Shown piece after piece: positions 1-64,000 of a DNA stretch of 64,000 bases. Within the stretch, counting starts at the first letter, position 1. Each line of letters begins with the position of its first letter. The position numbers and the translations under genes are program-made. The stretch comes from an uncultured Oscillospiraceae bacterium (GTDB lineage: Bacteria > Bacillota > Clostridia > Oscillospirales > Oscillospiraceae): NCBI GenBank assembly GCA_947632175.1, contig CANROC010000005.1, forward strand, positions 62,001-126,000, written 5' to 3'. The notes beneath the pieces were generated by a model, which had not been told where the DNA came from, did not search any database, and saw only the letters and a list, made by a program, of their open reading frames with translations.

Positions 1-7
1 TTCAAAT

Positions 8-331
8 TCACATGAGCTTCTGAAGAGCTTCCAGAAGCGGCGGGATATCTCCGATGATGATCTCCCAAACGAGACGGAGATTTACGCCCTCATAGTCATG
101 AACGATCCGGTTGCGCAGGCCATAGATGTCCTGCCAGGGGATTTCGGGATGGGCTGAGGAGAAGCTTTTGTCCACGATGTGGCAAAGCTCGCCGATTTGA
201 CTGAGGTTGAATACACACGCCTCAACGGTTTTGGAGTCCGCCTTAAAGGCTTCATATGTGTATCCATCACAGTAATCCAGGAGCTTTTGTGAGTACGCGA
301 TCATCTTCCGTACAACGATCTCATTTCTCAT
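8..331 (-). CDS. hepT: HepT-family HEPN toxin (RNase)
   Basis: This 107-residue protein matches the DUF86/HepT family of HEPN ribonuclease toxins. The family signature RX4HXY is seen as R73-N-R-I-V-H78-D-Y80. In characterised pairs the tyrosine is AMPylated by the MntA antitoxin and the Arg/His cut RNA. The ATG at 331 follows a GGGGTGA ribosome binding site and lies inside the last 11 bases of the upstream nucleotidyltransferase gene, so the two are translationally coupled. The protein looks full length, ending 8 bases from the window edge. RNase activity is inferred from the family. Confidence 0.88.
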   Translation of the reverse strand: MRNEIVVRKMIAYSQKLLDYCDGYTYEAFKADSKTVEACVFNLSQIGELCHIVDKSFSSAHPEIPWQDIYGLRNRIVHDYEGVNLRLVWEIIIGDIPPLLEALQKLM

Positions 332-614
332 AGATGGTCACCCCGGTGGAACGTATCTCATGGTCGATCCTCGACCCCGGTTCTATATGGGACACATCGA
401 AAATGTCCACCGGCATCTGGACGGCTTGGTGGACCGCCTCCATGAAGCCCACAAATTTAAGCCCGTGGAGCTTGCTGTCAACAAGAAGATCGAGATCGCT
501 CTTTTCGTCAGCGGTACCTTTCGCCATGGAACCAAACAGAATGGCACGGGATATGTTGTAATCGGCAAAGACCGGCGTCAGGGTTTTCGTGATCTCCTGT
601 ACGCTTGCGGGCAT
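321..614 (-). CDS. mntA: MntA-type nucleotidyltransferase antitoxin
   Basis: A 97-residue minimal nucleotidyltransferase. The GSX10DXD motif of this fold is present: G28-S29, then D40 and D42. In MntA/HepT systems this enzyme adds AMP to the tyrosine of the HepT motif and silences the toxin. I chose the ATG at 614, not the in-frame GTG at 623, because a GAGGTG ribosome binding site sits six bases before the ATG and would overlap the GTG. It is first in the operon, overlaps hepT by 11 bp and has a promoter just upstream. Confidence 0.85.
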   Translation of the reverse strand: MPASVQEITKTLTPVFADYNISRAILFGSMAKGTADEKSDLDLLVDSKLHGLKFVGFMEAVHQAVQMPVDIFDVSHIEPGSRIDHEIRSTGVTIYEK

Positions 615-637
615 AAAAATCACCTCATTTCAACTGC

Positions 638-666
638 ATTATACACCATTGGGGAGAAAGATACAA
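638..666 (-). promoter_or_regulatory. Sigma-A promoter of the mntA-hepT operon
   Basis: On the minus strand TTGTAT is followed after 17 bp by TATAAT, about 24 bp before the mntA start. The -10 is perfect and the -35 is moderate. Seen in sequence; activity inferred. Confidence 0.6.
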
Positions 667-701
667 CAAATATCTCAAATCCATTCAAGGAGGAAAACGA
701 C

Positions 702-920
702 ATGAATAAACCCAAGCAGAAACAGAGATTCCCCCTGCTGCAACCTCTTCGAAAAAAAGCGCTTTTAACCGCTTATTCCAAAGCTGGCTTTGAAAGCGCT
801 TCGCGCCTTCAGATGCCAAGGGGAAACGTACGGTGTTTTTCCCGACGTACACCGCCGGACAAATGCTCGATGAGGGATTTGTCCGCTTTCTTCAGATATG
901 CGTATTATACCACAAAATAG
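702..920 (+). CDS. Small basic ORF running into repeat element A (doubtful gene)
   Basis: An ATG six bases after a strong AAGGAGG site opens a 72-codon frame. The first 26 or so residues are basic (MNKPKQKQRF...). The rest is the antisense of repeat element A, so its C-terminal part is repeat translated by chance. It could be a small gene whose 3' end was replaced by the element, or a fortuitous frame. I recognise no family. The good ribosome binding site is the only positive evidence. Confidence 0.3.
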   Translation: MNKPKQKQRFPLLQPLRKKALLTAYSKAGFESASRLQMPRGNVRCFSRRTPPDKCSMRDLSAFFRYAYYTTK

Positions 921-955
921 ATGATTTGTCAAGTATTTTTAAGCAAAAATACGTA
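780..955 (-). repeat. Structured repeat element A, copy 1 (short form with promoter)
   Basis: On the minus strand the copy starts with the conserved promoter (904-932) and a GAAGAAAGCGGACA leader. It continues with a variant of the fixed CCGGCG...CGTCGG hairpin, then CGTTTCCCCTTGGC, and ends in a hairpin of the GGC-TTTGAA-GCGC type. It lacks the covarying hairpin and the long variable hairpin of the full copies. Unlike most copies, it points toward the 5' end of mntA rather than a convergent gene end. Confidence 0.7.
904..932 (-). promoter_or_regulatory. Element A promoter, copy 1
   Basis: TTGACA, 17 bp and TATAAT with an extended -10 (TGG before TATAAT). The spacer and flanks (AATnnn...TTTTGTGG and ACGCA) match four other sites in the window, and an upstream AAAAATAC is shared. 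Confidence 0.8.
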
Positions 956-1079
956 GGGGGAGCGGGGCCTGAACACGCCGGAGTTGTTTTTGAATTGTTC
1001 ACAAAATTTGGCTGGCGTTTTGCGGGGGAGAGAGGTATAATAAGAAAGCGGAAAAAACGCGAAAAAAGGAGGAGCAGAA

Positions 1080-1985
1080 ATGAGAAAAAAATCCTTCCTT
1101 GCCTTGGCGCTGGCTTTGGCTGTCCTGCTGTGCGGCTGTGTGGCCGCCGGGGGCGGGGCGGAGACGACGGGCGGCGGCACGACTCAGGGCGGCGAGACCA
1201 CGGCGGGCCCGAATCCCACGGATCCGCCGGCGCATGACAAGCGGGACGCCATCCCCTTTGCCGAGGGACAGCTGTACGCCGCGGCGTACCTGGGCTACCA
1301 AGAGATGGACGATTTTGACTACTACGCCGAGAAGTACCTGGACACGGCGGACGTGCCCACCTACACCGTCTCGGACGGGGACTTCTACCTCATCATCCCC
1401 CGGTATGACGGGATGACCATGACCCTCTCCGTCATCGACCTGGAGACGTCCCAGGCCTCGGTGCGGCAGGAGGTCGCTGACGTGGGGCCCTTCATCGTCC
1501 AGTGCAACGTCAGCGACGTGGTCTCCGACGCCCTCATCGCCCTGGCGTACAACGGCGACAGGACGGAGTTCACGCCCTTTATCTCCCTGGAAAACGGCAC
1601 GCCGCAGATTGGCGAGCGGGGGCTTGACATCACGAAGACCGACGCTCAGCCCGCCGGAGAGGCCGATTTTGTGGGCGAGTACACGGACGCCGAGAGCGGC
1701 GAGCCAGGGCTGGAAATCGCCGATAACGGCGACGGTACCTACGCCGTCCAGATCAGCATCCTCCACCTGGCCCAGTTCACCGACGGCACAGGCCGCCCGG
1801 AGGGCGAGGGCCTTGCCTTCACCGCCACGGACCCCGACGGGAACCCCATCGCCGGCACGGTGACCCTCTCCGGGACCACCGCCACGGTGACCTTCACGGA
1901 CAGCACCTGGAACTATCTCCCCAACGGCGAGAGCTTCACCTACGAGAAGACCTCCGACACGCCCAACCTCTGGGCGCGGGACTGA
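1080..1985 (+). CDS. Secreted lipoprotein of unknown function
   Basis: A 301-residue protein with a lipoprotein signal: charged MRKKS, a hydrophobic stretch, and a lipobox LCGC with the acylated cysteine at C20. A Gly/Thr-rich linker (about 21-45) follows, then an acidic extracytoplasmic part rich in short beta-like segments. I recognise no catalytic motif or family. The ATG has a good AAAGGAGGAG site, and a TATAAT with a weak -35 lies at 1036-1041. It ends 15 bp before the DUF3842 gene, so the two may be cotranscribed. Confidence 0.75.
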   Translation: MRKKSFLALALALAVLLCGCVAAGGGAETTGGGTTQGGETTAGPNPTDPPAHDKRDAIPFAEGQLYAAAYLGYQEMDDFDYYAEKYLDTADVPTYTVSDGDFYLIIPRYDGMTMTLSVIDLETSQASVRQEVADVGPFIVQCNVSDVVSDALIALAYNGDRTEFTPFISLENGTPQIGERGLDITKTDAQPAGEADFVGEYTDAESGEPGLEIADNGDGTYAVQISILHLAQFTDGTGRPEGEGLAFTATDPDGNPIAGTVTLSGTTATVTFTDSTWNYLPNGESFTYEKTSDTPNLWARD

Positions 1986-2000
1986 GAGGGGAGGACGGCC

Positions 2001-2414
2001 ATGACGGTCCTTGTGATCGACGCCCAGGGCGGCGGCATCGGGAGACAGCTGGTGGCTGAGCTCCGCGCCCGGCTGCCCCAGGCGCGGGTCCTGGCGGTGG
2101 GCACCAATACCGCGGCCACCGCCGCCATGCTCAAGGCCGGCGCCCATGAGGCCGCCACCGGCGAGAACGCCGTCCGCGTGGCCAGCCGCCGGGCGGACGT
2201 CATCGTAGGCCCCGTGGGCATCGTCATCGCCGACGCGCTCCTGGGCGAGGTGACCCCCGCCATGGCCCTGGCCGTGGCCCAAAGCCCCGCCAAGCGGGTC
2301 CTCATCCCCTTTAACCATTGCGACAACGTGATCGTCGGCGTCAGCGACCTGTCCCCATCGACCCTGATCCGCGAGGCGCTGGAGGAGATCAAAAAAGCGG
2401 CGGCTGTCTGCTGA
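2001..2414 (+). CDS. DUF3842 family protein
   Basis: A 137-residue protein opening with VLVIDAQGGGIGRQLV, the Gly-rich N-terminus typical of DUF3842, small Firmicutes proteins of unknown role. The pattern resembles the first beta-loop-helix of a Rossmann fold. A later VGPVGIVIADALLGEVTP segment also fits the family. The length is as expected. The start follows a GAGGGGAGG site, 15 bp after the lipoprotein stop. No substrate can be assigned. Confidence 0.8.
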   Translation: MTVLVIDAQGGGIGRQLVAELRARLPQARVLAVGTNTAATAAMLKAGAHEAATGENAVRVASRRADVIVGPVGIVIADALLGEVTPAMALAVAQSPAKRVLIPFNHCDNVIVGVSDLSPSTLIREALEEIKKAAAVC

Positions 2415-2429
2415 GCGGCCGCGATTTGC

Positions 2430-2850
2430 CGGAACCGGTCTGTCATCCAACGCTCGCTGCCCCCCTGCCCCCCTCCTACGAGGAGGGGGCCCTGAGACGG
2501 GAGCGGGTGCGAATTATCGGAACCGTTTCGTCAACGCAACGTGACACGGGCGGACACGTGGGTCCGCCCCTACGGAAAATAGGGAAGGTTATCCCATTCA
2601 ACCGACACCGGAGGTCATCGATACGCGGGTCGCCGATGACGGCGACCCCTACGGCGTTTATCGGGGGCAATCCAAACCCTGCAATGTGGGCCGCCGTGGG
2701 CGCTGCGCCCGCAGGCGCGCATCACGAGCGCAACCGCCGCGAAGCGGCGGCTCTTAGCGCGGAGATGCGGCCCGTACGGCGTTGATGGATGGTGATTTAG
2801 AAAATGTAGGGGCGGACCCATGTGTCCGCCCGGCGATGACAGAGTGGTAT
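2430..2850. repeat. REP-like palindrome mosaic, block 1
   Basis: This gene-free stretch is built of hairpin units: CCCCCCTCCTACGAGGAGGG; GGGCGGAC...GTCCGCCC; GGGTCGCC...GGCGACCC; a GCGCCCGCAGGCGC/CCGCCGCGAAGCGGCGG module; and a further GGGCGGAC unit at its end. Conserved linkers (GTTGAATGGGATAAC, CGATnACC) separate them. The same units return in blocks at 6.4, 10.8, 21.2, 23.5, 45.3, 48.4, 54.1 and 58.5 kb. Confidence 0.85.
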
Positions 2851-2859
2851 CAAAAAAAC

Positions 2860-2886
2860 GGGCGGGTTCCGAACCCGCCCATTTTT
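2860..2886. terminator. Bidirectional intrinsic terminator
   Basis: A GGGCGGGTT-CCG-AACCCGCCC stem is followed by ATTTTT on the plus strand and preceded by A7, which gives a T-run on the minus strand. It sits between the converging DUF3842 and nucleotidyltransferase genes. The stem is itself a REP-like unit. Confidence 0.75.
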
Positions 2887-3847
2887 ATGCCATTTTCTCC
2901 GCCCCCGGCAGGTCGCCGTACAGGTCCCTGGCGTACTCCCCGCCGGCGATGAGGCGGCGGAAGTTGTCGCGGACGGCCTGGAGGTCCTCCCGGTAGGTGA
3001 TGCCGTACCACCGGTCCGGGGTCTCCAGGACCTCCACGGCGAGCTTTTGGGCCCGCAGGAGGGAGCCGATGTGGATGGGCAGGAGGTACTCCGCCTTGAG
3101 GGGATCATGCGGGACGTCGCGGCGGAAGAAGTCCGCGAAATCCCGCTCCAGCGCCGCAAGATACGCCGGGGCGCGGCATTCGGCGGCGGGGAAGCCCCAG
3201 AAATTCATGGAGACGTAGGCGTCGGCGTCCAGGCTCACGCCGCCGGCCACAACGCCATCCGGCGTTTTGGTGATGCCGCCGGTCTCCGCCACGTCGCAAA
3301 GATGCCGCCCGTCCGGCTTGAGCTTGCAGACGCCCCGAGTGACGCCGCCGTTCTCCGAGAGAGTATTTTTGAGGATGAAGCCCGCCATGGCGGCCTCGTC
3401 GTCCCCGTGGTCCTCAATGAGCCAGTCGTGGAGGCTCTGAAAGGCCGTTTTGCCGTAATAGTCGTCGGCGTTGATGACGGCGAATGGCTCATGGAGAAGC
3501 TCCTTGGCGGCCAGCACAGCCTGCCCCGTCCCCCAGGGCTTGGCGCGGCCGTCCGGGACGGCGAAGCCCGCGGGAATGTCGGTCAGCGCCTGAAAGGCGT
3601 AGGCCGTCTCCACCCCGAGCTTGGCGCAGACCCGCTCCACCCGGTCCCCGATACGCTCCCGAAAATCCGCCTCGATGTCCCGGCGAATCACGAAAACGAT
3701 CTTGTTAAAGCCGGCCGCAAGGGCGTCGTGGATGGAGTAGTCGATGATGAGCTCATCCTTGGCGCCCACGGCCTCCAGCTGCTTGATGCCGCCCGCGTAG
3801 CGCGAGCCGATGCCGGCGGCCATGATGAGCAGTGCGGTCTTTCGCAT
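2885..3847 (-). CDS. Sugar-nucleotidyltransferase-like protein
   Basis: A 320-residue protein of the NDP-sugar pyrophosphorylase fold. The N-terminus LLIMAAGIGSRYAGGIKQLE is a variant of the nucleotide-binding GxGxR loop followed by the conserved Lys region. FAVINADDYYG gives the metal-binding Asp pair, and GFILKNTLSENGGVTRGVC is typical of these enzymes. It should join a nucleoside triphosphate to a phospho-sugar or phospho-alcohol; the substrate cannot be read. The ATG at 3847 has a GGAGG site upstream; an earlier in-frame start would run into queT. It lies downstream of queT on the same strand. Confidence 0.75.
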   Translation of the reverse strand: MRKTALLIMAAGIGSRYAGGIKQLEAVGAKDELIIDYSIHDALAAGFNKIVFVIRRDIEADFRERIGDRVERVCAKLGVETAYAFQALTDIPAGFAVPDGRAKPWGTGQAVLAAKELLHEPFAVINADDYYGKTAFQSLHDWLIEDHGDDEAAMAGFILKNTLSENGGVTRGVCKLKPDGRHLCDVAETGGITKTPDGVVAGGVSLDADAYVSMNFWGFPAAECRAPAYLAALERDFADFFRRDVPHDPLKAEYLLPIHIGSLLRAQKLAVEVLETPDRWYGITYREDLQAVRDNFRRLIAGGEYARDLYGDLPGAEKMA

Positions 3848-3869
3848 CCCCTCGTACCTCCGTAAAAAA

Positions 3870-4394
3870 TTATGCCGCGCGTATTTCCCTGCCGCCCAGG
3901 CGCCGCGCCGCGCCGGAGCGCTCCAGCGCCTCGATGAGCGCAAGGCCCAGGACGAAGCAGATGACCGATTCGGTCAGGACCATGGAGACGATGTTGACCC
4001 CCCAGGTCGCCGGGAAAGCCCCGGTGAGGCCCGTGGTGCCGTAGGCGATGACGGCGCTGGTGATGAGCCCGTTGCACACCACCGGCGGGACGGGGGCCAG
4101 CCACTTTGTCCGGCACCGGGCCGTCAGGAGCCCCGCCAGGAGCGTGGCCAGGGACCCGAAGACGATGTCCACCGCGCCGTACTGGCTCAAGAGATTGGTG
4201 AGGACGCACCCCACAAAGAGCCCCCAGGCCGTCTCCGGGAAGAGAAACGGCAGGACGGTCAGCGCCTCGGCGAACCGGAACTGCACCGGCCCGAAGGTCA
4301 GGCCGAAGATGTCGCCGAAGTACCCCAGGACGGTGTACATCGCCGCCACCACGGCGCCGATGGCGAGCTTGCGGACGGGAAAGGTGTTTTTCAT
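3870..4394 (-). CDS. queT: QueT family queuosine-precursor transporter (ECF S component)
   Basis: A 174-residue, strongly hydrophobic protein with about five or six membrane segments. It matches the QueT (COG4708) family, with MYTVLGYFGDIFGLTFGPVQFR and AEALTVLPFLFPE near the N-terminus. QueT proteins are substrate-binding components of energy-coupling-factor transporters that import queuosine precursors such as preQ1; the ECF energising module is not in the window. The 5' leader folds like a preQ1 riboswitch, and queH lies just upstream, both supporting the assignment. Confidence 0.85.
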   Translation of the reverse strand: MKNTFPVRKLAIGAVVAAMYTVLGYFGDIFGLTFGPVQFRFAEALTVLPFLFPETAWGLFVGCVLTNLLSQYGAVDIVFGSLATLLAGLLTARCRTKWLAPVPPVVCNGLITSAVIAYGTTGLTGAFPATWGVNIVSMVLTESVICFVLGLALIEALERSGAARRLGGREIRAA

Positions 4395-4399
4395 GGGTA

Positions 4400-4486
4400 G
4401 AAACCTCCATTTTTTGTTTTTAGAAGCCGCGGCGGGGACGTTTGTTCACGCGGCTGGACAGGGTGTGGAAACCTGTCGGAGGTATC
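4400..4486 (-). promoter_or_regulatory. Probable preQ1 riboswitch (class III-like) upstream of queT
   Basis: The minus strand has hairpin ACAGG-TTTCCACA-CCTGT (4458-4476), a second hairpin AGCCGCG...CGCGGCT (4425-4455) and an A-rich CTAAAAACAAAAAA strand. A CCTCC at 4478-4482 is complementary to the queT ribosome binding site GGAGG at 4404-4408. An H-type pseudoknot that hides the ribosome binding site, with an extra central helix, is the known plan of preQ1-III riboswitches, which are linked to queT. Class assignment is inference. Confidence 0.55.
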
Positions 4487-4528
4487 TTACCATACCGGGG
4501 CCCGTTTGGCAAGGGGCCGGCGGAAAAA

Positions 4529-5125
4529 TCACGGACCCGTCCGGGAAAAGCCGCACCCGCACCAGCTTTGGCGGTAGATGCCGTAGGCCTGGCACAGGCG
4601 GATGGACCGGAGATAGCCGTCCTTTTTCTTGAAATCCGAGGGAAGCCACGCGACCCCGCTCCCGGCGGCCAGGCGCTCCCCGAGGGCGTTGATGAGCGGG
4701 GCGTTTTTGTGGGGACTGACGGTGAGAGTGGTGCCCACATAGGCAAAGCCGTGGGCGGCGGCGTAGGAAACCGACGCGCCCAGGCGCAGAGCGAAGCACC
4801 GCGTACACCGCGCGCCCCCCTCCGGCTCGCCCTCCAGCCCCCGGGCGGCGGCGAGGAAGGCGTTTTCGTCGTAGTCCGCGACCACCAGCGCCGCGTCCTC
4901 CATCCCGGCGGCCCGCAGGAGCTTGGGCAGCTCCCCGGCGCGCCTGTCGTATTCCTCCCGGGGCTGGATGTTGGGGTTATAGTAGTAGAGCGTCACGTCG
5001 AAAAAGGGGTAGACCCGCTCCAGCACGGAGCTTGCGCAGGGCGCGCAGCACACATGCAAAAGAAGCCTGGGCCGCCCCTGCAAATTTCCCGTCAGCGCCT
5101 CAAATTCCCGGTTATAGTCCCGCAT
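4529..5125 (-). CDS. queH: Epoxyqueuosine reductase QueH
   Basis: A 198-residue QueH (DUF208) protein that reduces epoxyqueuosine to queuosine in tRNA. The family cysteines are visible: HVCCAPCA near the N-terminus, RCTRCF midway and WCGCGF at the C-terminus; these serve the metal centres and catalysis. The ATG at 5125 follows GAGGTGA by five bases and starts 11 bases after the galE stop; the upstream in-frame ATG at 5146 lies inside galE. Its neighbour queT and the preQ1 leader make a small queuosine salvage group. Confidence 0.9.
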   Translation of the reverse strand: MRDYNREFEALTGNLQGRPRLLLHVCCAPCASSVLERVYPFFDVTLYYYNPNIQPREEYDRRAGELPKLLRAAGMEDAALVVADYDENAFLAAARGLEGEPEGGARCTRCFALRLGASVSYAAAHGFAYVGTTLTVSPHKNAPLINALGERLAAGSGVAWLPSDFKKKDGYLRSIRLCQAYGIYRQSWCGCGFSRTGP

Positions 5126-5135
5126 CCCGGTCACC

Positions 5136-6125
5136 TCACGCCCCATATCCCCGGGGGTGGCTCTTGTGCCAGACCCAGGCGGTGGCGATGATGGCCTCGA
5201 GGTCGGCGAATTTGGGGTCCCAGCCCAGGACGGACCGGGCCTTCTCCGAGGAGGCCACGAGCCGCGAGGGGTCGCCGGCCCGCCGGGGGCCGATGACCGC
5301 CGGGATGGAGTGCCCGGTGACGCGCCGCGCCGCCGCCACGACCTCCCGGTTGGAGAAGCCCGCGCCGTTGCCCAGGTTGAAGACGTTGTTTGCCCCGCCG
5401 GCCATGAGGTAGTCGAGGGCCAGGATGTGGGCCTGGGCCAGGTCCGTGACGTGGATGTAGTCCCGCACGCAGGTGCCGTCCGGCGTGGGATAGTCGCCGC
5501 CGTAGATGGTGAGCTTTTCCCGCTGACCGTTCGGGACCTGGAGGATGATGGGGATCAAATGCGTCTCCGGGTCGTGGGCCTCGCCGATGAGGCCGGAGGG
5601 GTGCGCCCCGCAGGCGTTGAAGTACCGGAGGGCCACATAGGAAAGGCCGTGGGCCCGGGAGACCCACGCCATCATCCGCTCCATGCTGAGCTTCGTCTCC
5701 CCGTAGGTATTGGTGGGGACCGTCCTGTCGGTTTCCAAAATCGGCACACGCTCCGGCTCGCCGTAGACGGCGGCGGTGGAGGAGAAGACCAGCCGTTTTA
5801 CGCCGTGGGATACCATGGCGGAGAGCAGGACCATGGTCCCGTGGAGGTTGTTGTCATAGTACTTGAGGGGGTCGGCCATGGACTCGGCCACCTGACTGGA
5901 GGCGGCGAAGTGGATGACGCCGTCGATGCGCTCGGCCTCAAAAAGCCCGTCCAGCGCCGCCCGGTCCCGGATATCCAGCGCGTAAAACCGCGCCTTGGGA
6001 TGCACGGCGGCCCGGAACCCGGTGGACAGATTATCCGCCACCACCACGTCCCTCCCGGCCTCCGCCAGCTCCCAAACCGTATGCGCCCCAATATACCCGG
6101 CCCCGCCGGTGACAAGAATGGACAT
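5136..6125 (-). CDS. galE: UDP-glucose 4-epimerase
   Basis: A 329-residue extended short-chain dehydrogenase. It has the NAD-binding GGAGYIG loop (residues 7-13), the catalytic SST at 115-117 and the Tyr/Lys pair Y141-G-E-T-K145. Downstream motifs LRYFNACGA and RDYIHVTDLA are characteristic of GalE. It interconverts UDP-glucose and UDP-galactose in the Leloir pathway. galK lies beyond a repeat-filled gap on the same strand, so galactose use is a plausible role. A GGAGG-type site precedes the ATG. Confidence 0.95.
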   Translation of the reverse strand: MSILVTGGAGYIGAHTVWELAEAGRDVVVADNLSTGFRAAVHPKARFYALDIRDRAALDGLFEAERIDGVIHFAASSQVAESMADPLKYYDNNLHGTMVLLSAMVSHGVKRLVFSSTAAVYGEPERVPILETDRTVPTNTYGETKLSMERMMAWVSRAHGLSYVALRYFNACGAHPSGLIGEAHDPETHLIPIILQVPNGQREKLTIYGGDYPTPDGTCVRDYIHVTDLAQAHILALDYLMAGGANNVFNLGNGAGFSNREVVAAARRVTGHSIPAVIGPRRAGDPSRLVASSEKARSVLGWDPKFADLEAIIATAWVWHKSHPRGYGA

Positions 6126-6150
6126 AGCGATACCTCCTGGATGTGAAATA

Positions 6151-6411
6151 ATACTAATATCTAATTAAAAGGAGCCATTCGCGACGGCCTTTTTCGCATC
6201 GTCGTCGCTCGAGCCGCTTTACCTCGGGCTCCCTTTGGTCGCCCTCAGGCGCTGGCTCGGCTCCTCCTCTCCCCAGCGGGCTTTGCCCGCCGGGGACCCC
6301 CGGCGCGTCAGCCGCCTTGGAAATACCAATGGGTATTCCCTGCGGCGTCTTCCAAGCCTTACGCGAAAAATCCTCGCCGCTCGGTGTCTCCTTTTAAATA
6401 GATATTAGTAT
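6151..6411. mobile_element. MITE-like element with 24-bp terminal inverted repeats
   Basis: The ends ATACTAATATCTAATTAAAA-GGAG (6151-6174) and its inverse (6388-6411) match at 23 of 24 positions and bound 261 bp with no gene. The AT-rich tips stand out against GC-rich flanks. The inner part (about 6180-6262) matches, in inverse orientation, a stretch near 48700-48775. No transposase is present, so it would need one in trans. No target duplication is obvious beyond A/T bases. Confidence 0.75.
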
Positions 6412-6419
6412 AAAACGCG

Positions 6420-6740
6420 GAATTGTCGCGGGGTCCACAATAACCGCCGTAGGAGTCGCCGTCCTCGGCGACCCGCGTTGCATGGTTCGGATGGCCTCCG
6501 ATCAACGCCGTAGGGGCCGCCACTCCTGGCGGCCCGCGTTTTGATGACCTCCGGGGCCGGTTGAATGGGATAGCCTCCCACATTCCCCGTAGGGGCGGAC
6601 CCATGTGTCCGCCCGTGCCACGTTTCGTGACGGGAACGGTTCCGATAAATGGCGCCACCCCCGTCTCAGGGCCCCCTCCTCGTAGGAGGGGGGCAGGGGG
6701 CAGCGAACGCTGGATGACAGAACGGGTCCGATAAAACCGT
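6420..6740. repeat. REP-like palindrome mosaic, block 2
   Basis: It has GTAGGAGTCGCCGTCCTCGG, GTAGGGGCCGCCACTCCTGG and GTAGGGGCGGACCCATGTGT units with their closing arms, separated by the usual linkers. It ends with the CCCCCTCCTCGTAGGAGGGG unit and the CAGCGAACGCTGGATGACAG tail. No gene is visible between the MITE and the galK stop. Confidence 0.85.
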
Positions 6741-6751
6741 ACCCGCCTCCC

Positions 6752-7966
6752 TCACATCACCCTCCCCGCCCCGTCCCGCCGGATATGCAGCACGTGGCAG
6801 GCCCCCTCGCCGAAGACGCGGTCGAGGGTTTGGCGGAAGGCGGGGACGAGCTCCTCCGGGACGAAGGCCTGGACGGTGCCGGCGAAGCCGCCGCCGTGGA
6901 CGCGGACGGCGCCCCGTCCGTGGAGGGCCCGGCGGGCCAGGGCCAGGGCCAGGCCCACCGCCTGGGCGCGTGTGTCCGAGGGCGGGAAGATGTTCTGCAA
7001 AAGCGACTCCGAGGACCGGCCGGACTCGTTTACCAGCTCCAAAAACGCCGGGAAATCCCCGCTTTTCAGGGCCTCGGCCTCCAGGGCCGCGCGGCGGTCG
7101 TCGCCGTAGAAGTGCATGGCCCGCAAGACGGCCCGGTCGCCGCAGGTGGCCCGGAGGGCCGGCAGGGCGGCCTCAAATTCCGCCTCCGGGACCTGACGGA
7201 GAAATTCTTTCCCAAAATACCCCGCCACGGCGCTCATCTCCCGGGGAATGGCGGCGTAGGCGTCGGTGAGGCCGGCGTGGTCGGACCGCGTGTCCGTCAC
7301 GCACAGGGCGTGGCCGGACCGGGCGAAATCGTAGCCCACGGGCTCCACCACCGGGCTTTGGGGGTCGGCAAAGTCGATAGCCACGGCCCCGCCCACGGCA
7401 CAGCCCATCTGGTCCATGAGCCCGCAGGGCTTGCCGAAGTGGACGTTCTCCGCGTACTGGCCCAGCTTGGCGAGGGCGGCGCTGTCCAGCGCCGCGCCGG
7501 AAAAGTCGTTGAAAATGGCCCCCACCAGCACCTCAAAGGCCGCCGAGGAGCTGAGGCCCGACCCGGCGGGCACCGCGGAGACACAGCAGGCGTCGAACCC
7601 CACGGGCCGGACGCCCAGCCCCGCCAGTCCCTCCGCCACGCCCCGGACAAGCCCCGCCGGGGTCCCGCGCTCACTGGCGCGGGGCGCGAGGTCCGTGAGA
7701 TTCACGGAAAATTCCGGGTACCCGTCGCTTAAAACCCGCACGGCGTCCGTGCCGTTGGGGGCGGCGCAGGCCAGAATGTCCACGTCCACGCTGGCGCACA
7801 GCACGTGGCCGTGCTGGTGGTCGGTGTGGTTGCCGCCGATCTCCGTCCGGCCTGGGCCGGAGAAGAGCCCCGCGCCCTCCCGGTTGCCGAAGCGCCGCAA
7901 AAAGGCCTCCGCAAGACGCCGCTCCCGTTTGCCGGGGGCGGCGCCAATCAGATCGCTGATGTTCAT
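6752..7966 (-). CDS. galK: Galactokinase
   Basis: A 404-residue GHMP kinase that phosphorylates galactose at C1. The galactokinase signature GRTEIGGNHTDHQHG lies near residues 39-53 and the ATP-binding loop PAGSGLSSSAAFE about 90 residues later. The C-terminal GRGAVRVHGGGFAGTVQAF is the third GHMP motif. I chose the ATG at 7966 because GGAGG lies five bases before it; a GTG at 7978 would overlap that site. With galE it covers two Leloir steps; galT is not in the window. Confidence 0.93.
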   Translation of the reverse strand: MNISDLIGAAPGKRERRLAEAFLRRFGNREGAGLFSGPGRTEIGGNHTDHQHGHVLCASVDVDILACAAPNGTDAVRVLSDGYPEFSVNLTDLAPRASERGTPAGLVRGVAEGLAGLGVRPVGFDACCVSAVPAGSGLSSSAAFEVLVGAIFNDFSGAALDSAALAKLGQYAENVHFGKPCGLMDQMGCAVGGAVAIDFADPQSPVVEPVGYDFARSGHALCVTDTRSDHAGLTDAYAAIPREMSAVAGYFGKEFLRQVPEAEFEAALPALRATCGDRAVLRAMHFYGDDRRAALEAEALKSGDFPAFLELVNESGRSSESLLQNIFPPSDTRAQAVGLALALARRALHGRGAVRVHGGGFAGTVQAFVPEELVPAFRQTLDRVFGEGACHVLHIRRDGAGRVM

Positions 7967-8015
7967 ATCGTCCTCCACGTCCCCGATTCTTTGTGGGAAA
8001 AGGCCGGGACGCGCG

Positions 8016-9170
8016 TTAAAAATCGTATTTCCGGCACACCGGCTCGTGGGCCTCGTCGGAGGCCGCGTCGTACCAGATGAGGTTGTGGCCCGTCTCGGCG
8101 TCGAAGAGCTGGACGGCGCCGGGGGCGGCGTCGAAGCGCAGCAGCTCCCCGGGGATGGGGTTGACGTGGATGTCCGCCATGGGGGCCACCAGGAACATGC
8201 TCCTGTCCCCGTAGCGCACGTGGATGTTCACCTCGCTGCCCAGCATCTCGGTGAGCTCCACCCGGGCCTCCAGAGAGCCCTGGCCGATGACCACCTCCTG
8301 GGGCCGGACGCCGACGGTGACGGCGCAGGGCTTCTGGCCGTTCGCCGCCAGGGCCTTGCGCTGGAAGTCGCTGAGCTGGAAACGCGCCGCGCCCAGGTAG
8401 ACGTTGTACTCGCCGTTTTCCAGCTCCAGCCGGCCGCCCTCAAAGAGGTTCATGGCGGGCAGGCCGATGAACCCGGCCACGAAAGTGTTGACGGGCCGCT
8501 GGTAGACCTCCGTGGGAGTGCCGATCTGCTGGACATGGCCCTTTTGCATGACCACCAGCCGGTCGCCCAAGGTCATGGCGTCGGTCTGGTCGTGGGTAAC
8601 GTAGATGAACGTGGCATCCATGGCCTGACGCAGGCGGACGATCTCGCCGCGCATCTGGCTCTTGAACTGCTGGTCCACGTTGGAGAGGGGCTCGTCCATC
8701 AAAAAGACCTTGGGGTCCCGGACCATGGCCCGCCCGATGGCCACCCGCTGGCGCTGGCCGCCGGACAGGTGCTTGGGCTTGCGCTTGAGGACGTCGGAGA
8801 GCTCCAGCTTGTCCGCCACCTCCCGGACCTTCATGTCGATGGCCTTCTTGTCCATCTTCTGGAGCTTCAGGGGGAAGGCCATGTTCTCGTAGACGGTCAT
8901 GTGGCCGTACAGGGCATAGTTCTGGAACACCATGGCGATGTCCCGCTCCTTGGGCTTCATGGCGTTGCAGATGACCCCGTCGATGTAAAGCTCGCCCTCC
9001 GTGATGTCCTCAAGGCCGGCCACCATGCGAAGCGTCGTGGATTTGCCGCACCCGGAGGGACCCACCAGGACCACGAACTCCCGGTCGGCGATGGTCAAAT
9101 TCAGATCCTCCACCGCCGTGATCACGCCGTCGTATACCTTCTTAAGGCCCTTGAATACTACCTCGGCCAT
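8016..9170 (-). CDS. Sugar ABC transporter ATP-binding protein (MsmX/UgpC type)
   Basis: A 384-residue ATPase. It has Walker A GPSGCGKST, the signature LSGGQRQR, Walker B VFLMDEPLSNVD and the switch histidine in THDQTDAMT, then a C-terminal TOBE-like regulatory domain (about 240-384). Proteins of this type energise carbohydrate importers and are often shared among them, so the lack of permease genes nearby is not odd. The ATG at 9170 follows AAAGGAG; a clear promoter lies at 9217-9245. It precedes galK on the same strand. Confidence 0.92.
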   Translation of the reverse strand: MAEVVFKGLKKVYDGVITAVEDLNLTIADREFVVLVGPSGCGKSTTLRMVAGLEDITEGELYIDGVICNAMKPKERDIAMVFQNYALYGHMTVYENMAFPLKLQKMDKKAIDMKVREVADKLELSDVLKRKPKHLSGGQRQRVAIGRAMVRDPKVFLMDEPLSNVDQQFKSQMRGEIVRLRQAMDATFIYVTHDQTDAMTLGDRLVVMQKGHVQQIGTPTEVYQRPVNTFVAGFIGLPAMNLFEGGRLELENGEYNVYLGAARFQLSDFQRKALAANGQKPCAVTVGVRPQEVVIGQGSLEARVELTEMLGSEVNIHVRYGDRSMFLVAPMADIHVNPIPGELLRFDAAPGAVQLFDAETGHNLIWYDAASDEAHEPVCRKYDF

Positions 9171-9216
9171 ATTCCCGCTCCTTTCGCGCCCTGGGCGCCT
9201 GAAATGATAATATCTT

Positions 9217-9245
9217 ATTATAGCAAAGTTATACAGTTTTCTCAA
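9217..9245 (-). promoter_or_regulatory. Sigma-A promoter of the ABC ATPase gene
   Basis: On the minus strand TTGAGA, 17 bp and TATAAT lie about 47 bp before the start codon. It could also serve galK downstream. Confidence 0.7.
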
Positions 9246-9351
9246 GCCCTTTCAGGGGATTTTTGTGTAAATCACGCCGCGCCCCTTGCAATGCCCCCGG
9301 CGATTTGGTAAAATACCCATACATTTTGTTGGCAAAAAAGGAGGGGTGCCC

Positions 9352-10782
9352 ATGAACGGGCTTCTGTGCGGCGTCTCCTGCCGGCCTGAGGAGACGCGGG
9401 CCGGGCGGGACACGGCGCTGATGGCGAAAGCCGGATTCAACACCGTCAACGCCGTCCTGTCGCCGGCGACGACCCCCGCCGCTTTAGGCCGGCTCCTTGA
9501 AAAGGCCCGGGAGCAGGGCCTTCGCGCCCTGGTCACCCTGCCGGAGGGGGACTGCCCCAAAAAGCTCCTGCAAACCGCCGTGAGCTCCGACGCCGTTATC
9601 GGCTTTCGCCTTACCCAAGATGCCCAGCGGGAGGCCCTGACGCCCCTCCTGGGCCCCGACCGCTTCGCCCTGCGCCTCCCGGACGTCGGGACACTGGACG
9701 GGCCGGACATGGCCCTCCACGCCGCGCGGGCGCGGGCGCGCGGGAAATATGTGGCCTTCGGCGTGCCCGTCTGCGGGCCGCGCGGGGAGCTTCCGAGTCC
9801 CGGAAGATTGACCCTCGCCGCCCTCACCCACATCGCCGACGGGGCAAAGGGCGTGATCTTTGAGCGCTTTCACAGCGAGACCGGCGGCGCTTACGCCCCC
9901 GGCCCTCTGGGCTGGGACGGCAGGCCCGGCGAGATTTTTGAGGAGTGCCAAAAAGCCGCCGGGGAGCTTTCGCGCCTTACCGACCGCCTCTCCGGCCTTC
10001 GCAAGCGCGTGCGCGCGGCGCTCCTCCTCTCCCGCCCCTCCCGGACGCTGTGGGACGCGCTTTACGGAGAGGGCATCTATGAGCGGCGCCTCCGGGCGCT
10101 GGCGGGGAGCCTCTACCGGCTCAACGTGGAGTACGACTTTCTGTGGGACGACGACGCGGCCCTGGAAAATTTCAATCTCATCGCCGCCCCGGCGCTGTGC
10201 GCCGTCTCCGACGGGTTTCTGGAGGCGCTTTGCGCCTTTGTGGAGCGGGGCGGCGGCCTCCTCACCGGCGGGCGGACGGGCTTCGCCGACGAAAAGCTGA
10301 CCCCCCGGACAAAAACAAAAGCGCTTGCAAAGCTCCTGGGCTTCACGTCCCCGGGGACCGTGGAGGCGCAAGACGCGCCTTTGCGCTCCCGGACCGTGAC
10401 TCTGCCTGAGGGCGCGGCCCTCACGGGGACCATGGAGCTCCTGCGCCCCGCCGGGGCCGCCGTCCTCGTCGCCGCCGCCCACCCGGAGCGCGGGGACCTG
10501 CCGGCGGTGACGGTGAACGCTTATGGCCGGGGCAGGTGCGCGTATCTGGCCGCCCCTCTGCCGCCGGAGGCCCTGGACCAGGTTATAGACGCCCTCCTGC
10601 GCGCCCTCCGGATCCCCCTCCCCGGCATCCGCGCCCCCCTCATTCTCCGCCGCGCCAGCACCGGAGAGGGCCGCGACCTCATCTTCTTCCTCAACCACTC
10701 CCCCCGCCCCCACCCCCTCCCTTTCGGCGGCGACCTCCCGCCGTGGGGAGTGCAGGTAAGGGAGAACGGGAGAATCTTATAG
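9352..10782 (+). CDS. GH42-like beta-galactosidase relative, possibly non-catalytic
   Basis: A 476-residue protein. Residues about 165-225 (GVIFERFHSETGGAYAPGPL) resemble the end of the GH42 barrel. Residues about 225-420 resemble the GH42 trimerisation domain, with LIAAPALCAVSDGFLEALCA followed by FVERGGGLLTGGRTGF. GH42 enzymes run to about 650-690 residues; this one is short, its N-terminal barrel is reduced, and I cannot find the usual Asn-Glu acid/base pair. The ATG at 9352 follows AAAAGGAGGGG. It is divergent from the ABC ATPase gene, consistent with galactoside metabolism, but enzymatic activity is doubtful. Confidence 0.6.
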   Translation: MNGLLCGVSCRPEETRAGRDTALMAKAGFNTVNAVLSPATTPAALGRLLEKAREQGLRALVTLPEGDCPKKLLQTAVSSDAVIGFRLTQDAQREALTPLLGPDRFALRLPDVGTLDGPDMALHAARARARGKYVAFGVPVCGPRGELPSPGRLTLAALTHIADGAKGVIFERFHSETGGAYAPGPLGWDGRPGEIFEECQKAAGELSRLTDRLSGLRKRVRAALLLSRPSRTLWDALYGEGIYERRLRALAGSLYRLNVEYDFLWDDDAALENFNLIAAPALCAVSDGFLEALCAFVERGGGLLTGGRTGFADEKLTPRTKTKALAKLLGFTSPGTVEAQDAPLRSRTVTLPEGAALTGTMELLRPAGAAVLVAAAHPERGDLPAVTVNAYGRGRCAYLAAPLPPEALDQVIDALLRALRIPLPGIRAPLILRRASTGEGRDLIFFLNHSPRPHPLPFGGDLPPWGVQVRENGRIL

Positions 10783-10784
10783 AG

Positions 10785-11700
10785 CCACCGGGCGGGTTTT
10801 AGAACCCGCCCCCACCAATAAGGTTGCGCCGCGCAGCGCCGCAGCCTTATTTCCCCCGCCCCCTTTTTCGGAAAATGGCGGGGGTATTCGAGCCCGTGGG
10901 GCGTAATGGACGCTTCCGGTAAACGAAACTTACTACGTGCGGGCCGCCACTCCTGGCGGCCCGCGTTGCAGGGCTCGGATTGCCCCCGATAAACGCCGTA
11001 GGGGTCGCCGTCCTCGGCGACCCGCGTTTCGACAACCACCGATGTCGGTTGAATGGGATAACCTCCCACATCCCCCGTAGGGGCGGACCCATGTGTCCGC
11101 CCGTGCCACGCTGCGTGACGGGGACGGGTCCGATAAAACGAAAATTGGTGGTTATCGGAGGGGCGGGTCGCCGAGGACGGCGACCCCTACGGCGGATAAC
11201 GCAAACCGGCAAAATAGACGCCCCCACCCTGCCCATCGCTTCGCTCGGGCACCCCTCCCGGAGGGAGGGGCAAAAAGGTGCGTTGACGGAACTGGTTCGA
11301 AAAAACGCAACCGCCCCCGTCTCGGTGCCCCCTCCTCGTAGGAGGGGGGCAGGGGGGAAGCGAGCGTTGGATAACAGAACGTTTCCGGCAAAACGAATCC
11401 GCCCCAAATACCGCCGTAGGGGCCGCCACTCCTGGCGGCCCGCGTTGCAGGGCTCGGATTGCCCCCGATAAACGCCGTAGGGGTCGCCGTCTCGGCGACC
11501 CGCGTTTCGATGACCACCAATATCTGTTGAATGGGATATCTTTCCCTATCCCCCGTAGGGGCGGACCCATGTGTCCGCCCGTGCCCACGTTGCGGGACGG
11601 GAACGGTTCCGACAAGACGCCCCCACCCTGCCCGAGCGAAGCGACGGGGGCGGGCGGGAAATATAAAGAATGCGGCGAAGCCGCAACCTTTTTCCCGCCT
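10785..11700. repeat. REP-like palindrome mosaic, block 3
   Basis: About 900 bp with no gene. Units GTAGGGGTCGCCGTCCTCGG, GTAGGGGCGGACCCATGTGT, GCCGCCACTCCTGGCGGC and CCCCCTCCTCGTAGGAGGGG recur, with CTCCCGGAGGGAGGGGCAAA and a C-rich CGCCCCCACCCTGCCC module. One long internal unit is repeated nearly exactly at 10937-11075 and 11412-11560. Frames reading through it are products of repeat composition. Confidence 0.85.
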
Positions 11701-11704
11701 CTGT

Positions 11705-11791
11705 CGAGCCATTTTTTCCGGCGGCATGTACGTCGGAAAAAATTCGCACGTTTCCCCTTGGCTTGAAAGGGCAAAGCCCTTTCAAGCCAGT
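11705..11791 (+). repeat. Structured repeat element A, copy 2 (short form, no promoter)
   Basis: The fixed hairpin TTTTTTCCGGCG-GCATGTA-CGTCGGAAAAAA (11712-11742) is followed by TTCGCACGTTTCCCCTTG. A terminal hairpin, GGCTTGAAAGGGC-AAA-GCCCTTTCAAGCC, comes next. The stop codon of the convergent MATE gene lies inside that hairpin. The covarying and long variable hairpins are absent. On the MATE strand the element forms the 3' UTR. Confidence 0.75.
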
Positions 11792-13161
11792 CGAATCATC
11801 CATTTCCTCCCCCGGATCATCACAAACCCAATCACGCACTTGACCGCCTCGGTGGCCTGGCAGATGAAGAAGAGGGGGACCACCGGGATGGAGGTGTAGT
11901 TGGCCAGGACGTAGGCCAGGGGGACGCAGACGCACCAGACGAAGACGGAGTCGAAGACAAAGGTGATGACGGTCTTGCCGCCGGAGCGCATGGCGAAGTA
12001 ACAGCAGTTGGTGAAGGCGCAGAAGGGCATCATCAGCGCCGCCACGCGGATGAAGCTGGCCGCCAGGGCCCGGACCTCGTCCGTCGTCTCGTAGAGCAGC
12101 GGGAAGACGCCGGAGACGGCGGCCAAAATGGCGGCGGTGAGGACGTTCAGGGCCACGGAGAAGAAGGTGAGCTTCACAAGGTCGTCCATGACCCGGTCCT
12201 GGTCCTCCCCCTGGCCCAGCTTCTGGCCGATGAGGATGCCCACGGCGTTGCCGGTGGCCATGAAAGCCACGCTCATGGCGTTCCAGACGGTGGACTCGAT
12301 GTTGATGGCCGGGACCACATTGAGGCCCTTGGCGGAGTAGCACTGGTTGAGCACCGCCATGCCGGCGGCCCACAGCGTCTCGTTGATGAGGAGCGGCATA
12401 CCCTTGCGGAAAATCTGTCCCGCCAGGGCGCGGGGGACGCGCATCGTGCGGTAAAGCCCCCGGGCGAAGGGCATTTTCCCCTTGTGGGTATGGGTCCAGG
12501 CGGCGGCGAGCGCAAGCTCCACATACCGGGAGATCACCGTCGCCACGGCCGCGCCCCGGACGCCCATGGCCGGCGCGCCGAAGTGCCCGAAGATGAGGAC
12601 GTAGTTGAAAAAGAGGTTCACCGCCACGGCGATGATCCCGGCGGCCATGGGGACCACCGTCTCGCCCTTCTCCCTCAGCGTGGAGCAGTAGACGTTGGCC
12701 ACGGCGAAAGGCGGGAGGCCCCAGAGCATGACCTTTAAGTACTCCATGCCGTACCGGAGGTAGAGGTCCGCCTCCTCCGGGCTTCCCTCGCCCCGGAGCC
12801 AGAGACTTATGAGCTCCTCCCCGAAGGCCAGGAGCGCCGCGATGCCCACGGCGGTGATGGCCAGGACGCTCAACAGCTTAAAGCGGAAGGTGCCCCGGAC
12901 GCCCTCCTCGTCGCCGCTCCCGGCGTACTGGGCGGTGAAGATCCCCGCCCCGGAGACGGCGCCGAAGATGCACAGGTTGAGCACGAAGAGCACCTGATTG
13001 ACGATAGCCACGCCGCTCATAGGCGCGGTCCCCACCCGGCCCACCATCAGGTTGTCGAGCAGGGAGACGAAGTTGGTGATGAAGTTTTGGATCATGATGG
13101 GCAATGTCACGCCCAACGCCACGCGATAAAATTTCTTGTCTCCAATCAACCGGGAACGCAT
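11782..13161 (-). CDS. MATE family multidrug/cation antiporter
   Basis: A 459-residue membrane protein with about twelve hydrophobic segments in two homologous halves, the MATE plan. The N-terminal half has LPIMIQNFITNFVSLLDNLM followed by VGRVGTAPMSGVA, typical of bacterial NorM/DinF-like members. It would export drugs or metabolites using Na+ or H+; the substrate is unknown. The ATG at 13161 is followed upstream by an element A copy, and its 3' end is another copy, so it lies between two such elements. Confidence 0.9.
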   Translation of the reverse strand: MRSRLIGDKKFYRVALGVTLPIMIQNFITNFVSLLDNLMVGRVGTAPMSGVAIVNQVLFVLNLCIFGAVSGAGIFTAQYAGSGDEEGVRGTFRFKLLSVLAITAVGIAALLAFGEELISLWLRGEGSPEEADLYLRYGMEYLKVMLWGLPPFAVANVYCSTLREKGETVVPMAAGIIAVAVNLFFNYVLIFGHFGAPAMGVRGAAVATVISRYVELALAAAWTHTHKGKMPFARGLYRTMRVPRALAGQIFRKGMPLLINETLWAAGMAVLNQCYSAKGLNVVPAINIESTVWNAMSVAFMATGNAVGILIGQKLGQGEDQDRVMDDLVKLTFFSVALNVLTAAILAAVSGVFPLLYETTDEVRALAASFIRVAALMMPFCAFTNCCYFAMRSGGKTVITFVFDSVFVWCVCVPLAYVLANYTSIPVVPLFFICQATEAVKCVIGFVMIRGRKWMIRLA

Positions 13162-13194
13162 AGGAACACTCCGTTCAATTTTTCAAAAAAACTC

Positions 13195-13380
13195 AAATTG
13201 AGCATTTTTTCCGGCGGCATGTACGTCGGAAAAAATACCTTTTGTCACGCAAGTGTGCCCCAACGGGGCGCGCGCAGCGTGACGGCAGGGAAATTCCGCG
13301 TGAATTCCGCAGAATTCACGCGGAATTTCCCGCACGTTTCCCCTTGTCGGAAAAGGCCGCAGGCCTTTTTCGACATTACC
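13195..13380 (+). repeat. Structured repeat element A, copy 3 (full body, no promoter)
   Basis: The order is: fixed hairpin around 13204-13234; covarying hairpin with outer arms GTCACGC (13244-13250) and GCGTGAC (13277-13283); long perfect hairpin 13288-13331 (19-bp stem, loop CCGCAG); CGCACGTTTCCCCTTG; and terminal hairpin GTCGGAAAAGGCC...GGCCTTTTTCGAC. The convergent lipoprotein stop codon lies at the end of the terminal hairpin. Confidence 0.85.
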
Positions 13381-14410
13381 TATAAAATCCGTCGTCCGGG
13401 ATATACCCGCCGATGAGCTGGGGTTCCAGGCGGTAGAGCGCCGAGAAGTAGCCGGACAGCGCCTCACGGACGGTGTCGATGCCCTCCAGCCACGTGAAAG
13501 TGAGGCACTCCAGGGACGCCCAGGCCTCCTCCTGATTGGCCGCCAGCCCCAGGGCCACGGCCTTGTCGAGACTGTCGGAGACGGTCTCCTGGGACGCCTT
13601 CAGGTCGGCCTTCAGCGCCTCCAGGTCCGCGTCCGCCAGGTCCGCGCTGACCACGAGGCACGCGGCGGGCAGAAAGTCGCTGCCGGTGATCTCCGTCCAC
13701 TCCTCGTTCAGGTCCAGCGCCTTGTGAGTGTCCGGGTCCCGGACCAGGGTGACGCCGGCCAGCTTGGCCGGCATGAGCGCCAGGTCCTGCTCGGCGAGCT
13801 TGGAGGCCGGGACGCTCTCTAGCTTCAGCGTGTCGCCCACGATGAAGTCATAGCGCTCGGCGATGTAGGTGAAAAGCTGGGCGGAGACGGCCGCGTCCCC
13901 GGAGGTCCATACGGTCTTGCCCGCCAGGTCCCAGATGTTGTGGACGGTATTGCCCCGCTCCACGATCCCCCAGCCGCCGGCGGCGGTGACGGCAACGATG
14001 CGCACCTTCCCGTCCGTCTCGGCATAGATCCGGGCGGCGGCGTCCACGGGGACGACGGCGGCGTCCAGCGCGCCGGAGGCCAGGTCCCCGCCGGGGTCGG
14101 TGACGCGCGTCACCAGGGTATAGGCCCCGCCGTAAAGGCCGGCGGCCCCCAGGGCGGCGGCGTCGTCCATAAGGCCCAGCCGCAGGGCGTCCGGGTCCGT
14201 GACAGGCGGCGTCGTGGGCCCGGCGGTCCCGTCAGGGTCCGTGGGCCTTGTGGCTTCGGTCCCCGAACCGCCGGGGTCCGTGGCGGGGGCGGAGGAGCCG
14301 GAGGGCTCGCCGCTCTGGCCGGGCTCGGTGGTCCCGCTTCCCCCACGGTCACAGCCGGCGAGGGCCGGTATCAGAATAAGCGCCAACAGCAGCGCCAGAC
14401 TTCTCTTCAT
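13376..14410 (-). CDS. Substrate-binding lipoprotein, NitT/TauT (NMT1-like) type
   Basis: A 344-residue lipoprotein: basic MKRS, a hydrophobic stretch and lipobox LAGC, then a Gly/Ser/Pro/Thr-rich linker of about 50 residues. The rest resembles periplasmic-binding-like proteins of the NitT/TauT/NMT1 group, with a two-domain alpha/beta pattern and ALDAAVVPVDAAARIYAETDG, NIWDLAGKTVW and LVVSADLADADLEALKADL. No permease or ATPase is adjacent, so the ligand is unknown. The ATG at 14410 follows GGGAGGG. Its 3' end abuts element A copy 3. Confidence 0.75.
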   Translation of the reverse strand: MKRSLALLLALILIPALAGCDRGGSGTTEPGQSGEPSGSSAPATDPGGSGTEATRPTDPDGTAGPTTPPVTDPDALRLGLMDDAAALGAAGLYGGAYTLVTRVTDPGGDLASGALDAAVVPVDAAARIYAETDGKVRIVAVTAAGGWGIVERGNTVHNIWDLAGKTVWTSGDAAVSAQLFTYIAERYDFIVGDTLKLESVPASKLAEQDLALMPAKLAGVTLVRDPDTHKALDLNEEWTEITGSDFLPAACLVVSADLADADLEALKADLKASQETVSDSLDKAVALGLAANQEEAWASLECLTFTWLEGIDTVREALSGYFSALYRLEPQLIGGYIPDDGFYR

Positions 14411-14489
14411 AAAAGACCCTCCCCGGTCAAAGCTTTCTACCCCTGAGTTTAATGACAAAACCCCGATTTGTCAAGCCCCCGGACGCCGA

Positions 14490-14600
14490 AACCGCTCGGT
14501 CATCCAACGCTCGCTTCCCCCCTGCCCCCCTCCTACGAGGAGGGGGCTTAAAAGGCTGCGGCTGCGCCGCAATCTCAAATTTATTGCTCCCCCGGGATTT
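14490..14600. repeat. REP-like palindrome unit, block 4
   Basis: A single GTCATCCAACGCTCGCTTCC-type unit with the CCCCTCCTACGAGGAGGGGG hairpin, followed by a GCGGCTGCGCCGC hairpin. It lies between the lipoprotein gene and the rimP promoter. Confidence 0.8.
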
Positions 14601-14625
14601 TGGGATTTTTCATACGAAAAAAGTA

Positions 14626-14654
14626 TTGCAATCGGCGGCAAAGTGTGATATACT
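14626..14654 (+). promoter_or_regulatory. Sigma-A promoter of the rimP-nusA-infB operon
   Basis: TTGCAA, 17 bp and TATACT, about 105 bp before rimP. It is the only good promoter seen before rimP, nusA, ylxR, ylxQ and infB. Confidence 0.7.
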
Positions 14655-14683
14655 ACATAAGCTAGGATAGGATAGGTTGACTT

Positions 14684-14710
14684 GAGTGGGCGCGTTTCCC
14701 ACTCTTTTTT
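14684..14710 (+). terminator. Leader attenuator hairpin of the rimP-nusA operon
   Basis: GAGTGGG-CGCGTTT-CCCACTC is followed by six T, between the promoter and rimP. An intrinsic terminator in this place suggests attenuation. NusA autoregulation of its own operon is known in bacteria; its use of this hairpin is inference. Confidence 0.7.
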
Positions 14711-14759
14711 CTGCACTCATTGGCCCAAGCAATTTTTTAACGAGAGGGGCGCGGCTTGC

Positions 14760-15215
14760 GTGAACAAGGTCGAGGAGACCGTGGCCGCCATGGCAAAGCC
14801 GGTGGCGGAGGCCCAGGGCTGTGAGCTCTGGGACGTGGAGTACGTCCGGGAGGCCGGACAGTGGTTTTTGCGCGTCTACATCGACAAGGAGGGCGGCGTC
14901 TCCATCGACGACTGCGAGGCCGTCTCCCGCGCCCTGGACCCCCTGCTCGATGAGGCGGACCCCATCGAGACGAGCTACAACTTTGAAGTCTCCTCCGCCG
15001 GCCTCCAGCGGGAGCTGAAGCGCCCCTCGGATTTTCAGCGCTTTATGGGCTCCTTCGTGGCCGTGAAGCTCTACAAGGCCGAGGACGGGTCCAAGGAGTT
15101 CACCGGATACCTTAGGGGCTATGAGGACGGGGCCGTCACCGTGGAGACGAAGGACGGCGCGCAGCGGACATTTGAAAAGGACCGGGTGGCCAGCGTCCAC
15201 CTGCGGCTTGAATAA
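14760..15215 (+). CDS. rimP: Ribosome maturation factor RimP
   Basis: A 151-residue RimP protein for 30S assembly. Visible family segments are WDVEYVREAGQWFLRVYIDK and EGGVSIDDCEAVSRALDPLL, then YNFEVSSAGLQRELK (the SSPGxxRxL-like motif with Ala for Pro) and a C-terminal SH3-like part. The start is taken as GTG at 14760 after GAGAGGGG; an upstream in-frame start would fall in the attenuator. It is first in the conserved rimP-nusA-ylxR-ylxQ-infB order. Confidence 0.9.
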   Translation: MNKVEETVAAMAKPVAEAQGCELWDVEYVREAGQWFLRVYIDKEGGVSIDDCEAVSRALDPLLDEADPIETSYNFEVSSAGLQRELKRPSDFQRFMGSFVAVKLYKAEDGSKEFTGYLRGYEDGAVTVETKDGAQRTFEKDRVASVHLRLE

Positions 15216-15236
15216 GAGGATCAGAAAGGAATCATT

Positions 15237-16295
15237 ATGAACGCGGAATTTTTTGAGGCCATAGCCGACATCGAAAAGGAAAAGGGCATCCCCCGGGAAT
15301 ACATGCTCGACCGCATCCGTCAGGCGCTCCTGGCGGCCCTCCGGAAGGACAATCCCGACGCGGAGGAGAACGTGGTGGTGGACATCGACGAGGAGAAAAA
15401 GAAGATCGAGATGTACATCCAGAAAGCCGTGGTGGAGACGGTGGAGAACCCCGCCCTGGAGCTCCTGCCCGAGGAGGCCCGCCGCTACAACAAGCGGGCT
15501 GAGGTGGGCGACACGGTGAACGTCCCGGTGGACACCAAGAAGTTCGGCCGCATCGCCGCCCAGGCCGCCAAGCAGGTGATCATCCAGGGCATCCGGGAGG
15601 CCGAGCGCAGCATGGTCTACGAGCAGTTTACCTCCAAGGAGCACGAGATGTTCACCGCCACGGTGACCCGCATCGACCCGGTGCGCGGGTCCGTCAGCGT
15701 CCATCTGAGCTCCGGCAGTGAGAATACCGACGGCCTTCTCCCCGCCGGCGAACAGATCCCCGGCGAGCGCTTCACCGAGGGACAGCTTTTGAAGGTCTAC
15801 GTGGTGGAGGTCCACAAGCTGGGCTCCGGCGCCCAGGTGCTGGTGAGCCGCACCCACCCCGGCCTTGTGAAGCGCCTTTTCGAAAACGAGGTCCCGGAGA
15901 TTTTCGACGGCACGGTGGAGATAAAATCCATCGCCCGGGAGGCCGGGAGCCGCACCAAAATGGCCGTCTGGTCCTCCGACCCCGCCGTGGAGCCCGTGGG
16001 CGCCTGCGTGGGACCCCGTGGCGGCCGCGTGGCGGCCGTGGTGGATGAGCTGCGCGGGGAGAAAATCGACATCATCCGGTTTTCCGAGGACCCCGCCGCC
16101 TACGTGGCCGCCGCCCTGGCCCCGGCGGACGTGGTCCGGGTGGAGTTCCCCGAGGAGGGCGGCAAGAGCTGCCGCGCCATCGTGCCGGACAACCAGCTCA
16201 GCTTGGCCATCGGCAAGGAGGGGCAGAACGTGCGCTTAGCCGCCCGCCTCACCGGCCTTAAGATCGACATCAAGCCTGAAAGTTTCGTAGGTTAA
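15237..16295 (+). CDS. nusA: Transcription termination/antitermination factor NusA
   Basis: A 352-residue NusA with an N-terminal RNA-polymerase-binding domain (about 1-125), an S1 domain (about 130-200) and two KH domains, the last ending at LAIGKEGQNVRLAARLTGLK. It lacks the C-terminal acidic repeats of proteobacterial NusA, as usual in Firmicutes. It binds elongating polymerase and modulates pausing and termination, and may act on its own leader hairpin. The ATG follows AGAAAGGA. Confidence 0.95.
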   Translation: MNAEFFEAIADIEKEKGIPREYMLDRIRQALLAALRKDNPDAEENVVVDIDEEKKKIEMYIQKAVVETVENPALELLPEEARRYNKRAEVGDTVNVPVDTKKFGRIAAQAAKQVIIQGIREAERSMVYEQFTSKEHEMFTATVTRIDPVRGSVSVHLSSGSENTDGLLPAGEQIPGERFTEGQLLKVYVVEVHKLGSGAQVLVSRTHPGLVKRLFENEVPEIFDGTVEIKSIAREAGSRTKMAVWSSDPAVEPVGACVGPRGGRVAAVVDELRGEKIDIIRFSEDPAAYVAAALAPADVVRVEFPEEGGKSCRAIVPDNQLSLAIGKEGQNVRLAARLTGLKIDIKPESFVG

Positions 16296-16297
16296 GT

Positions 16298-16570
16298 ATG
16301 GAACAGCCCAGAAAGATCCCCATGCGCCAGTGTGTGGGGTGCCGTACGCAAAAGCCCAAGCGGGAGCTGGTCCGCGTCGTCCGCTCGCCGGAGGGACAGC
16401 TTTCCGTGGACACCAGGGGCAAGAAGCCGGGACGCGGCGCTTACGTGTGCCGGGACCCGGAGTGCCTCAGGAAGGCCATTCGCTCCAAGGCCCTGTCGAG
16501 AGCCCTGGACACCCCCGTCCCGGAGGAGCTCTTCGACACCCTGCGGGCCCAGATGGAGGGAGCGGAATGA
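16298..16570 (+). CDS. ylxR: YlxR family RNA-binding protein (RnpM)
   Basis: A 90-residue YlxR protein. Characteristic parts are PMRQCVGCRTQKPKRELVRV and GRGAYVCRDPECL. The family is described as an RNA-binding modulator of RNase P in Gram-positive bacteria. It starts two bases after the nusA stop and overlaps ylxQ by ATGA, so the three genes are coupled. Confidence 0.9.
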   Translation: MEQPRKIPMRQCVGCRTQKPKRELVRVVRSPEGQLSVDTRGKKPGRGAYVCRDPECLRKAIRSKALSRALDTPVPEELFDTLRAQMEGAE

Positions 16571-16977
16571 GCGCCCTCACCTTCCTCGGCCTTGCCAAAC
16601 GGGCCGGCAGACTGGAGTCCGGCGACGACACCGTGAACATGGCCGCCCGCAACCGCAAGGCAAAGCTCATCCTCACCGCCTCGGACGCCGGCAGGAGCTC
16701 CCTCGTCCGGGCGAAAAACTCCGCCGAGGCCGCCAAGTGCCCCGTGGCCGCCGTCCCCTTTACAAAAGAGGAGCTGGGCGCGGCGCTGGGGCGGGACACC
16801 GTGGGCGTCGCGGCCATCACCGACGTGGGCCTGGCCCACGCTTTCGTGGAAAAGCTCCAGGGAGAACAGGGCGGCTTCGAGGCGCTTTTGGAGACGCTGG
16901 CCGCCGAGAACGACCGGGCGCTTCAGCGCCAAAAGGAAAAACGCCGCCACGAGCGGAACGTCAAACGCGGAAAATAA
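16567..16977 (+). CDS. ylxQ: L7Ae-family K-turn-binding protein (YlxQ)
   Basis: A 136-residue L7Ae/L30e/S12e-fold protein with LGLAKRAGRLESGDDTV near the start and KLILTASDAGRSSL in the core, as in YlxQ/RplGA proteins that bind K-turn RNA. A charged C-terminal tail (about 100-136, rich in Arg/Lys/Glu) extends past the usual fold. It overlaps ylxR by four bases (ATGA). Confidence 0.88.
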   Translation: MSALTFLGLAKRAGRLESGDDTVNMAARNRKAKLILTASDAGRSSLVRAKNSAEAAKCPVAAVPFTKEELGAALGRDTVGVAAITDVGLAHAFVEKLQGEQGGFEALLETLAAENDRALQRQKEKRRHERNVKRGK

Positions 16978-17029
16978 AGAAGAAAGCGGACAGCTTCGTA
17001 ATTGAGAACCTGAAAGGATGATCGGATAG

Positions 17030-19390
17030 ATGGCAATCGTAGTAAAGTACAGGGTGCATGAGGTGGCGAAGGACTTCAAGATGACCTCCAAGGTCATCAC
17101 GGAGATCTTGACCAAATACGCCACGACCCCGAAGAATCATATGCAGGTGCTCGAGGACCCGGAGCTGGATGTGATTTTTGAGTACCTGACCCAGCATAAC
17201 CAGATGGCGTCCATCGCGGATGTCTTCGCGGACGTAAAGCCCAAGGAGCCCCCCAAGCCCGCCCCCGCGCCGGCCCCGGAGGCCCCCAAGGCCCAGCCCC
17301 AGGGCGGCCAGGGCGGCCAGAAGCCGGCGGGACAGCCCGCCGCCCAGGGGCAGGCGTCCCAGGCCGCGCCCAAGGCACAGCCCAAGCCGGAGAAGGAGTT
17401 CAAGCCCCGCCCGGAGAAGCAAAAGCGCGTCATCGACACCTCCGGCGTCACCATCAACATCGAGAAGTACGACGAGCGCTTCGACCAGATGGCGGGCGAG
17501 CGGGCCCAGAACATGAAGCGCGGCAAGGAGCAGATCAAGAAGAAGGGCGGCCAACAGCGCCAGAGCCCCGCCCAGGACCGCTCCGCCAAGCGCCGCCAGG
17601 AGGAGCGGGACCGTATGCGCCGCCTCCAGTTCGAGGTGGCGAAAAAGGCCCCGGTGCGCGTCCAGATCCCCGACGAGATCGGCGTCGGCGAGCTGGCCTC
17701 CCGCATGAAGAAGACCGGCGCGGAGGTGGTCAAGCAGCTCATCAAAATGGGCGTCATGGCCTCCCTCTCGGACACCATCGACTACGACACCGCCGCTCTC
17801 GTGGCCATGGAGCTTGGCTGTAAGGTGGAGAAGGAGGTCCACGTCACCATCGAGGAGCGCCTCATCGACGACCGGGCCGACACCGCCGAGGAGCTCAAGC
17901 CCCGTGCCCCCGTGGTGGTGGTCATGGGCCACGTGGACCACGGCAAGACCTCGCTCCTCGACAAGATCCGTTCCACCCACGTGGCGGCGGGCGAGGCCGG
18001 CGGCATCACCCAGCACATCGGCGCGTACAGGGTCATGGTGAACGGCAGTCCCATCACCTTCCTGGACACCCCCGGCCACGAGGCTTTCACCTCCATGCGC
18101 GCCCGGGGCGCCATGGCTACGGACATCGCCATTTTGGTGGTGGCCGCCGACGACGGCATCATGCCCCAGACCATTGAATCCATCAATCACGCGAAAGCGG
18201 CCAAAATACCTATCGTCGTGGCCATCAACAAGATGGACGTCCACGGCGCCAACCCCGACAAGGTCAAGCAGCAGCTCACGGAGTACGACATCGTCCCCGA
18301 GGAGTGGGGCGGGGACACCATCGTGTGCCCCATCTCCGCCAAGACCGGCGAGGGCATCCAGGAGCTTCTGGAAAACCTGGTGGTCCTGGCCGAGGTCCAG
18401 GAGCTCCGCGCCAACCCCGACCGGGAGGCCCGCGGCGTGGTCATCGAGGCGCGGCTTGACAAGGGCCGCGGCCCCATCATGACCGTCCTCGTCCAGAACG
18501 GCACCCTCAAGCAGGGCGACATCATCATCGCCGGCACCGCCGTGGGGCGCGTGCGCACCATGATGAACGACAAGGGCGAGCGCGTCACCGAGGCCGGCCC
18601 CTCCGTCCCCGTGGAGATCGCGGGCATGGGCGAGGTCCCCGCCGCCGGCGACATCTTCAACGCCGTGGCCGACGAGCGCATGGCCCGTGAGCTGGCCGAA
18701 CAGCGGAAAAACAACCAGAAATCCGCCGGCGAGGGTGCCCGGAAGGTCTCCCTGGAGGACCTCTTCGCCCAAATCAAGGAGGGCGAGCTCAAGGAGCTGC
18801 CCATCATCGTCAAGGCCGACGTCCAGGGCTCCGCCGAGGCCATCAAGGCGAGCCTCGAGAAGCTCACCAACGACGAGGTCCGCGTCCGGGTCATCCACTC
18901 CGCCGTGGGCGCGATCTCAGAGTCCGACGTGATGCTGGCCGCCACCTCCGGGGCCATCGTGGTGGGCTTCAACGTCCGCCCGGACAACGCCGCCCGGGAT
19001 TCCGCCGCACGCAGCCACGTGGACATCCGGCTTTACAGCGTCATTTACGACTGCATAGGCGAGGTGGAGGCCGCCATGAAGGGTATGCTGGCCCCCAAGT
19101 TCCGGGAGGTCCAGCTGGGCCACGCCGAGGTCCGGGAGACGTACAAGGTCTCCAAGGTGGGCACCGTCTGCGGCTGTTACGTCCAGGACGGCAAGATCCA
19201 GCGCGGCTGCAAGGTCCGGGTCATCCGGGACAACGTCATCATCTTCGACGGGGAGCTGGCGTCCCTCCGCCGCTTCAAGGACGACGTCCGCGAAGTCGCC
19301 TCCGGCTACGAGTGCGGCATGCAGATCGACAAATTCAACGACGTCAAGGTCGGCGACATCATCGAGTGCTTCGTCATGGAGCAGATATAA
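17030..19390 (+). CDS. infB: Translation initiation factor IF-2
   Basis: A 786-residue IF-2. The N-terminal IF2-N helix region is followed by an Ala/Pro/Gln-rich linker (about 65-125) and a basic segment. The GTPase domain has G1 GHVDHGKTS near residue 300, G3 DTPGHE and G4 NKMD; two beta-barrels and the initiator-tRNA-binding C-terminal domain follow. It positions fMet-tRNA on the 30S subunit. The gap from ylxQ (52 bp) carries GAAGAAAGCGGACA, also seen at the start of element A transcripts. Confidence 0.97.
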
Positions 19391-19398
19391 CGAACCAC

Positions 19399-19433
19399 AA
19401 TATTTTTCCAAGGGTCCCCCTTGGAAAAATATT
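19399..19433. terminator. Perfect hairpin after infB
   Basis: AATATTTTTCCAAGGG and its exact complement surround loop TCC, followed by a short T-rich run. It is symmetric in both directions and may partly terminate or protect the infB message before the next gene. Confidence 0.6.
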
Positions 19434-19455
19434 TTATGGGGGAAAGGAGAGACAC

Positions 19456-19902
19456 ATGAGCCGCGTCCTTCTGCTTGCCGCCGAGAAGCCGCTGCCGCTT
19501 TGGAAGCCGCTTGGTACGCGGACCTCGTCCGGCGGGGGCGTTACCGTCGCCGCACCGGGATTTTCGGTGTCGGAGCACACATACTATCAAGCGGCGGTGG
19601 AGGCGCTGGGCTTTGCGATGATGCCCTTCCAGGCCGAGATGGACCTTATTGCCTGTGAGGACGATTTTCGCTGTCTCACGGCGTATATCCGCGAAAGCTT
19701 CTCCCCCGGCGAGGCGCTGGAGCTCTGGTCCCTCTGGGTGGGGGACGGCGGCGGGGAGCGGCCCCGGGTTTGCCGTTGCGCCCTCCGGGAGTTGGACATG
19801 AAGACTCTGCGCTTTCTCTGCGAACCTCAGTACGAGCCTGATTACACCGGGGACTTTCCGGAGGGGCTCATATCCCAGATTTGTCTGACCGTCACGGTCT
19901 GA
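19456..19902 (+). CDS. Conserved-position protein of unknown function
   Basis: A 148-residue protein starting after GGAAAGGAGA. I recognise no family. It is soluble, with five or more Cys (for example FRCLT, RVCRCALREL and FLCEP), no signal peptide, and a beta-rich pattern. It lies between infB and rbfA, 66 bp after one and 14 bp before the other, so it is probably cotranscribed with translation genes. A role in translation or RNA work is only suggested by position. Confidence 0.75.
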   Translation: MSRVLLLAAEKPLPLWKPLGTRTSSGGGVTVAAPGFSVSEHTYYQAAVEALGFAMMPFQAEMDLIACEDDFRCLTAYIRESFSPGEALELWSLWVGDGGGERPRVCRCALRELDMKTLRFLCEPQYEPDYTGDFPEGLISQICLTVTV

Positions 19903-19916
19903 AAGGAAAAGATAGT

Positions 19917-20291
19917 ATGCCATCCAATCATTTGAATCGCATAAACGAGGACATTCGCCTCTGCATGGACAAGCTTTTGCGGGAGGTGAAGGACCCCCGC
20001 ATCCACCAGGGGCTTCTCTCCGTCACGGCCTGCGAGGCCACGGGGGACCTTAAATATTGCAAGGTCTATCTGAGCGTCCTGGGGCTGGAGGACGAAAAAT
20101 CCCTGAAGCAGGGCCTCAAGTCCGCCTCCGGCTGGCTGCGGCGGGAGCTGGGCCAGCGCCTCCGCCTGCGCAACACCCCGGAGCTCACCTTTATTCTGGA
20201 CCGCTCCATCGAGGAGGGGGCGCACATCAACTCCATCCTGGCGTCTCTGGACATCAAGCCCGAGGAGGAGACAGACGATGACGCTGACTGA
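19917..20291 (+). CDS. rbfA: Ribosome-binding factor A
   Basis: A 124-residue RbfA, a KH-fold 30S maturation factor. It begins HLNRINEDIRLCMDKLLREV followed by KDPRI and contains CEATGDLKYCKVYLSVLG and LRLRNTPELTFILDRSIEEG, all family-typical. The ATG at 19917 follows AAAGGAAAA. It overlaps nrnA by 14 bp. Confidence 0.93.
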   Translation: MPSNHLNRINEDIRLCMDKLLREVKDPRIHQGLLSVTACEATGDLKYCKVYLSVLGLEDEKSLKQGLKSASGWLRRELGQRLRLRNTPELTFILDRSIEEGAHINSILASLDIKPEEETDDDAD

Positions 20292-21219
20292 GGCCGCCTC
20301 GTGGCTTTCCGGGCACGACGGCTATCTTCTCCTGACCCACACCCGCCCCGACGGGGACACCCTGGGGTCCGCCGCCGCGCTGTGCTCGGCCCTGCGGCGG
20401 ACAGGGAAGACCGCCTGGTTGTTCCCAAATCCCGAGGTGACGGAGAAATTTTCCCCCTTTTTGGCCCCCTTTTGGGCCGAAAAGGGGTTTGTCCCCAACT
20501 ATGTGATCAGCGTGGACATCGCCTCCCCCGGCCTTTTCCCCGCGGGCTTTGAGGGGCGCGTGGACCTGGCCGTGGACCATCACCCCTCCAACACCGGCTT
20601 CGCGGCGCAAACCCTCTTGGACGACAAGGCCGCCGCCTGCGGCCAAATCGTGCTGGAGCTCGTGGAGCTCCTGGCCGGCGGGCCCACTAAGACGGAGGCG
20701 GACCTCCTCTACATCGCCGTCAGCACCGACACCGGCTGCTTCCAGTACGCCAACGTGACGGAGGAGACGTTTTCAGCCGCCGCGAAGCTCGCCCACGCCG
20801 GGGCCGACACGGCGGGCCTCTCCCGGCTCTTCTTCCGCACCTTCTCCCGGGCGCGCCTTGCGCTGGAGGGGGCGGTCTACGCGGGTCTCCGCACCTTCCA
20901 CAACGGCGAGATCGTGGCCAACCTCGTGACCCTGGACATGGTGAAAAAGGCCGGCGTCACGGAAAACGACATGGACGACCTGGCCGCCCTGGCCGGCAAG
21001 CTGGAGGGCCACCAGGTCAGCGTCACCGTCCGCGAAAACCCCAACGGCACCAGCCGCGTCTCCCTCCGCTCGGGACAGCGCGTCAACGTCTCCGAAATCG
21101 CGAAGCACTTCGGCGGCGGCGGCCACGCCATGGCCGCGGGATGCACCGTCAAGGCGCCCCCGGAGGAGACGTTAGCGGCCCTCCTGCCGCTTATCGAGGG
21201 GGAGCTGGAGAGGAACTGA
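20278..21219 (+). CDS. nrnA: DHH/DHHA1 phosphoesterase, NrnA-type nanoRNase/pAp phosphatase
   Basis: A 313-residue DHH phosphoesterase. Motifs visible are LLTHTRPDGDTLGS (motif I), the VDHHPSN triad (DHH motif) and STDTGCFQY. The C-terminal DHHA1 domain ends in FGGGGHAMAAGC. NrnA degrades very short RNAs and converts pAp to AMP. It follows rbfA as in many Firmicutes and overlaps it. Confidence 0.92.
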   Translation: MTLTEAASWLSGHDGYLLLTHTRPDGDTLGSAAALCSALRRTGKTAWLFPNPEVTEKFSPFLAPFWAEKGFVPNYVISVDIASPGLFPAGFEGRVDLAVDHHPSNTGFAAQTLLDDKAAACGQIVLELVELLAGGPTKTEADLLYIAVSTDTGCFQYANVTEETFSAAAKLAHAGADTAGLSRLFFRTFSRARLALEGAVYAGLRTFHNGEIVANLVTLDMVKKAGVTENDMDDLAALAGKLEGHQVSVTVRENPNGTSRVSLRSGQRVNVSEIAKHFGGGGHAMAAGCTVKAPPEETLAALLPLIEGELERN

Positions 21220-21224
21220 GCGGC

Positions 21225-21610
21225 GGCAAGGAAAAGGTTTGCGCCTGCGGCGCGCAAAAAGCCCCTCCCTCCGGGAGGAGTGGCCGAGCGAAGCGACGGC
21301 CAGGGTGGGGACGACTATCAGACCGCTCAGAAACTCGGACCCACCCCCTGCCCCCTCCCAGGGGGAGGGGCAACCGTCCCGCAACCGCGCACGGGCGGAC
21401 ACATGGGTCCGCCCCTACAGGGAATGTGGAAGGTTATCCCATTCAACCAACACCGGAGGTCATCGAAACGTGGGCCGCTGTGGGCAGCGGCCCGTACGGC
21501 GGGAGAACCCTTCCGCCTCGCTTCGCTCGCCACCTCCCCCAGGGGGGAGGTTATTAAGCTCCCCCCCTGGGGGAGCTGTCGAGCGTAGCGAGACTGAGGG
21601 GTCCCCATCA
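21225..21610. repeat. REP-like palindrome mosaic, block 5
   Basis: It contains CTCCCGGGAGGAG-like units, GGGCGGACACATGGGTCCGCC, a linker with GTTGAATGGGATAAC in inverse, and CACCTCCCCCAGGGGGGAGG with GCTCCCCCCCTGGGGGAGC. No gene is visible between nrnA and truB. Confidence 0.8.
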
Positions 21611-21623
21611 CAATACTTTACTA

Positions 21624-21655
21624 TACTGAAATGTTCCACGTGGAACATTTCAGTA
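21624..21655. other. Candidate parS centromere site within a 32-bp perfect palindrome
   Basis: The core TGTTCCACGTGGAACA (21632-21647) fits the ParB/Spo0J site parS (TGTTNCACGTGAAACA type, 14-15 of 16 positions). The palindrome extends a further eight bases on each side (TACTGAAA/TTTCAGTA). It has no T-run and sits between nrnA and truB. parS sites cluster near the chromosome origin. Confidence 0.7.
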
Positions 21656-21699
21656 AGCTAAAGCAAAATAACATCCCACTCCCCTGACTGGAGGCGCTT

Positions 21700-22572
21700 A
21701 TGAACGGCATTATCATCATCGACAAGCCCGCCGGGTGGACGAGCCAGGACGTGTGCGCCAAGCTGCGGGGGGTGTTTCACGAGAAGCGTATTGGGCACTC
21801 GGGGACGCTGGACCCCATGGCCACCGGGGTGCTGCCCGTCTTCGTGGGGCGGGCGACGCGGGCGGTGGAGTTTGCGGAGAACGACCGCAAGCGCTACCTG
21901 GCCGCCCTGCGGCTGGGGGTCGTCACGGACACGCAGGACGTCACCGGCACGGCGCTGGAGACGCGGTCCGTGACGGTCTCCGAGGCGCAGGTCCTGGCGG
22001 TTTTGCCGGGCTTTACCGGGCCTCTCCGGCAGGTGCCGCCCATGTATTCCGCGGTGAAGGTCGGGGGCAGGAAGCTCTACGAGCTTGCGCGGCGGGGCCG
22101 GAGCGTGGAGCGGCCGGCGCGGCAAATCGAGATATTCTCCCTCGCCCTCACCGGGCGGGACGGGGAGGACTATCTGCTGGACGTCGAGTGCTCCAAGGGC
22201 ACGTATATACGGACGCTGTGCCATGACATCGGCCAGCGTCTGGGGTGCGGGGCGTGCATGGCCGCCCTGCGGCGGACGCGCGCCGGGGCCTTCGGCCTGG
22301 AGGACGCCTGTTCTCTGGAGGCGGTGGTCGCCGCCGGGGAGCAGGGCCGCGCTGGGGCGCTTCTGCGCCCGGTGGACAGCCTCTTCGCCGCACTCCCCGC
22401 CGTCACGCTGGACGGGGCGCGGGAGCGGAAATGCCGGTGCGGGAATGAGTTTCCGCTGGACGCGGCCGACGGGGAGTACCGCGTCTATGGCGAAAGCGGC
22501 GAATTTTTGATGGTGGGCCGGGCCCAAGGGGGCCGGATGACCACCGTCAAGAGCTTTTTTGAGGTGGTTTGA
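21700..22572 (+). CDS. truB: tRNA pseudouridine-55 synthase
   Basis: A 290-residue TruB that makes pseudouridine 55 in tRNA. The start MNGIIIIDKPAGWTSQDV and the catalytic motif HSGTLDPMATGVL, with the nucleophilic Asp, are clear; VKVGGRKLYELARRG follows. The C-terminal part is PUA-like. The ATG follows GACTGGAGGCG. It is joined to ribF. Confidence 0.95.
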   Translation: MNGIIIIDKPAGWTSQDVCAKLRGVFHEKRIGHSGTLDPMATGVLPVFVGRATRAVEFAENDRKRYLAALRLGVVTDTQDVTGTALETRSVTVSEAQVLAVLPGFTGPLRQVPPMYSAVKVGGRKLYELARRGRSVERPARQIEIFSLALTGRDGEDYLLDVECSKGTYIRTLCHDIGQRLGCGACMAALRRTRAGAFGLEDACSLEAVVAAGEQGRAGALLRPVDSLFAALPAVTLDGARERKCRCGNEFPLDAADGEYRVYGESGEFLMVGRAQGGRMTTVKSFFEVV

Positions 22573-23511
22573 GTGGAAAAAGGACGGCGGGTCATCGCCC
22601 TGGGATTTTTCGACGGGGTGCATCTGGGCCACGGGGCGCTTTTGAAGGCGGCCTCCGAGCTGGCGGAGCGGTACGGCGTGGAGCCGGCGGTCATCTCCTT
22701 TGACACGCCCCCCGGCAAGGCCATCGGCGGCGTGCCGGTGCCCATGATTAACTCCCCCCTGGACCGGGCGGACCTGATGCGGCGGCTCTACGGCATCGAC
22801 GACCTCATCTTCCTCCACTTTGACGCGGAGCTGCGGCACATGGCCTGGGACCGGTTCGTGGAGTGGCTGAAGAGCGACTTCGGCGCGGTCTGCCTGGTGG
22901 CGGGATACGACTTCCGCTTCGGCTACAAGGGCGCGGGGAACGCGGACCTTTTGGCCCAAAAATGCCGGGAGCTGGGGCTGGGATGCCACATCGTCCCGCC
23001 GGTGCTGGCCGGCGGCGAGCCCGTCAGCTCCACCCGCATCCGGGCGCTGCTCACCGAGGGGCGCTGCCGGGAGGCCGGGGAGCTTCTGGGCCACCGGCAC
23101 ATCCTCACCGACACCGTCCAGAGCGGCTACCGCTTCGGCCGGACCCTGGGCACGCCCACCATCAACATGCGCTTTGCCGAGGGCGTCCTGGACCCCCGCC
23201 ACGGCGTCTACATCGCCGAGGCCCACATCCTGGCCACCGGCGAGCGGTTCCCGGCGGTGACCAACATCGGCGTCCGCCCCACCGTAGGCGGCGAGAGCGC
23301 CGTCACCGTGGAGAGCCACCTTTTGGGCGTGGACCGGAACCTCTACGGCCAGCCCATCCGTGTGGAGTTCTACCGCTTTTTGCGGGACGAGATCAAATTC
23401 GACCGCATCGAGGACCTGCGCGACCAGATCCGCTCCGACGCCGCCCGGACCCTCCGTTTCTTCGACCGCCACCCCATCGACCCCTTTGATTACCCGGAGT
23501 GGAGGCGGTGA
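22573..23511 (+). CDS. ribF: Bifunctional riboflavin kinase / FAD synthetase
   Basis: A 312-residue RibF. The N-terminal FAD synthetase domain opens VIALGFFDGVHLGHGALLK, carrying the nucleotidyltransferase HLGH motif, and has VAGYDFRFGYKGAGN. The C-terminal kinase domain has FGRTLGTPTINMRF and NIGVRPTVGG. It makes FMN and FAD. The start is a GTG directly after the truB stop, with GAGGTGG just before it. Confidence 0.95.
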   Translation: MEKGRRVIALGFFDGVHLGHGALLKAASELAERYGVEPAVISFDTPPGKAIGGVPVPMINSPLDRADLMRRLYGIDDLIFLHFDAELRHMAWDRFVEWLKSDFGAVCLVAGYDFRFGYKGAGNADLLAQKCRELGLGCHIVPPVLAGGEPVSSTRIRALLTEGRCREAGELLGHRHILTDTVQSGYRFGRTLGTPTINMRFAEGVLDPRHGVYIAEAHILATGERFPAVTNIGVRPTVGGESAVTVESHLLGVDRNLYGQPIRVEFYRFLRDEIKFDRIEDLRDQIRSDAARTLRFFDRHPIDPFDYPEWRR

Positions 23512-23514
23512 CGG

Positions 23515-24490
23515 GGCGTTTTGCCGGAGCCGCTCTGTCATCCCACGCTCGCTTCCCCCCTGCCCCCCTCCTACGAGGAGGGGGCTTAAAAAGGATGCGC
23601 CGCTTTGCGGCGCAATTTTTTTATAAAGGCGGCGCGAAGCGCCGCAACCTTATTCCCTCGACCCCTTTTTCGGAAAAAGGGGTGCCGCCGCGGCGGCGGG
23701 GTATTCGAGCCCGTGGGGCGTAACTGATGTTTCCGGTAAACGAGACATACTGCGTGCGGGCCGCCAAGAGTGGCGGCCCCTACAAGGTACGTTGACGGAA
23801 CCGGTTCGACAAATCGCGCACCGTCCCCGTCTCGGAGCCCCCTCCTCGTAGGAGGGGGGGCAGGGGGGCAGCGAGCGTTGGATAACAGAGCGGTTCCGAT
23901 AAAACAAATCCGCCCTATTTACGCCGTAGGGTCGCCGTCCCCGGCGACCCGCGTTCCGATAACCTCCCATGTCGGTTGAATGGGATAACCTCCCATATCC
24001 CCCGTAGGGGCGGACCCATGTGTCCGCCCGTGCCACGTTGCGGGGCGGGGACGGGTCCGATAAAACGGAAATTGGCGGTTTTCGAATGGGCGGGTCGCCG
24101 GGGACGGCGACCCCTACGGCGGATTACGCAGGCTGGCAAAATAGACGCCCCCACCCTGCCCATCGCGACCCTCGGGCACACCTCCCGGAGGGAGGGGCAA
24201 AAAAGGTGCGTTGTCGGAACCGGTTCGAAAAATCGCGCCCGCCCCCGTCCCGGAGCCCCCTCCTCGTAGGAGGGGGGCAGGGGGGCAGCGAGCGTGGGAT
24301 GACAGAACGGTTCCGGTAAAAACAAATCCGCTCCAATTACGCCGTAGGGGCCGCCACATCTCCGCGCTAAGAGCCGCCGCGTCGCGGCGGTTGCGCTTGT
24401 GATGCGCGCCTGCGGGCGCAGTCCTGGCGGCCCGCGTTGTCGTTTCGGATTGTCTCCCGATGAACGCCGTAGGGGTCGCTGAGGACGGCG
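23515..24490. repeat. REP-like palindrome mosaic, block 6
   Basis: Almost 1 kb with no gene. The order of units closely repeats block 3: CCCCTCCTACGAGGAGGGGG, GGGGTATTCGAGCCCGTGGG, GTAGGGTCGCCGTCCCCGGC, GTAGGGGCGGACCCATGTGT, the CGCCCCCACCCTGCCC module, CCCCCTCCTCGTAGGAGGGG and a GCCGCCGCGTCGCGGCGG module. This suggests block duplication. Confidence 0.85.
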
Positions 24491-24518
24491 ACCCATACAT
24501 ATTTATGCTTAAAAATAC

Positions 24519-24547
24519 TTGACAAATAGGTTAAAATGTGGTATAAT
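24519..24547 (+). promoter_or_regulatory. Element A-type promoter standing alone, antisense to the CAP-SLH gene
   Basis: TTGACA, 17 bp and TATAAT with extended TGTGG, the upstream AAAAATAC and downstream ACGC match the element A promoters. No element body follows. Transcription would start about ten bases before the stop codon of the convergent gene and run antisense into it. Confidence 0.75.
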
Positions 24548-24563
24548 ACGCTTAGCTGATAAA

Positions 24564-26150
24564 TCAGGAGAGGAAGCCGCGGTCGTGGGCGCGTTGGACG
24601 AGGGCGGCGAGCTGGACGCGCTGGGTGTTGGCGGAGGGGAGGAGACGGCCGGAGTCGCCGGTGAGGATCGTGTTGTCCACGGCCCAGGCCAGGGCCTCAC
24701 GGTAGGTGGGGGCGACCTCATTGGCATCGGGCCAGGTCGCGAGGACCGCCTCGTCGGCGGCGGGTTGGCCGGCCACGCACCAGAGCATCCAGATAAGCTC
24801 CTGGCGGGGGATACCGTCGGTGCCGTCGGTGCTCCCGGTGAGGCCGTTGGCGCGGCCCCAGGTCATGCCGGGGCGCATCCAGTCGTTGGGAACGGCGGGG
24901 TCAAAGGAGGTGTCCACGCCGCACAGACGCGCCATGACGGTGAGGGCGGTGCCCAAGTCCACATCGAGGTTGGGCTGGAAGATGTTGGTCCCCGTGCCGT
25001 TCATCACGCCATGGGCCAGGGCGAAGCGGACGGGCTCCAGCATCCACGCCTGGTCAAGGTCGGTAAAGCGGGAGACGTCCTGGGCGCGGATGGCCTCCTG
25101 AAGGTCGAAGAAAGTCACGGTGTAGGAGAAGCTCCCGTCCGCGCCGGAGGCGGTTTTGAGGCCGGAGACGGTGACGGTGTAGCTGCCCTCATAGGGGCCG
25201 CTGTGATCCGGGCGGAAGATGATGCAGTTGGGCACGCCGTAGCCGCTTGTCTCCACGTTGAAGTAGGCGCCGGACTCCCTGACGGAGTTGTCCTTCCCGG
25301 AGAGGGTCCAGGTCTCGCCCTCAAGCTCGCCGGTGACGGTGACGGTGACGTCGTCCGGGGAGGGCGCGGCGAATTTTTGGGGATTGAGGGTGACGCTCCA
25401 GGCCGTGCCGTCCTGGAAAAACCCCTCATCCGTGGGAAAATTCCCGGAGGCGGGCCAGGCGATGAAGTCATAATCCCCCGCGGCGGCGCTGCGGTCAAAG
25501 GCGTACATGGCGGTGTAGGTCCCGAAGCCGGGGCGCTGGCAGAAGCCAAAGCCCGTATAGGCCATGGCCGGGTTCAGGGCCCAGCGGCGGTGGCCGAGGC
25601 GGTCGATGTTGCTGGTGTCCGTGTCGTCGATCCACAGGTCCACGGAGGAGGCCAGGTCAGAGTCCATGGCGGAGTACCAGGCGATGTTGGACCTGCCCGC
25701 GCCGGTCTGCCCGTCGGCGTTGACGGAGGAGGCAAGACCGGGGACCGTGCCGGGGGTGTGGGTCAGCTGGCCCAAAAGGGCGTCGGTGTACGCCGCCGCC
25801 TGGGCAAGCCTGGTGTAGTCGTCCCGGAGGGCCACGGGGGCGAGGCCCGCCAGCGCCCGCAGGTCGTTGAGACGCTTCAGCGCGGCGTCGAGGTGGGACC
25901 GGGAGGGCGCGCCCGCGTCCTCGTAGGGGGCGGTGAGGTCCGGGGCGGAGGCGTAGAGGTCGCCGGGGTCCACGGGGGCCTCCTCGGCGAAGAGCCGGGC
26001 GATCTCGGGGACGGTCAGCTTTTTGGAGCCGGCAAGGCCGCTCTCCAGTACCCGGACGCCGTTTGCGGCGCGGGCGGGCAGTGCCGGCGTCAGCGCCAGG
26101 ACCAGCGTCAAGGCCAGCGCGAGGGCCGCGAATCTGACGGACTTTTTCAT
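24564..26150 (-). CDS. Secreted CAP (SCP-like) protein with SLH anchor
   Basis: A 528-residue exported protein. It has an N-terminal signal peptide (about 1-28, cleavage near ARA-AN) and a CAP/SCP domain about 88-235 (LNDLRALAGLAPVALRDDYT, QLTHTPGT, LGHRRWALNP). A beta-rich middle part and three SLH-type repeats near the C-terminus (FALAHGVMNGTGTNIFQP, AWAVDNTILTGDSGRLLPS) follow. SLH repeats bind cell-wall polymers, so it should sit on the surface. CAP proteins have varied roles; this one is unassigned. Its 3' end faces a strong antisense promoter. Confidence 0.85.
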   Translation of the reverse strand: MKKSVRFAALALALTLVLALTPALPARAANGVRVLESGLAGSKKLTVPEIARLFAEEAPVDPGDLYASAPDLTAPYEDAGAPSRSHLDAALKRLNDLRALAGLAPVALRDDYTRLAQAAAYTDALLGQLTHTPGTVPGLASSVNADGQTGAGRSNIAWYSAMDSDLASSVDLWIDDTDTSNIDRLGHRRWALNPAMAYTGFGFCQRPGFGTYTAMYAFDRSAAAGDYDFIAWPASGNFPTDEGFFQDGTAWSVTLNPQKFAAPSPDDVTVTVTGELEGETWTLSGKDNSVRESGAYFNVETSGYGVPNCIIFRPDHSGPYEGSYTVTVSGLKTASGADGSFSYTVTFFDLQEAIRAQDVSRFTDLDQAWMLEPVRFALAHGVMNGTGTNIFQPNLDVDLGTALTVMARLCGVDTSFDPAVPNDWMRPGMTWGRANGLTGSTDGTDGIPRQELIWMLWCVAGQPAADEAVLATWPDANEVAPTYREALAWAVDNTILTGDSGRLLPSANTQRVQLAALVQRAHDRGFLS

Positions 26151-26162
26151 GTGTAAGCCTCC

Positions 26163-27068
26163 TTACAGGTTTTTTCTCAGCCTTTCCAGGGTTTTCTCAA
26201 AATACTCCGGAAGCGGACAGGAGAGGGTCATGGGACGGCCGTCGGGGTGGATGAAGCGCAGCTCCTTGGCGTGGAGGCACTGGCCGTCTAAGCCCGGGAC
26301 GGGCTTTTTGGGGCCGTAGACGGTGTCGCCCAGGATGGGGTGGCCCAGATGGGCCAGGTGGACGCGGATCTGGTGGGTGCGGCCCGTCTCCAGCCGGCAC
26401 CGCAGGTGCGTAAAGCCGGGGAAGCGCTCCAGGACCTCCCAGTGGGTGACGGCGGGCTTGCCGTTTTTCTCGGTGACGCACTGCTTTTTCCGGTCCGTGG
26501 GGTGGCGGCCGATGGGGGCGTCCACCGTGCCGGCGTCCTCCCGGAAATTCCCCAGGGCCACGCACTCGTAGGTGCGGGCCAGGGTGTGGTCGGCAAGCTG
26601 GGCGGCTAAAATTTTGTGGGCGGCGTCGTTTTTCGCGGCGATGAGCAGGCCGGAGGTGTCCTTGTCGATGCGGTGGACGATGCCGGGGCGCAGGACGCCG
26701 TTGATGCCGGAGAGGTCGGCCCCGCAGTGGGCCATGAGGGCGTTGACCAGGGTGCCGCCGGCGTGTCCCGGCGCGGGGTGGACCACCATGCCCTTGGGCT
26801 TGTTGACCACGATGACGTCCGCGTCCTCGTAGACCACGTCCAGGGGGATGGCCTCCGCCGTCACCGAAAGGGGCTCCGGGTCCGGGATGTCCAGGGTGAG
26901 CGTATCGCCGGGTTCCGGGCGAAAGCTCTTCTTCACCGGTCTTCCCCGGCAGACAACGCGGCCCTCCTCCAGGAGCTTCTGGACGAAGGCGCGGCTCAGG
27001 TCCGGCAGGGCGGCGGCCAGGAGGGCGTCCACGCGGCCGGGGTCAGTGACTGTCAGCGTCGTCTTCAC
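26163..27068 (-). CDS. rluD: RluD-family 23S rRNA pseudouridine synthase
   Basis: A 301-residue enzyme with an N-terminal S4 domain and the RluA/RluD catalytic motif GIVHRIDKDTSGLL, where Asp is the nucleophile. VVNKPKGMVVHPAPGH and ETGRTHQIRVHLAHLGHP are also family marks. The start is a GTG at 27068 after GGAGGAG, overlapping the lspA end by 26 bp as often seen in Firmicutes. The rRNA target site cannot be told from sequence. Confidence 0.88.
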   Translation of the reverse strand: MKTTLTVTDPGRVDALLAAALPDLSRAFVQKLLEEGRVVCRGRPVKKSFRPEPGDTLTLDIPDPEPLSVTAEAIPLDVVYEDADVIVVNKPKGMVVHPAPGHAGGTLVNALMAHCGADLSGINGVLRPGIVHRIDKDTSGLLIAAKNDAAHKILAAQLADHTLARTYECVALGNFREDAGTVDAPIGRHPTDRKKQCVTEKNGKPAVTHWEVLERFPGFTHLRCRLETGRTHQIRVHLAHLGHPILGDTVYGPKKPVPGLDGQCLHAKELRFIHPDGRPMTLSCPLPEYFEKTLERLRKNL

Positions 27069-27549
27069 GGTGCTCCTCCCGGCTGCGCCTTTTGGCCCGG
27101 TCCTCCCGGAGAGTGCGGACGATATAGAGGACGCAGAAAACCGCCGCGCCCACGTCGATGAAGGTGTCGGCCAGGTTGAAGACGGCGAAGCGCACGAACT
27201 CCGTCTCGAACATGTCCACCACGTACCCCAGAAATACCCGGTCGATGAGATTCCCCAGGGCGCCCCCCAGGATGAGGGCCAGCATGGCCTTTTCCCAGGG
27301 CGTGAACTTCCCCTTGAGGAGGCACCACACCAGCACCGCCGCCACAAGGGCGGAGACGACGGCCAGGATCCAGGTGTGCTCGGACAGCAGGGAGAAGGCC
27401 ATGCCCGTGTTGCGCACGTGGGTGAGGTGGAGGACGCCGGGGAGGAAGCGCCGCGCGCCCCCTAAAGCGATGTGGGCGGCGACCCATTTTTTCAAAAGCT
27501 GGTCCGCCGCGCAGCAGACGGCGGCGATGAGAAAATAGAGTACAAGCAT
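27043..27549 (-). CDS. lspA: Lipoprotein signal peptidase
   Basis: A 168-residue membrane aspartic protease that removes lipoprotein signal peptides. It has four hydrophobic segments and both catalytic Asp motifs: GGALGNLIDR...VVDM and VFNLADTFIDVG. NTGMAFSLL is also conserved. A charged C-terminal tail rich in Arg, Glu and Asp extends beyond the fold. It serves the lipoproteins of this window among others. Confidence 0.94.
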   Translation of the reverse strand: MLVLYFLIAAVCCAADQLLKKWVAAHIALGGARRFLPGVLHLTHVRNTGMAFSLLSEHTWILAVVSALVAAVLVWCLLKGKFTPWEKAMLALILGGALGNLIDRVFLGYVVDMFETEFVRFAVFNLADTFIDVGAAVFCVLYIVRTLREDRAKRRSREEHREDDADSH

Positions 27550-27565
27550 AAAGAGACCTCTAAGG

Positions 27566-27593
27566 CCCGAGGGCAGCGGACGCTGCCCTCGGG
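27566..27593. other. Perfect 13-bp stem hairpin between ileS and lspA
   Basis: CCCGAGGGCAGCG and its complement enclose loop GA. No T-run follows on the minus strand, so it is more likely a processing or stability hairpin than a strong terminator. Confidence 0.5.
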
Positions 27594-27615
27594 GATATAC
27601 GGATAGCTTACGGGG

Positions 27616-30387
27616 TCACAGGGACTTCACCACGTCGGCACAGCGGTGGCAGAGCTCCGGGTGGTCCGGGTCGTGGCCCACGGTGGGGGAGCGCATCCAG
27701 CACCGCTGGCACTTGGGGTCCTCGCAGGGCTCCACGGCGACGGAGGCGCTGCCCTCCCTGAGGTCCACCTTGGAGACGATGAAGATCTCCGCGAGGCTCA
27801 CCGGGGGAAGGCTGGCGAGGAGCGCTTCGCCCTCGCCGGTGAGGGTGACCTTGGCGTCCAGGGGCTTGCCGATGATCTTGTCCCGCCGCGCCGCCTCCAA
27901 CGCGCCCAGGACCTCCGAGCGCAGGGCGATGAGCTTTTCCCACTTTTGGGCGGTGTCGCCGTCGAAGGCAAGCTCCGGGCGGGGCTTGGGCATGTCGTTG
28001 AGCATGACATGGCGGGGGTCGGCGGAGGCGTCATGGGGCATGGCCTGCCAGATCTCGTCCGAGGTGAAAGCCAGGATGGGGGCCAGGAGGCGGACCATGG
28101 CGTCCAAAATGGCGTAGATGGCGCTCTGGGCGCTGCGGCGGGAGAGAGAGTCCGGCGCGTCGCAGTAAAGGCGGTCCTTGATGATGTCCAGGTAGAAGCT
28201 GGACATCTCCACCACGCAGAAATTGTGGATGGCGTAGCTCACCTGGTGGAACTCATAGCGCTCGTAAGCGGCGAGGCACTTTTCCACAAGCTGGTTGAGC
28301 TGGACCATGGCCCATTTGTCCAGGGGGAGCATATCCCGGAAGGCCACAGGATGGTCCGGGTCGAAGCCGGCGAGGTTGCCCAGGATGTAGCGGGCAGTGT
28401 TGCGGATCTTCAGGTACTTGTCTGAGAGCTGCTTGAAGATGTTCTCCGAGCAGCGCATGTCGTTGCGGTAGTCGGCGCTGGCGGCCCAGAGGCGCACCAG
28501 GTCCGCGCCGTACTTTTTGACGATGTCCTCCGGGGAGATGCCGTTGCCCAGGGACTTGTGCATGATCTTGCCCTCGCCGTCCACGGTCCAGCCGTGGGTG
28601 AGGACGGTCTTGTAGGGGGCCGCGCCCTTGACGGCCACGGCGGTGAGGAGGCTGGACTGGAACCAGCCGCGGTACTGGTCGTTGCCCTCCATGTACATGT
28701 CGGAGGGCCAACAGCCGGGGGCGTCCAGCTCCATGGAGGCAATGTGGGTGGAGCCGGAGTCGAACCAGCCGTCCAGGGTGTCCGTCTCCTTCTCGAAGTG
28801 ATGGCAGCCGCACTCCGGGCAGGCGAAGCCCTCCGGGGCCAGCTCGTCGGCAGTGAGCTCGAACCAGGCGTTGGAGCCCTTTTCCCGGAAGAGGGCGCTG
28901 ATCTTCTCGATGGTCTCCGGCGTGCAGATGGGCTTGCCGCAGTCGGCGCAGTATAAGACCGGGATGGGCAGGCCCCAGTGGCGCTGGCGGGAGATGCACC
29001 AGTCGGCGCGCTCGCGGATCATGGAGGCGATGCGGTCCCGGCCCCAGTCGGGAAGCCAGGTGACGGCCTCGGCGGCCTTGACGGCCTCCTCCTTGAAGGC
29101 GTCCACGGAGCAGAACCACTGGTCGGTGGCCCGGAAGATGATGGGGTTCTTGCACCGCCAGCAGTGGGGGTAGGAGTGAGTGATGTTCTCGGAGGCGAGA
29201 ATGGCGCCGCAGGCCACCAGGTCGTTGAAAATGGGCTCGTGGGCCTTCAGGACGCTGAGACCCTCGTACTTCCCGGCGTCCGCGGTGAAGCGGCCCGAAT
29301 CGTCCACGTTGACCACGAGATCGCGCCCGGAGGGGATCTGGGGGTATTTCTGGCAGACGAAGAAGTCGTCCGCGCCGTAGGCCGGGGCGGTGTGGACACA
29401 GCCGGTGCCGGCGTCCAGGGTCACGTGGTCGCCCAGGATCACGAGGCTCGTCTGGTCGAAGAGGGGGTGCTGGGCGGTCATCAGCTCCAGGTCCGCGCCC
29501 TTGAACTCGGCTAAGACCTCCACGGCCTCCAGGCCGGCCTTTTGAAGGACGGACTCGGCGAGCTCCTTGGCCATGATGTAGACCTCGCCGTTGGAGGCGC
29601 GGGTCAGGGTGTAGTCGTAGCCGGGGTTGAGGCAGATGGCCAGGTTCCCGGGGATGGTCCAGGTGGTGGTGGTCCAGATGACGAAGTAGATGTTGTCAAG
29701 AGGGGCGATGTTGGAGAATTTCCCCAGATCGTCCTTCACGCGGAATTTCACGAAGATGGTGGTGACGGGGTCCTCGGCGTACTCGATCTCCGCCTCGGCC
29801 AGGGCCGTCTCGTCGTGGGGGCACCAGTAGACGGGCTTCTTGCCCTTGTAGATGTAGCCCTTGCGGTACATCTCGCCGAAAACCTTGACCTCCTCGGCCT
29901 CGAATTTGGGGTCCATGGTGAGGTAGGGGTGGTCCCAGTCCGCGAGATACCCCAGGCGCTTAAATTCCTCCCGCTGGATGTTCACGAAGTTCTGCGCAAA
30001 CTCCTGGCAGGCGCTTCTGAACTCGGGAACGGACATGGCCTTGCGGTTGAGCTTCTGCTGCTTGATGATGGCCGACTCGATGGGCATGCCGTGGTTGTCC
30101 CAGCCGGGGGTGAAGGGGGCGCGGTACCCGGTCATGGACTTGTAGCGGACGATGAAGTCCTTGATGGCCTTGTTGAGGGCGTGGCCCATGTGCAGGTGGC
30201 CGTTGGAGAAGGGAGGGCCGTCGTGGAGGATGAAGGCGGGCTTGCCCTCGTTGCGTTTGAGCATCTCATGGTAGAGATCCAGATCGTTCCAGCGCTCCAG
30301 CATCGCCGGCTCCCGGGCGGGGAGGGAGGCGCGCATGGGGAAGTCGGTTTTCGGGAGATTGACGGTGGCGTTGTAATCCTGTGCCAT
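27616..30387 (-). CDS. ileS: Isoleucyl-tRNA synthetase
   Basis: A 923-residue class I synthetase charging tRNA-Ile. The HIGH motif is seen as HMGH in NGHLHMGHALNKAI near residue 60. The editing domain and GWDNHGMPIE are present. The KMSKS loop reads IMHKSLGN, a variant with His where Ser is usual. The C-terminal zinc ribbon CQRCW...LCHRC is intact. No T-box leader is visible in the 88 bp before divIVA. Confidence 0.95.
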   Translation of the reverse strand: MAQDYNATVNLPKTDFPMRASLPAREPAMLERWNDLDLYHEMLKRNEGKPAFILHDGPPFSNGHLHMGHALNKAIKDFIVRYKSMTGYRAPFTPGWDNHGMPIESAIIKQQKLNRKAMSVPEFRSACQEFAQNFVNIQREEFKRLGYLADWDHPYLTMDPKFEAEEVKVFGEMYRKGYIYKGKKPVYWCPHDETALAEAEIEYAEDPVTTIFVKFRVKDDLGKFSNIAPLDNIYFVIWTTTTWTIPGNLAICLNPGYDYTLTRASNGEVYIMAKELAESVLQKAGLEAVEVLAEFKGADLELMTAQHPLFDQTSLVILGDHVTLDAGTGCVHTAPAYGADDFFVCQKYPQIPSGRDLVVNVDDSGRFTADAGKYEGLSVLKAHEPIFNDLVACGAILASENITHSYPHCWRCKNPIIFRATDQWFCSVDAFKEEAVKAAEAVTWLPDWGRDRIASMIRERADWCISRQRHWGLPIPVLYCADCGKPICTPETIEKISALFREKGSNAWFELTADELAPEGFACPECGCHHFEKETDTLDGWFDSGSTHIASMELDAPGCWPSDMYMEGNDQYRGWFQSSLLTAVAVKGAAPYKTVLTHGWTVDGEGKIMHKSLGNGISPEDIVKKYGADLVRLWAASADYRNDMRCSENIFKQLSDKYLKIRNTARYILGNLAGFDPDHPVAFRDMLPLDKWAMVQLNQLVEKCLAAYERYEFHQVSYAIHNFCVVEMSSFYLDIIKDRLYCDAPDSLSRRSAQSAIYAILDAMVRLLAPILAFTSDEIWQAMPHDASADPRHVMLNDMPKPRPELAFDGDTAQKWEKLIALRSEVLGALEAARRDKIIGKPLDAKVTLTGEGEALLASLPPVSLAEIFIVSKVDLREGSASVAVEPCEDPKCQRCWMRSPTVGHDPDHPELCHRCADVVKSL

Positions 30388-30432
30388 TTGGGTTTCCTCA
30401 CTTATCTTGATACAAAATACTTATCATACTGC

Positions 30433-30459
30433 CGAAAAAGGCCCTTACGGCCTTTTTCG
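30433..30459 (-). terminator. Intrinsic terminator after divIVA
   Basis: CGAAAAAGGCC-GTAAG-GGCCTTTTTCG, whose stem ends in a T-run in both directions. It separates divIVA from ileS. Confidence 0.7.
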
Positions 30460-30475
30460 AACGGATTTTTGAAGC

Positions 30476-31312
30476 TTATTTCTTTTTCTTCCCGGTCTCC
30501 TCGGGGTAGTTGGAGCCGAACTGGAGGTCGGAGAAGTCGAACTTGGGCCGGGGGGTGGCGCCGTCCTCCTCGTCCTCGTCCCAGATGCGCTTGGTGTCGC
30601 CGGCGCCGGAATAGATGCGGCGGACGGCCTCCAGGTCGATGCGCTTGGTGCCGGCATCCGGGTCGGCCTTCTCTGGGGGAAGCTCGGGGGCGGGCTCCGG
30701 CGCGGGAGGGACCTCGGGCTCCGGTGCGGGGACCGCGTCCGGCGCAGGGGCCTCGGGGGTCTCCCCGGCGGCGCGGGGGCGTTCAGGCTCCGGGGAGAAG
30801 ACGGGCTCGTGCTCCTCCTTCGGTTGGGGCGCCGGGGCTTCCGGCGCGCCGCCGAACTCGGCGGTGACGGTGTCCAGCTTGTCCAGGAAGCTGCGGTACT
30901 GGTCGATGATCTGCCGGGACGCCTGGACGAAGGCGGAGGTCTTGACCTTGGCGGCCTCCAGCTTCATGTCCTCGTGGCTTAAGTCCTCCAGGACCTTGGC
31001 GCGGGACTCGTCGGAGTCTCTGGCGGCGGCGGAGAGCATCTCGTCGCACTTTGCCTTCGTCTCGGCCATCATGTCATCGCTCATCTTCTGGGCGGTGAGG
31101 AGGGCCATACGCATGGCGTCCTCGGTGGAACGGTACTCCTCCACCTTCTCCACCAGCACCTTGAGCTTGCCCTTCAGGACCATGTTGTCCTTGTAGAGGG
31201 CGGCGTAGTCCGCCGTGAGCTGCTCCAGAAAATCGTCCACAGCCGTCATATCGTAGCCGCCGAACACGGCCTTGGCAAACTCCTGATTCTGAATGTCCTG
31301 AGGTGTCAACAT
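30476..31312 (-). CDS. divIVA: DivIVA domain cell-division protein
   Basis: A 278-residue coiled-coil protein. The N-terminal MLTPQDIQNQEFAKAVFGGY followed by VDDFLEQL is the DivIVA membrane-binding domain. A coiled coil (about 30-150), a long Pro/Glu/Ala-rich linker (about 160-225) and a short acidic/basic tail follow. DivIVA marks poles and septa. I chose the ATG at 31312 after AAGGAAGG; a GTG seven codons earlier would overlap that site. It lies downstream of sepF. Confidence 0.88.
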   Translation of the reverse strand: MLTPQDIQNQEFAKAVFGGYDMTAVDDFLEQLTADYAALYKDNMVLKGKLKVLVEKVEEYRSTEDAMRMALLTAQKMSDDMMAETKAKCDEMLSAAARDSDESRAKVLEDLSHEDMKLEAAKVKTSAFVQASRQIIDQYRSFLDKLDTVTAEFGGAPEAPAPQPKEEHEPVFSPEPERPRAAGETPEAPAPDAVPAPEPEVPPAPEPAPELPPEKADPDAGTKRIDLEAVRRIYSGAGDTKRIWDEDEEDGATPRPKFDFSDLQFGSNYPEETGKKKK

Positions 31313-31368
31313 TACCCTATTCCTTCCTTTCACGCCTGCGCGTAATTTCTAATCTGCCGGCCCGGCTT

Positions 31369-31839
31369 TTAAAAATAGAGGCCGTTATTTTCCAGCTCGT
31401 CGATGAGGTCCCCCATCAGGTCCACGTTGTAGGGGGTGATGAGGTAGGTGTTCACGGCGACCTTCTTGATCTTGCCGTCCTGGGCGTAGGCCACGCCGGA
31501 GAGGAAGTCCAGAAGCCGGCGGGAGATGTCCTTGTTGGTCTGCTCCAGATTGAGGACCACGGTGCGCTTTTCACGGAGGTGGTCGGCGATCTCGGCGGCG
31601 GCCTCGAAGCGGTCGGGCTTCACCAGGACCACCTGGAGCTGAGTGGTGGCGTGGATGTTCACCACGCGGTTGGACTCCCGGCGCTCCTCCAGGCTCGAGC
31701 CTGTGGGGACGCGGGTGGGGGCGGCGGTGCGGGGCGTTACGGGGATCTTCTCCGGCGCCCGAGGGGTAAAGTCCTCAAATTCGTCGTCCTCGTCGTCATA
31801 AGGGCGGGCAAGTTTCTTAAGCTCGTTGATGAATCCCAT
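31369..31839 (-). CDS. sepF: Cell division protein SepF
   Basis: A 156-residue SepF. The N-terminal amphipathic helix (MGFINELKKLARP) is followed by an acidic and Pro/Thr linker and the SepF core with VVLVKPDRFEAAAEIADHLR, RTVVLNLEQTNKDISRRLLD and FLSGVAYAQDG. It tethers FtsZ to the membrane and shapes septa. It lies between yggS and divIVA, the typical Firmicutes order. Confidence 0.95.
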   Translation of the reverse strand: MGFINELKKLARPYDDEDDEFEDFTPRAPEKIPVTPRTAAPTRVPTGSSLEERRESNRVVNIHATTQLQVVLVKPDRFEAAAEIADHLREKRTVVLNLEQTNKDISRRLLDFLSGVAYAQDGKIKKVAVNTYLITPYNVDLMGDLIDELENNGLYF

Positions 31840-31866
31840 GATAGTTGCCTCCTGGCCTTTCTTAAG

Positions 31867-32559
31867 TTAGGTGTAGTGGCGCTGACCGAAGATGGCCGAG
31901 CCCACCCGGACCATATTTGCTCCGCAGGCGATGGCGTCCTCAAAGTCGGCGCTCATGCCCATGGACAAAAGACTCATAGTAACATTATCGTATTTTTTTG
32001 CGCGCATGTCAACAAAAAGGTTGCGTGTTTGTCCAAAATATTGGATGGTTTTTTCCCGGTCGCCCGTATTGGGGGGGATGGTCATGAGCCCCAGGACCTC
32101 CACGCCGGGGATGGACGAGGCCGCGGCGGCCATGGCGGGGAGCGCCTCCGGCAGGGCGCCGGTCTTGGACGGCTCCCGGCCGATGTTGACCTCCAAAAGG
32201 ACCCGCTGGGTGATGCCGAGGGCCTGGGCCCGGCGGCCGATGAGCTCTAAAAGCTCCAGGGAGTCCACGGATTCGATGAGGTCGGCCTTGCCCACCACGT
32301 TTTTGACCTTGTTTTTCTGGAGGTGTCCGATGAAGTGGAGCGCCGCGCCGGCGTAAGCGCCCCGCGTGTATTTTTCCTCCAGCTCCTGGACGCGGTTTTC
32401 GCCGAAGGCACGCACGCCGGCCTCAAAGGCCGCGCGCACACGGGCGGCGTCGTTCATCTTGGAGGCGGCCACCAGCGTCACCGGATGGCCGGCCCTTTGG
32501 GCGGCGGCCTCGACCCGGGCCAGGATGGCTTTGGCGTTTTCAAAGACCGTGTCTGTCAT
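31867..32559 (-). CDS. yggS: YggS/PLPBP family PLP homeostasis protein
   Basis: A 230-residue protein of the fold-III PLP-binding YggS group. The lysine motif LVAASKMNDAARV (the usual AVSK region), FGENRVQELEEKY and HFIGHLQKNKVKNVV are present. The C-terminal MSADFEDAIACGANMVRVGS followed by AIFG binds PLP phosphate. It buffers free pyridoxal phosphate. The ATG overlaps the stop of the upstream HlyD-like gene (ATGA). Confidence 0.94.
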   Translation of the reverse strand: MTDTVFENAKAILARVEAAAQRAGHPVTLVAASKMNDAARVRAAFEAGVRAFGENRVQELEEKYTRGAYAGAALHFIGHLQKNKVKNVVGKADLIESVDSLELLELIGRRAQALGITQRVLLEVNIGREPSKTGALPEALPAMAAAASSIPGVEVLGLMTIPPNTGDREKTIQYFGQTRNLFVDMRAKKYDNVTMSLLSMGMSADFEDAIACGANMVRVGSAIFGQRHYT

Positions 32560-33737
32560 CGTTCCACCACCGCGCCGTTGTAGAGGGCGGCGGCCCGGAC
32601 GATGATCTGGTCGTTTACCCGAAGACCGTCCCGCGTGGCCTCCACCATGTACAGGTCCGCCGTTTCGGTGAGGATGGTCACCGGGATCTCCCGGGCGCGG
32701 ACGCCCTCCAGGATATAGACCACCGTCTCGCCCTCGTCGTTGAGATGCAGGGCCTCCCGGGGGACGCTGACGCCGGAGAGGGTCCCGAAGACGATCTCCG
32801 CCGTGGCCTCCCGGAGGGCCGCCGTGTTCTGTAAGTACCGGTCCGAGGAGAGGACCACGCAGCACTCCCCGTCCTCCGGCTGGCTGACGGACTCTACCCG
32901 CATGGTGAGCTGGGCGGCGTAGGTCCGGGAAAAGAGAGTGTCCACGCTCTTGCCCGGTGTGAGGCGCAGGGCGCTTTTCTCGTCGAGGACGGTGACATAG
33001 TACCACCGGATGCCCTTCGCCAGACGCCCCACGGCGTCCGCCTCCGGCGCACGCGGCTCGGCGAAGAGCTCCCGGAAGCCCGAGGGCGTCAGGTCTTCAA
33101 GCGCCTCGGGACCCAGGTCCTCGAACCCGTCCACGCTGAAGGAGAAGGTCCCGGCGAAAGGGGCGGTGAGGCGCTGGGTGTCGCTCTCGGCGCTCTGGGC
33201 CAAATCGTGGAGCTCGGCCTCGAGACTGGCGATCTCGGCGGCCTCGTTGCCGGAGGAGAGGGCCGAGCCGGAGATGATGTAGGCGTCCACGTCCCGGGCC
33301 ACGCTGTAAAGCTTGCTCAGGTCCTCGGAGAGGACGAGCTTTGAGAGGCTCTGGACGGCGGAGCCGGACAGCTCGTCGTCGGTCTTGCCGTTCATGACGG
33401 CGGTGAGCTGGCGGATGCGCAGTTGGATCTCGCTGATGCGCTGGGCGCGCTCCATGGCGGCGGCGCCGGAGTAGCGCACGGCCACGGTCTCGCCCTTGGC
33501 AAGGCGGGCCCCCTCGGTGGCGGTGACGGCCAGGTCCGCGCCGGAGGCGGTGAGGACCTCCTCGTCCCGGACGATGAAGCCGGCGGTCTCCACGCCGTCG
33601 TGGGTCTCCATCCCCACGGCCTTTACGGTCCGCAGGGGGTCGCGGAAGCTGGTCACAAAGGAGACGCCCAGATACGCCATGACGGCCACGAACACCAATA
33701 CCGCCACGAGCCTGATGAGCGAATCGCTCCTCTCCAC
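32556..33737 (-). CDS. HlyD-like membrane-anchored adaptor protein
   Basis: A 393-residue protein with one N-terminal membrane segment (about 8-28), a short coiled coil (about 95-115 and 165-180) and barrel-sandwich and beta-barrel parts. This is the plan of HlyD-type membrane fusion proteins, with SGADLAVTATEGARLAKGET as the lipoyl-like half. No exporter is beside it; it is first in a gene run with yggS, sepF and divIVA, so a role in the cell envelope at division is possible. Function unknown. Confidence 0.75.
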   Translation of the reverse strand: MERSDSLIRLVAVLVFVAVMAYLGVSFVTSFRDPLRTVKAVGMETHDGVETAGFIVRDEEVLTASGADLAVTATEGARLAKGETVAVRYSGAAAMERAQRISEIQLRIRQLTAVMNGKTDDELSGSAVQSLSKLVLSEDLSKLYSVARDVDAYIISGSALSSGNEAAEIASLEAELHDLAQSAESDTQRLTAPFAGTFSFSVDGFEDLGPEALEDLTPSGFRELFAEPRAPEADAVGRLAKGIRWYYVTVLDEKSALRLTPGKSVDTLFSRTYAAQLTMRVESVSQPEDGECCVVLSSDRYLQNTAALREATAEIVFGTLSGVSVPREALHLNDEGETVVYILEGVRAREIPVTILTETADLYMVEATRDGLRVNDQIIVRAAALYNGAVVER

Positions 33738-33770
33738 ATAAAGCCCCCCCTTCCGGACAATAACTCATCT

Positions 33771-33799
33771 ATTATAGCACATCCTTTTGCCGTTGTCCA
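33771..33799 (-). promoter_or_regulatory. Sigma-A promoter of the hlyD-like/yggS/sepF/divIVA run
   Basis: TGGACA, 17 bp and TATAAT with a TG extension. It drives leftward, back to back with the promoter at 33854-33882. Confidence 0.7.
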
Positions 33800-33853
33800 A
33801 CACAATTGTGAAAACCGTGAGAAAAAACCTGCGGGCGGGGGAGAGGAAGAGGT

Positions 33854-33882
33854 TTGACAAGCATTTCCTGCCGTAGTACAAT
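33854..33882 (+). promoter_or_regulatory. Sigma-A promoter of the RyR/TIR module
   Basis: TTGACA, 17 bp and TACAAT, about 32 bp before the first gene of the two-gene module. Confidence 0.75.
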
Positions 33883-33914
33883 GGGGAAAACCATTTTGGG
33901 AGAGAGGGACAGTC

Positions 33915-35777
33915 ATGAAAAAGAGATTCGGGAAAGGGCTGGTGCTTGCCCTGGCCGCCGCGTCCTTCATCATCGCCGTGCTGGAGGGGTTCATCTACTA
34001 CGGGGTCTACGGGGGCACGCCGCTCTTTGAGCTGATTTTGGTGGTGCAGAACGGCATCAAGGCCTTCCTCTTTACCCCGGACATCCCGGCCCAGGCGGTG
34101 CTGGCGTCCCTGCAGGGCGACGTGGGGACATGGCAGTACGCGGTGGGGTGCGCCTATGTGGCGGCGGTCTTCGTCGCGCCGCTTTGCACCGCCACCGCCC
34201 TGGTGAGCACCGTCGAGCTGCTGCTTCGGCGCGGGACCCATATCTCCGGCGGCAAAGCGCCGGTCACTCTGGTCTACGGCTGGAGCTCCACCGCCCAGTC
34301 CATCCTGCGCCGTCACACCAGGGAGGAGGGGGACGTGTACCTCGTCACCGACAAGGCCCTCGCCAACGCCCAGCAGCTGGAGCTGACGCGGCGCAACGTG
34401 TTCCCGTGCCAGGCCAAGCAGGAGGCGAGGCTTTGGAAAAGGGCGGAGCGGATCTTCCTGCTGGACGAGTCCCCGGCCAAAAATTTTTCCCGGTACGCCG
34501 CGCTCCAGCGCCGGTGGGAGGAGAGCCCCACGGCCCTCTCGCCCAAGGTGATCTGCGCCTGCGAGGACGCGGGCGTGGGGGACCTCATCAGCGCCTTCCA
34601 CGATGAGCGCGTCCGCCGCGCCCCCGCCGCCGGGGTGCTCCCGGTGAGCCTCTTCTCCATGGCGGAGCTCCAGGCCAAGGCCGTGTGGGAGGCCTGCCCC
34701 ATCAGCGCTTACAACTTCGGGCCGGACTTTCAGGGGCCGGAGGAGCGGCGGTATGACGTGAGCATGGTGCTGGTGGGCCTGGGGACCTTCGGGCAGAGGC
34801 TCCTGGAGCAGGCGGTGAGCCTGGGCGTGCTCAGCTCCACGGGCCACACGCGCTTCGACGTCATCGACCACGACGCCGGGGAGCTTATGAGCTTTTTCAA
34901 AAGCGCCTTTTCCCCGGCCTATGTCCAGGTGGACCGGGAGACGGGGCGTCTCACCGTCCCGGCGGGGAACGCCGACGGGTCCCTGACCATCTGCTTCCAC
35001 CCCTGCGACGTGGACGACGGCGATTTCCTCCCGCTGCTGCGGCGGTTGAACGATGAGCACCCCTTTACCTACGCCGCCGTCTGCCTGCGGGATACCGACG
35101 CGGCCCTCCGGTGCCTCAACCGCCTGGACCGGGTCCTCCGGGAGAGCGGCAGGGCCGTTCCCGTGGCCCTGCGCCTGGAGGCCGACCCGGAGCTTGCCGC
35201 CTATTTCAAGGGGGAGACGCCCTTCTTCGGGAAGGTGTTCCCCGTCTGCGGCGAGGCCGACCGGCTGACGCTGAAGCGCCTGGCGGCGGAGGAGGCCTAC
35301 GCCGGGGCCATCCGGTTCAACCGGGTCTACAACGCCCTCTCCGCCGCCCTGGACGGCGGCGGCGAACCGGAGGGCACGGCGGAGAGCCAGTGGAGGGCGC
35401 TGGAGTTCTTCAAGCAGCGCTCCAGCCTCTTCCAGTACCTCCACCAGACGGTGAAGGCCCAACGCCTGGCCTTTGAGCGCAGCCGGGAGGAGCCCTTCAA
35501 GCCGGAGAAGCCGGCGGAGGCGGGGGAGTACGAGGCCCTGGGCCGGCCGCCCCTGACGGACCCCCTGGCGCTGGAGTTTGCCAGGATGGAGCACCGGCGC
35601 TGGTGCTATTACATGGCCGTGAACGGCTGGGCCTACGGGGAGAAAAAGGACGCCGCCCGGCGGCTGAGCCCCTGCATGGTGACCTGGGAGGCGCTTTTGC
35701 GCGGGGACCAGCGGTACACCTGCCAATACGACACAACGCCCTACCGCGTTTTGACGCAAACGACCAAGGAGGAATGA
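33915..35777 (+). CDS. Membrane protein with RCK/TrkA-N-like domains and C-terminal RyR domain
   Basis: A 620-residue protein. Two or three hydrophobic segments lie in residues about 8-105. A first nucleotide-binding-like domain follows (about 113-270). A second Rossmann domain opens VSMVLVGLGTFGQRLLEQ near residue 282, with the GxGxxG loop and a D at the end of the next strand, as in RCK/TrkA-N. The last 70 residues (EHRRWCYYMAVNGWAYGEKK, then LSPCMVTWEALL) match the RyR repeat domain. The TIR gene starts three bases after its stop, so they form one operon. It may be a ligand-gated membrane effector or sensor; that is inference. Confidence 0.75.
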   Translation: MKKRFGKGLVLALAAASFIIAVLEGFIYYGVYGGTPLFELILVVQNGIKAFLFTPDIPAQAVLASLQGDVGTWQYAVGCAYVAAVFVAPLCTATALVSTVELLLRRGTHISGGKAPVTLVYGWSSTAQSILRRHTREEGDVYLVTDKALANAQQLELTRRNVFPCQAKQEARLWKRAERIFLLDESPAKNFSRYAALQRRWEESPTALSPKVICACEDAGVGDLISAFHDERVRRAPAAGVLPVSLFSMAELQAKAVWEACPISAYNFGPDFQGPEERRYDVSMVLVGLGTFGQRLLEQAVSLGVLSSTGHTRFDVIDHDAGELMSFFKSAFSPAYVQVDRETGRLTVPAGNADGSLTICFHPCDVDDGDFLPLLRRLNDEHPFTYAAVCLRDTDAALRCLNRLDRVLRESGRAVPVALRLEADPELAAYFKGETPFFGKVFPVCGEADRLTLKRLAAEEAYAGAIRFNRVYNALSAALDGGGEPEGTAESQWRALEFFKQRSSLFQYLHQTVKAQRLAFERSREEPFKPEKPAEAGEYEALGRPPLTDPLALEFARMEHRRWCYYMAVNGWAYGEKKDAARRLSPCMVTWEALLRGDQRYTCQYDTTPYRVLTQTTKEE

Positions 35778-35780
35778 CCC

Positions 35781-37577
35781 GTGGATCACGAATTTTTCAT
35801 CAGCTACCGCCGCGCCGACACCCAGGCGGCGCAAAAAATCTGGCAGGCCCTGCGGGACCGGGGGCACCGCGTCTTTTTTGACACGGACTCCCTGGACGCC
35901 GGGGATTTCACGGAGAACATCCGCGCCGCCATCGAGAGCTGCGACATGTTCGTCGCCATCCTGACGGAGAGGAGCCTGGAGCGGATGGCCCGGGACCCGG
36001 AGACGGATATGGTCCGCAAGGAGCTGGAGTATTGCCGCGCGGGCCGGCGGCTGACCCAGTTTTTCATGCTCCTGGACGACCCGGCGGCCCAAAAAGGGCG
36101 GCTTTACGAGGTCCTGAAGCAATACGACGGCGACGAGCTCATGCGGTGGATCGCCCGCCAGAACATCACCGAGTTCCAGGGCGGGGACGAGCCCGTGGAC
36201 GGGGTCTTGGGCATCGCCGGCGTTTGCGGGAAGCTCCTCCAGGCCAAAGCCGACAAGGTCCGCGCCCTGCACTATGAGCGGAAGACCTGCCTGGGGCTCG
36301 GGGACAGGAAGCTCACCTATTACGGAAGCGTCCGCCGCAAGGGCGGGGACGGAGAGGTCGTCCCCCGCGGCCAGGGGAGGCTTGTGGAGGACGGAAAGGC
36401 GGAGGATTTCCTGGTCTACGACGGCGAATGGGAGGGCGGCGACGCCTTGGCCGGCCGGGGAGAGATCTACATCCAGGGGCGCGACAGCCGGAGGCTCATC
36501 TACCGGGGCCACTGGACGGACCTGCTCTTCGACGACGCGACCGGGACCCTCTACGGCCCGGACGGCGTCACCGTCGCGTACCGCGGGACCTTCGCCATGG
36601 GCAAAATGGCGGGGATCGGCAGGGCGGTCATCACCGCGGGGGAACAGGAGGTCGATTTTACCGGACGGTTTTACGGCGGTATGCCCGGATACGGCAGCCT
36701 TCGGATCGCCCGCGGCGGCCGGGAGGACGTTTTTCGCGGCAGCGTCTACGCGCCCTTCCGCGCCGTGGAGGCGGGCGTCCCTTTCCACACGGTCCTGCCG
36801 AAATTCGGACGCATGGAATACGCCAACGGCACGGTCTACGAGGGAGAATTTGGCTTTTTCAGGGAAAAGCTGACCTGGCAGGGCTGGGGCACGGCGGAGA
36901 TCCCCGCGCCGGGCTTCCGCCTGCGGGCCGAGAGCTTCTTCGACGAAGGCCGGCCCGAGCGCCGGGAGCTGCCCGCCCGCGTGGAGGTCCTCCCGGAGGG
37001 GGAGACGGAGTACCGCGCTGTCTTTTCCGGCGGCCTGCGCGCCGGGACGCTCAACGGCGAGATCCGCTTTTTGAACGGGACGGTCTTCCGGGGCGACTGG
37101 CGGCGCGGAGATGATTCCGCGCGGAGGGGCTTCGGGGACGGCAAATACGTTCCGGGCGCCTTTTTCGACGCCCAGGGGCGGGAGTTCACCCCCACCGACG
37201 CCCAGCGGGACTTCTACGCGCGGCAGTGGGAGGCGCTGATCGCGCCGCTGCTGGACTGGTCGGACGACAGGACGGCGGAGGAGCTGACGCGCGGCGAGCC
37301 CCTGCCCCTGGAGTGCCCGGAGGCGCCGGAGGAGGAAGCGCCGGCGGAGGACGGCGTCTGGAACGAGCCGGAGCTTCAGAACGAGTTTACGTTCGTCCTC
37401 GATATGGCCCGGAGCATGGGCGCGCCGGAGAGCGTCACGGCCAGGGACGTGGTGGACGTGATCCTGGCCAAGCCCGCGCTGGCCGGCCAGTGGCGGGGCC
37501 TGGGGACCACAGCCGAGCGGGAGGCCTTCCTGCTGCGGAAGGCCCCGGACATCGTGGCCGCGATGCTCATGGGCTGA
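35781..37577 (+). CDS. TIR domain protein with MORN-like repeats
   Basis: A 598-residue protein. Residues 3-120 are a TIR domain: FFISYRRADT, then VFFDTDSLDAGDFTENIRAAIE, and VRKELEYC, where E81 is at the place of the catalytic Glu of NADase TIRs. From about 185 to 450 are six or so MORN-like repeats (YDGEWEGGDALAGRGEIY, YANGTVYEGEFGF, FRGDWRRGDDSARRGFGDG). A helical domain (about 500-598) closes it. TIR domains can cleave NAD or build nucleotide signals. It is coupled to the RyR protein upstream. Immune role is inferred. Confidence 0.82.
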   Translation: MDHEFFISYRRADTQAAQKIWQALRDRGHRVFFDTDSLDAGDFTENIRAAIESCDMFVAILTERSLERMARDPETDMVRKELEYCRAGRRLTQFFMLLDDPAAQKGRLYEVLKQYDGDELMRWIARQNITEFQGGDEPVDGVLGIAGVCGKLLQAKADKVRALHYERKTCLGLGDRKLTYYGSVRRKGGDGEVVPRGQGRLVEDGKAEDFLVYDGEWEGGDALAGRGEIYIQGRDSRRLIYRGHWTDLLFDDATGTLYGPDGVTVAYRGTFAMGKMAGIGRAVITAGEQEVDFTGRFYGGMPGYGSLRIARGGREDVFRGSVYAPFRAVEAGVPFHTVLPKFGRMEYANGTVYEGEFGFFREKLTWQGWGTAEIPAPGFRLRAESFFDEGRPERRELPARVEVLPEGETEYRAVFSGGLRAGTLNGEIRFLNGTVFRGDWRRGDDSARRGFGDGKYVPGAFFDAQGREFTPTDAQRDFYARQWEALIAPLLDWSDDRTAEELTRGEPLPLECPEAPEEEAPAEDGVWNEPELQNEFTFVLDMARSMGAPESVTARDVVDVILAKPALAGQWRGLGTTAEREAFLLRKAPDIVAAMLMG

Positions 37578-37649
37578 CGGCGGGGAACCGGAAGAAAATT
37601 TCCGGACAAAAGATTCTCTTTTTTCCATCAAAAAATCGGCAAAATCATC

Positions 37650-37678
37650 TTGCATTTTTCGGAATGATGCGTTACAAT
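37650..37678 (+). promoter_or_regulatory. Sigma-A promoter of the SLH protein gene
   Basis: TTGCAT, 17 bp and TACAAT, followed by an untranslated leader of about 160 nt with GC-rich hairpins (ACCGCCGC...GCGGCGGT-like). A long structured leader is common for abundant S-layer messages. Confidence 0.65.
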
Positions 37679-37845
37679 AAACAGGCATATAGATGTCACA
37701 CCGCCGCGTGCCGGCGGTGCGGGACGCGCAGGGGCGGAATTGGCAGATCCGCGCCGGCGGGGAACGCGCCGCAGCGACGGGACGGCATTGAATATGAGGT
37801 GAATTGGCGATCCCCAAAAAATTTTTATCGAAGGAGAGCAAAGCT

Positions 37846-39939
37846 ATGAGGAAAAAAGTACTTACCCTGATCATGGCGCTGGCGATGCTTCTCACCCTCG
37901 TCCCCACTGCCTTGGCCGCTGAGTTCAAGGACCAGGACGAGGTGGAGGATTGGGCTGAGGATGCCGTTGACCGTTGGGCCAACGCCGGCGTCATCAGCGG
38001 CGACAACGAAGGCAACTTCAACCCCACCGGCGATCTGACCCGCGCGGAGGCCGCGCAGGTCCTCGTGAACCTTTTGAAGCTGGAGGGCACTGCCGACCTG
38101 TCCGGTTTCGCTGACTACGCCACGGCCGTTAAGGACCATTGGGCTGTTCCCGTGCTGGAGGCCGTTGTGGCCGCCGGCATCATGAACGGCACCGATAAGG
38201 GCCTGGAGCCGGAATCCACGGTCACCCGCGAGCAGATGCTCACCATGATCTGCCGCGGCCTGCACCTGGAGCCCGCCCCCAAGGACGCCGAGACCGACAT
38301 CCCCGACATTGATGACGCCGCCGAGTGGAGCCGCGGCTACATTATCGCGCTCAACAAGATGGGCGTCGTCAACGGCGTGGACAATGAGGGCTCCGCCGCT
38401 CCTCTGACCGACATCAGCCGCGACGCGGCCGTCACCGTTCTTGACCGTCTCATCGGCGGCTACGCCAGCGAGGACGGCCAGTCGGTCGAGATCGAGGAAG
38501 GTAAGATCACCCTGATCGTGGCCGACAACGTGAAGGTCGAGGGCACTGCCGATCCCGAGCTTCCCATCGTTGTGGCCGGCACGGCCAACACCGTTGACAT
38601 GGAGAAGGTCGAGGGCGCTCCCGCCGTCCAGGTTACCGTCTCCGAGGTCAAGATCGAGAACGCCCCCGCCGGCACCACCGTCTCCGCGGTTGAGGGCGCC
38701 ACCGACGTCACCGTCGGCGACCAGACCGTCGAGCCCGGCGAGCCCCCCGTCGTCGTCGAAGAAGATAAAGAGCCCGAACCCACCACCCCCATCGTTCCTC
38801 CTGCGCCTCCTGCTAACCCCGATGCCGGCAAGGCTTTGGAAGCCGCGAATAAAGCGTGGGATGCGCTGGCAACGCTTCTTGAAAATAAGAAAGTGAACGG
38901 ACTCATCATTGCCGAGAAGGACACCAACGGCCATTATACCCTTACTCTTGACGCCGATGCTATCAAGGCTGACCAACCTGCTTTTGGTGAGGGAACCCTC
39001 GATAACCTGATGGGCGATATCAAGAAGGCCATTGATGACAACTTCGGCACCGCGACCCTCAATATCAAGGTGGCCGATGATGGTAACCCTGTTCCTGTTT
39101 ATGCGAACAAGAAGTTTGACAACACCAATCTCAAGGCCGCGCTTGTTTACGTTGCCGACGGCTTCTTCTACAAGCTGAGCCAGCTGAACGTTGATGAGGG
39201 TGGCGCAGAAACCGTTTATGAGTACAAGACCCTCACCGGCACGGTTGTGTATGGTGGCGGGACCGATTCTGCCAACGTCTCCCTCGCCATCAAGCTCAAG
39301 GGAGAGGACGTTAAGAAAGTCCAGGCCCTTGCTGACAAGCTTCAGCAGTATCTCTCCATGGATCAGATGACTATGACAGAGATTACCAAGAAATATGGCA
39401 GCGGTAATATCCTCAACAACGTCACCGGCGAGGACAAGTACATCGTTGTGGGCGTTGAGCTGCCGCCGAGCGTGCTTAAAAAGCTCAAGTCTATTGTTCC
39501 GACCGAACAACAATTCAAGGAGTATAGTATTACCCAAGCTTTCGGCGGACTTAAAAACGTGGAGATTGGCACGGATATTCTCACCGGGGATGCCGCCAAC
39601 ATCAATTCCGCGCTCAAGACTGTCAACAGCAACGCAAACCTCATCAACAAGGTTCTGAGCAAGCTGACCATTTCGATCGATGGCAAGAGTGTGACCAGCA
39701 CCTTTAACCCCGGTAGTACCGACTCCGCGTGGAAGGACTTTGTCACAGGCGTTGCCGGTATGTTCACCGGCGAAATCGGCAACACCCAGGTCAAGGACTA
39801 TGCGCTGACCGGCGGAACCGAGGATGGCACTTTCTACGCAGTCCCCGTGAAGGTTCAGATTAATCTTCCTTCTATGGGCTTCACAGCCACAGAGACTGTT
39901 ATTGTGATTCTTAACATTCCGTACGATACCACGGACTAA
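37846..39939 (+). CDS. SLH domain surface (S-layer-like) protein
   Basis: A 697-residue exported protein with a signal peptide (about 1-25, ending ALAAE) and three N-terminal SLH repeats (about 26-210; for example NFNPTGDLTRAEAAQVLVNL). A Val/Thr-rich part, a Pro/Glu linker near 310-330 and a C-terminal region of unknown fold with alternating strands follow. SLH repeats bind pyruvylated wall polymers. The ATG at 37846 follows GAAGGAGAG. It uses T-ending codons more than neighbours, which fits high expression or foreign origin. Confidence 0.88.
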   Translation: MRKKVLTLIMALAMLLTLVPTALAAEFKDQDEVEDWAEDAVDRWANAGVISGDNEGNFNPTGDLTRAEAAQVLVNLLKLEGTADLSGFADYATAVKDHWAVPVLEAVVAAGIMNGTDKGLEPESTVTREQMLTMICRGLHLEPAPKDAETDIPDIDDAAEWSRGYIIALNKMGVVNGVDNEGSAAPLTDISRDAAVTVLDRLIGGYASEDGQSVEIEEGKITLIVADNVKVEGTADPELPIVVAGTANTVDMEKVEGAPAVQVTVSEVKIENAPAGTTVSAVEGATDVTVGDQTVEPGEPPVVVEEDKEPEPTTPIVPPAPPANPDAGKALEAANKAWDALATLLENKKVNGLIIAEKDTNGHYTLTLDADAIKADQPAFGEGTLDNLMGDIKKAIDDNFGTATLNIKVADDGNPVPVYANKKFDNTNLKAALVYVADGFFYKLSQLNVDEGGAETVYEYKTLTGTVVYGGGTDSANVSLAIKLKGEDVKKVQALADKLQQYLSMDQMTMTEITKKYGSGNILNNVTGEDKYIVVGVELPPSVLKKLKSIVPTEQQFKEYSITQAFGGLKNVEIGTDILTGDAANINSALKTVNSNANLINKVLSKLTISIDGKSVTSTFNPGSTDSAWKDFVTGVAGMFTGEIGNTQVKDYALTGGTEDGTFYAVPVKVQINLPSMGFTATETVIVILNIPYDTTD

Positions 39940-39960
39940 TTACCCATACCCCAAACGCCC

Positions 39961-39994
39961 GGTGGCAGGCAGGATTCTGCCTGCCACCGATTTT
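39961..39994 (+). terminator. Intrinsic terminator after the SLH gene
   Basis: GGTGGCAGGCAG-GATT-CTGCCTGCCACC is followed by GATTTTG. The stem is 12 bp and perfect. Confidence 0.75.
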
Positions 39995-40038
39995 GGTTTA
40001 CTCTTTTCACCGGTTCGGTGAGTTGAAAGGAGTTCAAA

Positions 40039-40116
40039 ATGGATAAAGACATAAAATTGCCGGAGCATCTGACGGCGATTTGCTTGGTTGTATACGAAAT
40101 GAGGTGTACTCTATGA
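40039..40116 (+). CDS. 25-residue upstream ORF overlapping the giant surface protein gene
   Basis: An ATG seven bases after GAAAGGAG opens MDKDIKLPEHLTAICLVVYE and five more residues; its TGA overlaps the ATG of the next gene (ATGA). Such an arrangement couples translation of the downstream gene to the short ORF. The peptide resembles no known leader; it has two Cys. Whether it is made is unknown. Confidence 0.5.
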   Translation: MDKDIKLPEHLTAICLVVYEMRCTL

Positions 40117-43100
40117 AAATCGGAAGACGCTTTCTTTGCTTCTCCCTCGCGCTGCTGCTTGTAGTGAGTGTGCTGCCACTGAGCGCGCTGCCGATAAGGG
40201 CGCTGGCGGCGCCGGGTACAAGTCAGAAAGAGGCCGTCAATGCGGTTTATGACGCGATGAAAGAAGCGATCGCCGCGCCGGATGACGGAGTCAACGCAGC
40301 GCTTACAGGGATTGCCAAGCTGGATTTTATAGAAGGTTCAAGCGGCGGTGTCGCTTGTAATTTTATTACTGAAAGCACTCCTGCCATGGACCTGTTAGGT
40401 GTGGATTTTTTATCTAAACTGTTTGAGTATGAAAATATCGAATCGATTACTTTTCTTGACGCTGATCCGACATCTAATTATGTGACAGAGTATATGAGTA
40501 AACAGCAAAAACCGGGCACGGCTTTGCAATTATTGAATGCAGGGCTTATGATGCTAGGACAGCCGGTTGAAATACATACAGAGAATGATCAACTTGTTTT
40601 GATGCTCGCTGTTCTTGCGTCTGTTACAGCCCGTTACGAGGGCAAGATAGAAGAATTTGCGACTAAAACTACAACTGTAGAAATAAGTTTCCTAAATGGT
40701 ACGCAGGTTCCCGTCACGCTCAACGGGGCAGTTGACGGTATTAAATTCAACGCCCCTGTCACGATTTATTTCTGCAATAGTACCGCCAAGCATAACGTGA
40801 CCTTTACAGGCGTTGGCGTTACAGGTGGTAGCTCCACCGAATACCAATATGACGCCCCGATTCAGTTCCCGGAGGCGAACAATGTCGGTCAAATCCTCTA
40901 CGGTTGGAAAAAGACCTGTACCGACTATGGCGATGATAAAAATGGTGGAAAAGATGTAGAGTGCGGCGTGATTTCTGCCGCTGACGCCTCGTCTGAGAAG
41001 ATGGGGGCGCTTGACGTCACATACGAAGCCCAGTGGACGTCCGAAACCAAGGACGTGAAATTCCACTACGAGGATGGTACATCTTTTACAAAGACGATTA
41101 CCCAGGGCGTCGGCAAGGGCTGGCTGCTCCCGGAAACCCCGAAGCGGGAGGGCTACACCTTCCTCGGTTGGTTTACCGAAAAGGGAGACAGCGGCAGCAA
41201 AATCGGAGAGAACTATGTCACTGAAAACGGCACAGATATCTACGCCCATTGGTGGAAACACCCTGTTGTTACTTTCCATAACGAATATACACGCAATACA
41301 GATACAAAAGTAACCACAGATTCCAGGGGCATGGTACCTGCGGCTCAAGCCGAGAATCTAGGAAATGCTAAACTAGGATATACTTTCCACGAATGGCTGG
41401 ACTCTGAGGAAAATGGCAAAAAGATAGATTTTGACACCAAAGTGTTTACGGAAGATACCACCGTCTACGCAAAGGTTACCGCCAACACCTACACCGTGGA
41501 ATTCAAGCCCGGAGAAGAGGGTAACGTTGAAGGTACGATGGAAAGCCAGAGCTTCACCTATGGCGTGCCACAAGAGCTCAAGGCGAACGAGTTCATCCGC
41601 AAGGGCTACGACTTTGATGTCTGGTCTCAAAGTCGTAATAAGACATATACAGATCGCCAGGAGGTGTCGAATCTCACCTACGCTCAGGGCGGGAAAGTCA
41701 CCCTGACGGCCAAGTGGAAGGCAAAAACGTACGATGTGACCCTTGACGCCGCCGGGGGCAAAATCAACGGCAAGGACACAGATACCATCACCGTCACCTA
41801 CGACCAGACCTACGGCGACCTACTGACCGAACCCACAAGGGAGGGTTACGAGTTTGCCGGCTGGCAGACCGCCGGCGGTGAAACTGTAGGCCAGCAGACC
41901 AAAGTTGGCGAGGGGCTCGATGTCACTGCGGAGGGCGAGCTTAAGCTTATCGCTCAGTGGAACCCCAAGGGCGATACCAAGTATACAGTGAAGCATTGGC
42001 TGCAAAAGGTCGATGGCAATGAGTATGAGCTTGCCGATAACGGCGAGGAAAGCAAGCAGGGTCAGACTGCCGCCGATGTCACCCTGACGCCCAGAGAGAT
42101 TACGGGCTTCCATGTCAATAAGACAAGCAGTAATGACCTTAAGGGCACGATCGGCGCGGATGGCAAGACCGTCATGAACATCTACTACGACCGCAACACC
42201 TATCAGATCACCTGGAAATACCGGGACGAGACAGGAAGCGAGACGGAGGTGCAGGAGACCTACCGCTACGGTGCCACGCCCGCGCACAGGGAAGCGGAAG
42301 TGAATGTGGATACCGACAGCGCTCACTATGAGTTTAAGAACTGGGATAGCACTCCTGCCACGGTGACCGGCCCGGCGACCTACACAGCCCAGTACACCGA
42401 AAGCCACGAGGCGAGAATAGGCGAGGTCAACTGGCGCACGCTGGAGCTCGCCCTTAAAAACGCCAAAGCGAACGATACCGTTGTCCTTGAAAGCGACGTC
42501 ACCTTGACCGGCGATGTGGAGGTTCCCAAGGACGTCATGCTCCTCCTGCCCGTCTCCGCCGATGACACCGGCTACACCGAGACGGGCTACAATCCCGACG
42601 GGGAAACATATTCACAGACTACCGGCAAGGACTCCAAAGCGCAGCTTTTCCACAAGCTGACCATCCCCGCCGACACGACCATGACGGTCAACGGCACGGT
42701 TTTGGTCAACGCCGTCACCGGGCGGCCCAACGCGGGACATTACGACATGGACGTGACCGGAGGGTACGGTGAAATCGCGCTTGAGGGCGAAATCATTGTC
42801 AAAGATGGCGGCGTTCTTGACGTGTGCGGTTATGTTACCGGCAACGGTACCGTCACCGCCGAGCCCGGCGGCGAGGTTCGGGACCTTTACATCGTCCGCA
42901 ACTGGCGCGGCGGCACACGGGCGGTCAATGTCTACCCGCTCGTCTACCCCATGAACCAGGTGGACATGCACAACATCGAGGTCAAGACCGTTATCAAGGC
43001 GGGCGCCAGCCTTGTGGGTACCGTCAAGATGTACGCAAACACCCAATATTACTACACCCGCTTCCCGCAGATAGATCAGGAAAACGGACTTATTCGTCAG

Positions 43101-45266
43101 TCCGAGGGCTCTGTTATCAAGACCTACGACAAGATCAATGACCGGGAAAAGCTTGTCATGGATGGCAAGGGCAGTATCGAGGCAAGCGAGCTTTTCATTG
43201 TTCAGATGAATTTGACCACCGGGGACCATGTCTATCCCATAGACGGCGATATGGACATTGAGCTCTCCGGCAACTGGACGGTCAACGAGCGGCTCAAGCT
43301 GATGCCCGGCGTCAATGTCCAATTCAAGGAAGGCACGTTTACCTTTGCTAAAACGACCGCCAAGAGCAAAAGGGATATGCTGACGGCGATCTATGACAGC
43401 TTCCAGGACAGGGATCTCTTTAACGACGGTACCGCCTATCCGAGTAAACGCGGCGAAGCCTCGCTGACATTGGGCGGCGGGACTACAACGGTCGTAAACA
43501 GCGATTTTGGCGGAAAAATCCTTGTGGCGGACACTGCCACGGAGGATAATCCCGCGAGGATAACCTTTGCCCCGGGGATCGAGACCACCGTTACAACCTA
43601 TGAGGCAGACGGGACAGAGGCAAAATCAAAGCTCCGGACTCTGACTTTCTCCACTACCATTGGCGGTACAGAGGTCAAAGCGGGAACAAATTACATCTGC
43701 TATGTCAAGGACGGCGAAACTGTTGTCAAGCCCTCCAATGACGTGCCTGAGATCGAAATAGACTTTGAGCATGAGACATTGACCGGCTTTGCCGAGGGAC
43801 ACAGCTATACAGTCAACGGCGAGGACGCGCAGCCCAATGGGGGCAGCCTTGCAATTGAGGAAGGCTGGTTCGGAAGCGAGCTGGAGATCGTTGACGTTAC
43901 CGGCGACAAATTTTTGAGCAGCCAGCCGCAGACCCTCGCCGTTCCCACGCGTCCCGAGGCTCCCGCGGGCCTGAGTGGAATGACGCCCAGCTCGCCAGAG
44001 GGAACCGACGGCTCTATAACCGGTCTCGACAGCGGGAAGCTTTACGAGTACAAGCTGACTGACAGCGAGGAATGGACCGATGTGGACGCGGAAAGCACCT
44101 CTATAACCGGTCTCGCGGTGGGGATTTATCAGGTCCGCGCCAAGGCCACGGCTGACGCTTTCCTGAGCGAGGCGGCAACCGTTGAGGTCAAATATGTCGC
44201 GCCCTATATCCCCAGCACTCCCGACAACACCACCGAGACCGTCACCAACCCCGACGGCTCTACCACTACAACGACCACCGAGGCCGACGGGACCAAGACT
44301 GAGACAACGACACAGACCGACGGGACTGTTACCGAGAAGGTCACCCAGACCGACGGCTCCGCCGTTGAGACGACCACCACCCCCGAGGGCGTCACCGGTC
44401 AGGTGACCACCGACGCCCAGGGCGAGGTCACGGCCGCCGAGGTCGTGATCCCCGAGGCGAAGGAGGACGAGGTCGTCACCGCGCCCGTGGAGGTCCAGGC
44501 CGCCAAGAGCGCCGACGAGGCGCCGGAGATCAGCGTCCGCGTGGAGAAGGACTCTGCGCGCGTGGAGATCCCCGTCACGGACGTCACGCCCGGGACCGTC
44601 GCCGTGCTGGTCCACGAGGACGGCACCGAGGAGATCATCCGCGACTGCGCCGTCACCGAGGACGGCATCGTGCTCGGCGTCGAGGGCGAGGTCACCGTGA
44701 AGCTCGTGGACGCCACGCAGACGTTCAAGGACGTGGAGGACGAGGGCCACTGGGCCGCGAAGGAGGTCGAGTTCGTCGCCGCGCGGCAGCTCTTCAACGG
44801 CGAGGGGGACAACAACTTCAACCCCGACGGCGACATGACCCGCGGCATGCTGGTCACGGTCCTGCACAGGTTGGCGTATGAGCCGGATGCCGTGAAGACG
44901 AGCTTCGGCGACGTGGACGAGGGCCAGTACTATGCCGAGGCTGTGTCCTGGGCCGCCGGCCTGGGCGTCGTCAACGGCACCGGCAACGGGTCCTTCGCGC
45001 CGGAGGACGACGTCACCCGCGAGGATCTGGCGGTGATGCTCTACCGCTACGCCGAGAAGATGGGCTACAGACTGACGCAGGACGGCAAGTACACCAGCTT
45101 CGCGGACGCAGCGAATGTCAGCGACTACGCCCGCAAGGCCATGGACTGGGCCGTGAGCATGGGGCTCATCGGCGGCAAGGATGGGCGGCTGGCGCCTCAG
45201 GATAACGCCACCCGCGCCGAGGTCGCCGCGATCTTCATGCGGTTCTGCGGGAATGTGATCAAGTAA
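40113..45266 (+). CDS. Giant SLH surface protein with InlB-type B repeats
   Basis: A 1717-residue exported protein. It has a signal peptide (about 1-32, ending ALAAP) and a unique N-terminal region (about 35-230) encoded by AT-richer DNA. Several Listeria-Bacteroides/InlB B repeats follow (REGYTFLGWFTEKGD, REGYEFAGWQTAGGE, MucBP-like TWKYRDETGSE). Next are a beta-helix-like middle part, a Thr-rich direct-repeat stalk around 1370-1440 and three C-terminal SLH repeats (about 1540-1717). It should stand out from the wall and bind a host or other partner; no ligand can be named. The start follows GAGGTG. Confidence 0.87.
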   Translation: MKIGRRFLCFSLALLLVVSVLPLSALPIRALAAPGTSQKEAVNAVYDAMKEAIAAPDDGVNAALTGIAKLDFIEGSSGGVACNFITESTPAMDLLGVDFLSKLFEYENIESITFLDADPTSNYVTEYMSKQQKPGTALQLLNAGLMMLGQPVEIHTENDQLVLMLAVLASVTARYEGKIEEFATKTTTVEISFLNGTQVPVTLNGAVDGIKFNAPVTIYFCNSTAKHNVTFTGVGVTGGSSTEYQYDAPIQFPEANNVGQILYGWKKTCTDYGDDKNGGKDVECGVISAADASSEKMGALDVTYEAQWTSETKDVKFHYEDGTSFTKTITQGVGKGWLLPETPKREGYTFLGWFTEKGDSGSKIGENYVTENGTDIYAHWWKHPVVTFHNEYTRNTDTKVTTDSRGMVPAAQAENLGNAKLGYTFHEWLDSEENGKKIDFDTKVFTEDTTVYAKVTANTYTVEFKPGEEGNVEGTMESQSFTYGVPQELKANEFIRKGYDFDVWSQSRNKTYTDRQEVSNLTYAQGGKVTLTAKWKAKTYDVTLDAAGGKINGKDTDTITVTYDQTYGDLLTEPTREGYEFAGWQTAGGETVGQQTKVGEGLDVTAEGELKLIAQWNPKGDTKYTVKHWLQKVDGNEYELADNGEESKQGQTAADVTLTPREITGFHVNKTSSNDLKGTIGADGKTVMNIYYDRNTYQITWKYRDETGSETEVQETYRYGATPAHREAEVNVDTDSAHYEFKNWDSTPATVTGPATYTAQYTESHEARIGEVNWRTLELALKNAKANDTVVLESDVTLTGDVEVPKDVMLLLPVSADDTGYTETGYNPDGETYSQTTGKDSKAQLFHKLTIPADTTMTVNGTVLVNAVTGRPNAGHYDMDVTGGYGEIALEGEIIVKDGGVLDVCGYVTGNGTVTAEPGGEVRDLYIVRNWRGGTRAVNVYPLVYPMNQVDMHNIEVKTVIKAGASLVGTVKMYANTQYYYTRFPQIDQENGLIRQSEGSVIKTYDKINDREKLVMDGKGSIEASELFIVQMNLTTGDHVYPIDGDMDIELSGNWTVNERLKLMPGVNVQFKEGTFTFAKTTAKSKRDMLTAIYDSFQDRDLFNDGTAYPSKRGEASLTLGGGTTTVVNSDFGGKILVADTATEDNPARITFAPGIETTVTTYEADGTEAKSKLRTLTFSTTIGGTEVKAGTNYICYVKDGETVVKPSNDVPEIEIDFEHETLTGFAEGHSYTVNGEDAQPNGGSLAIEEGWFGSELEIVDVTGDKFLSSQPQTLAVPTRPEAPAGLSGMTPSSPEGTDGSITGLDSGKLYEYKLTDSEEWTDVDAESTSITGLAVGIYQVRAKATADAFLSEAATVEVKYVAPYIPSTPDNTTETVTNPDGSTTTTTTEADGTKTETTTQTDGTVTEKVTQTDGSAVETTTTPEGVTGQVTTDAQGEVTAAEVVIPEAKEDEVVTAPVEVQAAKSADEAPEISVRVEKDSARVEIPVTDVTPGTVAVLVHEDGTEEIIRDCAVTEDGIVLGVEGEVTVKLVDATQTFKDVEDEGHWAAKEVEFVAARQLFNGEGDNNFNPDGDMTRGMLVTVLHRLAYEPDAVKTSFGDVDEGQYYAEAVSWAAGLGVVNGTGNGSFAPEDDVTREDLAVMLYRYAEKMGYRLTQDGKYTSFADAANVSDYARKAMDWAVSMGLIGGKDGRLAPQDNATRAEVAAIFMRFCGNVIK

Positions 45267-45280
45267 GGAATAGCGTTATG

Positions 45281-45310
45281 CCCCCCGGCGAGAGCCGGGG
45301 GGCGGTTTTT
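45281..45310 (+). terminator. Intrinsic terminator after the giant surface protein gene
   Basis: CCCCCCGGC-GAGA-GCCGGGGGG is followed by CGGTTTTT. Confidence 0.8.
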
Positions 45311-45319
45311 GAGCGGTAG

Positions 45320-45910
45320 ACGCACCCACCCTGGCCGGCGCTTCGCGCGGCCACCCCTCCCGGAGGGAGGGGCTTTGGAGCAAGGCGGAAGCCGGTACGT
45401 TTTGTGGGGACCGGTCCGGTATCCGACGCTCGCTGCCTCCCTGCCCCCCTCCTACGAGGAGGGGGCTTAAAAAGGTTTGCGGCTTCGCCGCAGTTTTTGA
45501 TTTGCCCGCGCGGCGGGGACGGGGGACGGGCGGGTTTGGTCCGCCCCTACAGTTTGGATTGCGTCCAATTAACGCCGTAGGGGTCGCCGCCCACGGCGGC
45601 CCGCGTTTCGATGATTTCCGGTGTCGGTTGAATGGGGTAACATCCCAAATTCCCCGTAGGGGCGAACCCATGTGTCCGCCCGTGCTGCGTTGCGGGACGG
45701 GGATGGTTCCGATAAAACGGAAAATGGTGGTTATCGGAGGGTGGGCCGCTGTGGGCCTGCGCCCGCAGGCGCGCATCACGAGCGCAACCGCCGCGAAGCG
45801 GCGGCTCTTGGCGCGGAGATGCGGCCCGTACGGCATTGGTCGAGGCGGGTCATTTTTCGAGGGACGGGTCGCCCGGGAGGACGACCCCTACGGCGAATAT
45901 CGTAAACCTT
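45320..45910. repeat. REP-like palindrome mosaic, block 7
   Basis: Units are CTCCCGGAGGGAGGGG, CCCCTCCTACGAGGAGGGGG, GCGGCTTCGCCGC, GTAGGGGTCGCCGCCCACGG, GTAGGGGCGAACCCATGTGT and a GCGCCCGCAGGCGC/CCGCCGCGAAGCGGCGG module like that of block 1. No gene is visible. Confidence 0.85.
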
Positions 45911-45924
45911 TTCCCACCGCCATC

Positions 45925-46125
45925 GAGTCATTTTTTCCGGCGGCATGTACGTCGGAAAAAAACCCTTTTGTTTTGCGGAGCGTGCGGCCCCAACGAAGCC
46001 GTGCGCGGAGCAAAACAGCAGAAAAAAGATTCGGAAATGTCCGCAGACATTTCCGAATCTTTTTTCGCACGTATCCCTTTGGCATTTGAAAGCCGCAAAG
46101 CGGCCTTCAAAGCCAGATTACTTAG
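45925..46125 (+). repeat. Structured repeat element A, copy 4 (full body, no promoter)
   Basis: Order: fixed hairpin near 45930-45962; covarying hairpin with outer arms GTTTTGC/GCAAAAC; long perfect hairpin 46022-46065 (19-bp stem, loop CCGCAG); CGCACGTATCCCTTTGGC; and terminal hairpin TTTGAAAGCCGC...GCGGCCTTCAAA. The stop codon of the convergent rpsR gene abuts the last hairpin, so on the rpsR strand this is its 3' UTR. Confidence 0.85.
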
Positions 46126-46376
46126 TCCGTGACATACGGCAGGAGGGCGATCTGCCTTGCCTGCTTGATGGCGGTGGTGAGCTGGCGCTGGTGCATGGCG
46201 CAGGTACCGGTGGCGCGGCGGGGAAGGATCTTGCTGCGCTCGGAGAGGTACCGGCGGAGCTTGGCGGTGTCCTTATAGTCGATGTGCTGGCACTTGTCCA
46301 CGCAGAACTGGCAGACCTTGCGACGCTTGCGGGCCTGGGCGGGACGGGCCGGACGGGCTTCTCTCTCGTTGGTCAT
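46122..46376 (-). CDS. rpsR: Ribosomal protein bS18
   Basis: An 84-residue S18 with the conserved core [20 protein letters not shown] followed by [20 protein letters not shown]. The N-terminal CQFC pair resembles zinc-type S18. It is last in the rpsF-ssb-rpsR operon and starts after AAAGGAGG. Its 3' end is an element A copy. Confidence 0.97.
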
Positions 46377-46425
46377 TGACGTTAACCTCCTTTTTTCAGG
46401 TTATGAAAAGGTGAACTTGTTCGGG

Positions 46426-46950
46426 TCAGAATGGCAGGTCGCCGTCGTCATCGGTGAGGTCGGCGAAATCCGAGCCGGGAGGGGAATAACTGCCGGCGCT
46501 GCCGTAATTGGCGGGCGCGGGGGCGCTGCTGCCGTAGCTCCCGCCGTAGCTGCCGCCGCCGTAAGAGCCGGACTGGGGGGCGTCGTAGGAGCGGTTCTGG
46601 TTATAGCCGCCCTGGTTGTCGCCGTCGCGCTTGGAGTCGCCGAAGTAGACGTTGTCGGCGACGATCTCGGCGCTGGTGCGCTTGTTGCCCTCCTTGTCGG
46701 TCCAGTCGCGCATCTGAAGGCGGCCGGAGACGACGGCCATACGGCCCTTGCTGAAATACTTGCTGACGAACTCAGCGGTGGCGCGCCAGGCCACGACGTC
46801 GATGAAGTCGGCCTGCCGCTCTCCGCCGTCCCTGGGCGCGAAGTCCCGGTCAACGGCGACACGGAAAGACGCCACGGGGATCCCGGCCTGGGTCCGTCTG
46901 AGCTCCGGGTCGCGGGTGAGGCGGCCCATGATCACGATGTGGTTGAGCAT
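46426..46950 (-). CDS. ssb: Single-stranded DNA-binding protein
   Basis: A 174-residue SSB with an OB fold (about 1-105: MLNHIVIMGRLTRDPELRRT, FIDVVAWRATAEFVSKYFSK). A Gly/Ser/Tyr-rich tail ends in the acidic tip DDDGDLPF that docks partner proteins. The middle gene of rpsF-ssb-rpsR. The ATG follows AAGGAGG. Confidence 0.97.
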   Translation of the reverse strand: MLNHIVIMGRLTRDPELRRTQAGIPVASFRVAVDRDFAPRDGGERQADFIDVVAWRATAEFVSKYFSKGRMAVVSGRLQMRDWTDKEGNKRTSAEIVADNVYFGDSKRDGDNQGGYNQNRSYDAPQSGSYGGGSYGGSYGSSAPAPANYGSAGSYSPPGSDFADLTDDDGDLPF

Positions 46951-46962
46951 GTCGCGTCCTCC

Positions 46963-47259
46963 TTATTCCGGCTGAACGGTGACAAGGGCACGCATGACGC
47001 CCTCGGTGATGCCGAGGACGCGGTAGAGCTCCGCGGGGAACTCCGGGGCGGACTGGAACTTCACCAGCACATAGTACCCCTCGGGCTTGTCGTTGATGAG
47101 ATAGGCGAGCTTCCGCTTGCCCCACTCCTCAATTTCGCCCAGGGTGCCGTTGGCTTCGATGAGGCTCTTGAACTTCTCCACGATGGCGGCGGTCTCCTCC
47201 TCGTTGAGGTCCGGGTCGATGATGTACAGAAGCTCATACTTTTCCGCTGTCTTTGCCAT
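46963..47259 (-). CDS. rpsF: Ribosomal protein bS6
   Basis: A 98-residue S6: [20 protein letters not shown] at the N-terminus and [20 protein letters not shown] in the core are typical. It binds 16S rRNA with S18, whose gene lies in the same operon. The ATG at 47259 follows AAGGAGGTG. Confidence 0.96.
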
Positions 47260-47335
47260 ATTTTTGCACCTCCTTTTGGACTTATGGCCTTCGCGGCGAA
47301 CGAAGGCAAGGTTGCCCGTGACTACGGGCTTATAA

Positions 47336-47363
47336 ATTATACCCGAAAACCGGGAAATGTCAA
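47336..47363 (-). promoter_or_regulatory. Sigma-A promoter of rpsF-ssb-rpsR
   Basis: TTGACA, 16 bp and TATAAT about 77 bp before rpsF on the minus strand. Confidence 0.75.
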
Positions 47364-47415
47364 GGATTTTTTTAAAAACTTCTCCGGAAGTGACAGTTTT
47401 TTCCGCAAAAAGGTA

Positions 47416-47444
47416 TTGACTGGAAGACACGGTTGGAGTATACT
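47416..47444 (+). promoter_or_regulatory. Sigma-A promoter of the aldo/keto reductase gene
   Basis: TTGACT, 17 bp and TATACT about 70 bp before the gene, divergent from the rpsF promoter. Confidence 0.7.
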
Positions 47445-47515
47445 GTAATTTGCACAAAAAGTCGAAGTCGTTTGTTGTGCCGCGGGCATCGTCCCGCACT
47501 ATGGAGGTTCAAGTC

Positions 47516-48361
47516 GTGAGAAATGTGACGCTTTCCGGCGGGCTCGAGATGCCCCTTGTTGGCGTGGGCACTTTTCTGCTCTCACCTGACGACGCGCAGG
47601 CCTCCGTCGGCGAAGCCCTCCGGGCGGGATACCGCCTGGTGGACACCGCCAACGCCTACATGAACGAAAAAGCCGTGGGCCGCGCCCTGCGGACCTCCGG
47701 CCTTGCCCGGGAGGAGGTCTTTCTGGAGTCCAAGCTCTGGCCGGCCTTTTACGAGCAGCCGGACGGCGTGGAGCGCACCATGGCGCGGCTGGGGGTGGAC
47801 GATCTGGACCTGATGCTCCTCCACCACCCCACGAGAAATTACATGACGGGCTACACACAGCTGGAGGAGGCCGTGCGCGCCGGGCATGTCCGGGCCATCG
47901 GCCTTTCCAACTTCTCCGTATCCCAGGTGGAGCACGTCCTGCGCCGGTGCCGCATCCGGCCGGAGGTGGTCCAGGTACAGCTCCACCCCTATATGCAGCA
48001 GCGGGAGCTGGCGGAATTTTTAAAGCGGGAGGACATCGCCCTCCAGGCCTGGTTCCCCCTGGGCCACGGGGACAAGGGGCTCCTTAACGAGCCGGTCTTC
48101 ACGCGCCTTGCGGAAAAATACGGGAAGACCCCGGCGCAGGTGATCCTGCGCTGGCACTTGGACGCGGGCCACGGCTTCGTGGTGGGCTCCAGGGACCGGG
48201 GACACCTCAAGGAGGACCTGGACATCCTGGACTTCTCCCTCACCGGGGACGAGCTTGTCGAGATCGCCTCCCTGGACCGGGGCTGCTCTTTCTCCTCCAC
48301 CACCCAGGCCATGCTCAACACCTATTCGCTTTTTGTCCCGCCGGTGGCGGAACAGAAATAG
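47516..48361 (+). CDS. Aldo/keto reductase
   Basis: A 281-residue NAD(P)H-dependent oxidoreductase of the AKR barrel. The catalytic set is visible: Asp/Tyr in RLVDTANAYMNE, Lys in ESKLWP and His in LMLLHHP. The cofactor-binding RAIGLSNFSVSQVE and C-terminal LRWHLDAGHGFVVGS are also present. The start is read as GTG at 47516, eight bases after TGGAGG. Substrate unknown. Confidence 0.9.
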   Translation: MRNVTLSGGLEMPLVGVGTFLLSPDDAQASVGEALRAGYRLVDTANAYMNEKAVGRALRTSGLAREEVFLESKLWPAFYEQPDGVERTMARLGVDDLDLMLLHHPTRNYMTGYTQLEEAVRAGHVRAIGLSNFSVSQVEHVLRRCRIRPEVVQVQLHPYMQQRELAEFLKREDIALQAWFPLGHGDKGLLNEPVFTRLAEKYGKTPAQVILRWHLDAGHGFVVGSRDRGHLKEDLDILDFSLTGDELVEIASLDRGCSFSSTTQAMLNTYSLFVPPVAEQK

Positions 48362-48369
48362 GAATGACT

Positions 48370-49020
48370 TTGAGGGCCGCTTTGCGGCAGTTCCCCCAAG
48401 TAGGAGCTAAGGGCGGACACATGGGTCCGCCCCTACGGCGAATTGGAAGATGTTGCAATTTACACTGTAGGGGCGGGTTCTAAACCCGCCCGCGTATTTG
48501 GAACCACACTGTCATCGGCGGGCGGGTTTGGAACCCGCCCCTACCAAAAAGGATGCGCCGCACTGCGGCGCAATTTTTTATAAAGGCGGCGCGGAGCGCC
48601 GCAACCTTATTCCCCTAACCCCTTTTTCGGAAAAACTACGCCCGCAGGCGTGTTTCGGAGGCCAACCGCATAGGGTCCCCACGCGATTAAAAATCGCGTG
48701 GGAAAGGAGGAGCCAAGCCAGCGCCTGAGCCCGACCATCGGGAGGGCGAGGTTAAGCGGCTTGAGCGACGACGTGGCGGCTCTTGGGCCGGAGATGGGGT
48801 GCCGCCGCCGCGGCGGGGTATTCGAGCCCGTGGAGCGTCCCTGATGCTTCCGGTAAACGAGACTTACTGCGTGCGGGCCGCCAGGAGTGGCGGCCCCTAC
48901 AGGGTGAGTTATGGGAAACGTTTCGAAAATTCGCGCCCGTCTCCGTCTCGGAGCCCCCTCCTCGTAGGAGGGGGGCAGGGGGGCAGCGAGCGTGGGATGA
49001 CAGGGCGGTTACGAGCCGTC
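48370..49020. repeat. REP-like palindrome mosaic, block 8, with a MITE relic
   Basis: Units GGGCGGACACATGGGTCCGCC, GTAGGGGCGGGTTCTAAACC and CCCCCTCCTCGTAGGAGGGG recur. Inside, 48700-48775 matches the inner part of the 6.2-kb MITE-like element (GAGGAGCCAAGCCAGCGCCT, then AAGCGGCTTGAGCGACGACG). Its inverted ends are missing. No gene is visible. Confidence 0.82.
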
Positions 49021-49028
49021 GCCCCTCC

Positions 49029-49472
49029 TCATCTCCTCCCCCGAAAAAACTCCGTCAGCATCTCCCGGCACTCCTGCTCCAGTACGCCGCCGTAGACCTT
49101 GACCTTGCGGTCCAGGGGCTCCAGAAAGAGGTTGAAAAGGCCGCCGCAGGCGCCGGCGCGGGGGTCCTTCGCACCGTAGCGCACCTCGGTCAAGCGGGCG
49201 TTGTAGACGGCGCCGGCGCACATGGGGCAGGGCTCCAGAGTGACGTAGAGGGCGCAGCCGTCCAGCCGCCAGGCGCCCAAAGTGCGGCTGGCGTCGCGAA
49301 TGGCCTCCAGCTCGGCGTGGGCGGTGGCGTCGCGCTCCTCGGTGCGGTTGCGGCCCCGGCCGACGATCCGACCCTCCGGGTCCACGACCACGGCCCCTAC
49401 GGGGGTCTCGCCGGCCTCGGCGGCCTCGCGGGCAAGGGCCAGGGCCTGCCGCATATAAAATTCAGGCGTCAT
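49029..49472 (-). CDS. tadA: tRNA adenosine-34 deaminase
   Basis: A 147-residue TadA that makes inosine at the tRNA wobble position. The zinc and catalytic motif AHAELEAI and the second zinc motif PCPMCAGA are present. Length is usual. The ATG at 49472 is four bases after GGAGG. It is divergent from the CBS gene. Confidence 0.94.
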   Translation of the reverse strand: MTPEFYMRQALALAREAAEAGETPVGAVVVDPEGRIVGRGRNRTEERDATAHAELEAIRDASRTLGAWRLDGCALYVTLEPCPMCAGAVYNARLTEVRYGAKDPRAGACGGLFNLFLEPLDRKVKVYGGVLEQECREMLTEFFRGRR

Positions 49473-49541
49473 GGTGCCTCCTATGGTATAAATCGGTCCG
49501 GTTTGGGCGAGAATAGCATCAAAAGACCGGGAGGGTTTGAC

Positions 49542-49970
49542 ATGAAGGTTGCCGACATTATGAACGATTCCGTGGTGTCCATCTCCGAGGATGAGACTGT
49601 GGCGCTGGCCTCGCGGCTTTTGAGCCGCCACAACGTGGGGGCCCTGCCTGTGGTGGACGGCGGCGGGGCGCTGCGGGGGATGGTGACGGACCGGGACATC
49701 GTCCTCCGGTGCGTGGCCACGGGCCGAAGCCCCCGGGAGACAAGCGTGGGGGAGATCATGTCCCGCAGTCTCGTGACGGTGAACCCCGGCGACGAGGCCG
49801 CCCGCGCCGGCCGGCTCATGGGCGCGGCCCAGGTCCGCAGGCTCCCGGTGACCCAGGAGGGCAGGCTCGTGGGCATCGTGAGTCTGGGGGACATGGCCCG
49901 GGTCACCGTGCTCAACGAGGAATCCGGCCGGGCGCTGACAAAGATCTCGTCCAATTTAAGACAGCTTTGA
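49542..49970 (+). CDS. Two-CBS-domain protein
   Basis: A 142-residue protein consisting of a pair of CBS domains: MKVADIMNDSVVSISEDETV with LPVVDGGGALRGMVTDRDIV, and VGEIMSRSLVTVNPGDEAAR with LPVTQEGRLVGIVSLGDMAR. Such stand-alone pairs bind adenine nucleotides and often regulate partners. No partner domain is fused and no target can be named. The ATG follows GGGAGGG. Confidence 0.9.
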   Translation: MKVADIMNDSVVSISEDETVALASRLLSRHNVGALPVVDGGGALRGMVTDRDIVLRCVATGRSPRETSVGEIMSRSLVTVNPGDEAARAGRLMGAAQVRRLPVTQEGRLVGIVSLGDMARVTVLNEESGRALTKISSNLRQL

Positions 49971-49975
49971 TAACG

Positions 49976-50011
49976 GTTTGGGAAAGGCAGATGCCTTTCC
50001 CAAACTTTTTT
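49976..50011. terminator. Intrinsic terminator after the CBS gene
   Basis: GTTTGGGAAAGGCA-GA-TGCCTTTCCCAAAC then six T. It also lies at the end of the convergent SDR gene. Confidence 0.85.
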
Positions 50012-50016
50012 CGATC

Positions 50017-50817
50017 TTACGGCCTTAACCCCATGCCGCCCTCCAGAGTGAGGGTCTCGCCGGAGAGGTACTTGAAGTCCGCGCTGGCAAGCTGCACGCA
50101 CACCCGCCCGATCTCCTTTTCCGGGTCGCCGTAGTGGCCCATGGGGGGCATGTGGACGTTGGCCTTGAAGGCGTCGGGGTAGGCGTCCTGGAAGTTCTCC
50201 AGCTGGGCGGTCCAGGCCAGGGGGCAGATGACGTTGACGTTGATGCCGTCCCGGCCCCACTCGGTGGCGGCGACTCTGGAGAGACCCCGGATGCCCTCCT
50301 TGGCGGCGGCGTAGGCGCACTGGCCGAAGTTGCCGAAAAGCCCCGCGCCGGAGGCAAAGTTGATGACGCTGCCCTTCGTCTCCTTGAGGTAGGGGTAGCA
50401 TGCCTTCATGTAGTAAAAGGCGCTGTAGAGCCCGGAGTAGAGGGCCAGGTCGAACTGCTCGGTGGTGTGGTCGGCCAGCGTCACGCCGGAGGCCGACGCC
50501 TGGGCGTTGTTGATGAGCACGTCGATATGGCCGAACTCGCTGACGGCGGCCTCAACCACCTTTTTTACCGTCGCCTCGTTGTCCGCGCCGGCGCTGATGT
50601 CCGCCTGGACGGGCAGGACCCGGATGCCGTAGAGGCGCTCCAGCTCCTCCTTAGCGTCCGTGAGCTTTTTCACGTTGCGGCCTGTGATGACCAGGTTCGC
50701 GCCCTCCTTGGCGAAGGCGATGGCGATGCCGTAGCCGATGGAGCCGGCGGAGCCGTCCTTGAGGGTGGCGCGTCCGCCGCCGGTGATGATGACTGTTTTG
50801 CCTGTGAGCTCTCCCAT
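50017..50817 (-). CDS. Short-chain dehydrogenase/reductase
   Basis: A 266-residue SDR with the NAD(P) loop VIITGGG...GSIGYGIA, a NNAQ motif (NNAG type) and the catalytic Ser in FASGAGLFGNFGQ with Y-A-A-A-K. An insertion after TGGG (RATLKDGSAG) lengthens the nucleotide loop. Substrate unknown. I chose the ATG at 50817 because AAGGAGG lies eight bases before it. Confidence 0.9.
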   Translation of the reverse strand: MGELTGKTVIITGGGRATLKDGSAGSIGYGIAIAFAKEGANLVITGRNVKKLTDAKEELERLYGIRVLPVQADISAGADNEATVKKVVEAAVSEFGHIDVLINNAQASASGVTLADHTTEQFDLALYSGLYSAFYYMKACYPYLKETKGSVINFASGAGLFGNFGQCAYAAAKEGIRGLSRVAATEWGRDGINVNVICPLAWTAQLENFQDAYPDAFKANVHMPPMGHYGDPEKEIGRVCVQLASADFKYLSGETLTLEGGMGLRP

Positions 50818-50845
50818 GGTGATTACCTCCTTGAATTTGTCCATA

Positions 50846-51292
50846 TTATATGCGTTTTTCGCGATTTTTACGGTGAAAATGGAAGACCCGGTTGGGGATC
50901 TCCAGAATGAGCACGATGCCCAGGACGATGGCCACGGCGGCGCGGACGGCGGCGAAGCCCCGGGTCAGGGCCTCGGAGGTGCCGCCCATGACCAGGTAGT
51001 AGGCCGTCCAGTAGACGCCGGCGCCGGGGACCAGGGGGATGATGCCGGAGATGAGGAAGACGGTGACGGGGCACCGCCGCCAGACGGCGCAGACGCGGGA
51101 GCTCAGGGTCACGAGAGCGGCGGCGAAAAGCGTCGCCTCCGTGGCGGAGAGGCCCAGGGCCTCCAGTACGTCCACCGCGAGAAAGCCGAGGCCCCCGATG
51201 AGGGCGCACAGGGCATAGTACCGGGGCGGCACGCCGAAGATGAGGGCGAAGGCCACGGTGCCCACCGCGGCGGCCAGGAAATGGATGAGCAT
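50846..51292 (-). CDS. Threonine/serine exporter, C-terminal half (ThrE_2 type)
   Basis: A 148-residue membrane protein with about four or five hydrophobic segments. GIIPLVPGAGVYWTAYYLVM is the conserved loop of the ThrE_2/DUF3815 family, which forms the second half of the ThrE exporter. It starts two bases after the stop of the other half. Confidence 0.85.
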   Translation of the reverse strand: MLIHFLAAAVGTVAFALIFGVPPRYYALCALIGGLGFLAVDVLEALGLSATEATLFAAALVTLSSRVCAVWRRCPVTVFLISGIIPLVPGAGVYWTAYYLVMGGTSEALTRGFAAVRAAVAIVLGIVLILEIPNRVFHFHRKNREKRI

Positions 51293-51294
51293 GG

Positions 51295-52077
51295 TCACAG
51301 CGGCACACCTCCCGTGATGTGGCGGTAGACGGTGAAGACGAGGCCTACGCCGATGGCGATGGACATGAAGACGAGAAGCGCGTCCAGGAGCCGCACCGCG
51401 CCGGAGATGTAGTCCCCGTCGGCGATGTCCCGGATGCCGTTGGTGAAGGCAAGGCCGGGGACCAGGGGGATGATGCCGCCGATGATGATGTTGCCCAGCG
51501 ACGAGCCCAGCCCCGCGTGCCACAGCGCCACGGACGTCAACGTGACGATAGCCCCGCCGAAGAGGTTGCCGGAAATTTTGGACATATGCGGGGCGCTGAC
51601 GAACACCACGAAGACGTAGAGCAGAAGCCCCGCCAGGAAGCTTGCCAACGCGTCCGGGAAGCTGCCGCCGAACATGAGGCAGAAAGCGGCGGAGCCGAAG
51701 CCGGAGGCCAGAATCTGCAGAATCGCCGGCGGGTCCGGCAGGGCGCGGATACGGGCAAGCTCCCGCTTCACGTCCTGGAGCGTGTGGCGGCCCTGCTCGA
51801 TCTCCCGGGAGAGCTGGTTGATGGCCACCACCCGGGCAAGGCGGGCGGAGCTTACGCGGCTTTGCCGGACGCGGGCATAGTGCCCCCGGTCCGTAAGGCC
51901 CGTGGCGAAAAGGCCGTTGGCAAGGACGAAGAAGTCCCGGTGGGCGTCGTCCACCCCGAAATACCGGGAGATGCGCTCCATGGTCTCCTCCACCCTGAAG
52001 ATCTCCGCGCCGCTTTCCAGCAGGATATGCCCCGCCTCAAAGGCCGTCTCCAGCACCTCGTCCGTCGAATACCCCAT
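51295..52077 (-). CDS. Threonine/serine exporter, N-terminal half (ThrE type)
   Basis: A 260-residue protein with a soluble N-terminal domain (about 1-120: HILLESGAEIFRVEETMERI) and about five membrane segments including GGIIPLVPGLAFTNGIRDIA. Together with the shorter downstream gene it makes the two-part ThrE exporter. The ATG at 52077 follows GGGAGGTGAGACG. Confidence 0.87.
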   Translation of the reverse strand: MGYSTDEVLETAFEAGHILLESGAEIFRVEETMERISRYFGVDDAHRDFFVLANGLFATGLTDRGHYARVRQSRVSSARLARVVAINQLSREIEQGRHTLQDVKRELARIRALPDPPAILQILASGFGSAAFCLMFGGSFPDALASFLAGLLLYVFVVFVSAPHMSKISGNLFGGAIVTLTSVALWHAGLGSSLGNIIIGGIIPLVPGLAFTNGIRDIADGDYISGAVRLLDALLVFMSIAIGVGLVFTVYRHITGGVPL

Positions 52078-52185
52078 CGTCTCACCTCCCGTGCTGATGG
52101 GTAGAGAATACCACAGATGAGAGGATTTTTCAAGATGGAGTGTGGGGAAAGAGAGCGTTGATTGACGGCAAATTGGAAAATGCAG

Positions 52186-52206
52186 GGGCGGGTTCCAAAC
52201 CCGCCC
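52186..52206. repeat. Isolated REP-like hairpin
   Basis: GGGCGGGTT-CCA-AACCCGCCC between the ThrE and rny genes; a single GGGCGGGTT-type unit. Confidence 0.75.
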
Positions 52207-52259
52207 GTCCACCTCCATCGCCATATCTAGTAGCTTCGTTAAAATAACAACAAAACAGC

Positions 52260-52288
52260 TTGACATTGGGCGATAATAGAGGTAAAAT
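52260..52288 (+). promoter_or_regulatory. Sigma-A promoter of rny
   Basis: TTGACA, 17 bp and TAAAAT about 105 bp before the rny start. Confidence 0.7.
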
Positions 52289-52393
52289 AGAGAGTGGTAT
52301 TTTTTCGAAATATATAGGGGCATTTCGGAATCGTATCAAGGTTCATAACATAGTCAAATTCAATTTTTCAGAAAGGGAGGTGTATCCACTGGC

Positions 52394-53938
52394 ATGTTGT
52401 GGTATGTCATAACCGCGATCGTCGCGTTTGCCGTGGGCGTAGGCGTGATGCTGCTCATCAACGTCCTCAAGCGTAAGCGGGACGAGAAGACCATCGCCGA
52501 CGCCGAGGAGCAGGCGAAGAACATTGTGAACAAGGCCTACAAGGACGCTGAGAACAAGAAGCGCGAGGCCATGCTGGAGGCCAAGGAGGAGATCCACCGC
52601 GACCGCGCCGAGTACGAGCGCGAGGTCAAGGAGCGTCGGGCGGAGCTTTCCAAGCAGGAGCGCCGCTTACAGCAGAAAGAGGAGACCCTGGACAAGAAGA
52701 CCGAGGCCGTGGAGAAGAAGAACGAGCAGGCTCAGAAGAAGCTGGCCGATCTGGACGCCGCGAAGGAGGAGATCAACACCATCAAGCGCGGACAGCTGGA
52801 GATGCTGGAGCGCATTTCCGGCTACACCATGGAGGAAGCCAAGAGCTACCTCATCGCCAATGTGGAGGCCGAATGCACCCACGAGGCCGCCATGAAGGTC
52901 AAGGAGGTCGAGGCAAAATACAAGGAGGAGGCCGACGAGAAGGCGCGGGAGATCATCACCCTGGCGATCCAGCGCTGCGCCGCCGACCATGTGGCCGAAG
53001 CTACCGTCAGTGTGGTTCCCCTGCCCAATGACGAGATGAAGGGCCGCATCATCGGCCGCGAGGGCCGCAACATCCGCTCCATCGAGACGCTCACCGGCGT
53101 GGACCTCATCATCGACGACACGCCGGAGGCCATCACCGTCTCCAGCTTCGACCCGGTGCGGCGGGAGATTGCGCGGCTCGCGCTGGAGAAGCTCATCCAG
53201 GACGGCCGCATCCACCCCACCCGCATCGAGGAGATGGTGGAGAAGGCCCGCCGGGAGGTGGACGCCACCATCAAGGCCGAGGGCGAGCGCGCCGTCTTTG
53301 AGACGGGCGTCCGGGGCCTGCACCCGGAGCTCATCAAGCTCCTGGGGCGCATGAAGTACCGCACCAGCTACGGCCAGAACGTGCTCAACCACTCCAAGGA
53401 GGTCGCCTACATCGCGGGACTCCTGGCCTCCGAGCTGGGCGTGGACGTGGCCACCGCCAAGCGCGCGGGGCTCCTCCACGACCTGGGCAAGTCCGTGGAC
53501 CACGAGATGGAGGGCAGCCACGTCCAGCTGGGCGTGGAGCTGGCCCGCCGGTACCGTGAGAGCGACGAGGTCATCCACGCCATCGAGGCCCACCACGGCG
53601 ACGTGGAGCCCCACACCGTCATCGCCTGCCTCGTCCAGGCCGCAGACACCATCTCCGCCGCCCGCCCCGGCGCACGGCGCGAGAACATCGAAAACTACAT
53701 CAAGCGTCTGGAGAAGCTGGAGGAGCTCACCAGCTCCTTCAAGGGCGTGGAGACAAGCTACGCCATCCAGGCCGGCCGCGAGATCCGCATCATGGTCAAG
53801 CCCGAGGAGGTCTCCGAGGACGATATGGTCCTCCTGGCCCGGGAGATCGCCCGGAAGATCGAGGCCGAGCTCGAGTACCCCGGCCAGATCAAGGTCAACC
53901 TCTTCCGGGAGACCAAGGCCGTGGAATACGCCAAATAG
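52394..53938 (+). CDS. rny: Ribonuclease Y
   Basis: A 514-residue membrane-anchored endoribonuclease that starts mRNA decay. It has an N-terminal membrane segment (about 2-24), a long coiled coil (about 30-200), a KH domain with [20 protein letters not shown], and an HD domain with [12 protein letters not shown] near residue 359. Length and order are family-typical. The ATG lies about 12 bases after GGGAGGTG, a longer spacing than usual. Its 3' end is followed by an antisense element A copy. Confidence 0.97.
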
Positions 53939-54135
53939 TCCGGCAAAAAAGGCCGCTGGCCTTTTCCGCCAAAGGGGAACGCGCGAAACCTCCGTCTCAA
54001 ATTCCGCGGAATTTGAGACGGAGGTTTCTGCTGTCTCCCCGCGCGCGCCCTCGCCGTCTCTGATGCCGCTTTCTTCTGATGTGCGTATTATACCACAAAA
54101 TAAGCAATTTGTCAATCATTTTTTAGTATTTTGAA
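53938..54135 (-). repeat. Structured repeat element A, copy 5 (with promoter)
   Basis: Reading the minus strand: promoter (54087-54115), GAAGAAAGCGGC, a GC-rich part without the fixed hairpin, a perfect hairpin at 53986-54027 (18-bp stem, loop CCGCGG), CGCGTTCCCCTTTGGCGG, and a terminal hairpin GGAAAAGGCC...GGCCTTTTTT. The rny stop codon lies at its end, so the transcript is antisense to the rny 3' end. Confidence 0.85.
54087..54115 (-). promoter_or_regulatory. Element A promoter, copy 5
   Basis: TTGACA, 17 bp, TGG and TATAAT with the shared TTTTGTGG spacer end and ACGCACAT start region. Confidence 0.82.
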
Positions 54136-54139
54136 GTAT

Positions 54140-54640
54140 TTTTTGTAGGGCCAGGTTCCAAACCCGCCCGCGCTTTTTGATACCGCCCTGTCAACCCACG
54201 CTCGCTCCCCCCCCTGTCCCCCTCCTACGAGGAGGGGGCGAAAAAGGTTTGCGGCTGACGCCGCATTCTTAGATTTGCCCGCGCGGCGGGGACGGGGGAC
54301 GGGCGGACACATGGGTCTGCCCCTACATTTTCCAAATCACATTCCATCAACGCCGTACGGCCCGCCGTCCCCGGCGGCCCCCGTTCCGACAACATCCAAT
54401 GTAGGTTAAATGGGATAACCCTCCATATCCCCCCGTAGGGGCGGACCCATGTGTCCGCCCGTGCCACGTTTCGTGACGGGAACGGTTCCGATAAATGACG
54501 CCCCCCCGTCTTAGGGCCCCCTCCTACGAGGAGGGGGCTAAAAAGGTTGCGGCTTCGCCGCATTTTTGTATTTTCCCGCGCGGCGGGGACGGGGGACGAA
54601 GGACGGGGGGACGGGCGGGTTTGGAACCCGCCCCTACAAA
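54140..54640. repeat. REP-like palindrome mosaic, block 9
   Basis: Units CCCCTCCTACGAGGAGGGGG (twice), GCGGCTTCGCCGC, GGGCGGACACATGGGTCTGC, GTAGGGGCGGACCCATGTGT and GGGCGGGTTTGGAACCCGCC. It fills the space between the two element A copies 5 and 6, which are divergent. Confidence 0.82.
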
Positions 54641-54644
54641 AAAT

Positions 54645-54927
54645 ACTTACGAATACTAAAAAATACTTGACAAATCACTCGTTTTGTGGTATAATACGCA
54701 CAACAGAAGAAAGCGGACAAAATCTCCCATCGAGCCATTTTTTCCGGCGGCATGTACGTCGGAAAAAATTCCTTTTGTTTTGCGGAGTGTGCGGCCCCTA
54801 CGGGGCCGTGCGTGGAGCAAAACAGCAGGAAAGCCCTCCACGAAAGGTCCGCAGACCTTTCGTGGAGGGCTTTCCGCATGTTTCCCTTTGGCATTTGAAA
54901 GCCGCGAAGCGGCCTTCAAATGCCAGT
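54645..54927 (+). repeat. Structured repeat element A, copy 6 (complete, with promoter)
   Basis: The complete form: AAAAAATAC, promoter (54667-54695), GAAGAAAGCGGACA, the fixed hairpin 54738-54768 (12-bp stem, loop GCATGTA), the covarying hairpin with arms GTTTTGC (54777-54783) and GCAAAAC (54817-54823), and the long perfect hairpin 54828-54875 (21-bp stem, loop CCGCAG). CGCATGTTTCCCTTTGGC and a terminal 15-16-bp hairpin that ends at the convergent acpP stop follow. Confidence 0.88.
54667..54695 (+). promoter_or_regulatory. Element A promoter, copy 6
   Basis: TTGACA, 17 bp, TGG and TATAAT. Closest of the set to consensus, and followed by the full element body. Confidence 0.85.
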
Positions 54928-55157
54928 TAAGCCAGCTTTAGTTTCTCCACCAGCGCGGCGAAGTCGGCGACGGTCTGGATGCCCTCCAGGGAGTCCTGGG
55001 GGATCATGATGCCGAAGTGGTCCTCCACCTCAGAGACGAACTCCACCAGGTCCAGGGAGTCGATGTCCAGGTCGGTGCGAAGGTTGGTCTCGGGGGTGAC
55101 GGCGTCCTCGTCCAGATCGAGGGTGCTGACCATGATGTCACGAATTTCTTCAAACAT
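54927..55157 (-). CDS. acpP: Acyl carrier protein
   Basis: A 76-residue ACP with the phosphopantetheine site DSLDLVEF. Acidic helices typical of fatty acid synthesis ACPs are present. It carries growing acyl chains. It starts after TAGGAGGT, 25 bases downstream of the jag stop on the same strand. No other fat genes are near, which is a little unusual. Confidence 0.95.
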   Translation of the reverse strand: MFEEIRDIMVSTLDLDEDAVTPETNLRTDLDIDSLDLVEFVSEVEDHFGIMIPQDSLEGIQTVADFAALVEKLKLA

Positions 55158-55182
55158 AGTGCGTACCTCCTAAAGGATTGAT

Positions 55183-56130
55183 TTACGACCACTCCTTGAC
55201 CGTCTTGTCCACCGGGGGCTTCTCGGGGGCGGGGGCGGCGGGGGAGCCGAAGTTGGCGCGGCTGGCGTAGCCGCCGTTGGAGCTGCGGCGGGGGCGGCTG
55301 TCCCGGCGCTCATCCCGGCGGGGCGGGCGGGAGTCCGTCCGCTCGTAGGTGTCCCGGGGGGCCGTGGAGGCCTCGTAGGCCACCACCACGCGGCGGTTGG
55401 GCTCGGTGCCGGTGGAATAGGTGGTGACGCCGGGGTAGTCCTGAAGCGCCGTGTGGATGACGTGGCGCTCGTAGGCGTTCATGGGCTCCAGGGTCTGGTT
55501 GCGGCGGTAGCGGACCACCTTGGCGGCGGTCTTCTTGGCCACGGCGGTGAGGGTGTCAGCCCGCTTGGCGCGGTAATTCTCCGCGTCCACGTTGACGCGG
55601 GTGCGCTCGTCGGAGCCGTTGTTGAGCATGTAGTTGGTCAGATGCTGGATGGCGTCCAGCGTCTCGCCCCGGCGGCCGATGAGGGCGCCCACCTTCTCGC
55701 CGGAGAGCTCCACGCTCACGGTGTTGTCCTCGGCGCTGTAAACGGCGTCCACCTGGGCCTCCACGCCCATGCGCTCAAAAAGGCCCAGCAGGAAGGTACG
55801 GACCCGCTCCACCTCATTGCCCTCGGGGACGCCCTTGGGGGCGGCGGGCTTGGACGGAGCCGGCTTTTCGGCGGCCTTGGGGGTCTTGGGAGCCTTGGGG
55901 GCGGGCTTGGGGGCGGGCTTGGGGGCGGGCGCGGGGGCCGGCTCCTCATCGGGGACCTCATAGGTCACACGGACCTTGGCGGGGCTGGCGCCGATGCCGA
56001 AGAAGCCGGACTTGGCCCGCTCCAGGACGGTGACGGACACATCGGCGTCCTCGGTAAGCCCCAGCTGCTCCAGGGCGGCGCGGCGGGCATCGTCCTCGGT
56101 CTTGCCGGTAGTCTCGATGGATCTTATCAT
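55183..56130 (-). CDS. jag: Jag/KhpB RNA-binding protein
   Basis: A 315-residue protein with an N-terminal Jag domain (about 1-55, TVLERAKSGFFGIGA), a Pro/Lys/Ala linker (about 60-100), a KH domain (VGALIGRRGETLDAIQHLTN) and an R3H domain (MNAYERHVIHTALQDYPGVT followed by RRVVVAYE). A C-terminal Arg/Asp/Ser-rich tail is unusually long. KhpB partners KhpA in RNA binding and cell-length control. It overlaps yidC by ATGA. Confidence 0.92.
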   Translation of the reverse strand: MIRSIETTGKTEDDARRAALEQLGLTEDADVSVTVLERAKSGFFGIGASPAKVRVTYEVPDEEPAPAPAPKPAPKPAPKAPKTPKAAEKPAPSKPAAPKGVPEGNEVERVRTFLLGLFERMGVEAQVDAVYSAEDNTVSVELSGEKVGALIGRRGETLDAIQHLTNYMLNNGSDERTRVNVDAENYRAKRADTLTAVAKKTAAKVVRYRRNQTLEPMNAYERHVIHTALQDYPGVTTYSTGTEPNRRVVVAYEASTAPRDTYERTDSRPPRRDERRDSRPRRSSNGGYASRANFGSPAAPAPEKPPVDKTVKEWS

Positions 56131-57485
56131 ATGCTTTCCTTTCCTTCTTCCTCGCCGTCCGCGTCCTCGGGCTTTTCCGGAGACGGGGCGGGCGTTTCGT
56201 CAGGTGCTGTGTCTGTGGGTTCAGAGGGAAGCGCGGCGGCGGAGAGCTTCTCCTGGAGCTCCTCGGAGAGGGACTCGTCGATCTGGGAGGAATCCTCCGT
56301 GGCGCCCTCCACGCCGTTTCTGGCATAGCGCTCCGGGTCGTAGGCGCGGCCCCGGGCGTAGCGGCGGGCGCCCACGCGGGAGGGCTCGTACGCCGGCTCC
56401 TCCGGGTTCTGGGCGCGCTGCCACTCCAGCGCCTTGCCGGCGGCCTCGGTCTTGCGTTTTTGCTGCTGCTTGCGCTTGGAGGTGTTCTCCGCCTCCCGGC
56501 CGGCGTTCTCGGCGCGGCGGCGTTCCGCCTCCTGACGCTTGGCCTCCAGCTCCGCCTCCCGGGCCTTGCGCTTTTCCTCGGCCTCGGCAAACTCCACCAG
56601 CATGGTCTTGGCGTAGAGCTTGGTGAGGAAGACGTCCACCAGGATACTCACCACGGAGTTCACGATCCAGTACACGCCCATGGCCGCGGGCCACATGAAG
56701 GCGAAGACCAGGGACATGACGGGCCCGATGATGATCATCATCAGGGAGTTGTTGGCCTTCTCCTGTTCGGGGGAGACGCCGCCGGGCAGGCCCCGCTGGA
56801 GCCACACGGAGATCTTGGTGGACAGCCACATGAAGAGGGCCGCCAGGATCGGGATGAGGAAGAGCCCCAGCGCCGGCCACCATTTGGAGGCGGCGGACCA
56901 GTCAAATTCCCAGATGTGCCAGTTGGGGATGGCCGACAGGTCCAGGCCCAGGACGGTGAAGTCCATGTCCCGGAGGCCCTTGACGCCCAGACTGCTGAAG
57001 ACGTCGAAATGCTCGTGGATGAACTTGACGGCGGGGATCTGGTTGTACTCCATGTTGGCAAGGCCGGAGAACTGCAACTCCTCCAGAGCGTTGTAGATGA
57101 CGCCGCCCTTGGCTATGGCGCTGTCCGCCACGCCCATCATCACGGTGAGGGGCTTGCGGATGGCCTGGTAGAGGGCCAGCAGGATGGGGAGGGGCAGAAG
57201 CGACCAAAGGCACCCGGACATGGGGCTGACGCCGGCCTCCCGGTAGACGCGCTGCATCTCCTGGTTGAGCTTTTGCTGGTTGCCGGCGTGCTTCTTCTGG
57301 AGCTCCCGGATCTCCGGCTGGAGCACCTGCTGGCGCATCATGCCCTTCTTGCTCTTCATCTGGAAGGGCATGAGCAGGAGCTTGACGATGACCGTGAAGA
57401 GCACGATGGCGATGAGGTAGTTGTGGGTGATGTTGTAGAGGAACATCAGCAGCAGGCCAAAGGGCCTTGCGATTGCGTCTAACAT
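56127..57485 (-). CDS. yidC: Membrane protein insertase YidC
   Basis: A 452-residue YidC/Oxa1 insertase. The N-terminal part has FTVIVKLLLMPFQMKSKKGM and MSGCLWSLLPLPILLALYQA; later segments cross the membrane. A long charged C-terminal tail (about 320-452, rich in Lys, Arg, Glu and Ala) follows, a known feature of ribosome-binding YidC forms. It lies in rpmH-rnpA-yidD-yidC-jag. Confidence 0.95.
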   Translation of the reverse strand: MLDAIARPFGLLLMFLYNITHNYLIAIVLFTVIVKLLLMPFQMKSKKGMMRQQVLQPEIRELQKKHAGNQQKLNQEMQRVYREAGVSPMSGCLWSLLPLPILLALYQAIRKPLTVMMGVADSAIAKGGVIYNALEELQFSGLANMEYNQIPAVKFIHEHFDVFSSLGVKGLRDMDFTVLGLDLSAIPNWHIWEFDWSAASKWWPALGLFLIPILAALFMWLSTKISVWLQRGLPGGVSPEQEKANNSLMMIIIGPVMSLVFAFMWPAAMGVYWIVNSVVSILVDVFLTKLYAKTMLVEFAEAEEKRKAREAELEAKRQEAERRRAENAGREAENTSKRKQQQKRKTEAAGKALEWQRAQNPEEPAYEPSRVGARRYARGRAYDPERYARNGVEGATEDSSQIDESLSEELQEKLSAAALPSEPTDTAPDETPAPSPEKPEDADGEEEGKESI

Positions 57486-57509
57486 GTGTTCACTCCAATT
57501 CTGATGTGT

Positions 57510-57725
57510 TTAGGGTACGGGGTCGTAGGGGTCGTAATTGCGGTTAAAGGGATTGCAGCGGCACACGCGCTTCACCGCCAGCCACCCGCCCTTGAGAGCG
57601 CCGTACTTGGTGACGGCCTCCAGCGCGTAGGCCGAGCAGGTGGGGATGAAGCGGCAGCAGGGCGGACGGAGGGGAGAGATGTTCTTCCGGTAGAAGCGGA
57701 TGAGGAAGATGAGGAGCTTTTTCAT
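57510..57725 (-). CDS. yidD: YidD membrane protein insertion efficiency factor
   Basis: A 71-residue YidD with [20 protein letters not shown] followed by [13 protein letters not shown] and the Cys-rich RVCRCNPF motif. It assists YidC. It overlaps rnpA (ATGA) and ends 24 bases before yidC. Confidence 0.95.
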
Positions 57726-58057
57726 ACAAGCGCCTCCAGCTTCCCGGCCAGCGCCAGCAGCTCTTCCTCCAGCACCCGGTAGGGCGCCTCCACGCCCCGG
57801 CCCCGGACGACGATGACCATGTCCACGCCCCGGCGAAATTTTCCCTCGTTGAGGCGGTAGATCTCCCGGAGCCTCCGGCGGACCCGGTTGCGCTTCACGG
57901 CGTGGGCCAGCTTGGCGCTGACGGTGATGCCCACCCGGTTCTCCTCCCGCCGGCGCAGGCGGACGTAGAGCACAAGATGACGCCCCGCCGCGCTCTGGCC
58001 CTTGGCGTAAAGGCGGCGAAACTCAAAATTTTCCTTGAGCGATGTGGAAAACTCCAT
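57722..58057 (-). CDS. rnpA: Ribonuclease P protein component
   Basis: A 111-residue RnpA with the RNR signature in [16 protein letters not shown]. It helps RNase P process tRNA 5' ends. It lies between rpmH and yidD as usual. Confidence 0.95.
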
Positions 58058-58150
58058 CCTGCGACCTCGTCAAACTGTCCGTAAACTCCCGTAGGGCGAG
58101 TTGCCCCGCCCTTTTTTAAACCGCAATATTCGATTGGGCGGCTGCCCCCA

Positions 58151-58285
58151 TCAGTGGGTCAGTCTGGCGCGGCCCTTCGCGCGGCGGCGGGCCAAGACCT
58201 TGCGGCCGTTGGCGGTGGCCATTCTCTTGCGGAAGCCGTGCTCCTTGGAGCGGTGAAGCTTCTTGGGCTGATAGGTCCTCTTCAT
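58151..58285 (-). CDS. rpmH: Ribosomal protein bL34
   Basis: A 44-residue L34: [20 protein letters not shown] followed by [18 protein letters not shown]. Full-length for the family. The start follows GGAGGTGTCACCGC. rpmH normally sits beside dnaA and the origin; here the upstream DNA is repeat. Confidence 0.97.
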
Positions 58286-58382
58286 GCGGTGACACCTCCA
58301 TTAAAATAGTGTTTTATACTCGACATCGGGCCGGCGGCCCGAAGCAGTAGCGCATCACGCGGCGCACAGCCGCGGGCATTCT

Positions 58383-58412
58383 ATTTTACCGTATGGGAGC
58401 CGCACTTGTCAA
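58383..58412 (-). promoter_or_regulatory. Sigma-A promoter of rpmH-rnpA-yidD-yidC-jag
   Basis: TTGACA, 18 bp and TAAAAT on the minus strand, followed by a leader of about 90 nt with a GC-rich hairpin GCGGC...GCCGC. Confidence 0.65.
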
Positions 58413-58479
58413 CAAAAATTTTGAAAGCGCGGGAAATTTCGGGGGAGAGAGAGAGGAAAAAGGCGGCGCGAAGGCGAAA

Positions 58480-59035
58480 TTGAATATAAACGCGGCGAAG
58501 CCGCAACCTTTTTGAAAGGCTCTCTTTCGTAAAGGGAGCTGTCGAGCGAAGCGAGACTGAGGGATCGAAGGTGTCAATACCGCTGCCGTCATCCCACCTT
58601 CGCTGCCCCCCTGCCCCCCTCCTACGAGGAGGGGGCTTAAAAAGGTTTGCGCCTGCGGCGCATTCTTTGATATCCGCGCGGCGGGGACGGGGAACGAGGG
58701 ACGAAAGGCGGGCGGGTTTGGAACCCGCCCCTACAGTTTTTGGAATACTTTCAATCAACGCCGTAGGGGCCGCCACTCCTGGCGGCCCGCGTTTCGATGA
58801 CCTCCGGTGTCGGTTGAATGGTATAACCTTCCATATTCCCTGTAGGGGCGGGTTCTAAACCCGCCCGTGCTACGTTGCGTGACGGGAACGGTTCCTATAT
58901 ACGGCACCACCCCCGACACCTTAGCCCCTCCAACGGAGGGGACAGCCGCGAAGCGGCAGGGGTGGTTCCGTGCGGCGGCGGGCCCTTCCGGCGCTTCGCG
59001 CCACCTCCCCCAAGGGGGGGTTAAAAATAATTTCG
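58480..59035. repeat. REP-like palindrome mosaic, block 10
   Basis: Units CCCCTCCTACGAGGAGGGGG, GCGCCTGCGGCGC, GTAGGGGCCGCCACTCCTGG, GTAGGGGCGGGTTCTAAACC and a CACCTCCCCCAAGGGGGGG unit. No dnaA gene and no TTATCCACA-type boxes were noticed here. Confidence 0.82.
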
Positions 59036-59051
59036 TTTTACTAAAAAATAC

Positions 59052-59080
59052 TTGACAAATCGCCTCTTTTGTGGTATAAT
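59052..59080 (+). promoter_or_regulatory. Element A-type promoter standing alone, antisense to the ferritin-like gene
   Basis: TTGACA, 17 bp, TGG and TATAAT with the same upstream AAAAAATAC. No element body follows; transcription would run into the 3' end of the convergent gene. Confidence 0.78.
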
Positions 59081-59125
59081 ACGGTCAATGAAGACGAAGC
59101 CCCCGCCGGGGGGCGGGGGGTGCAG

Positions 59126-59626
59126 TCAGGTGATGGTGCCGGCGATGATGCGGCGCAGGACGGCGGCGTGGGCGCGTTCGCGGCGGGCCAGGCGTTGGTA
59201 GAGGCGTCTCAGGGCGCAGTCGGGGAGGGATTGGGCCTCCCGGTCGTAGGCGTCGGCGTTCATAAGCTCGGCGGCGTAGGCGTCCCGCAGGGCCCGGATG
59301 AGGTAGAGGACATCCTGACGGGCGCGGGGCACGGCCACGGTGTCGCCGGTGAGGATGAGGTACTCGGTCTGGAGGGCCTTTTCCGTGTCCCGCTCCTCGC
59401 GGGCCATGGCGTGGAGCTCCCGGTGGGCCCTTGTCCCCGCCGTCTTCATCGCCAGGAGCGCGTATATCCTCCCGGCGGCCGCCGCGCGGAGGATGAAAGT
59501 CCTCAGCGCCGGGGCCTCCCGGGGTTTTTCGCCGGAGTCCGGCTCCGGCGGCGCCGGCACGGACACGCCGGCACGCTCAAGGGCGCTGCCGATGAGGCGG
59601 CTGTCTATGCTCAAGTCGTTTTCCAT
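59126..59626 (-). CDS. Ferritin-like four-helix protein
   Basis: A 166-residue, helix-rich protein. AMAREERDTEKALQTEYLIL and AQSLPDCALRRLYQRLARRE followed by RAHAAVLRRI resemble the two halves of a ferritin-like diiron bundle: the second half has an ExxH (E-R-A-H), but the first has E-R-D-T where ExxH would be expected. So metal binding may be altered or absent. The ATG at 59626 lacks a strong ribosome binding site; a TTG five codons earlier is possible. Assignment is moderate. Confidence 0.6.
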   Translation of the reverse strand: MENDLSIDSRLIGSALERAGVSVPAPPEPDSGEKPREAPALRTFILRAAAAGRIYALLAMKTAGTRAHRELHAMAREERDTEKALQTEYLILTGDTVAVPRARQDVLYLIRALRDAYAAELMNADAYDREAQSLPDCALRRLYQRLARRERAHAAVLRRIIAGTIT

Positions 59627-59707
59627 GGTACCACTGTCCAAAGCTTTTTCGCGGTTTCCCGCAAGCCATTCTATGCCGCGCCGGCTTTGGCAGTTACCGG
59701 GAAACGG

Positions 59708-60739
59708 TCACTCCGTCTCGCCGGTCATTTTCTCAATGATGAGATCGGAGGCCTGACTCTGGATCAGGTTGCACATGACGTAGGGCTTGCCGCAGGTCTC
59801 TACGGCCTGGGTGAGGCCCTCGGACTCGATGTCCGCGTCGGTGGGGATGATGTTCTCCTGCTCGGCCACGGCCTGGAGGATCATGTACATCTCGGCGGTG
59901 GACCTGGTCTGGGCGTCCAGAAGCTCATCCAGGGAGGAGACGCCGTAGAAGTACAGGAGGAAGGTGTTGAAGTCTATGCCGTAGGCGGCGGTGTACTGGG
60001 CGGCGTTGGCGTTGACGGAGGTGCTGATGAGCTCCCGGATGGTGGAGAGGACGGAGTCGGGGATGTTGGAGATCTCGCTGGCCGCGGCGAAGACGCTGAC
60101 CTCCACGCCGGCGGCGGTGACGGTCTCCTCCACGCCGTAGCCGCCGGCCACGTACCGGCTCATGTCGGAAAGGCTTGTAAAGCCGATGGCCTTGGCCTTC
60201 TCCTCTGTGACGTCCCAGATGAAGTTGACGGTGATGTTGAAGACGGCGTCCTTGCCGTTCAGGTCCTCTTTGCCGTAGTTCTCGGGGAAGGTGACCTCGA
60301 TGTCGAAGCTCTCGCCGGGGGCGTGGCCCTTGAGCTGTTCGATGAAGTCGTCGATGTAGCTGGTGTAGCCCACCACGATGTCGGCGCCCTTGCCCTGGGT
60401 ACTGCCGCCGTCGAAGGGCACGTTATCGATGCTCCCCACGTAGTCGATGTTCACGAAGTCCCCGTCGGCGATGAGGCGGTCGGAGGTGATGTGAGCAAAT
60501 TCCGGCATGGTCACGTCCTCATAGGCCGGGAGCTTCACGTAGTCCAGGGCTTGCACGCCCTCGAAGAAGCCCCGTTCATCGAAGCCCTTGGAGAAGGCGG
60601 TGAGGTCCACGGCGGGCTGAGTGGTGCCGCTGGGCTCAGTGGAGCTGCCGGAGTCGCTGGGATCCGGGGCGTCCTCCCCGCAGGCGGCCAGGGAGAAAAC
60701 CAGGACAAGGCCCAGAAGCAGACAAAGAATTTTTTTCAT
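59708..60739 (-). CDS. Lipoprotein with trigger-factor-like FKBP domain
   Basis: A 343-residue lipoprotein: MKKILCLLLG start, lipobox LAAC, and a Ser/Thr/Pro linker. Residues about 90-180 match an FKBP-type prolyl isomerase domain as in trigger factor (GDFVNIDYVGSIDNVPFDGG, GHAPGESFDIEVTFPENYG). A helical C-terminal part like the trigger factor peptide-binding arms follows. It probably folds exported proteins outside the membrane. The ATG at 60739 follows AAAGG. Its neighbour secA exports such proteins. Confidence 0.82.
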   Translation of the reverse strand: MKKILCLLLGLVLVFSLAACGEDAPDPSDSGSSTEPSGTTQPAVDLTAFSKGFDERGFFEGVQALDYVKLPAYEDVTMPEFAHITSDRLIADGDFVNIDYVGSIDNVPFDGGSTQGKGADIVVGYTSYIDDFIEQLKGHAPGESFDIEVTFPENYGKEDLNGKDAVFNITVNFIWDVTEEKAKAIGFTSLSDMSRYVAGGYGVEETVTAAGVEVSVFAAASEISNIPDSVLSTIRELISTSVNANAAQYTAAYGIDFNTFLLYFYGVSSLDELLDAQTRSTAEMYMILQAVAEQENIIPTDADIESEGLTQAVETCGKPYVMCNLIQSQASDLIIEKMTGETE

Positions 60740-60836
60740 GGTCTCAAACCTTTCGAATAAAGTATTCAAATTATACTAGAAGCCGGGAGCGGAAATGTGA
60801 AGTTTTTGTAAACAAGGCGCGAGACGATTTTTCTTC

Positions 60837-60865
60837 TTTTTTTATTGGCAAGGTTGTGCTATAAT
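60837..60865 (+). promoter_or_regulatory. Extended -10 promoter of secA
   Basis: TATAAT at 60860-60865 with TGTGC before it; the -35 (TTTTTT) is poor. An extended -10 can compensate. Confidence 0.5.
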
Positions 60866-60903
60866 GGTATCTTGTAGATTTATGAGCATGGAAGGACATG
60901 ACT

Positions 60904-63705
<2,802 letters not shown>

Positions 63706-63711
63706 GAGCCC

Positions 63712-64000
63712 ATGTTTTCTGAGATCGCGCCCCGCGGTCTTACGCTGATGGCGTCGGACCTTATCCCCTTTCCCCACGGCTTCACCACGCGCTTTGGCGG
63801 CGTGAGCCGGGGCGTTTACAGCTCCCTGGACCTGGGCGAGAACCGGGGCGACGAGCCGGAGGCCGTCCGGGAGAACTACCGGCGGCTGAAGGCCGCCCTG
63901 GGCATCGGGAAGCTTTGCTTCACAAGGCAGGTCCACGGGGATCTGGTCCGGACCGTCACCGCCGCCGACGCCCGGGAGCCCTACGAGCCCCTCCCTGACG
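63712..64000 (+). CDS. pgeF: PgeF/YfiH family (laccase-domain) protein, 3' truncated by window
   Basis: The first 96 residues of a YfiH/DUF152 protein: PFPHGFTTRFGGVSRGVYSS with LDLGENRGDEPEAVRENY and RQVHGDLV, the last carrying a conserved metal His. These enzymes act on purine nucleosides and edit peptidoglycan precursors. It starts six bases after the secA stop, so it is probably cotranscribed. The gene runs past the window end. Confidence 0.9.
   Translation, partial: MFSEIAPRGLTLMASDLIPFPHGFTTRFGGVSRGVYSSLDLGENRGDEPEAVRENYRRLKAALGIGKLCFTRQVHGDLVRTVTAADAREPYEPLPD

Follow-up and report, generated by a model that had tools for sequence, protein, structure and literature searches.

A membrane RyR protein encoded next to a TIR protein in an uncultured Oscillospiraceae bacterium: a putative Thoeris-like two-gene signalling module

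In this study, we describe two adjacent genes in a window of 64,000 nucleotides (the whole stretch of DNA that was analysed) from an uncultured Oscillospiraceae bacterium. The first encodes a membrane protein with an RCK-like region and a C-terminal RyR domain, the second a TIR protein with MORN-like repeats (Table 1). We propose that the pair probably constitutes a Thoeris-like two-gene nucleotide-signalling module, most likely directed against phages, with the RyR domain as receptor; it may be an undescribed relative of the known anti-phage systems. Its role in defence, its ligand and its channel activity are what we infer from the observed genes, domains, residues and recurring linkage. In the model, the MORN-like repeats and the tail of the TIR protein would detect a cue, presumably a phage product, upon which the TIR domain would cut NAD and make a nucleotide of the ADPR type, which may be a cADPR isomer, as its family and residue Glu81 suggest. 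The RyR domain would bind this nucleotide via His560 and Trp563, judging from its homology to RyDEP, for which binding has been shown by others, and the RCK-like region would relay the signal to the part with two transmembrane (TM) segments. Pore opening or other membrane harm would then stop growth or the phage; this membrane step is suggested by sister proteins in which the same part is a recognisable K+-channel domain. The more specific proposal of a bacterial circuit leading from a cADPR-type nucleotide over the RyR domain to a membrane channel, in which a TIR triggered by phage would produce an ADPR isomer and thereby open an ion channel gated by RyR, we consider possible but somewhat doubtful.

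Table 1. Features of the RyR/TIR locus, with positions counted in the window.
Feature	Position	Strand	Remarks
Promoter, sigma-70-type	33854-33882	+	TTGACA-17-TACAAT, 11/12 matches; precedes the RyR gene
RyR gene	33915-35777	+	620 aa; membrane RCK-like/RyR protein; candidate receiver of the signal and membrane effector
RyR protein, residues 1-110	33915..34244	+	Two predicted TM segments; hydropathy maxima at residues 9 and 79
RyR protein, residues 111-475	34245..35339	+	Rossmann/RCK(TrkA-N)-like region; boundaries and domain count of two are estimates
RyR domain, residues 551-605	35565..35729	+	PF02026 match
TIR gene	35781-37577	+	GTG start, 598 aa; TIR and MORN-like repeat protein; candidate sensor and maker of the signal
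TIR domain, residues 5-89	35793..36047	+	PF13676, E 9.3e-15
Glu81 codon	36021..36023	+	Aligned to the SARM1 Glu column
MORN-like repeats, residues 166-470	36276..37190	+	Proposed sensor
C-terminal helical part, residues 530-598	37368..37574	+	Predicted; block pLDDT 85-94

An earlier note on this DNA had described two genes separated by three bases, with a promoter of their own and situated between cell-division and surface-protein genes, and this layout was recovered in full. Both ORFs were found, the TIR gene starting 3 nt downstream of the RyR gene, and positions 33700-37900 hold two sigma-70-type sites versus 0.3 expected from shuffles. One flank carries genes that we take to be divIVA/sepF/yggS-like, the other presumably genes of SLH-type surface proteins. 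A minus-strand ORF of 1441 aa (33765-38090) overlaps both genes entirely; it was rejected as a real gene and represents a high-GC shadow, the RyR and TIR genes being kept in relatives and scoring as coding, which also rules out that these two are chance ORFs. The site is chromosomal and otherwise conserved in gene order in 9 of the 10 genomes compared. The locus itself is accessory, and both genes are present in the same three of 149 genomes (own included), adjacent in all of them. The RyR protein is 92% identical in genome G017 and 87% in genome G015; loci L004 and L005, with contigs of equal length, apparently correspond to these same genomes and are not independent of them. A defence-island setting is not apparent around the window pair, and in the NCBIfam scan both proteins fall below the cut-off of every listed defence family. 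Relatives of the RyR protein were found neither on plasmids or phages at E 0.001 nor on viral contigs, and an origin from a mobile element was rejected accordingly.

The hydropathy profile agrees with the membrane protein of the earlier note. The loop between the TM segments lacks the TVGYG filter when aligned with the sister RyR proteins of loci L043, L044 and L048, which combine Ion_trans_2 with RyR and do carry this filter, and no Pfam match to Ion_trans_2 was obtained for the window protein. The claim of RCK/TrkA-N-like domains holds in part: a GxGxxG stretch at residues 288-293, within VLVGLGTFG (285-293), and TrkA_N matches in other RyR proteins (L045 and L075 below the cut-off, L081, L083) argue for it, whereas the window protein itself gives no Pfam match to RCK/TrkA-N. 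Its Rossmann-like region is without a profile match of any kind, and the protein shows no match to SLOG, SIR2 or macro to E 1. The C-terminal RyR domain was confirmed with a score marginal to the cut-off of 27.4 bits (E 2.8e-5 and 24.7 bits in one search, 28.2 bits in another), the relative in G015 reaching 31.9 bits. It is the single RyR match of the genome, in which no short RyR gene occurs. The AlphaFold model of the protein is unusable (mean pLDDT 35.9).

According to the parts of a 2026 preprint available to us (PMC13232231), phage RyR domains bind or cleave 2'/3'cADPR, which are Thoeris signals made by TIR proteins, and RyDEP and its homologues are phage anti-Thoeris proteins that sequester or degrade the TIR product. 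This is an independent ground for expecting a RyR domain to bind TIR products. The nucleotide sensing that the earlier note assigned to the RCK domains is thus retained as far as the membrane RyR protein is the receiver, but ligand binding likely resides in the RyR domain, in place of or in addition to the RCK-like domains. Among the four ligand residues of RyDEP, two are kept and two changed in the window protein: H560 and W563 correspond in the alignment to RyDEP H75 and W78, while His100 is replaced by Ser (Asn in G015 and G017) and the catalytic Asp117 by Thr, as in G015 and G017. Because of these two changes in the window clade, the ligand may not be 2'/3'cADPR. In the RyR alignment, of which RyDEP forms one row, the His75 column holds His in 72/72 rows and the Trp78 column Trp in 71/72, counts that may be overstated as the search model was seeded with domains carrying the H-and-W motif. 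A check on Pfam-placed RyR domains (57 of the 73 matches) recovered H..W in 55 of them, L049 starting past the motif and L057 being without it, and the motif also occurs in all 14 RyR proteins chosen by their Pfam place. The window protein thus shares with RyDEP the PF02026 domain and the His75 and Trp78 columns, but its RyR domain belongs to a membrane protein, encoded beside a TIR gene in a two-gene locus of a bacterium. Animal ryanodine receptors possess a homologous RyR domain; here, in contrast, one RyR match resides in a 620-aa RCK-like protein with two TM segments. Two records named 'Bacteriophage sp.' with short RyR genes (61-63% identical) were set aside, their gene content, judged from the sequences, looking bacterial.

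The second protein carries the TIR domain with a Glu at the catalytic place that had been noted before. Its best solved TIR relative is SARM1/TIR-1 (E 9.2e-9), and Glu81 aligns with the Glu of SARM1 that serves as its catalytic residue. This Glu is found in 20 of 21 aligned TIRs, a set composed of loci L042-L087 and the window that excludes the TIRs of L134-L142 and takes one of the two TIR stretches of L042. By the Glu at the SARM1 position, the TIR protein is likely an NAD-consuming enzyme. The MORN-like character of its repeats is suggested by TIR partners in related loci with MORN_2 (L044 over the cut-off, L043 below) and by a structural second look in which MORN-type chains rank top, on a poor model of the protein (mean pLDDT 49.4) that is not taken as proof, but the window protein itself shows no Pfam match to MORN to E 1. 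Searched by sequence to E 10, the repeat region has no relatives among solved structures. The predicted helical tail agrees with the earlier description. In two relatives the repeat region is 56-57% identical, versus 89-91% for the TIR (1-90) and RyR (546-620) regions. Such a repeat region, diverged or exchanged while TIR and RyR stay, fits what is expected of a pathogen sensor.

The linkage of the pair extends far beyond the window genus; its absence from other genomes was among the findings that the earlier note had named as a refutation. In the sampled phylum, a TIR domain lies within 8 kb of 17/43 long RyR ORFs (12/29 genera; 0.41 expected) and of 12/28 short ones (12/26 genera; 0.55 expected), the expected values coming from an even-placement null that ignores the clustering of defence genes. 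The long set does not count the two rows of the window genus, and three of 76 distinct RyR matches were omitted (second domains of two counted ORFs and one 84-aa frame below the cut-off). This excess over the null, the diversity of the partners and the reports on phage RyR domains in the available parts of PMC13232231 support the idea that one protein would make a signal and the other sense it at the membrane. Gene ends were mapped for 18 TIR/RyR pairs, three of them from the window genus, and 15 of the 18 run on the same strand, separated by -11 to 107 nt; the pairs of L076 and L079 have a short RyR gene between them that touches or almost touches the long one, and one further locus encodes a TIR-RyR fusion protein. 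The TIR partners are diverse (MORN_2/RHS, TPR, LRR, DUF5050), as are the RyR proteins, and proteins combining Ion_trans_2 with RyR are encoded beside TIR genes in G393 and G427. No TIR_2 match is present within 8 kb of 26/43 long and 16/28 short RyR ORFs, some of them at contig ends and others (e.g., L045, L050, L069, L072, L073, L080) in ordinary surroundings; RyR proteins can therefore occur without an adjoining TIR. When 37 RCK-RyR proteins were placed in a tree, those with a TIR neighbour came out scattered (seven changes, six of them forced by starred branches) and at the same time clustered by relatedness, with a mean of 12.0 changes after shuffling. The label 'no' in this tree means no adjacent TIR_2, so that L023 (G168) counts as 'no' despite a TIR 5.2 kb away, and L081 has DUF4062. 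The window clade forms a long branch with weak placement.

Similar to Thoeris, which consists of a ThsB TIR and a ThsA-type receptor effector, the window locus places a TIR gene with the Glu present at short spacing from the gene of a putative nucleotide-receiving effector. It differs in that this receiver is composed of RyR, RCK-like and TM parts and in the MORN-like repeats of the TIR protein. No cut-off of a Thoeris model was reached (NCBIfam ThcB4, 31.7 bits versus 220), and a ThsB match (E 2.1e-6) among models without cut-offs covers the TIR part only. With RCK-type bacterial K+ channels (Ion_trans_2 and TrkA_N) the RyR protein shares the order of two TM segments and a Rossmann-like region, yet it lacks TVGYG and an Ion_trans_2 match. 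SLATT/DUF4062 conflict systems resemble the locus in that in G937 a RyR-TrkA_N gene has a TIR gene and a SLATT gene (scoring at its cut-off) for neighbours, and in G1048 a DUF4062 gene and a weak SLATT match; of such partners, TIR alone adjoins the window RyR gene. Distant RyR queries yielded one informative plasmid locus, in Arcobacter, where TrkA_N, RyR and DUF4062 genes follow one another close to a type I restriction gene; a TIR partner as query against plasmids gave no match. A SIR2 gene nearby in Methylobacterium and a phage-like stretch in Endozoicomonas were not used as support, nor were the best 30 of 227 records, mostly KefB matches to the Rossmann part. Among the literature entries listed, none deals with a TIR-RyR pair or a bacterial RyR channel, judging by title or abstract start, and the passages of PMC7016017 available to us contain none on bacterial RyR with TIR; the comparison covers Thoeris types other than the newer ones of one preprint.

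The direction of signalling could also be the reverse, the membrane RyR protein sensing a membrane state or nucleotide and the TIR-MORN protein acting as an effector that drains NAD without a second messenger. The closest TIR relatives, SARM1/TIR-1, are titled NAD hydrolases, RCK and RyR are both ligand-binding types, and the direction cannot be read from the architecture alone. We nevertheless consider this unlikely, since it is the repeat region of the TIR protein that changes fast and can be exchanged and the TIR partners differ in their repeats, which fits a sensor located there, and binding of TIR products by RyR domains has been reported (PMC13232231, available parts). It is rather improbable that the RyR domain is a brake that holds the TIR response down by sequestering or degrading what the TIR makes. 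Phages do use RyDEP and its homologues in this way according to the same parts of that preprint, and short RyR genes are inserted between long RyR and TIR genes in L076, L079, L134 and L138, but the window RyR has Thr at the position of the RyDEP catalytic Asp, belongs to a membrane protein and has no short RyR gene beside it in the genome.

A housekeeping function, in which an RCK-type membrane regulator of ions or turgor would have the TIR neighbour as a mere scaffold, would agree with the RCK/TrkA-N likeness, with the ordinary chromosomal surroundings of some RyR-RCK genes and with the housekeeping genes next to the window locus. The near-invariant TIR Glu, the restriction to three genomes, the exchange of the repeat region and the linkage to SLATT and DUF4062 in a few other loci make it quite improbable. 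Clustering in defence islands could also bring unrelated genes together, and the even-placement null does not model it; given the same-strand pairs with short gaps, the fusion and the joint presence or absence of both genes, we regard clustering as the sole cause of the linkage as very improbable.

In summary, the proposed Thoeris-like module would add a receptor class, built of RyR, RCK-like and membrane domains, to TIR-based immune signalling and would suggest a source for the RyR 'sponges' of phages. It offers a functional lead for the RyR-domain proteins of the phylum, which are unnamed by the defence models scanned, and with a simple bacterial pair at hand, it would be possible to test directly whether cADPR-type nucleotides act on RyR domains. 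If the circuit from nucleotide to RyR-gated channel is true, the phage RyDEP proteins would stem from the capture of receptor domains, and there would be a bacterial counterpart or root to the debated connection of cADPR with the animal ryanodine receptor.

TIR/RyR linkage is general and is not confined to the genus of the window. Three partly overlapping genome sets were surveyed for the RyR domain (PF02026), with matches in 32 of 394 genomes from the order, 27 of 391 from the class and 10 of 398 from the phylum, some of these genomes recurring between sets. The TIR_2 search was limited to the genomes behind these matches, in sets of 43 (including the added G017, which carries a relative of the window pair) and 23, and a TIR is present in 33 and 22 of them. 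The earlier note had suggested looking for co-occurrence in other genomes; with the window genus excluded, a TIR domain indeed lies within 8 kb of 17 of 43 long RyR ORFs (at least 350 aa; 12 of 29 by genus) vs. 0.41 expected under even placement, a null whose P values should not be read literally because it ignores the clustering of defence genes. For the short RyR ORFs the count is 12 of 28 (expected 0.55; 12 of 26 by genus), and at 2 kb 11 of 43 long (expected 0.10) and 11 of 28 short ORFs (expected 0.14) have a TIR. The 26 long and 16 short ORFs with no TIR_2 match within 8 kb count against linkage. Gene arrangement is a stronger argument than the placement null: 15 of the 18 pairs with mapped gene ends (3 from the window genus) share a strand and are separated by -11 to 107 nt, two share a strand and flank an intervening gene, and one is on opposite strands. 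One genome encodes both domains in a single protein (see table), whose TIR lacks the Glu in the alignment.

Coordinates of loci and segments discussed in the text
Feature	Source	Position	Strand	Content
TIR-RyR fusion	G118, locus L056	7799-9805		TIR (390-493), RyR (590-662)
Arcobacter plasmid locus	CP146529.1 (L088)	42478-54840		consecutive TrkA_N, RyR and DUF4062 genes
Gene upstream of pair	window	32559-33737	minus	conserved neighbour
Segment 3' of pair	window	37578-45266		SLH-type surface-protein genes
Segment compared with it	L060	13129-14677

The RyR proteins are diverse. The domain is joined to one or two transmembrane segments and an RCK-like region (window, L042, L051, L052, L086), an Ion_trans_2 channel domain with TTVGYG (L043, L044, L048), three to four transmembrane segments (L045-L047, L049, L050; no TIR seen nearby), TrkA_N (L081, L083) or AAA (L053, L055, L064, L067, L086), and it also occurs in ~575-aa proteins with no predicted transmembrane segment (L062, L063, L084, L085). 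The TIR partners carry MORN_2/RHS-like, TPR, LRR or DUF5050 repeats. Downstream of the RyR-TrkA_N gene in G937 (L083) lie a SLATT-domain gene, scoring at its cut-off with 41.0 bits, and a TIR gene; G1048 (L081) has the equivalent gene pair with SLATT below cut-off and a DUF4062-TPR gene, with no TIR_2. These loci perhaps represent a larger conflict operon. The Arcobacter plasmid locus, outside the phylum of the window, lies near genes for an integrase and for type I restriction. Four loci (L134, L138, L076, L079) show the order long RyR gene, short RyR gene (~94-103 aa), TIR gene, in which the short protein could act as a brake or form a second subunit of the receptor. At L140 (G780) and L142 (G697), the neighbours of the short RyR and TIR genes are, as we guess from sequence, a PP2C-like gene and genes for very large proteins resembling membrane proteins or kinases, perhaps another type of system. 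Short RyR genes also occur on MT837259.1 and MT836850.1 (L132, L133), labelled Bacteriophage sp. but resembling bacterial chromosome fragments.

A May 2026 preprint (PMC13232231) describes the phage anti-Thoeris protein RyDEP as a RyR-domain enzyme with glycosidase activity on 2'cADPR and 3'cADPR and with ligand contacts His75, Trp78, His100 and Asp117, and reports that 6 of 8 homologues assayed bind these signals. We aligned RyDEP (gp78 of phage DyoEdafos) with 71 other RyR domains, including that of the window. His75 is conserved in 72 of 72 and Trp78 in 71, His100 in 38 and Asp117 in 54. Since the search model was seeded with H- and W-bearing domains, 57 of the 73 matches were read separately at Pfam places, where 55 have H..W. 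The window RyR shares the first two contacts with RyDEP (H560, W563) but has Ser and Thr in place of His100 and Asp117; both relatives have Asn and Thr. We thus expect a binder and not an enzyme of the RyDEP type; its ligand may be a different one.

In scans against NCBIfam and PADLOC models the window pair reaches no Thoeris cut-off, but it probably works like Thoeris. Scans to E 1 of one RyR protein against NCBIfam and one against PADLOC gave no defence-model match, nor did scans to E 1e-5 of RyR proteins (two against PADLOC, six against NCBIfam); to E 1e-5 the L083 protein matched TrkA/Kef/K+-channel-type models only. Our literature search found no description of a TIR + RyR pair, which a 2025 preprint on TIR-based systems, outside this comparison, could alter.

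Most likely, a cue would be sensed by the MORN-like repeats, the TIR would produce an ADPR-type nucleotide, the RyR domain would bind it, and the RCK-like region would move the two-segment membrane part to give a membrane effect; of this flow, anatomy and linkage are what is observed. The flow between the two proteins may also be reversed, or the RyR protein may act as a brake. The Glu noted earlier at the catalytic place holds up: Glu81 aligns with the SARM1 Glu, and by alignment it is conserved in 20 of the 21 TIRs from the loci studied. Because the window membrane part has no K+ filter, its putative channel function is drawn from sister proteins.

In a quick search, 37 RCK-RyR proteins gave a tree with stars on 15 of its 33 inner branches. 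On it the TIR-neighbour label needs 7 changes, at least 6 by starred branches, vs. a shuffled mean of 12.0; its distribution is thus scattered and at the same time clustered. The window clade forms a long branch of weakly supported placement (81).

Close relatives of the window proteins are from uncultured Oscillospiraceae. At E 1e-10 or better, each protein is present in the same 3 of 149 genomes (source genome counted), all of one genus, with the two genes adjacent in all three. Of 34 genomes in that genus, 31 have the upstream neighbour, and 28 of the 31 lack the pair. Ten of these 28 were inspected at the site: 9 share the order of ordinary genes, with a gene we take to be Hfq-like beside this neighbour, and 1 differs. 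The pair is thus accessory, and the chromosomal site around it is otherwise conserved. A rearrangement border adjoins the pair downstream. There, G015 shares SLH-type surface-protein genes with the window, and in G017 different, ssb-like genes stand in this place.

Between the window and its two relatives (L004, L005), identity is 89% in the TIR (1-90) and 89-91% in the RyR part, and only 56-57% in repeats 166-470, which are 96% alike between the relatives. In their RyR proteins, by contrast, the relatives share fewer of the 620 residues (555) than window and L004 do (570); window and L005 share 538. Fourfold sites are identical in 56-71% within the repeats (16-50 sites per segment) and in 96-100% at the TIR start and RyR end, a pattern that suggests that the repeat region was exchanged and did not diverge by amino-acid change alone. 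Such an exchange, indicated here by a small sample of three genomes, would be expected of a sensor that faces pathogens.
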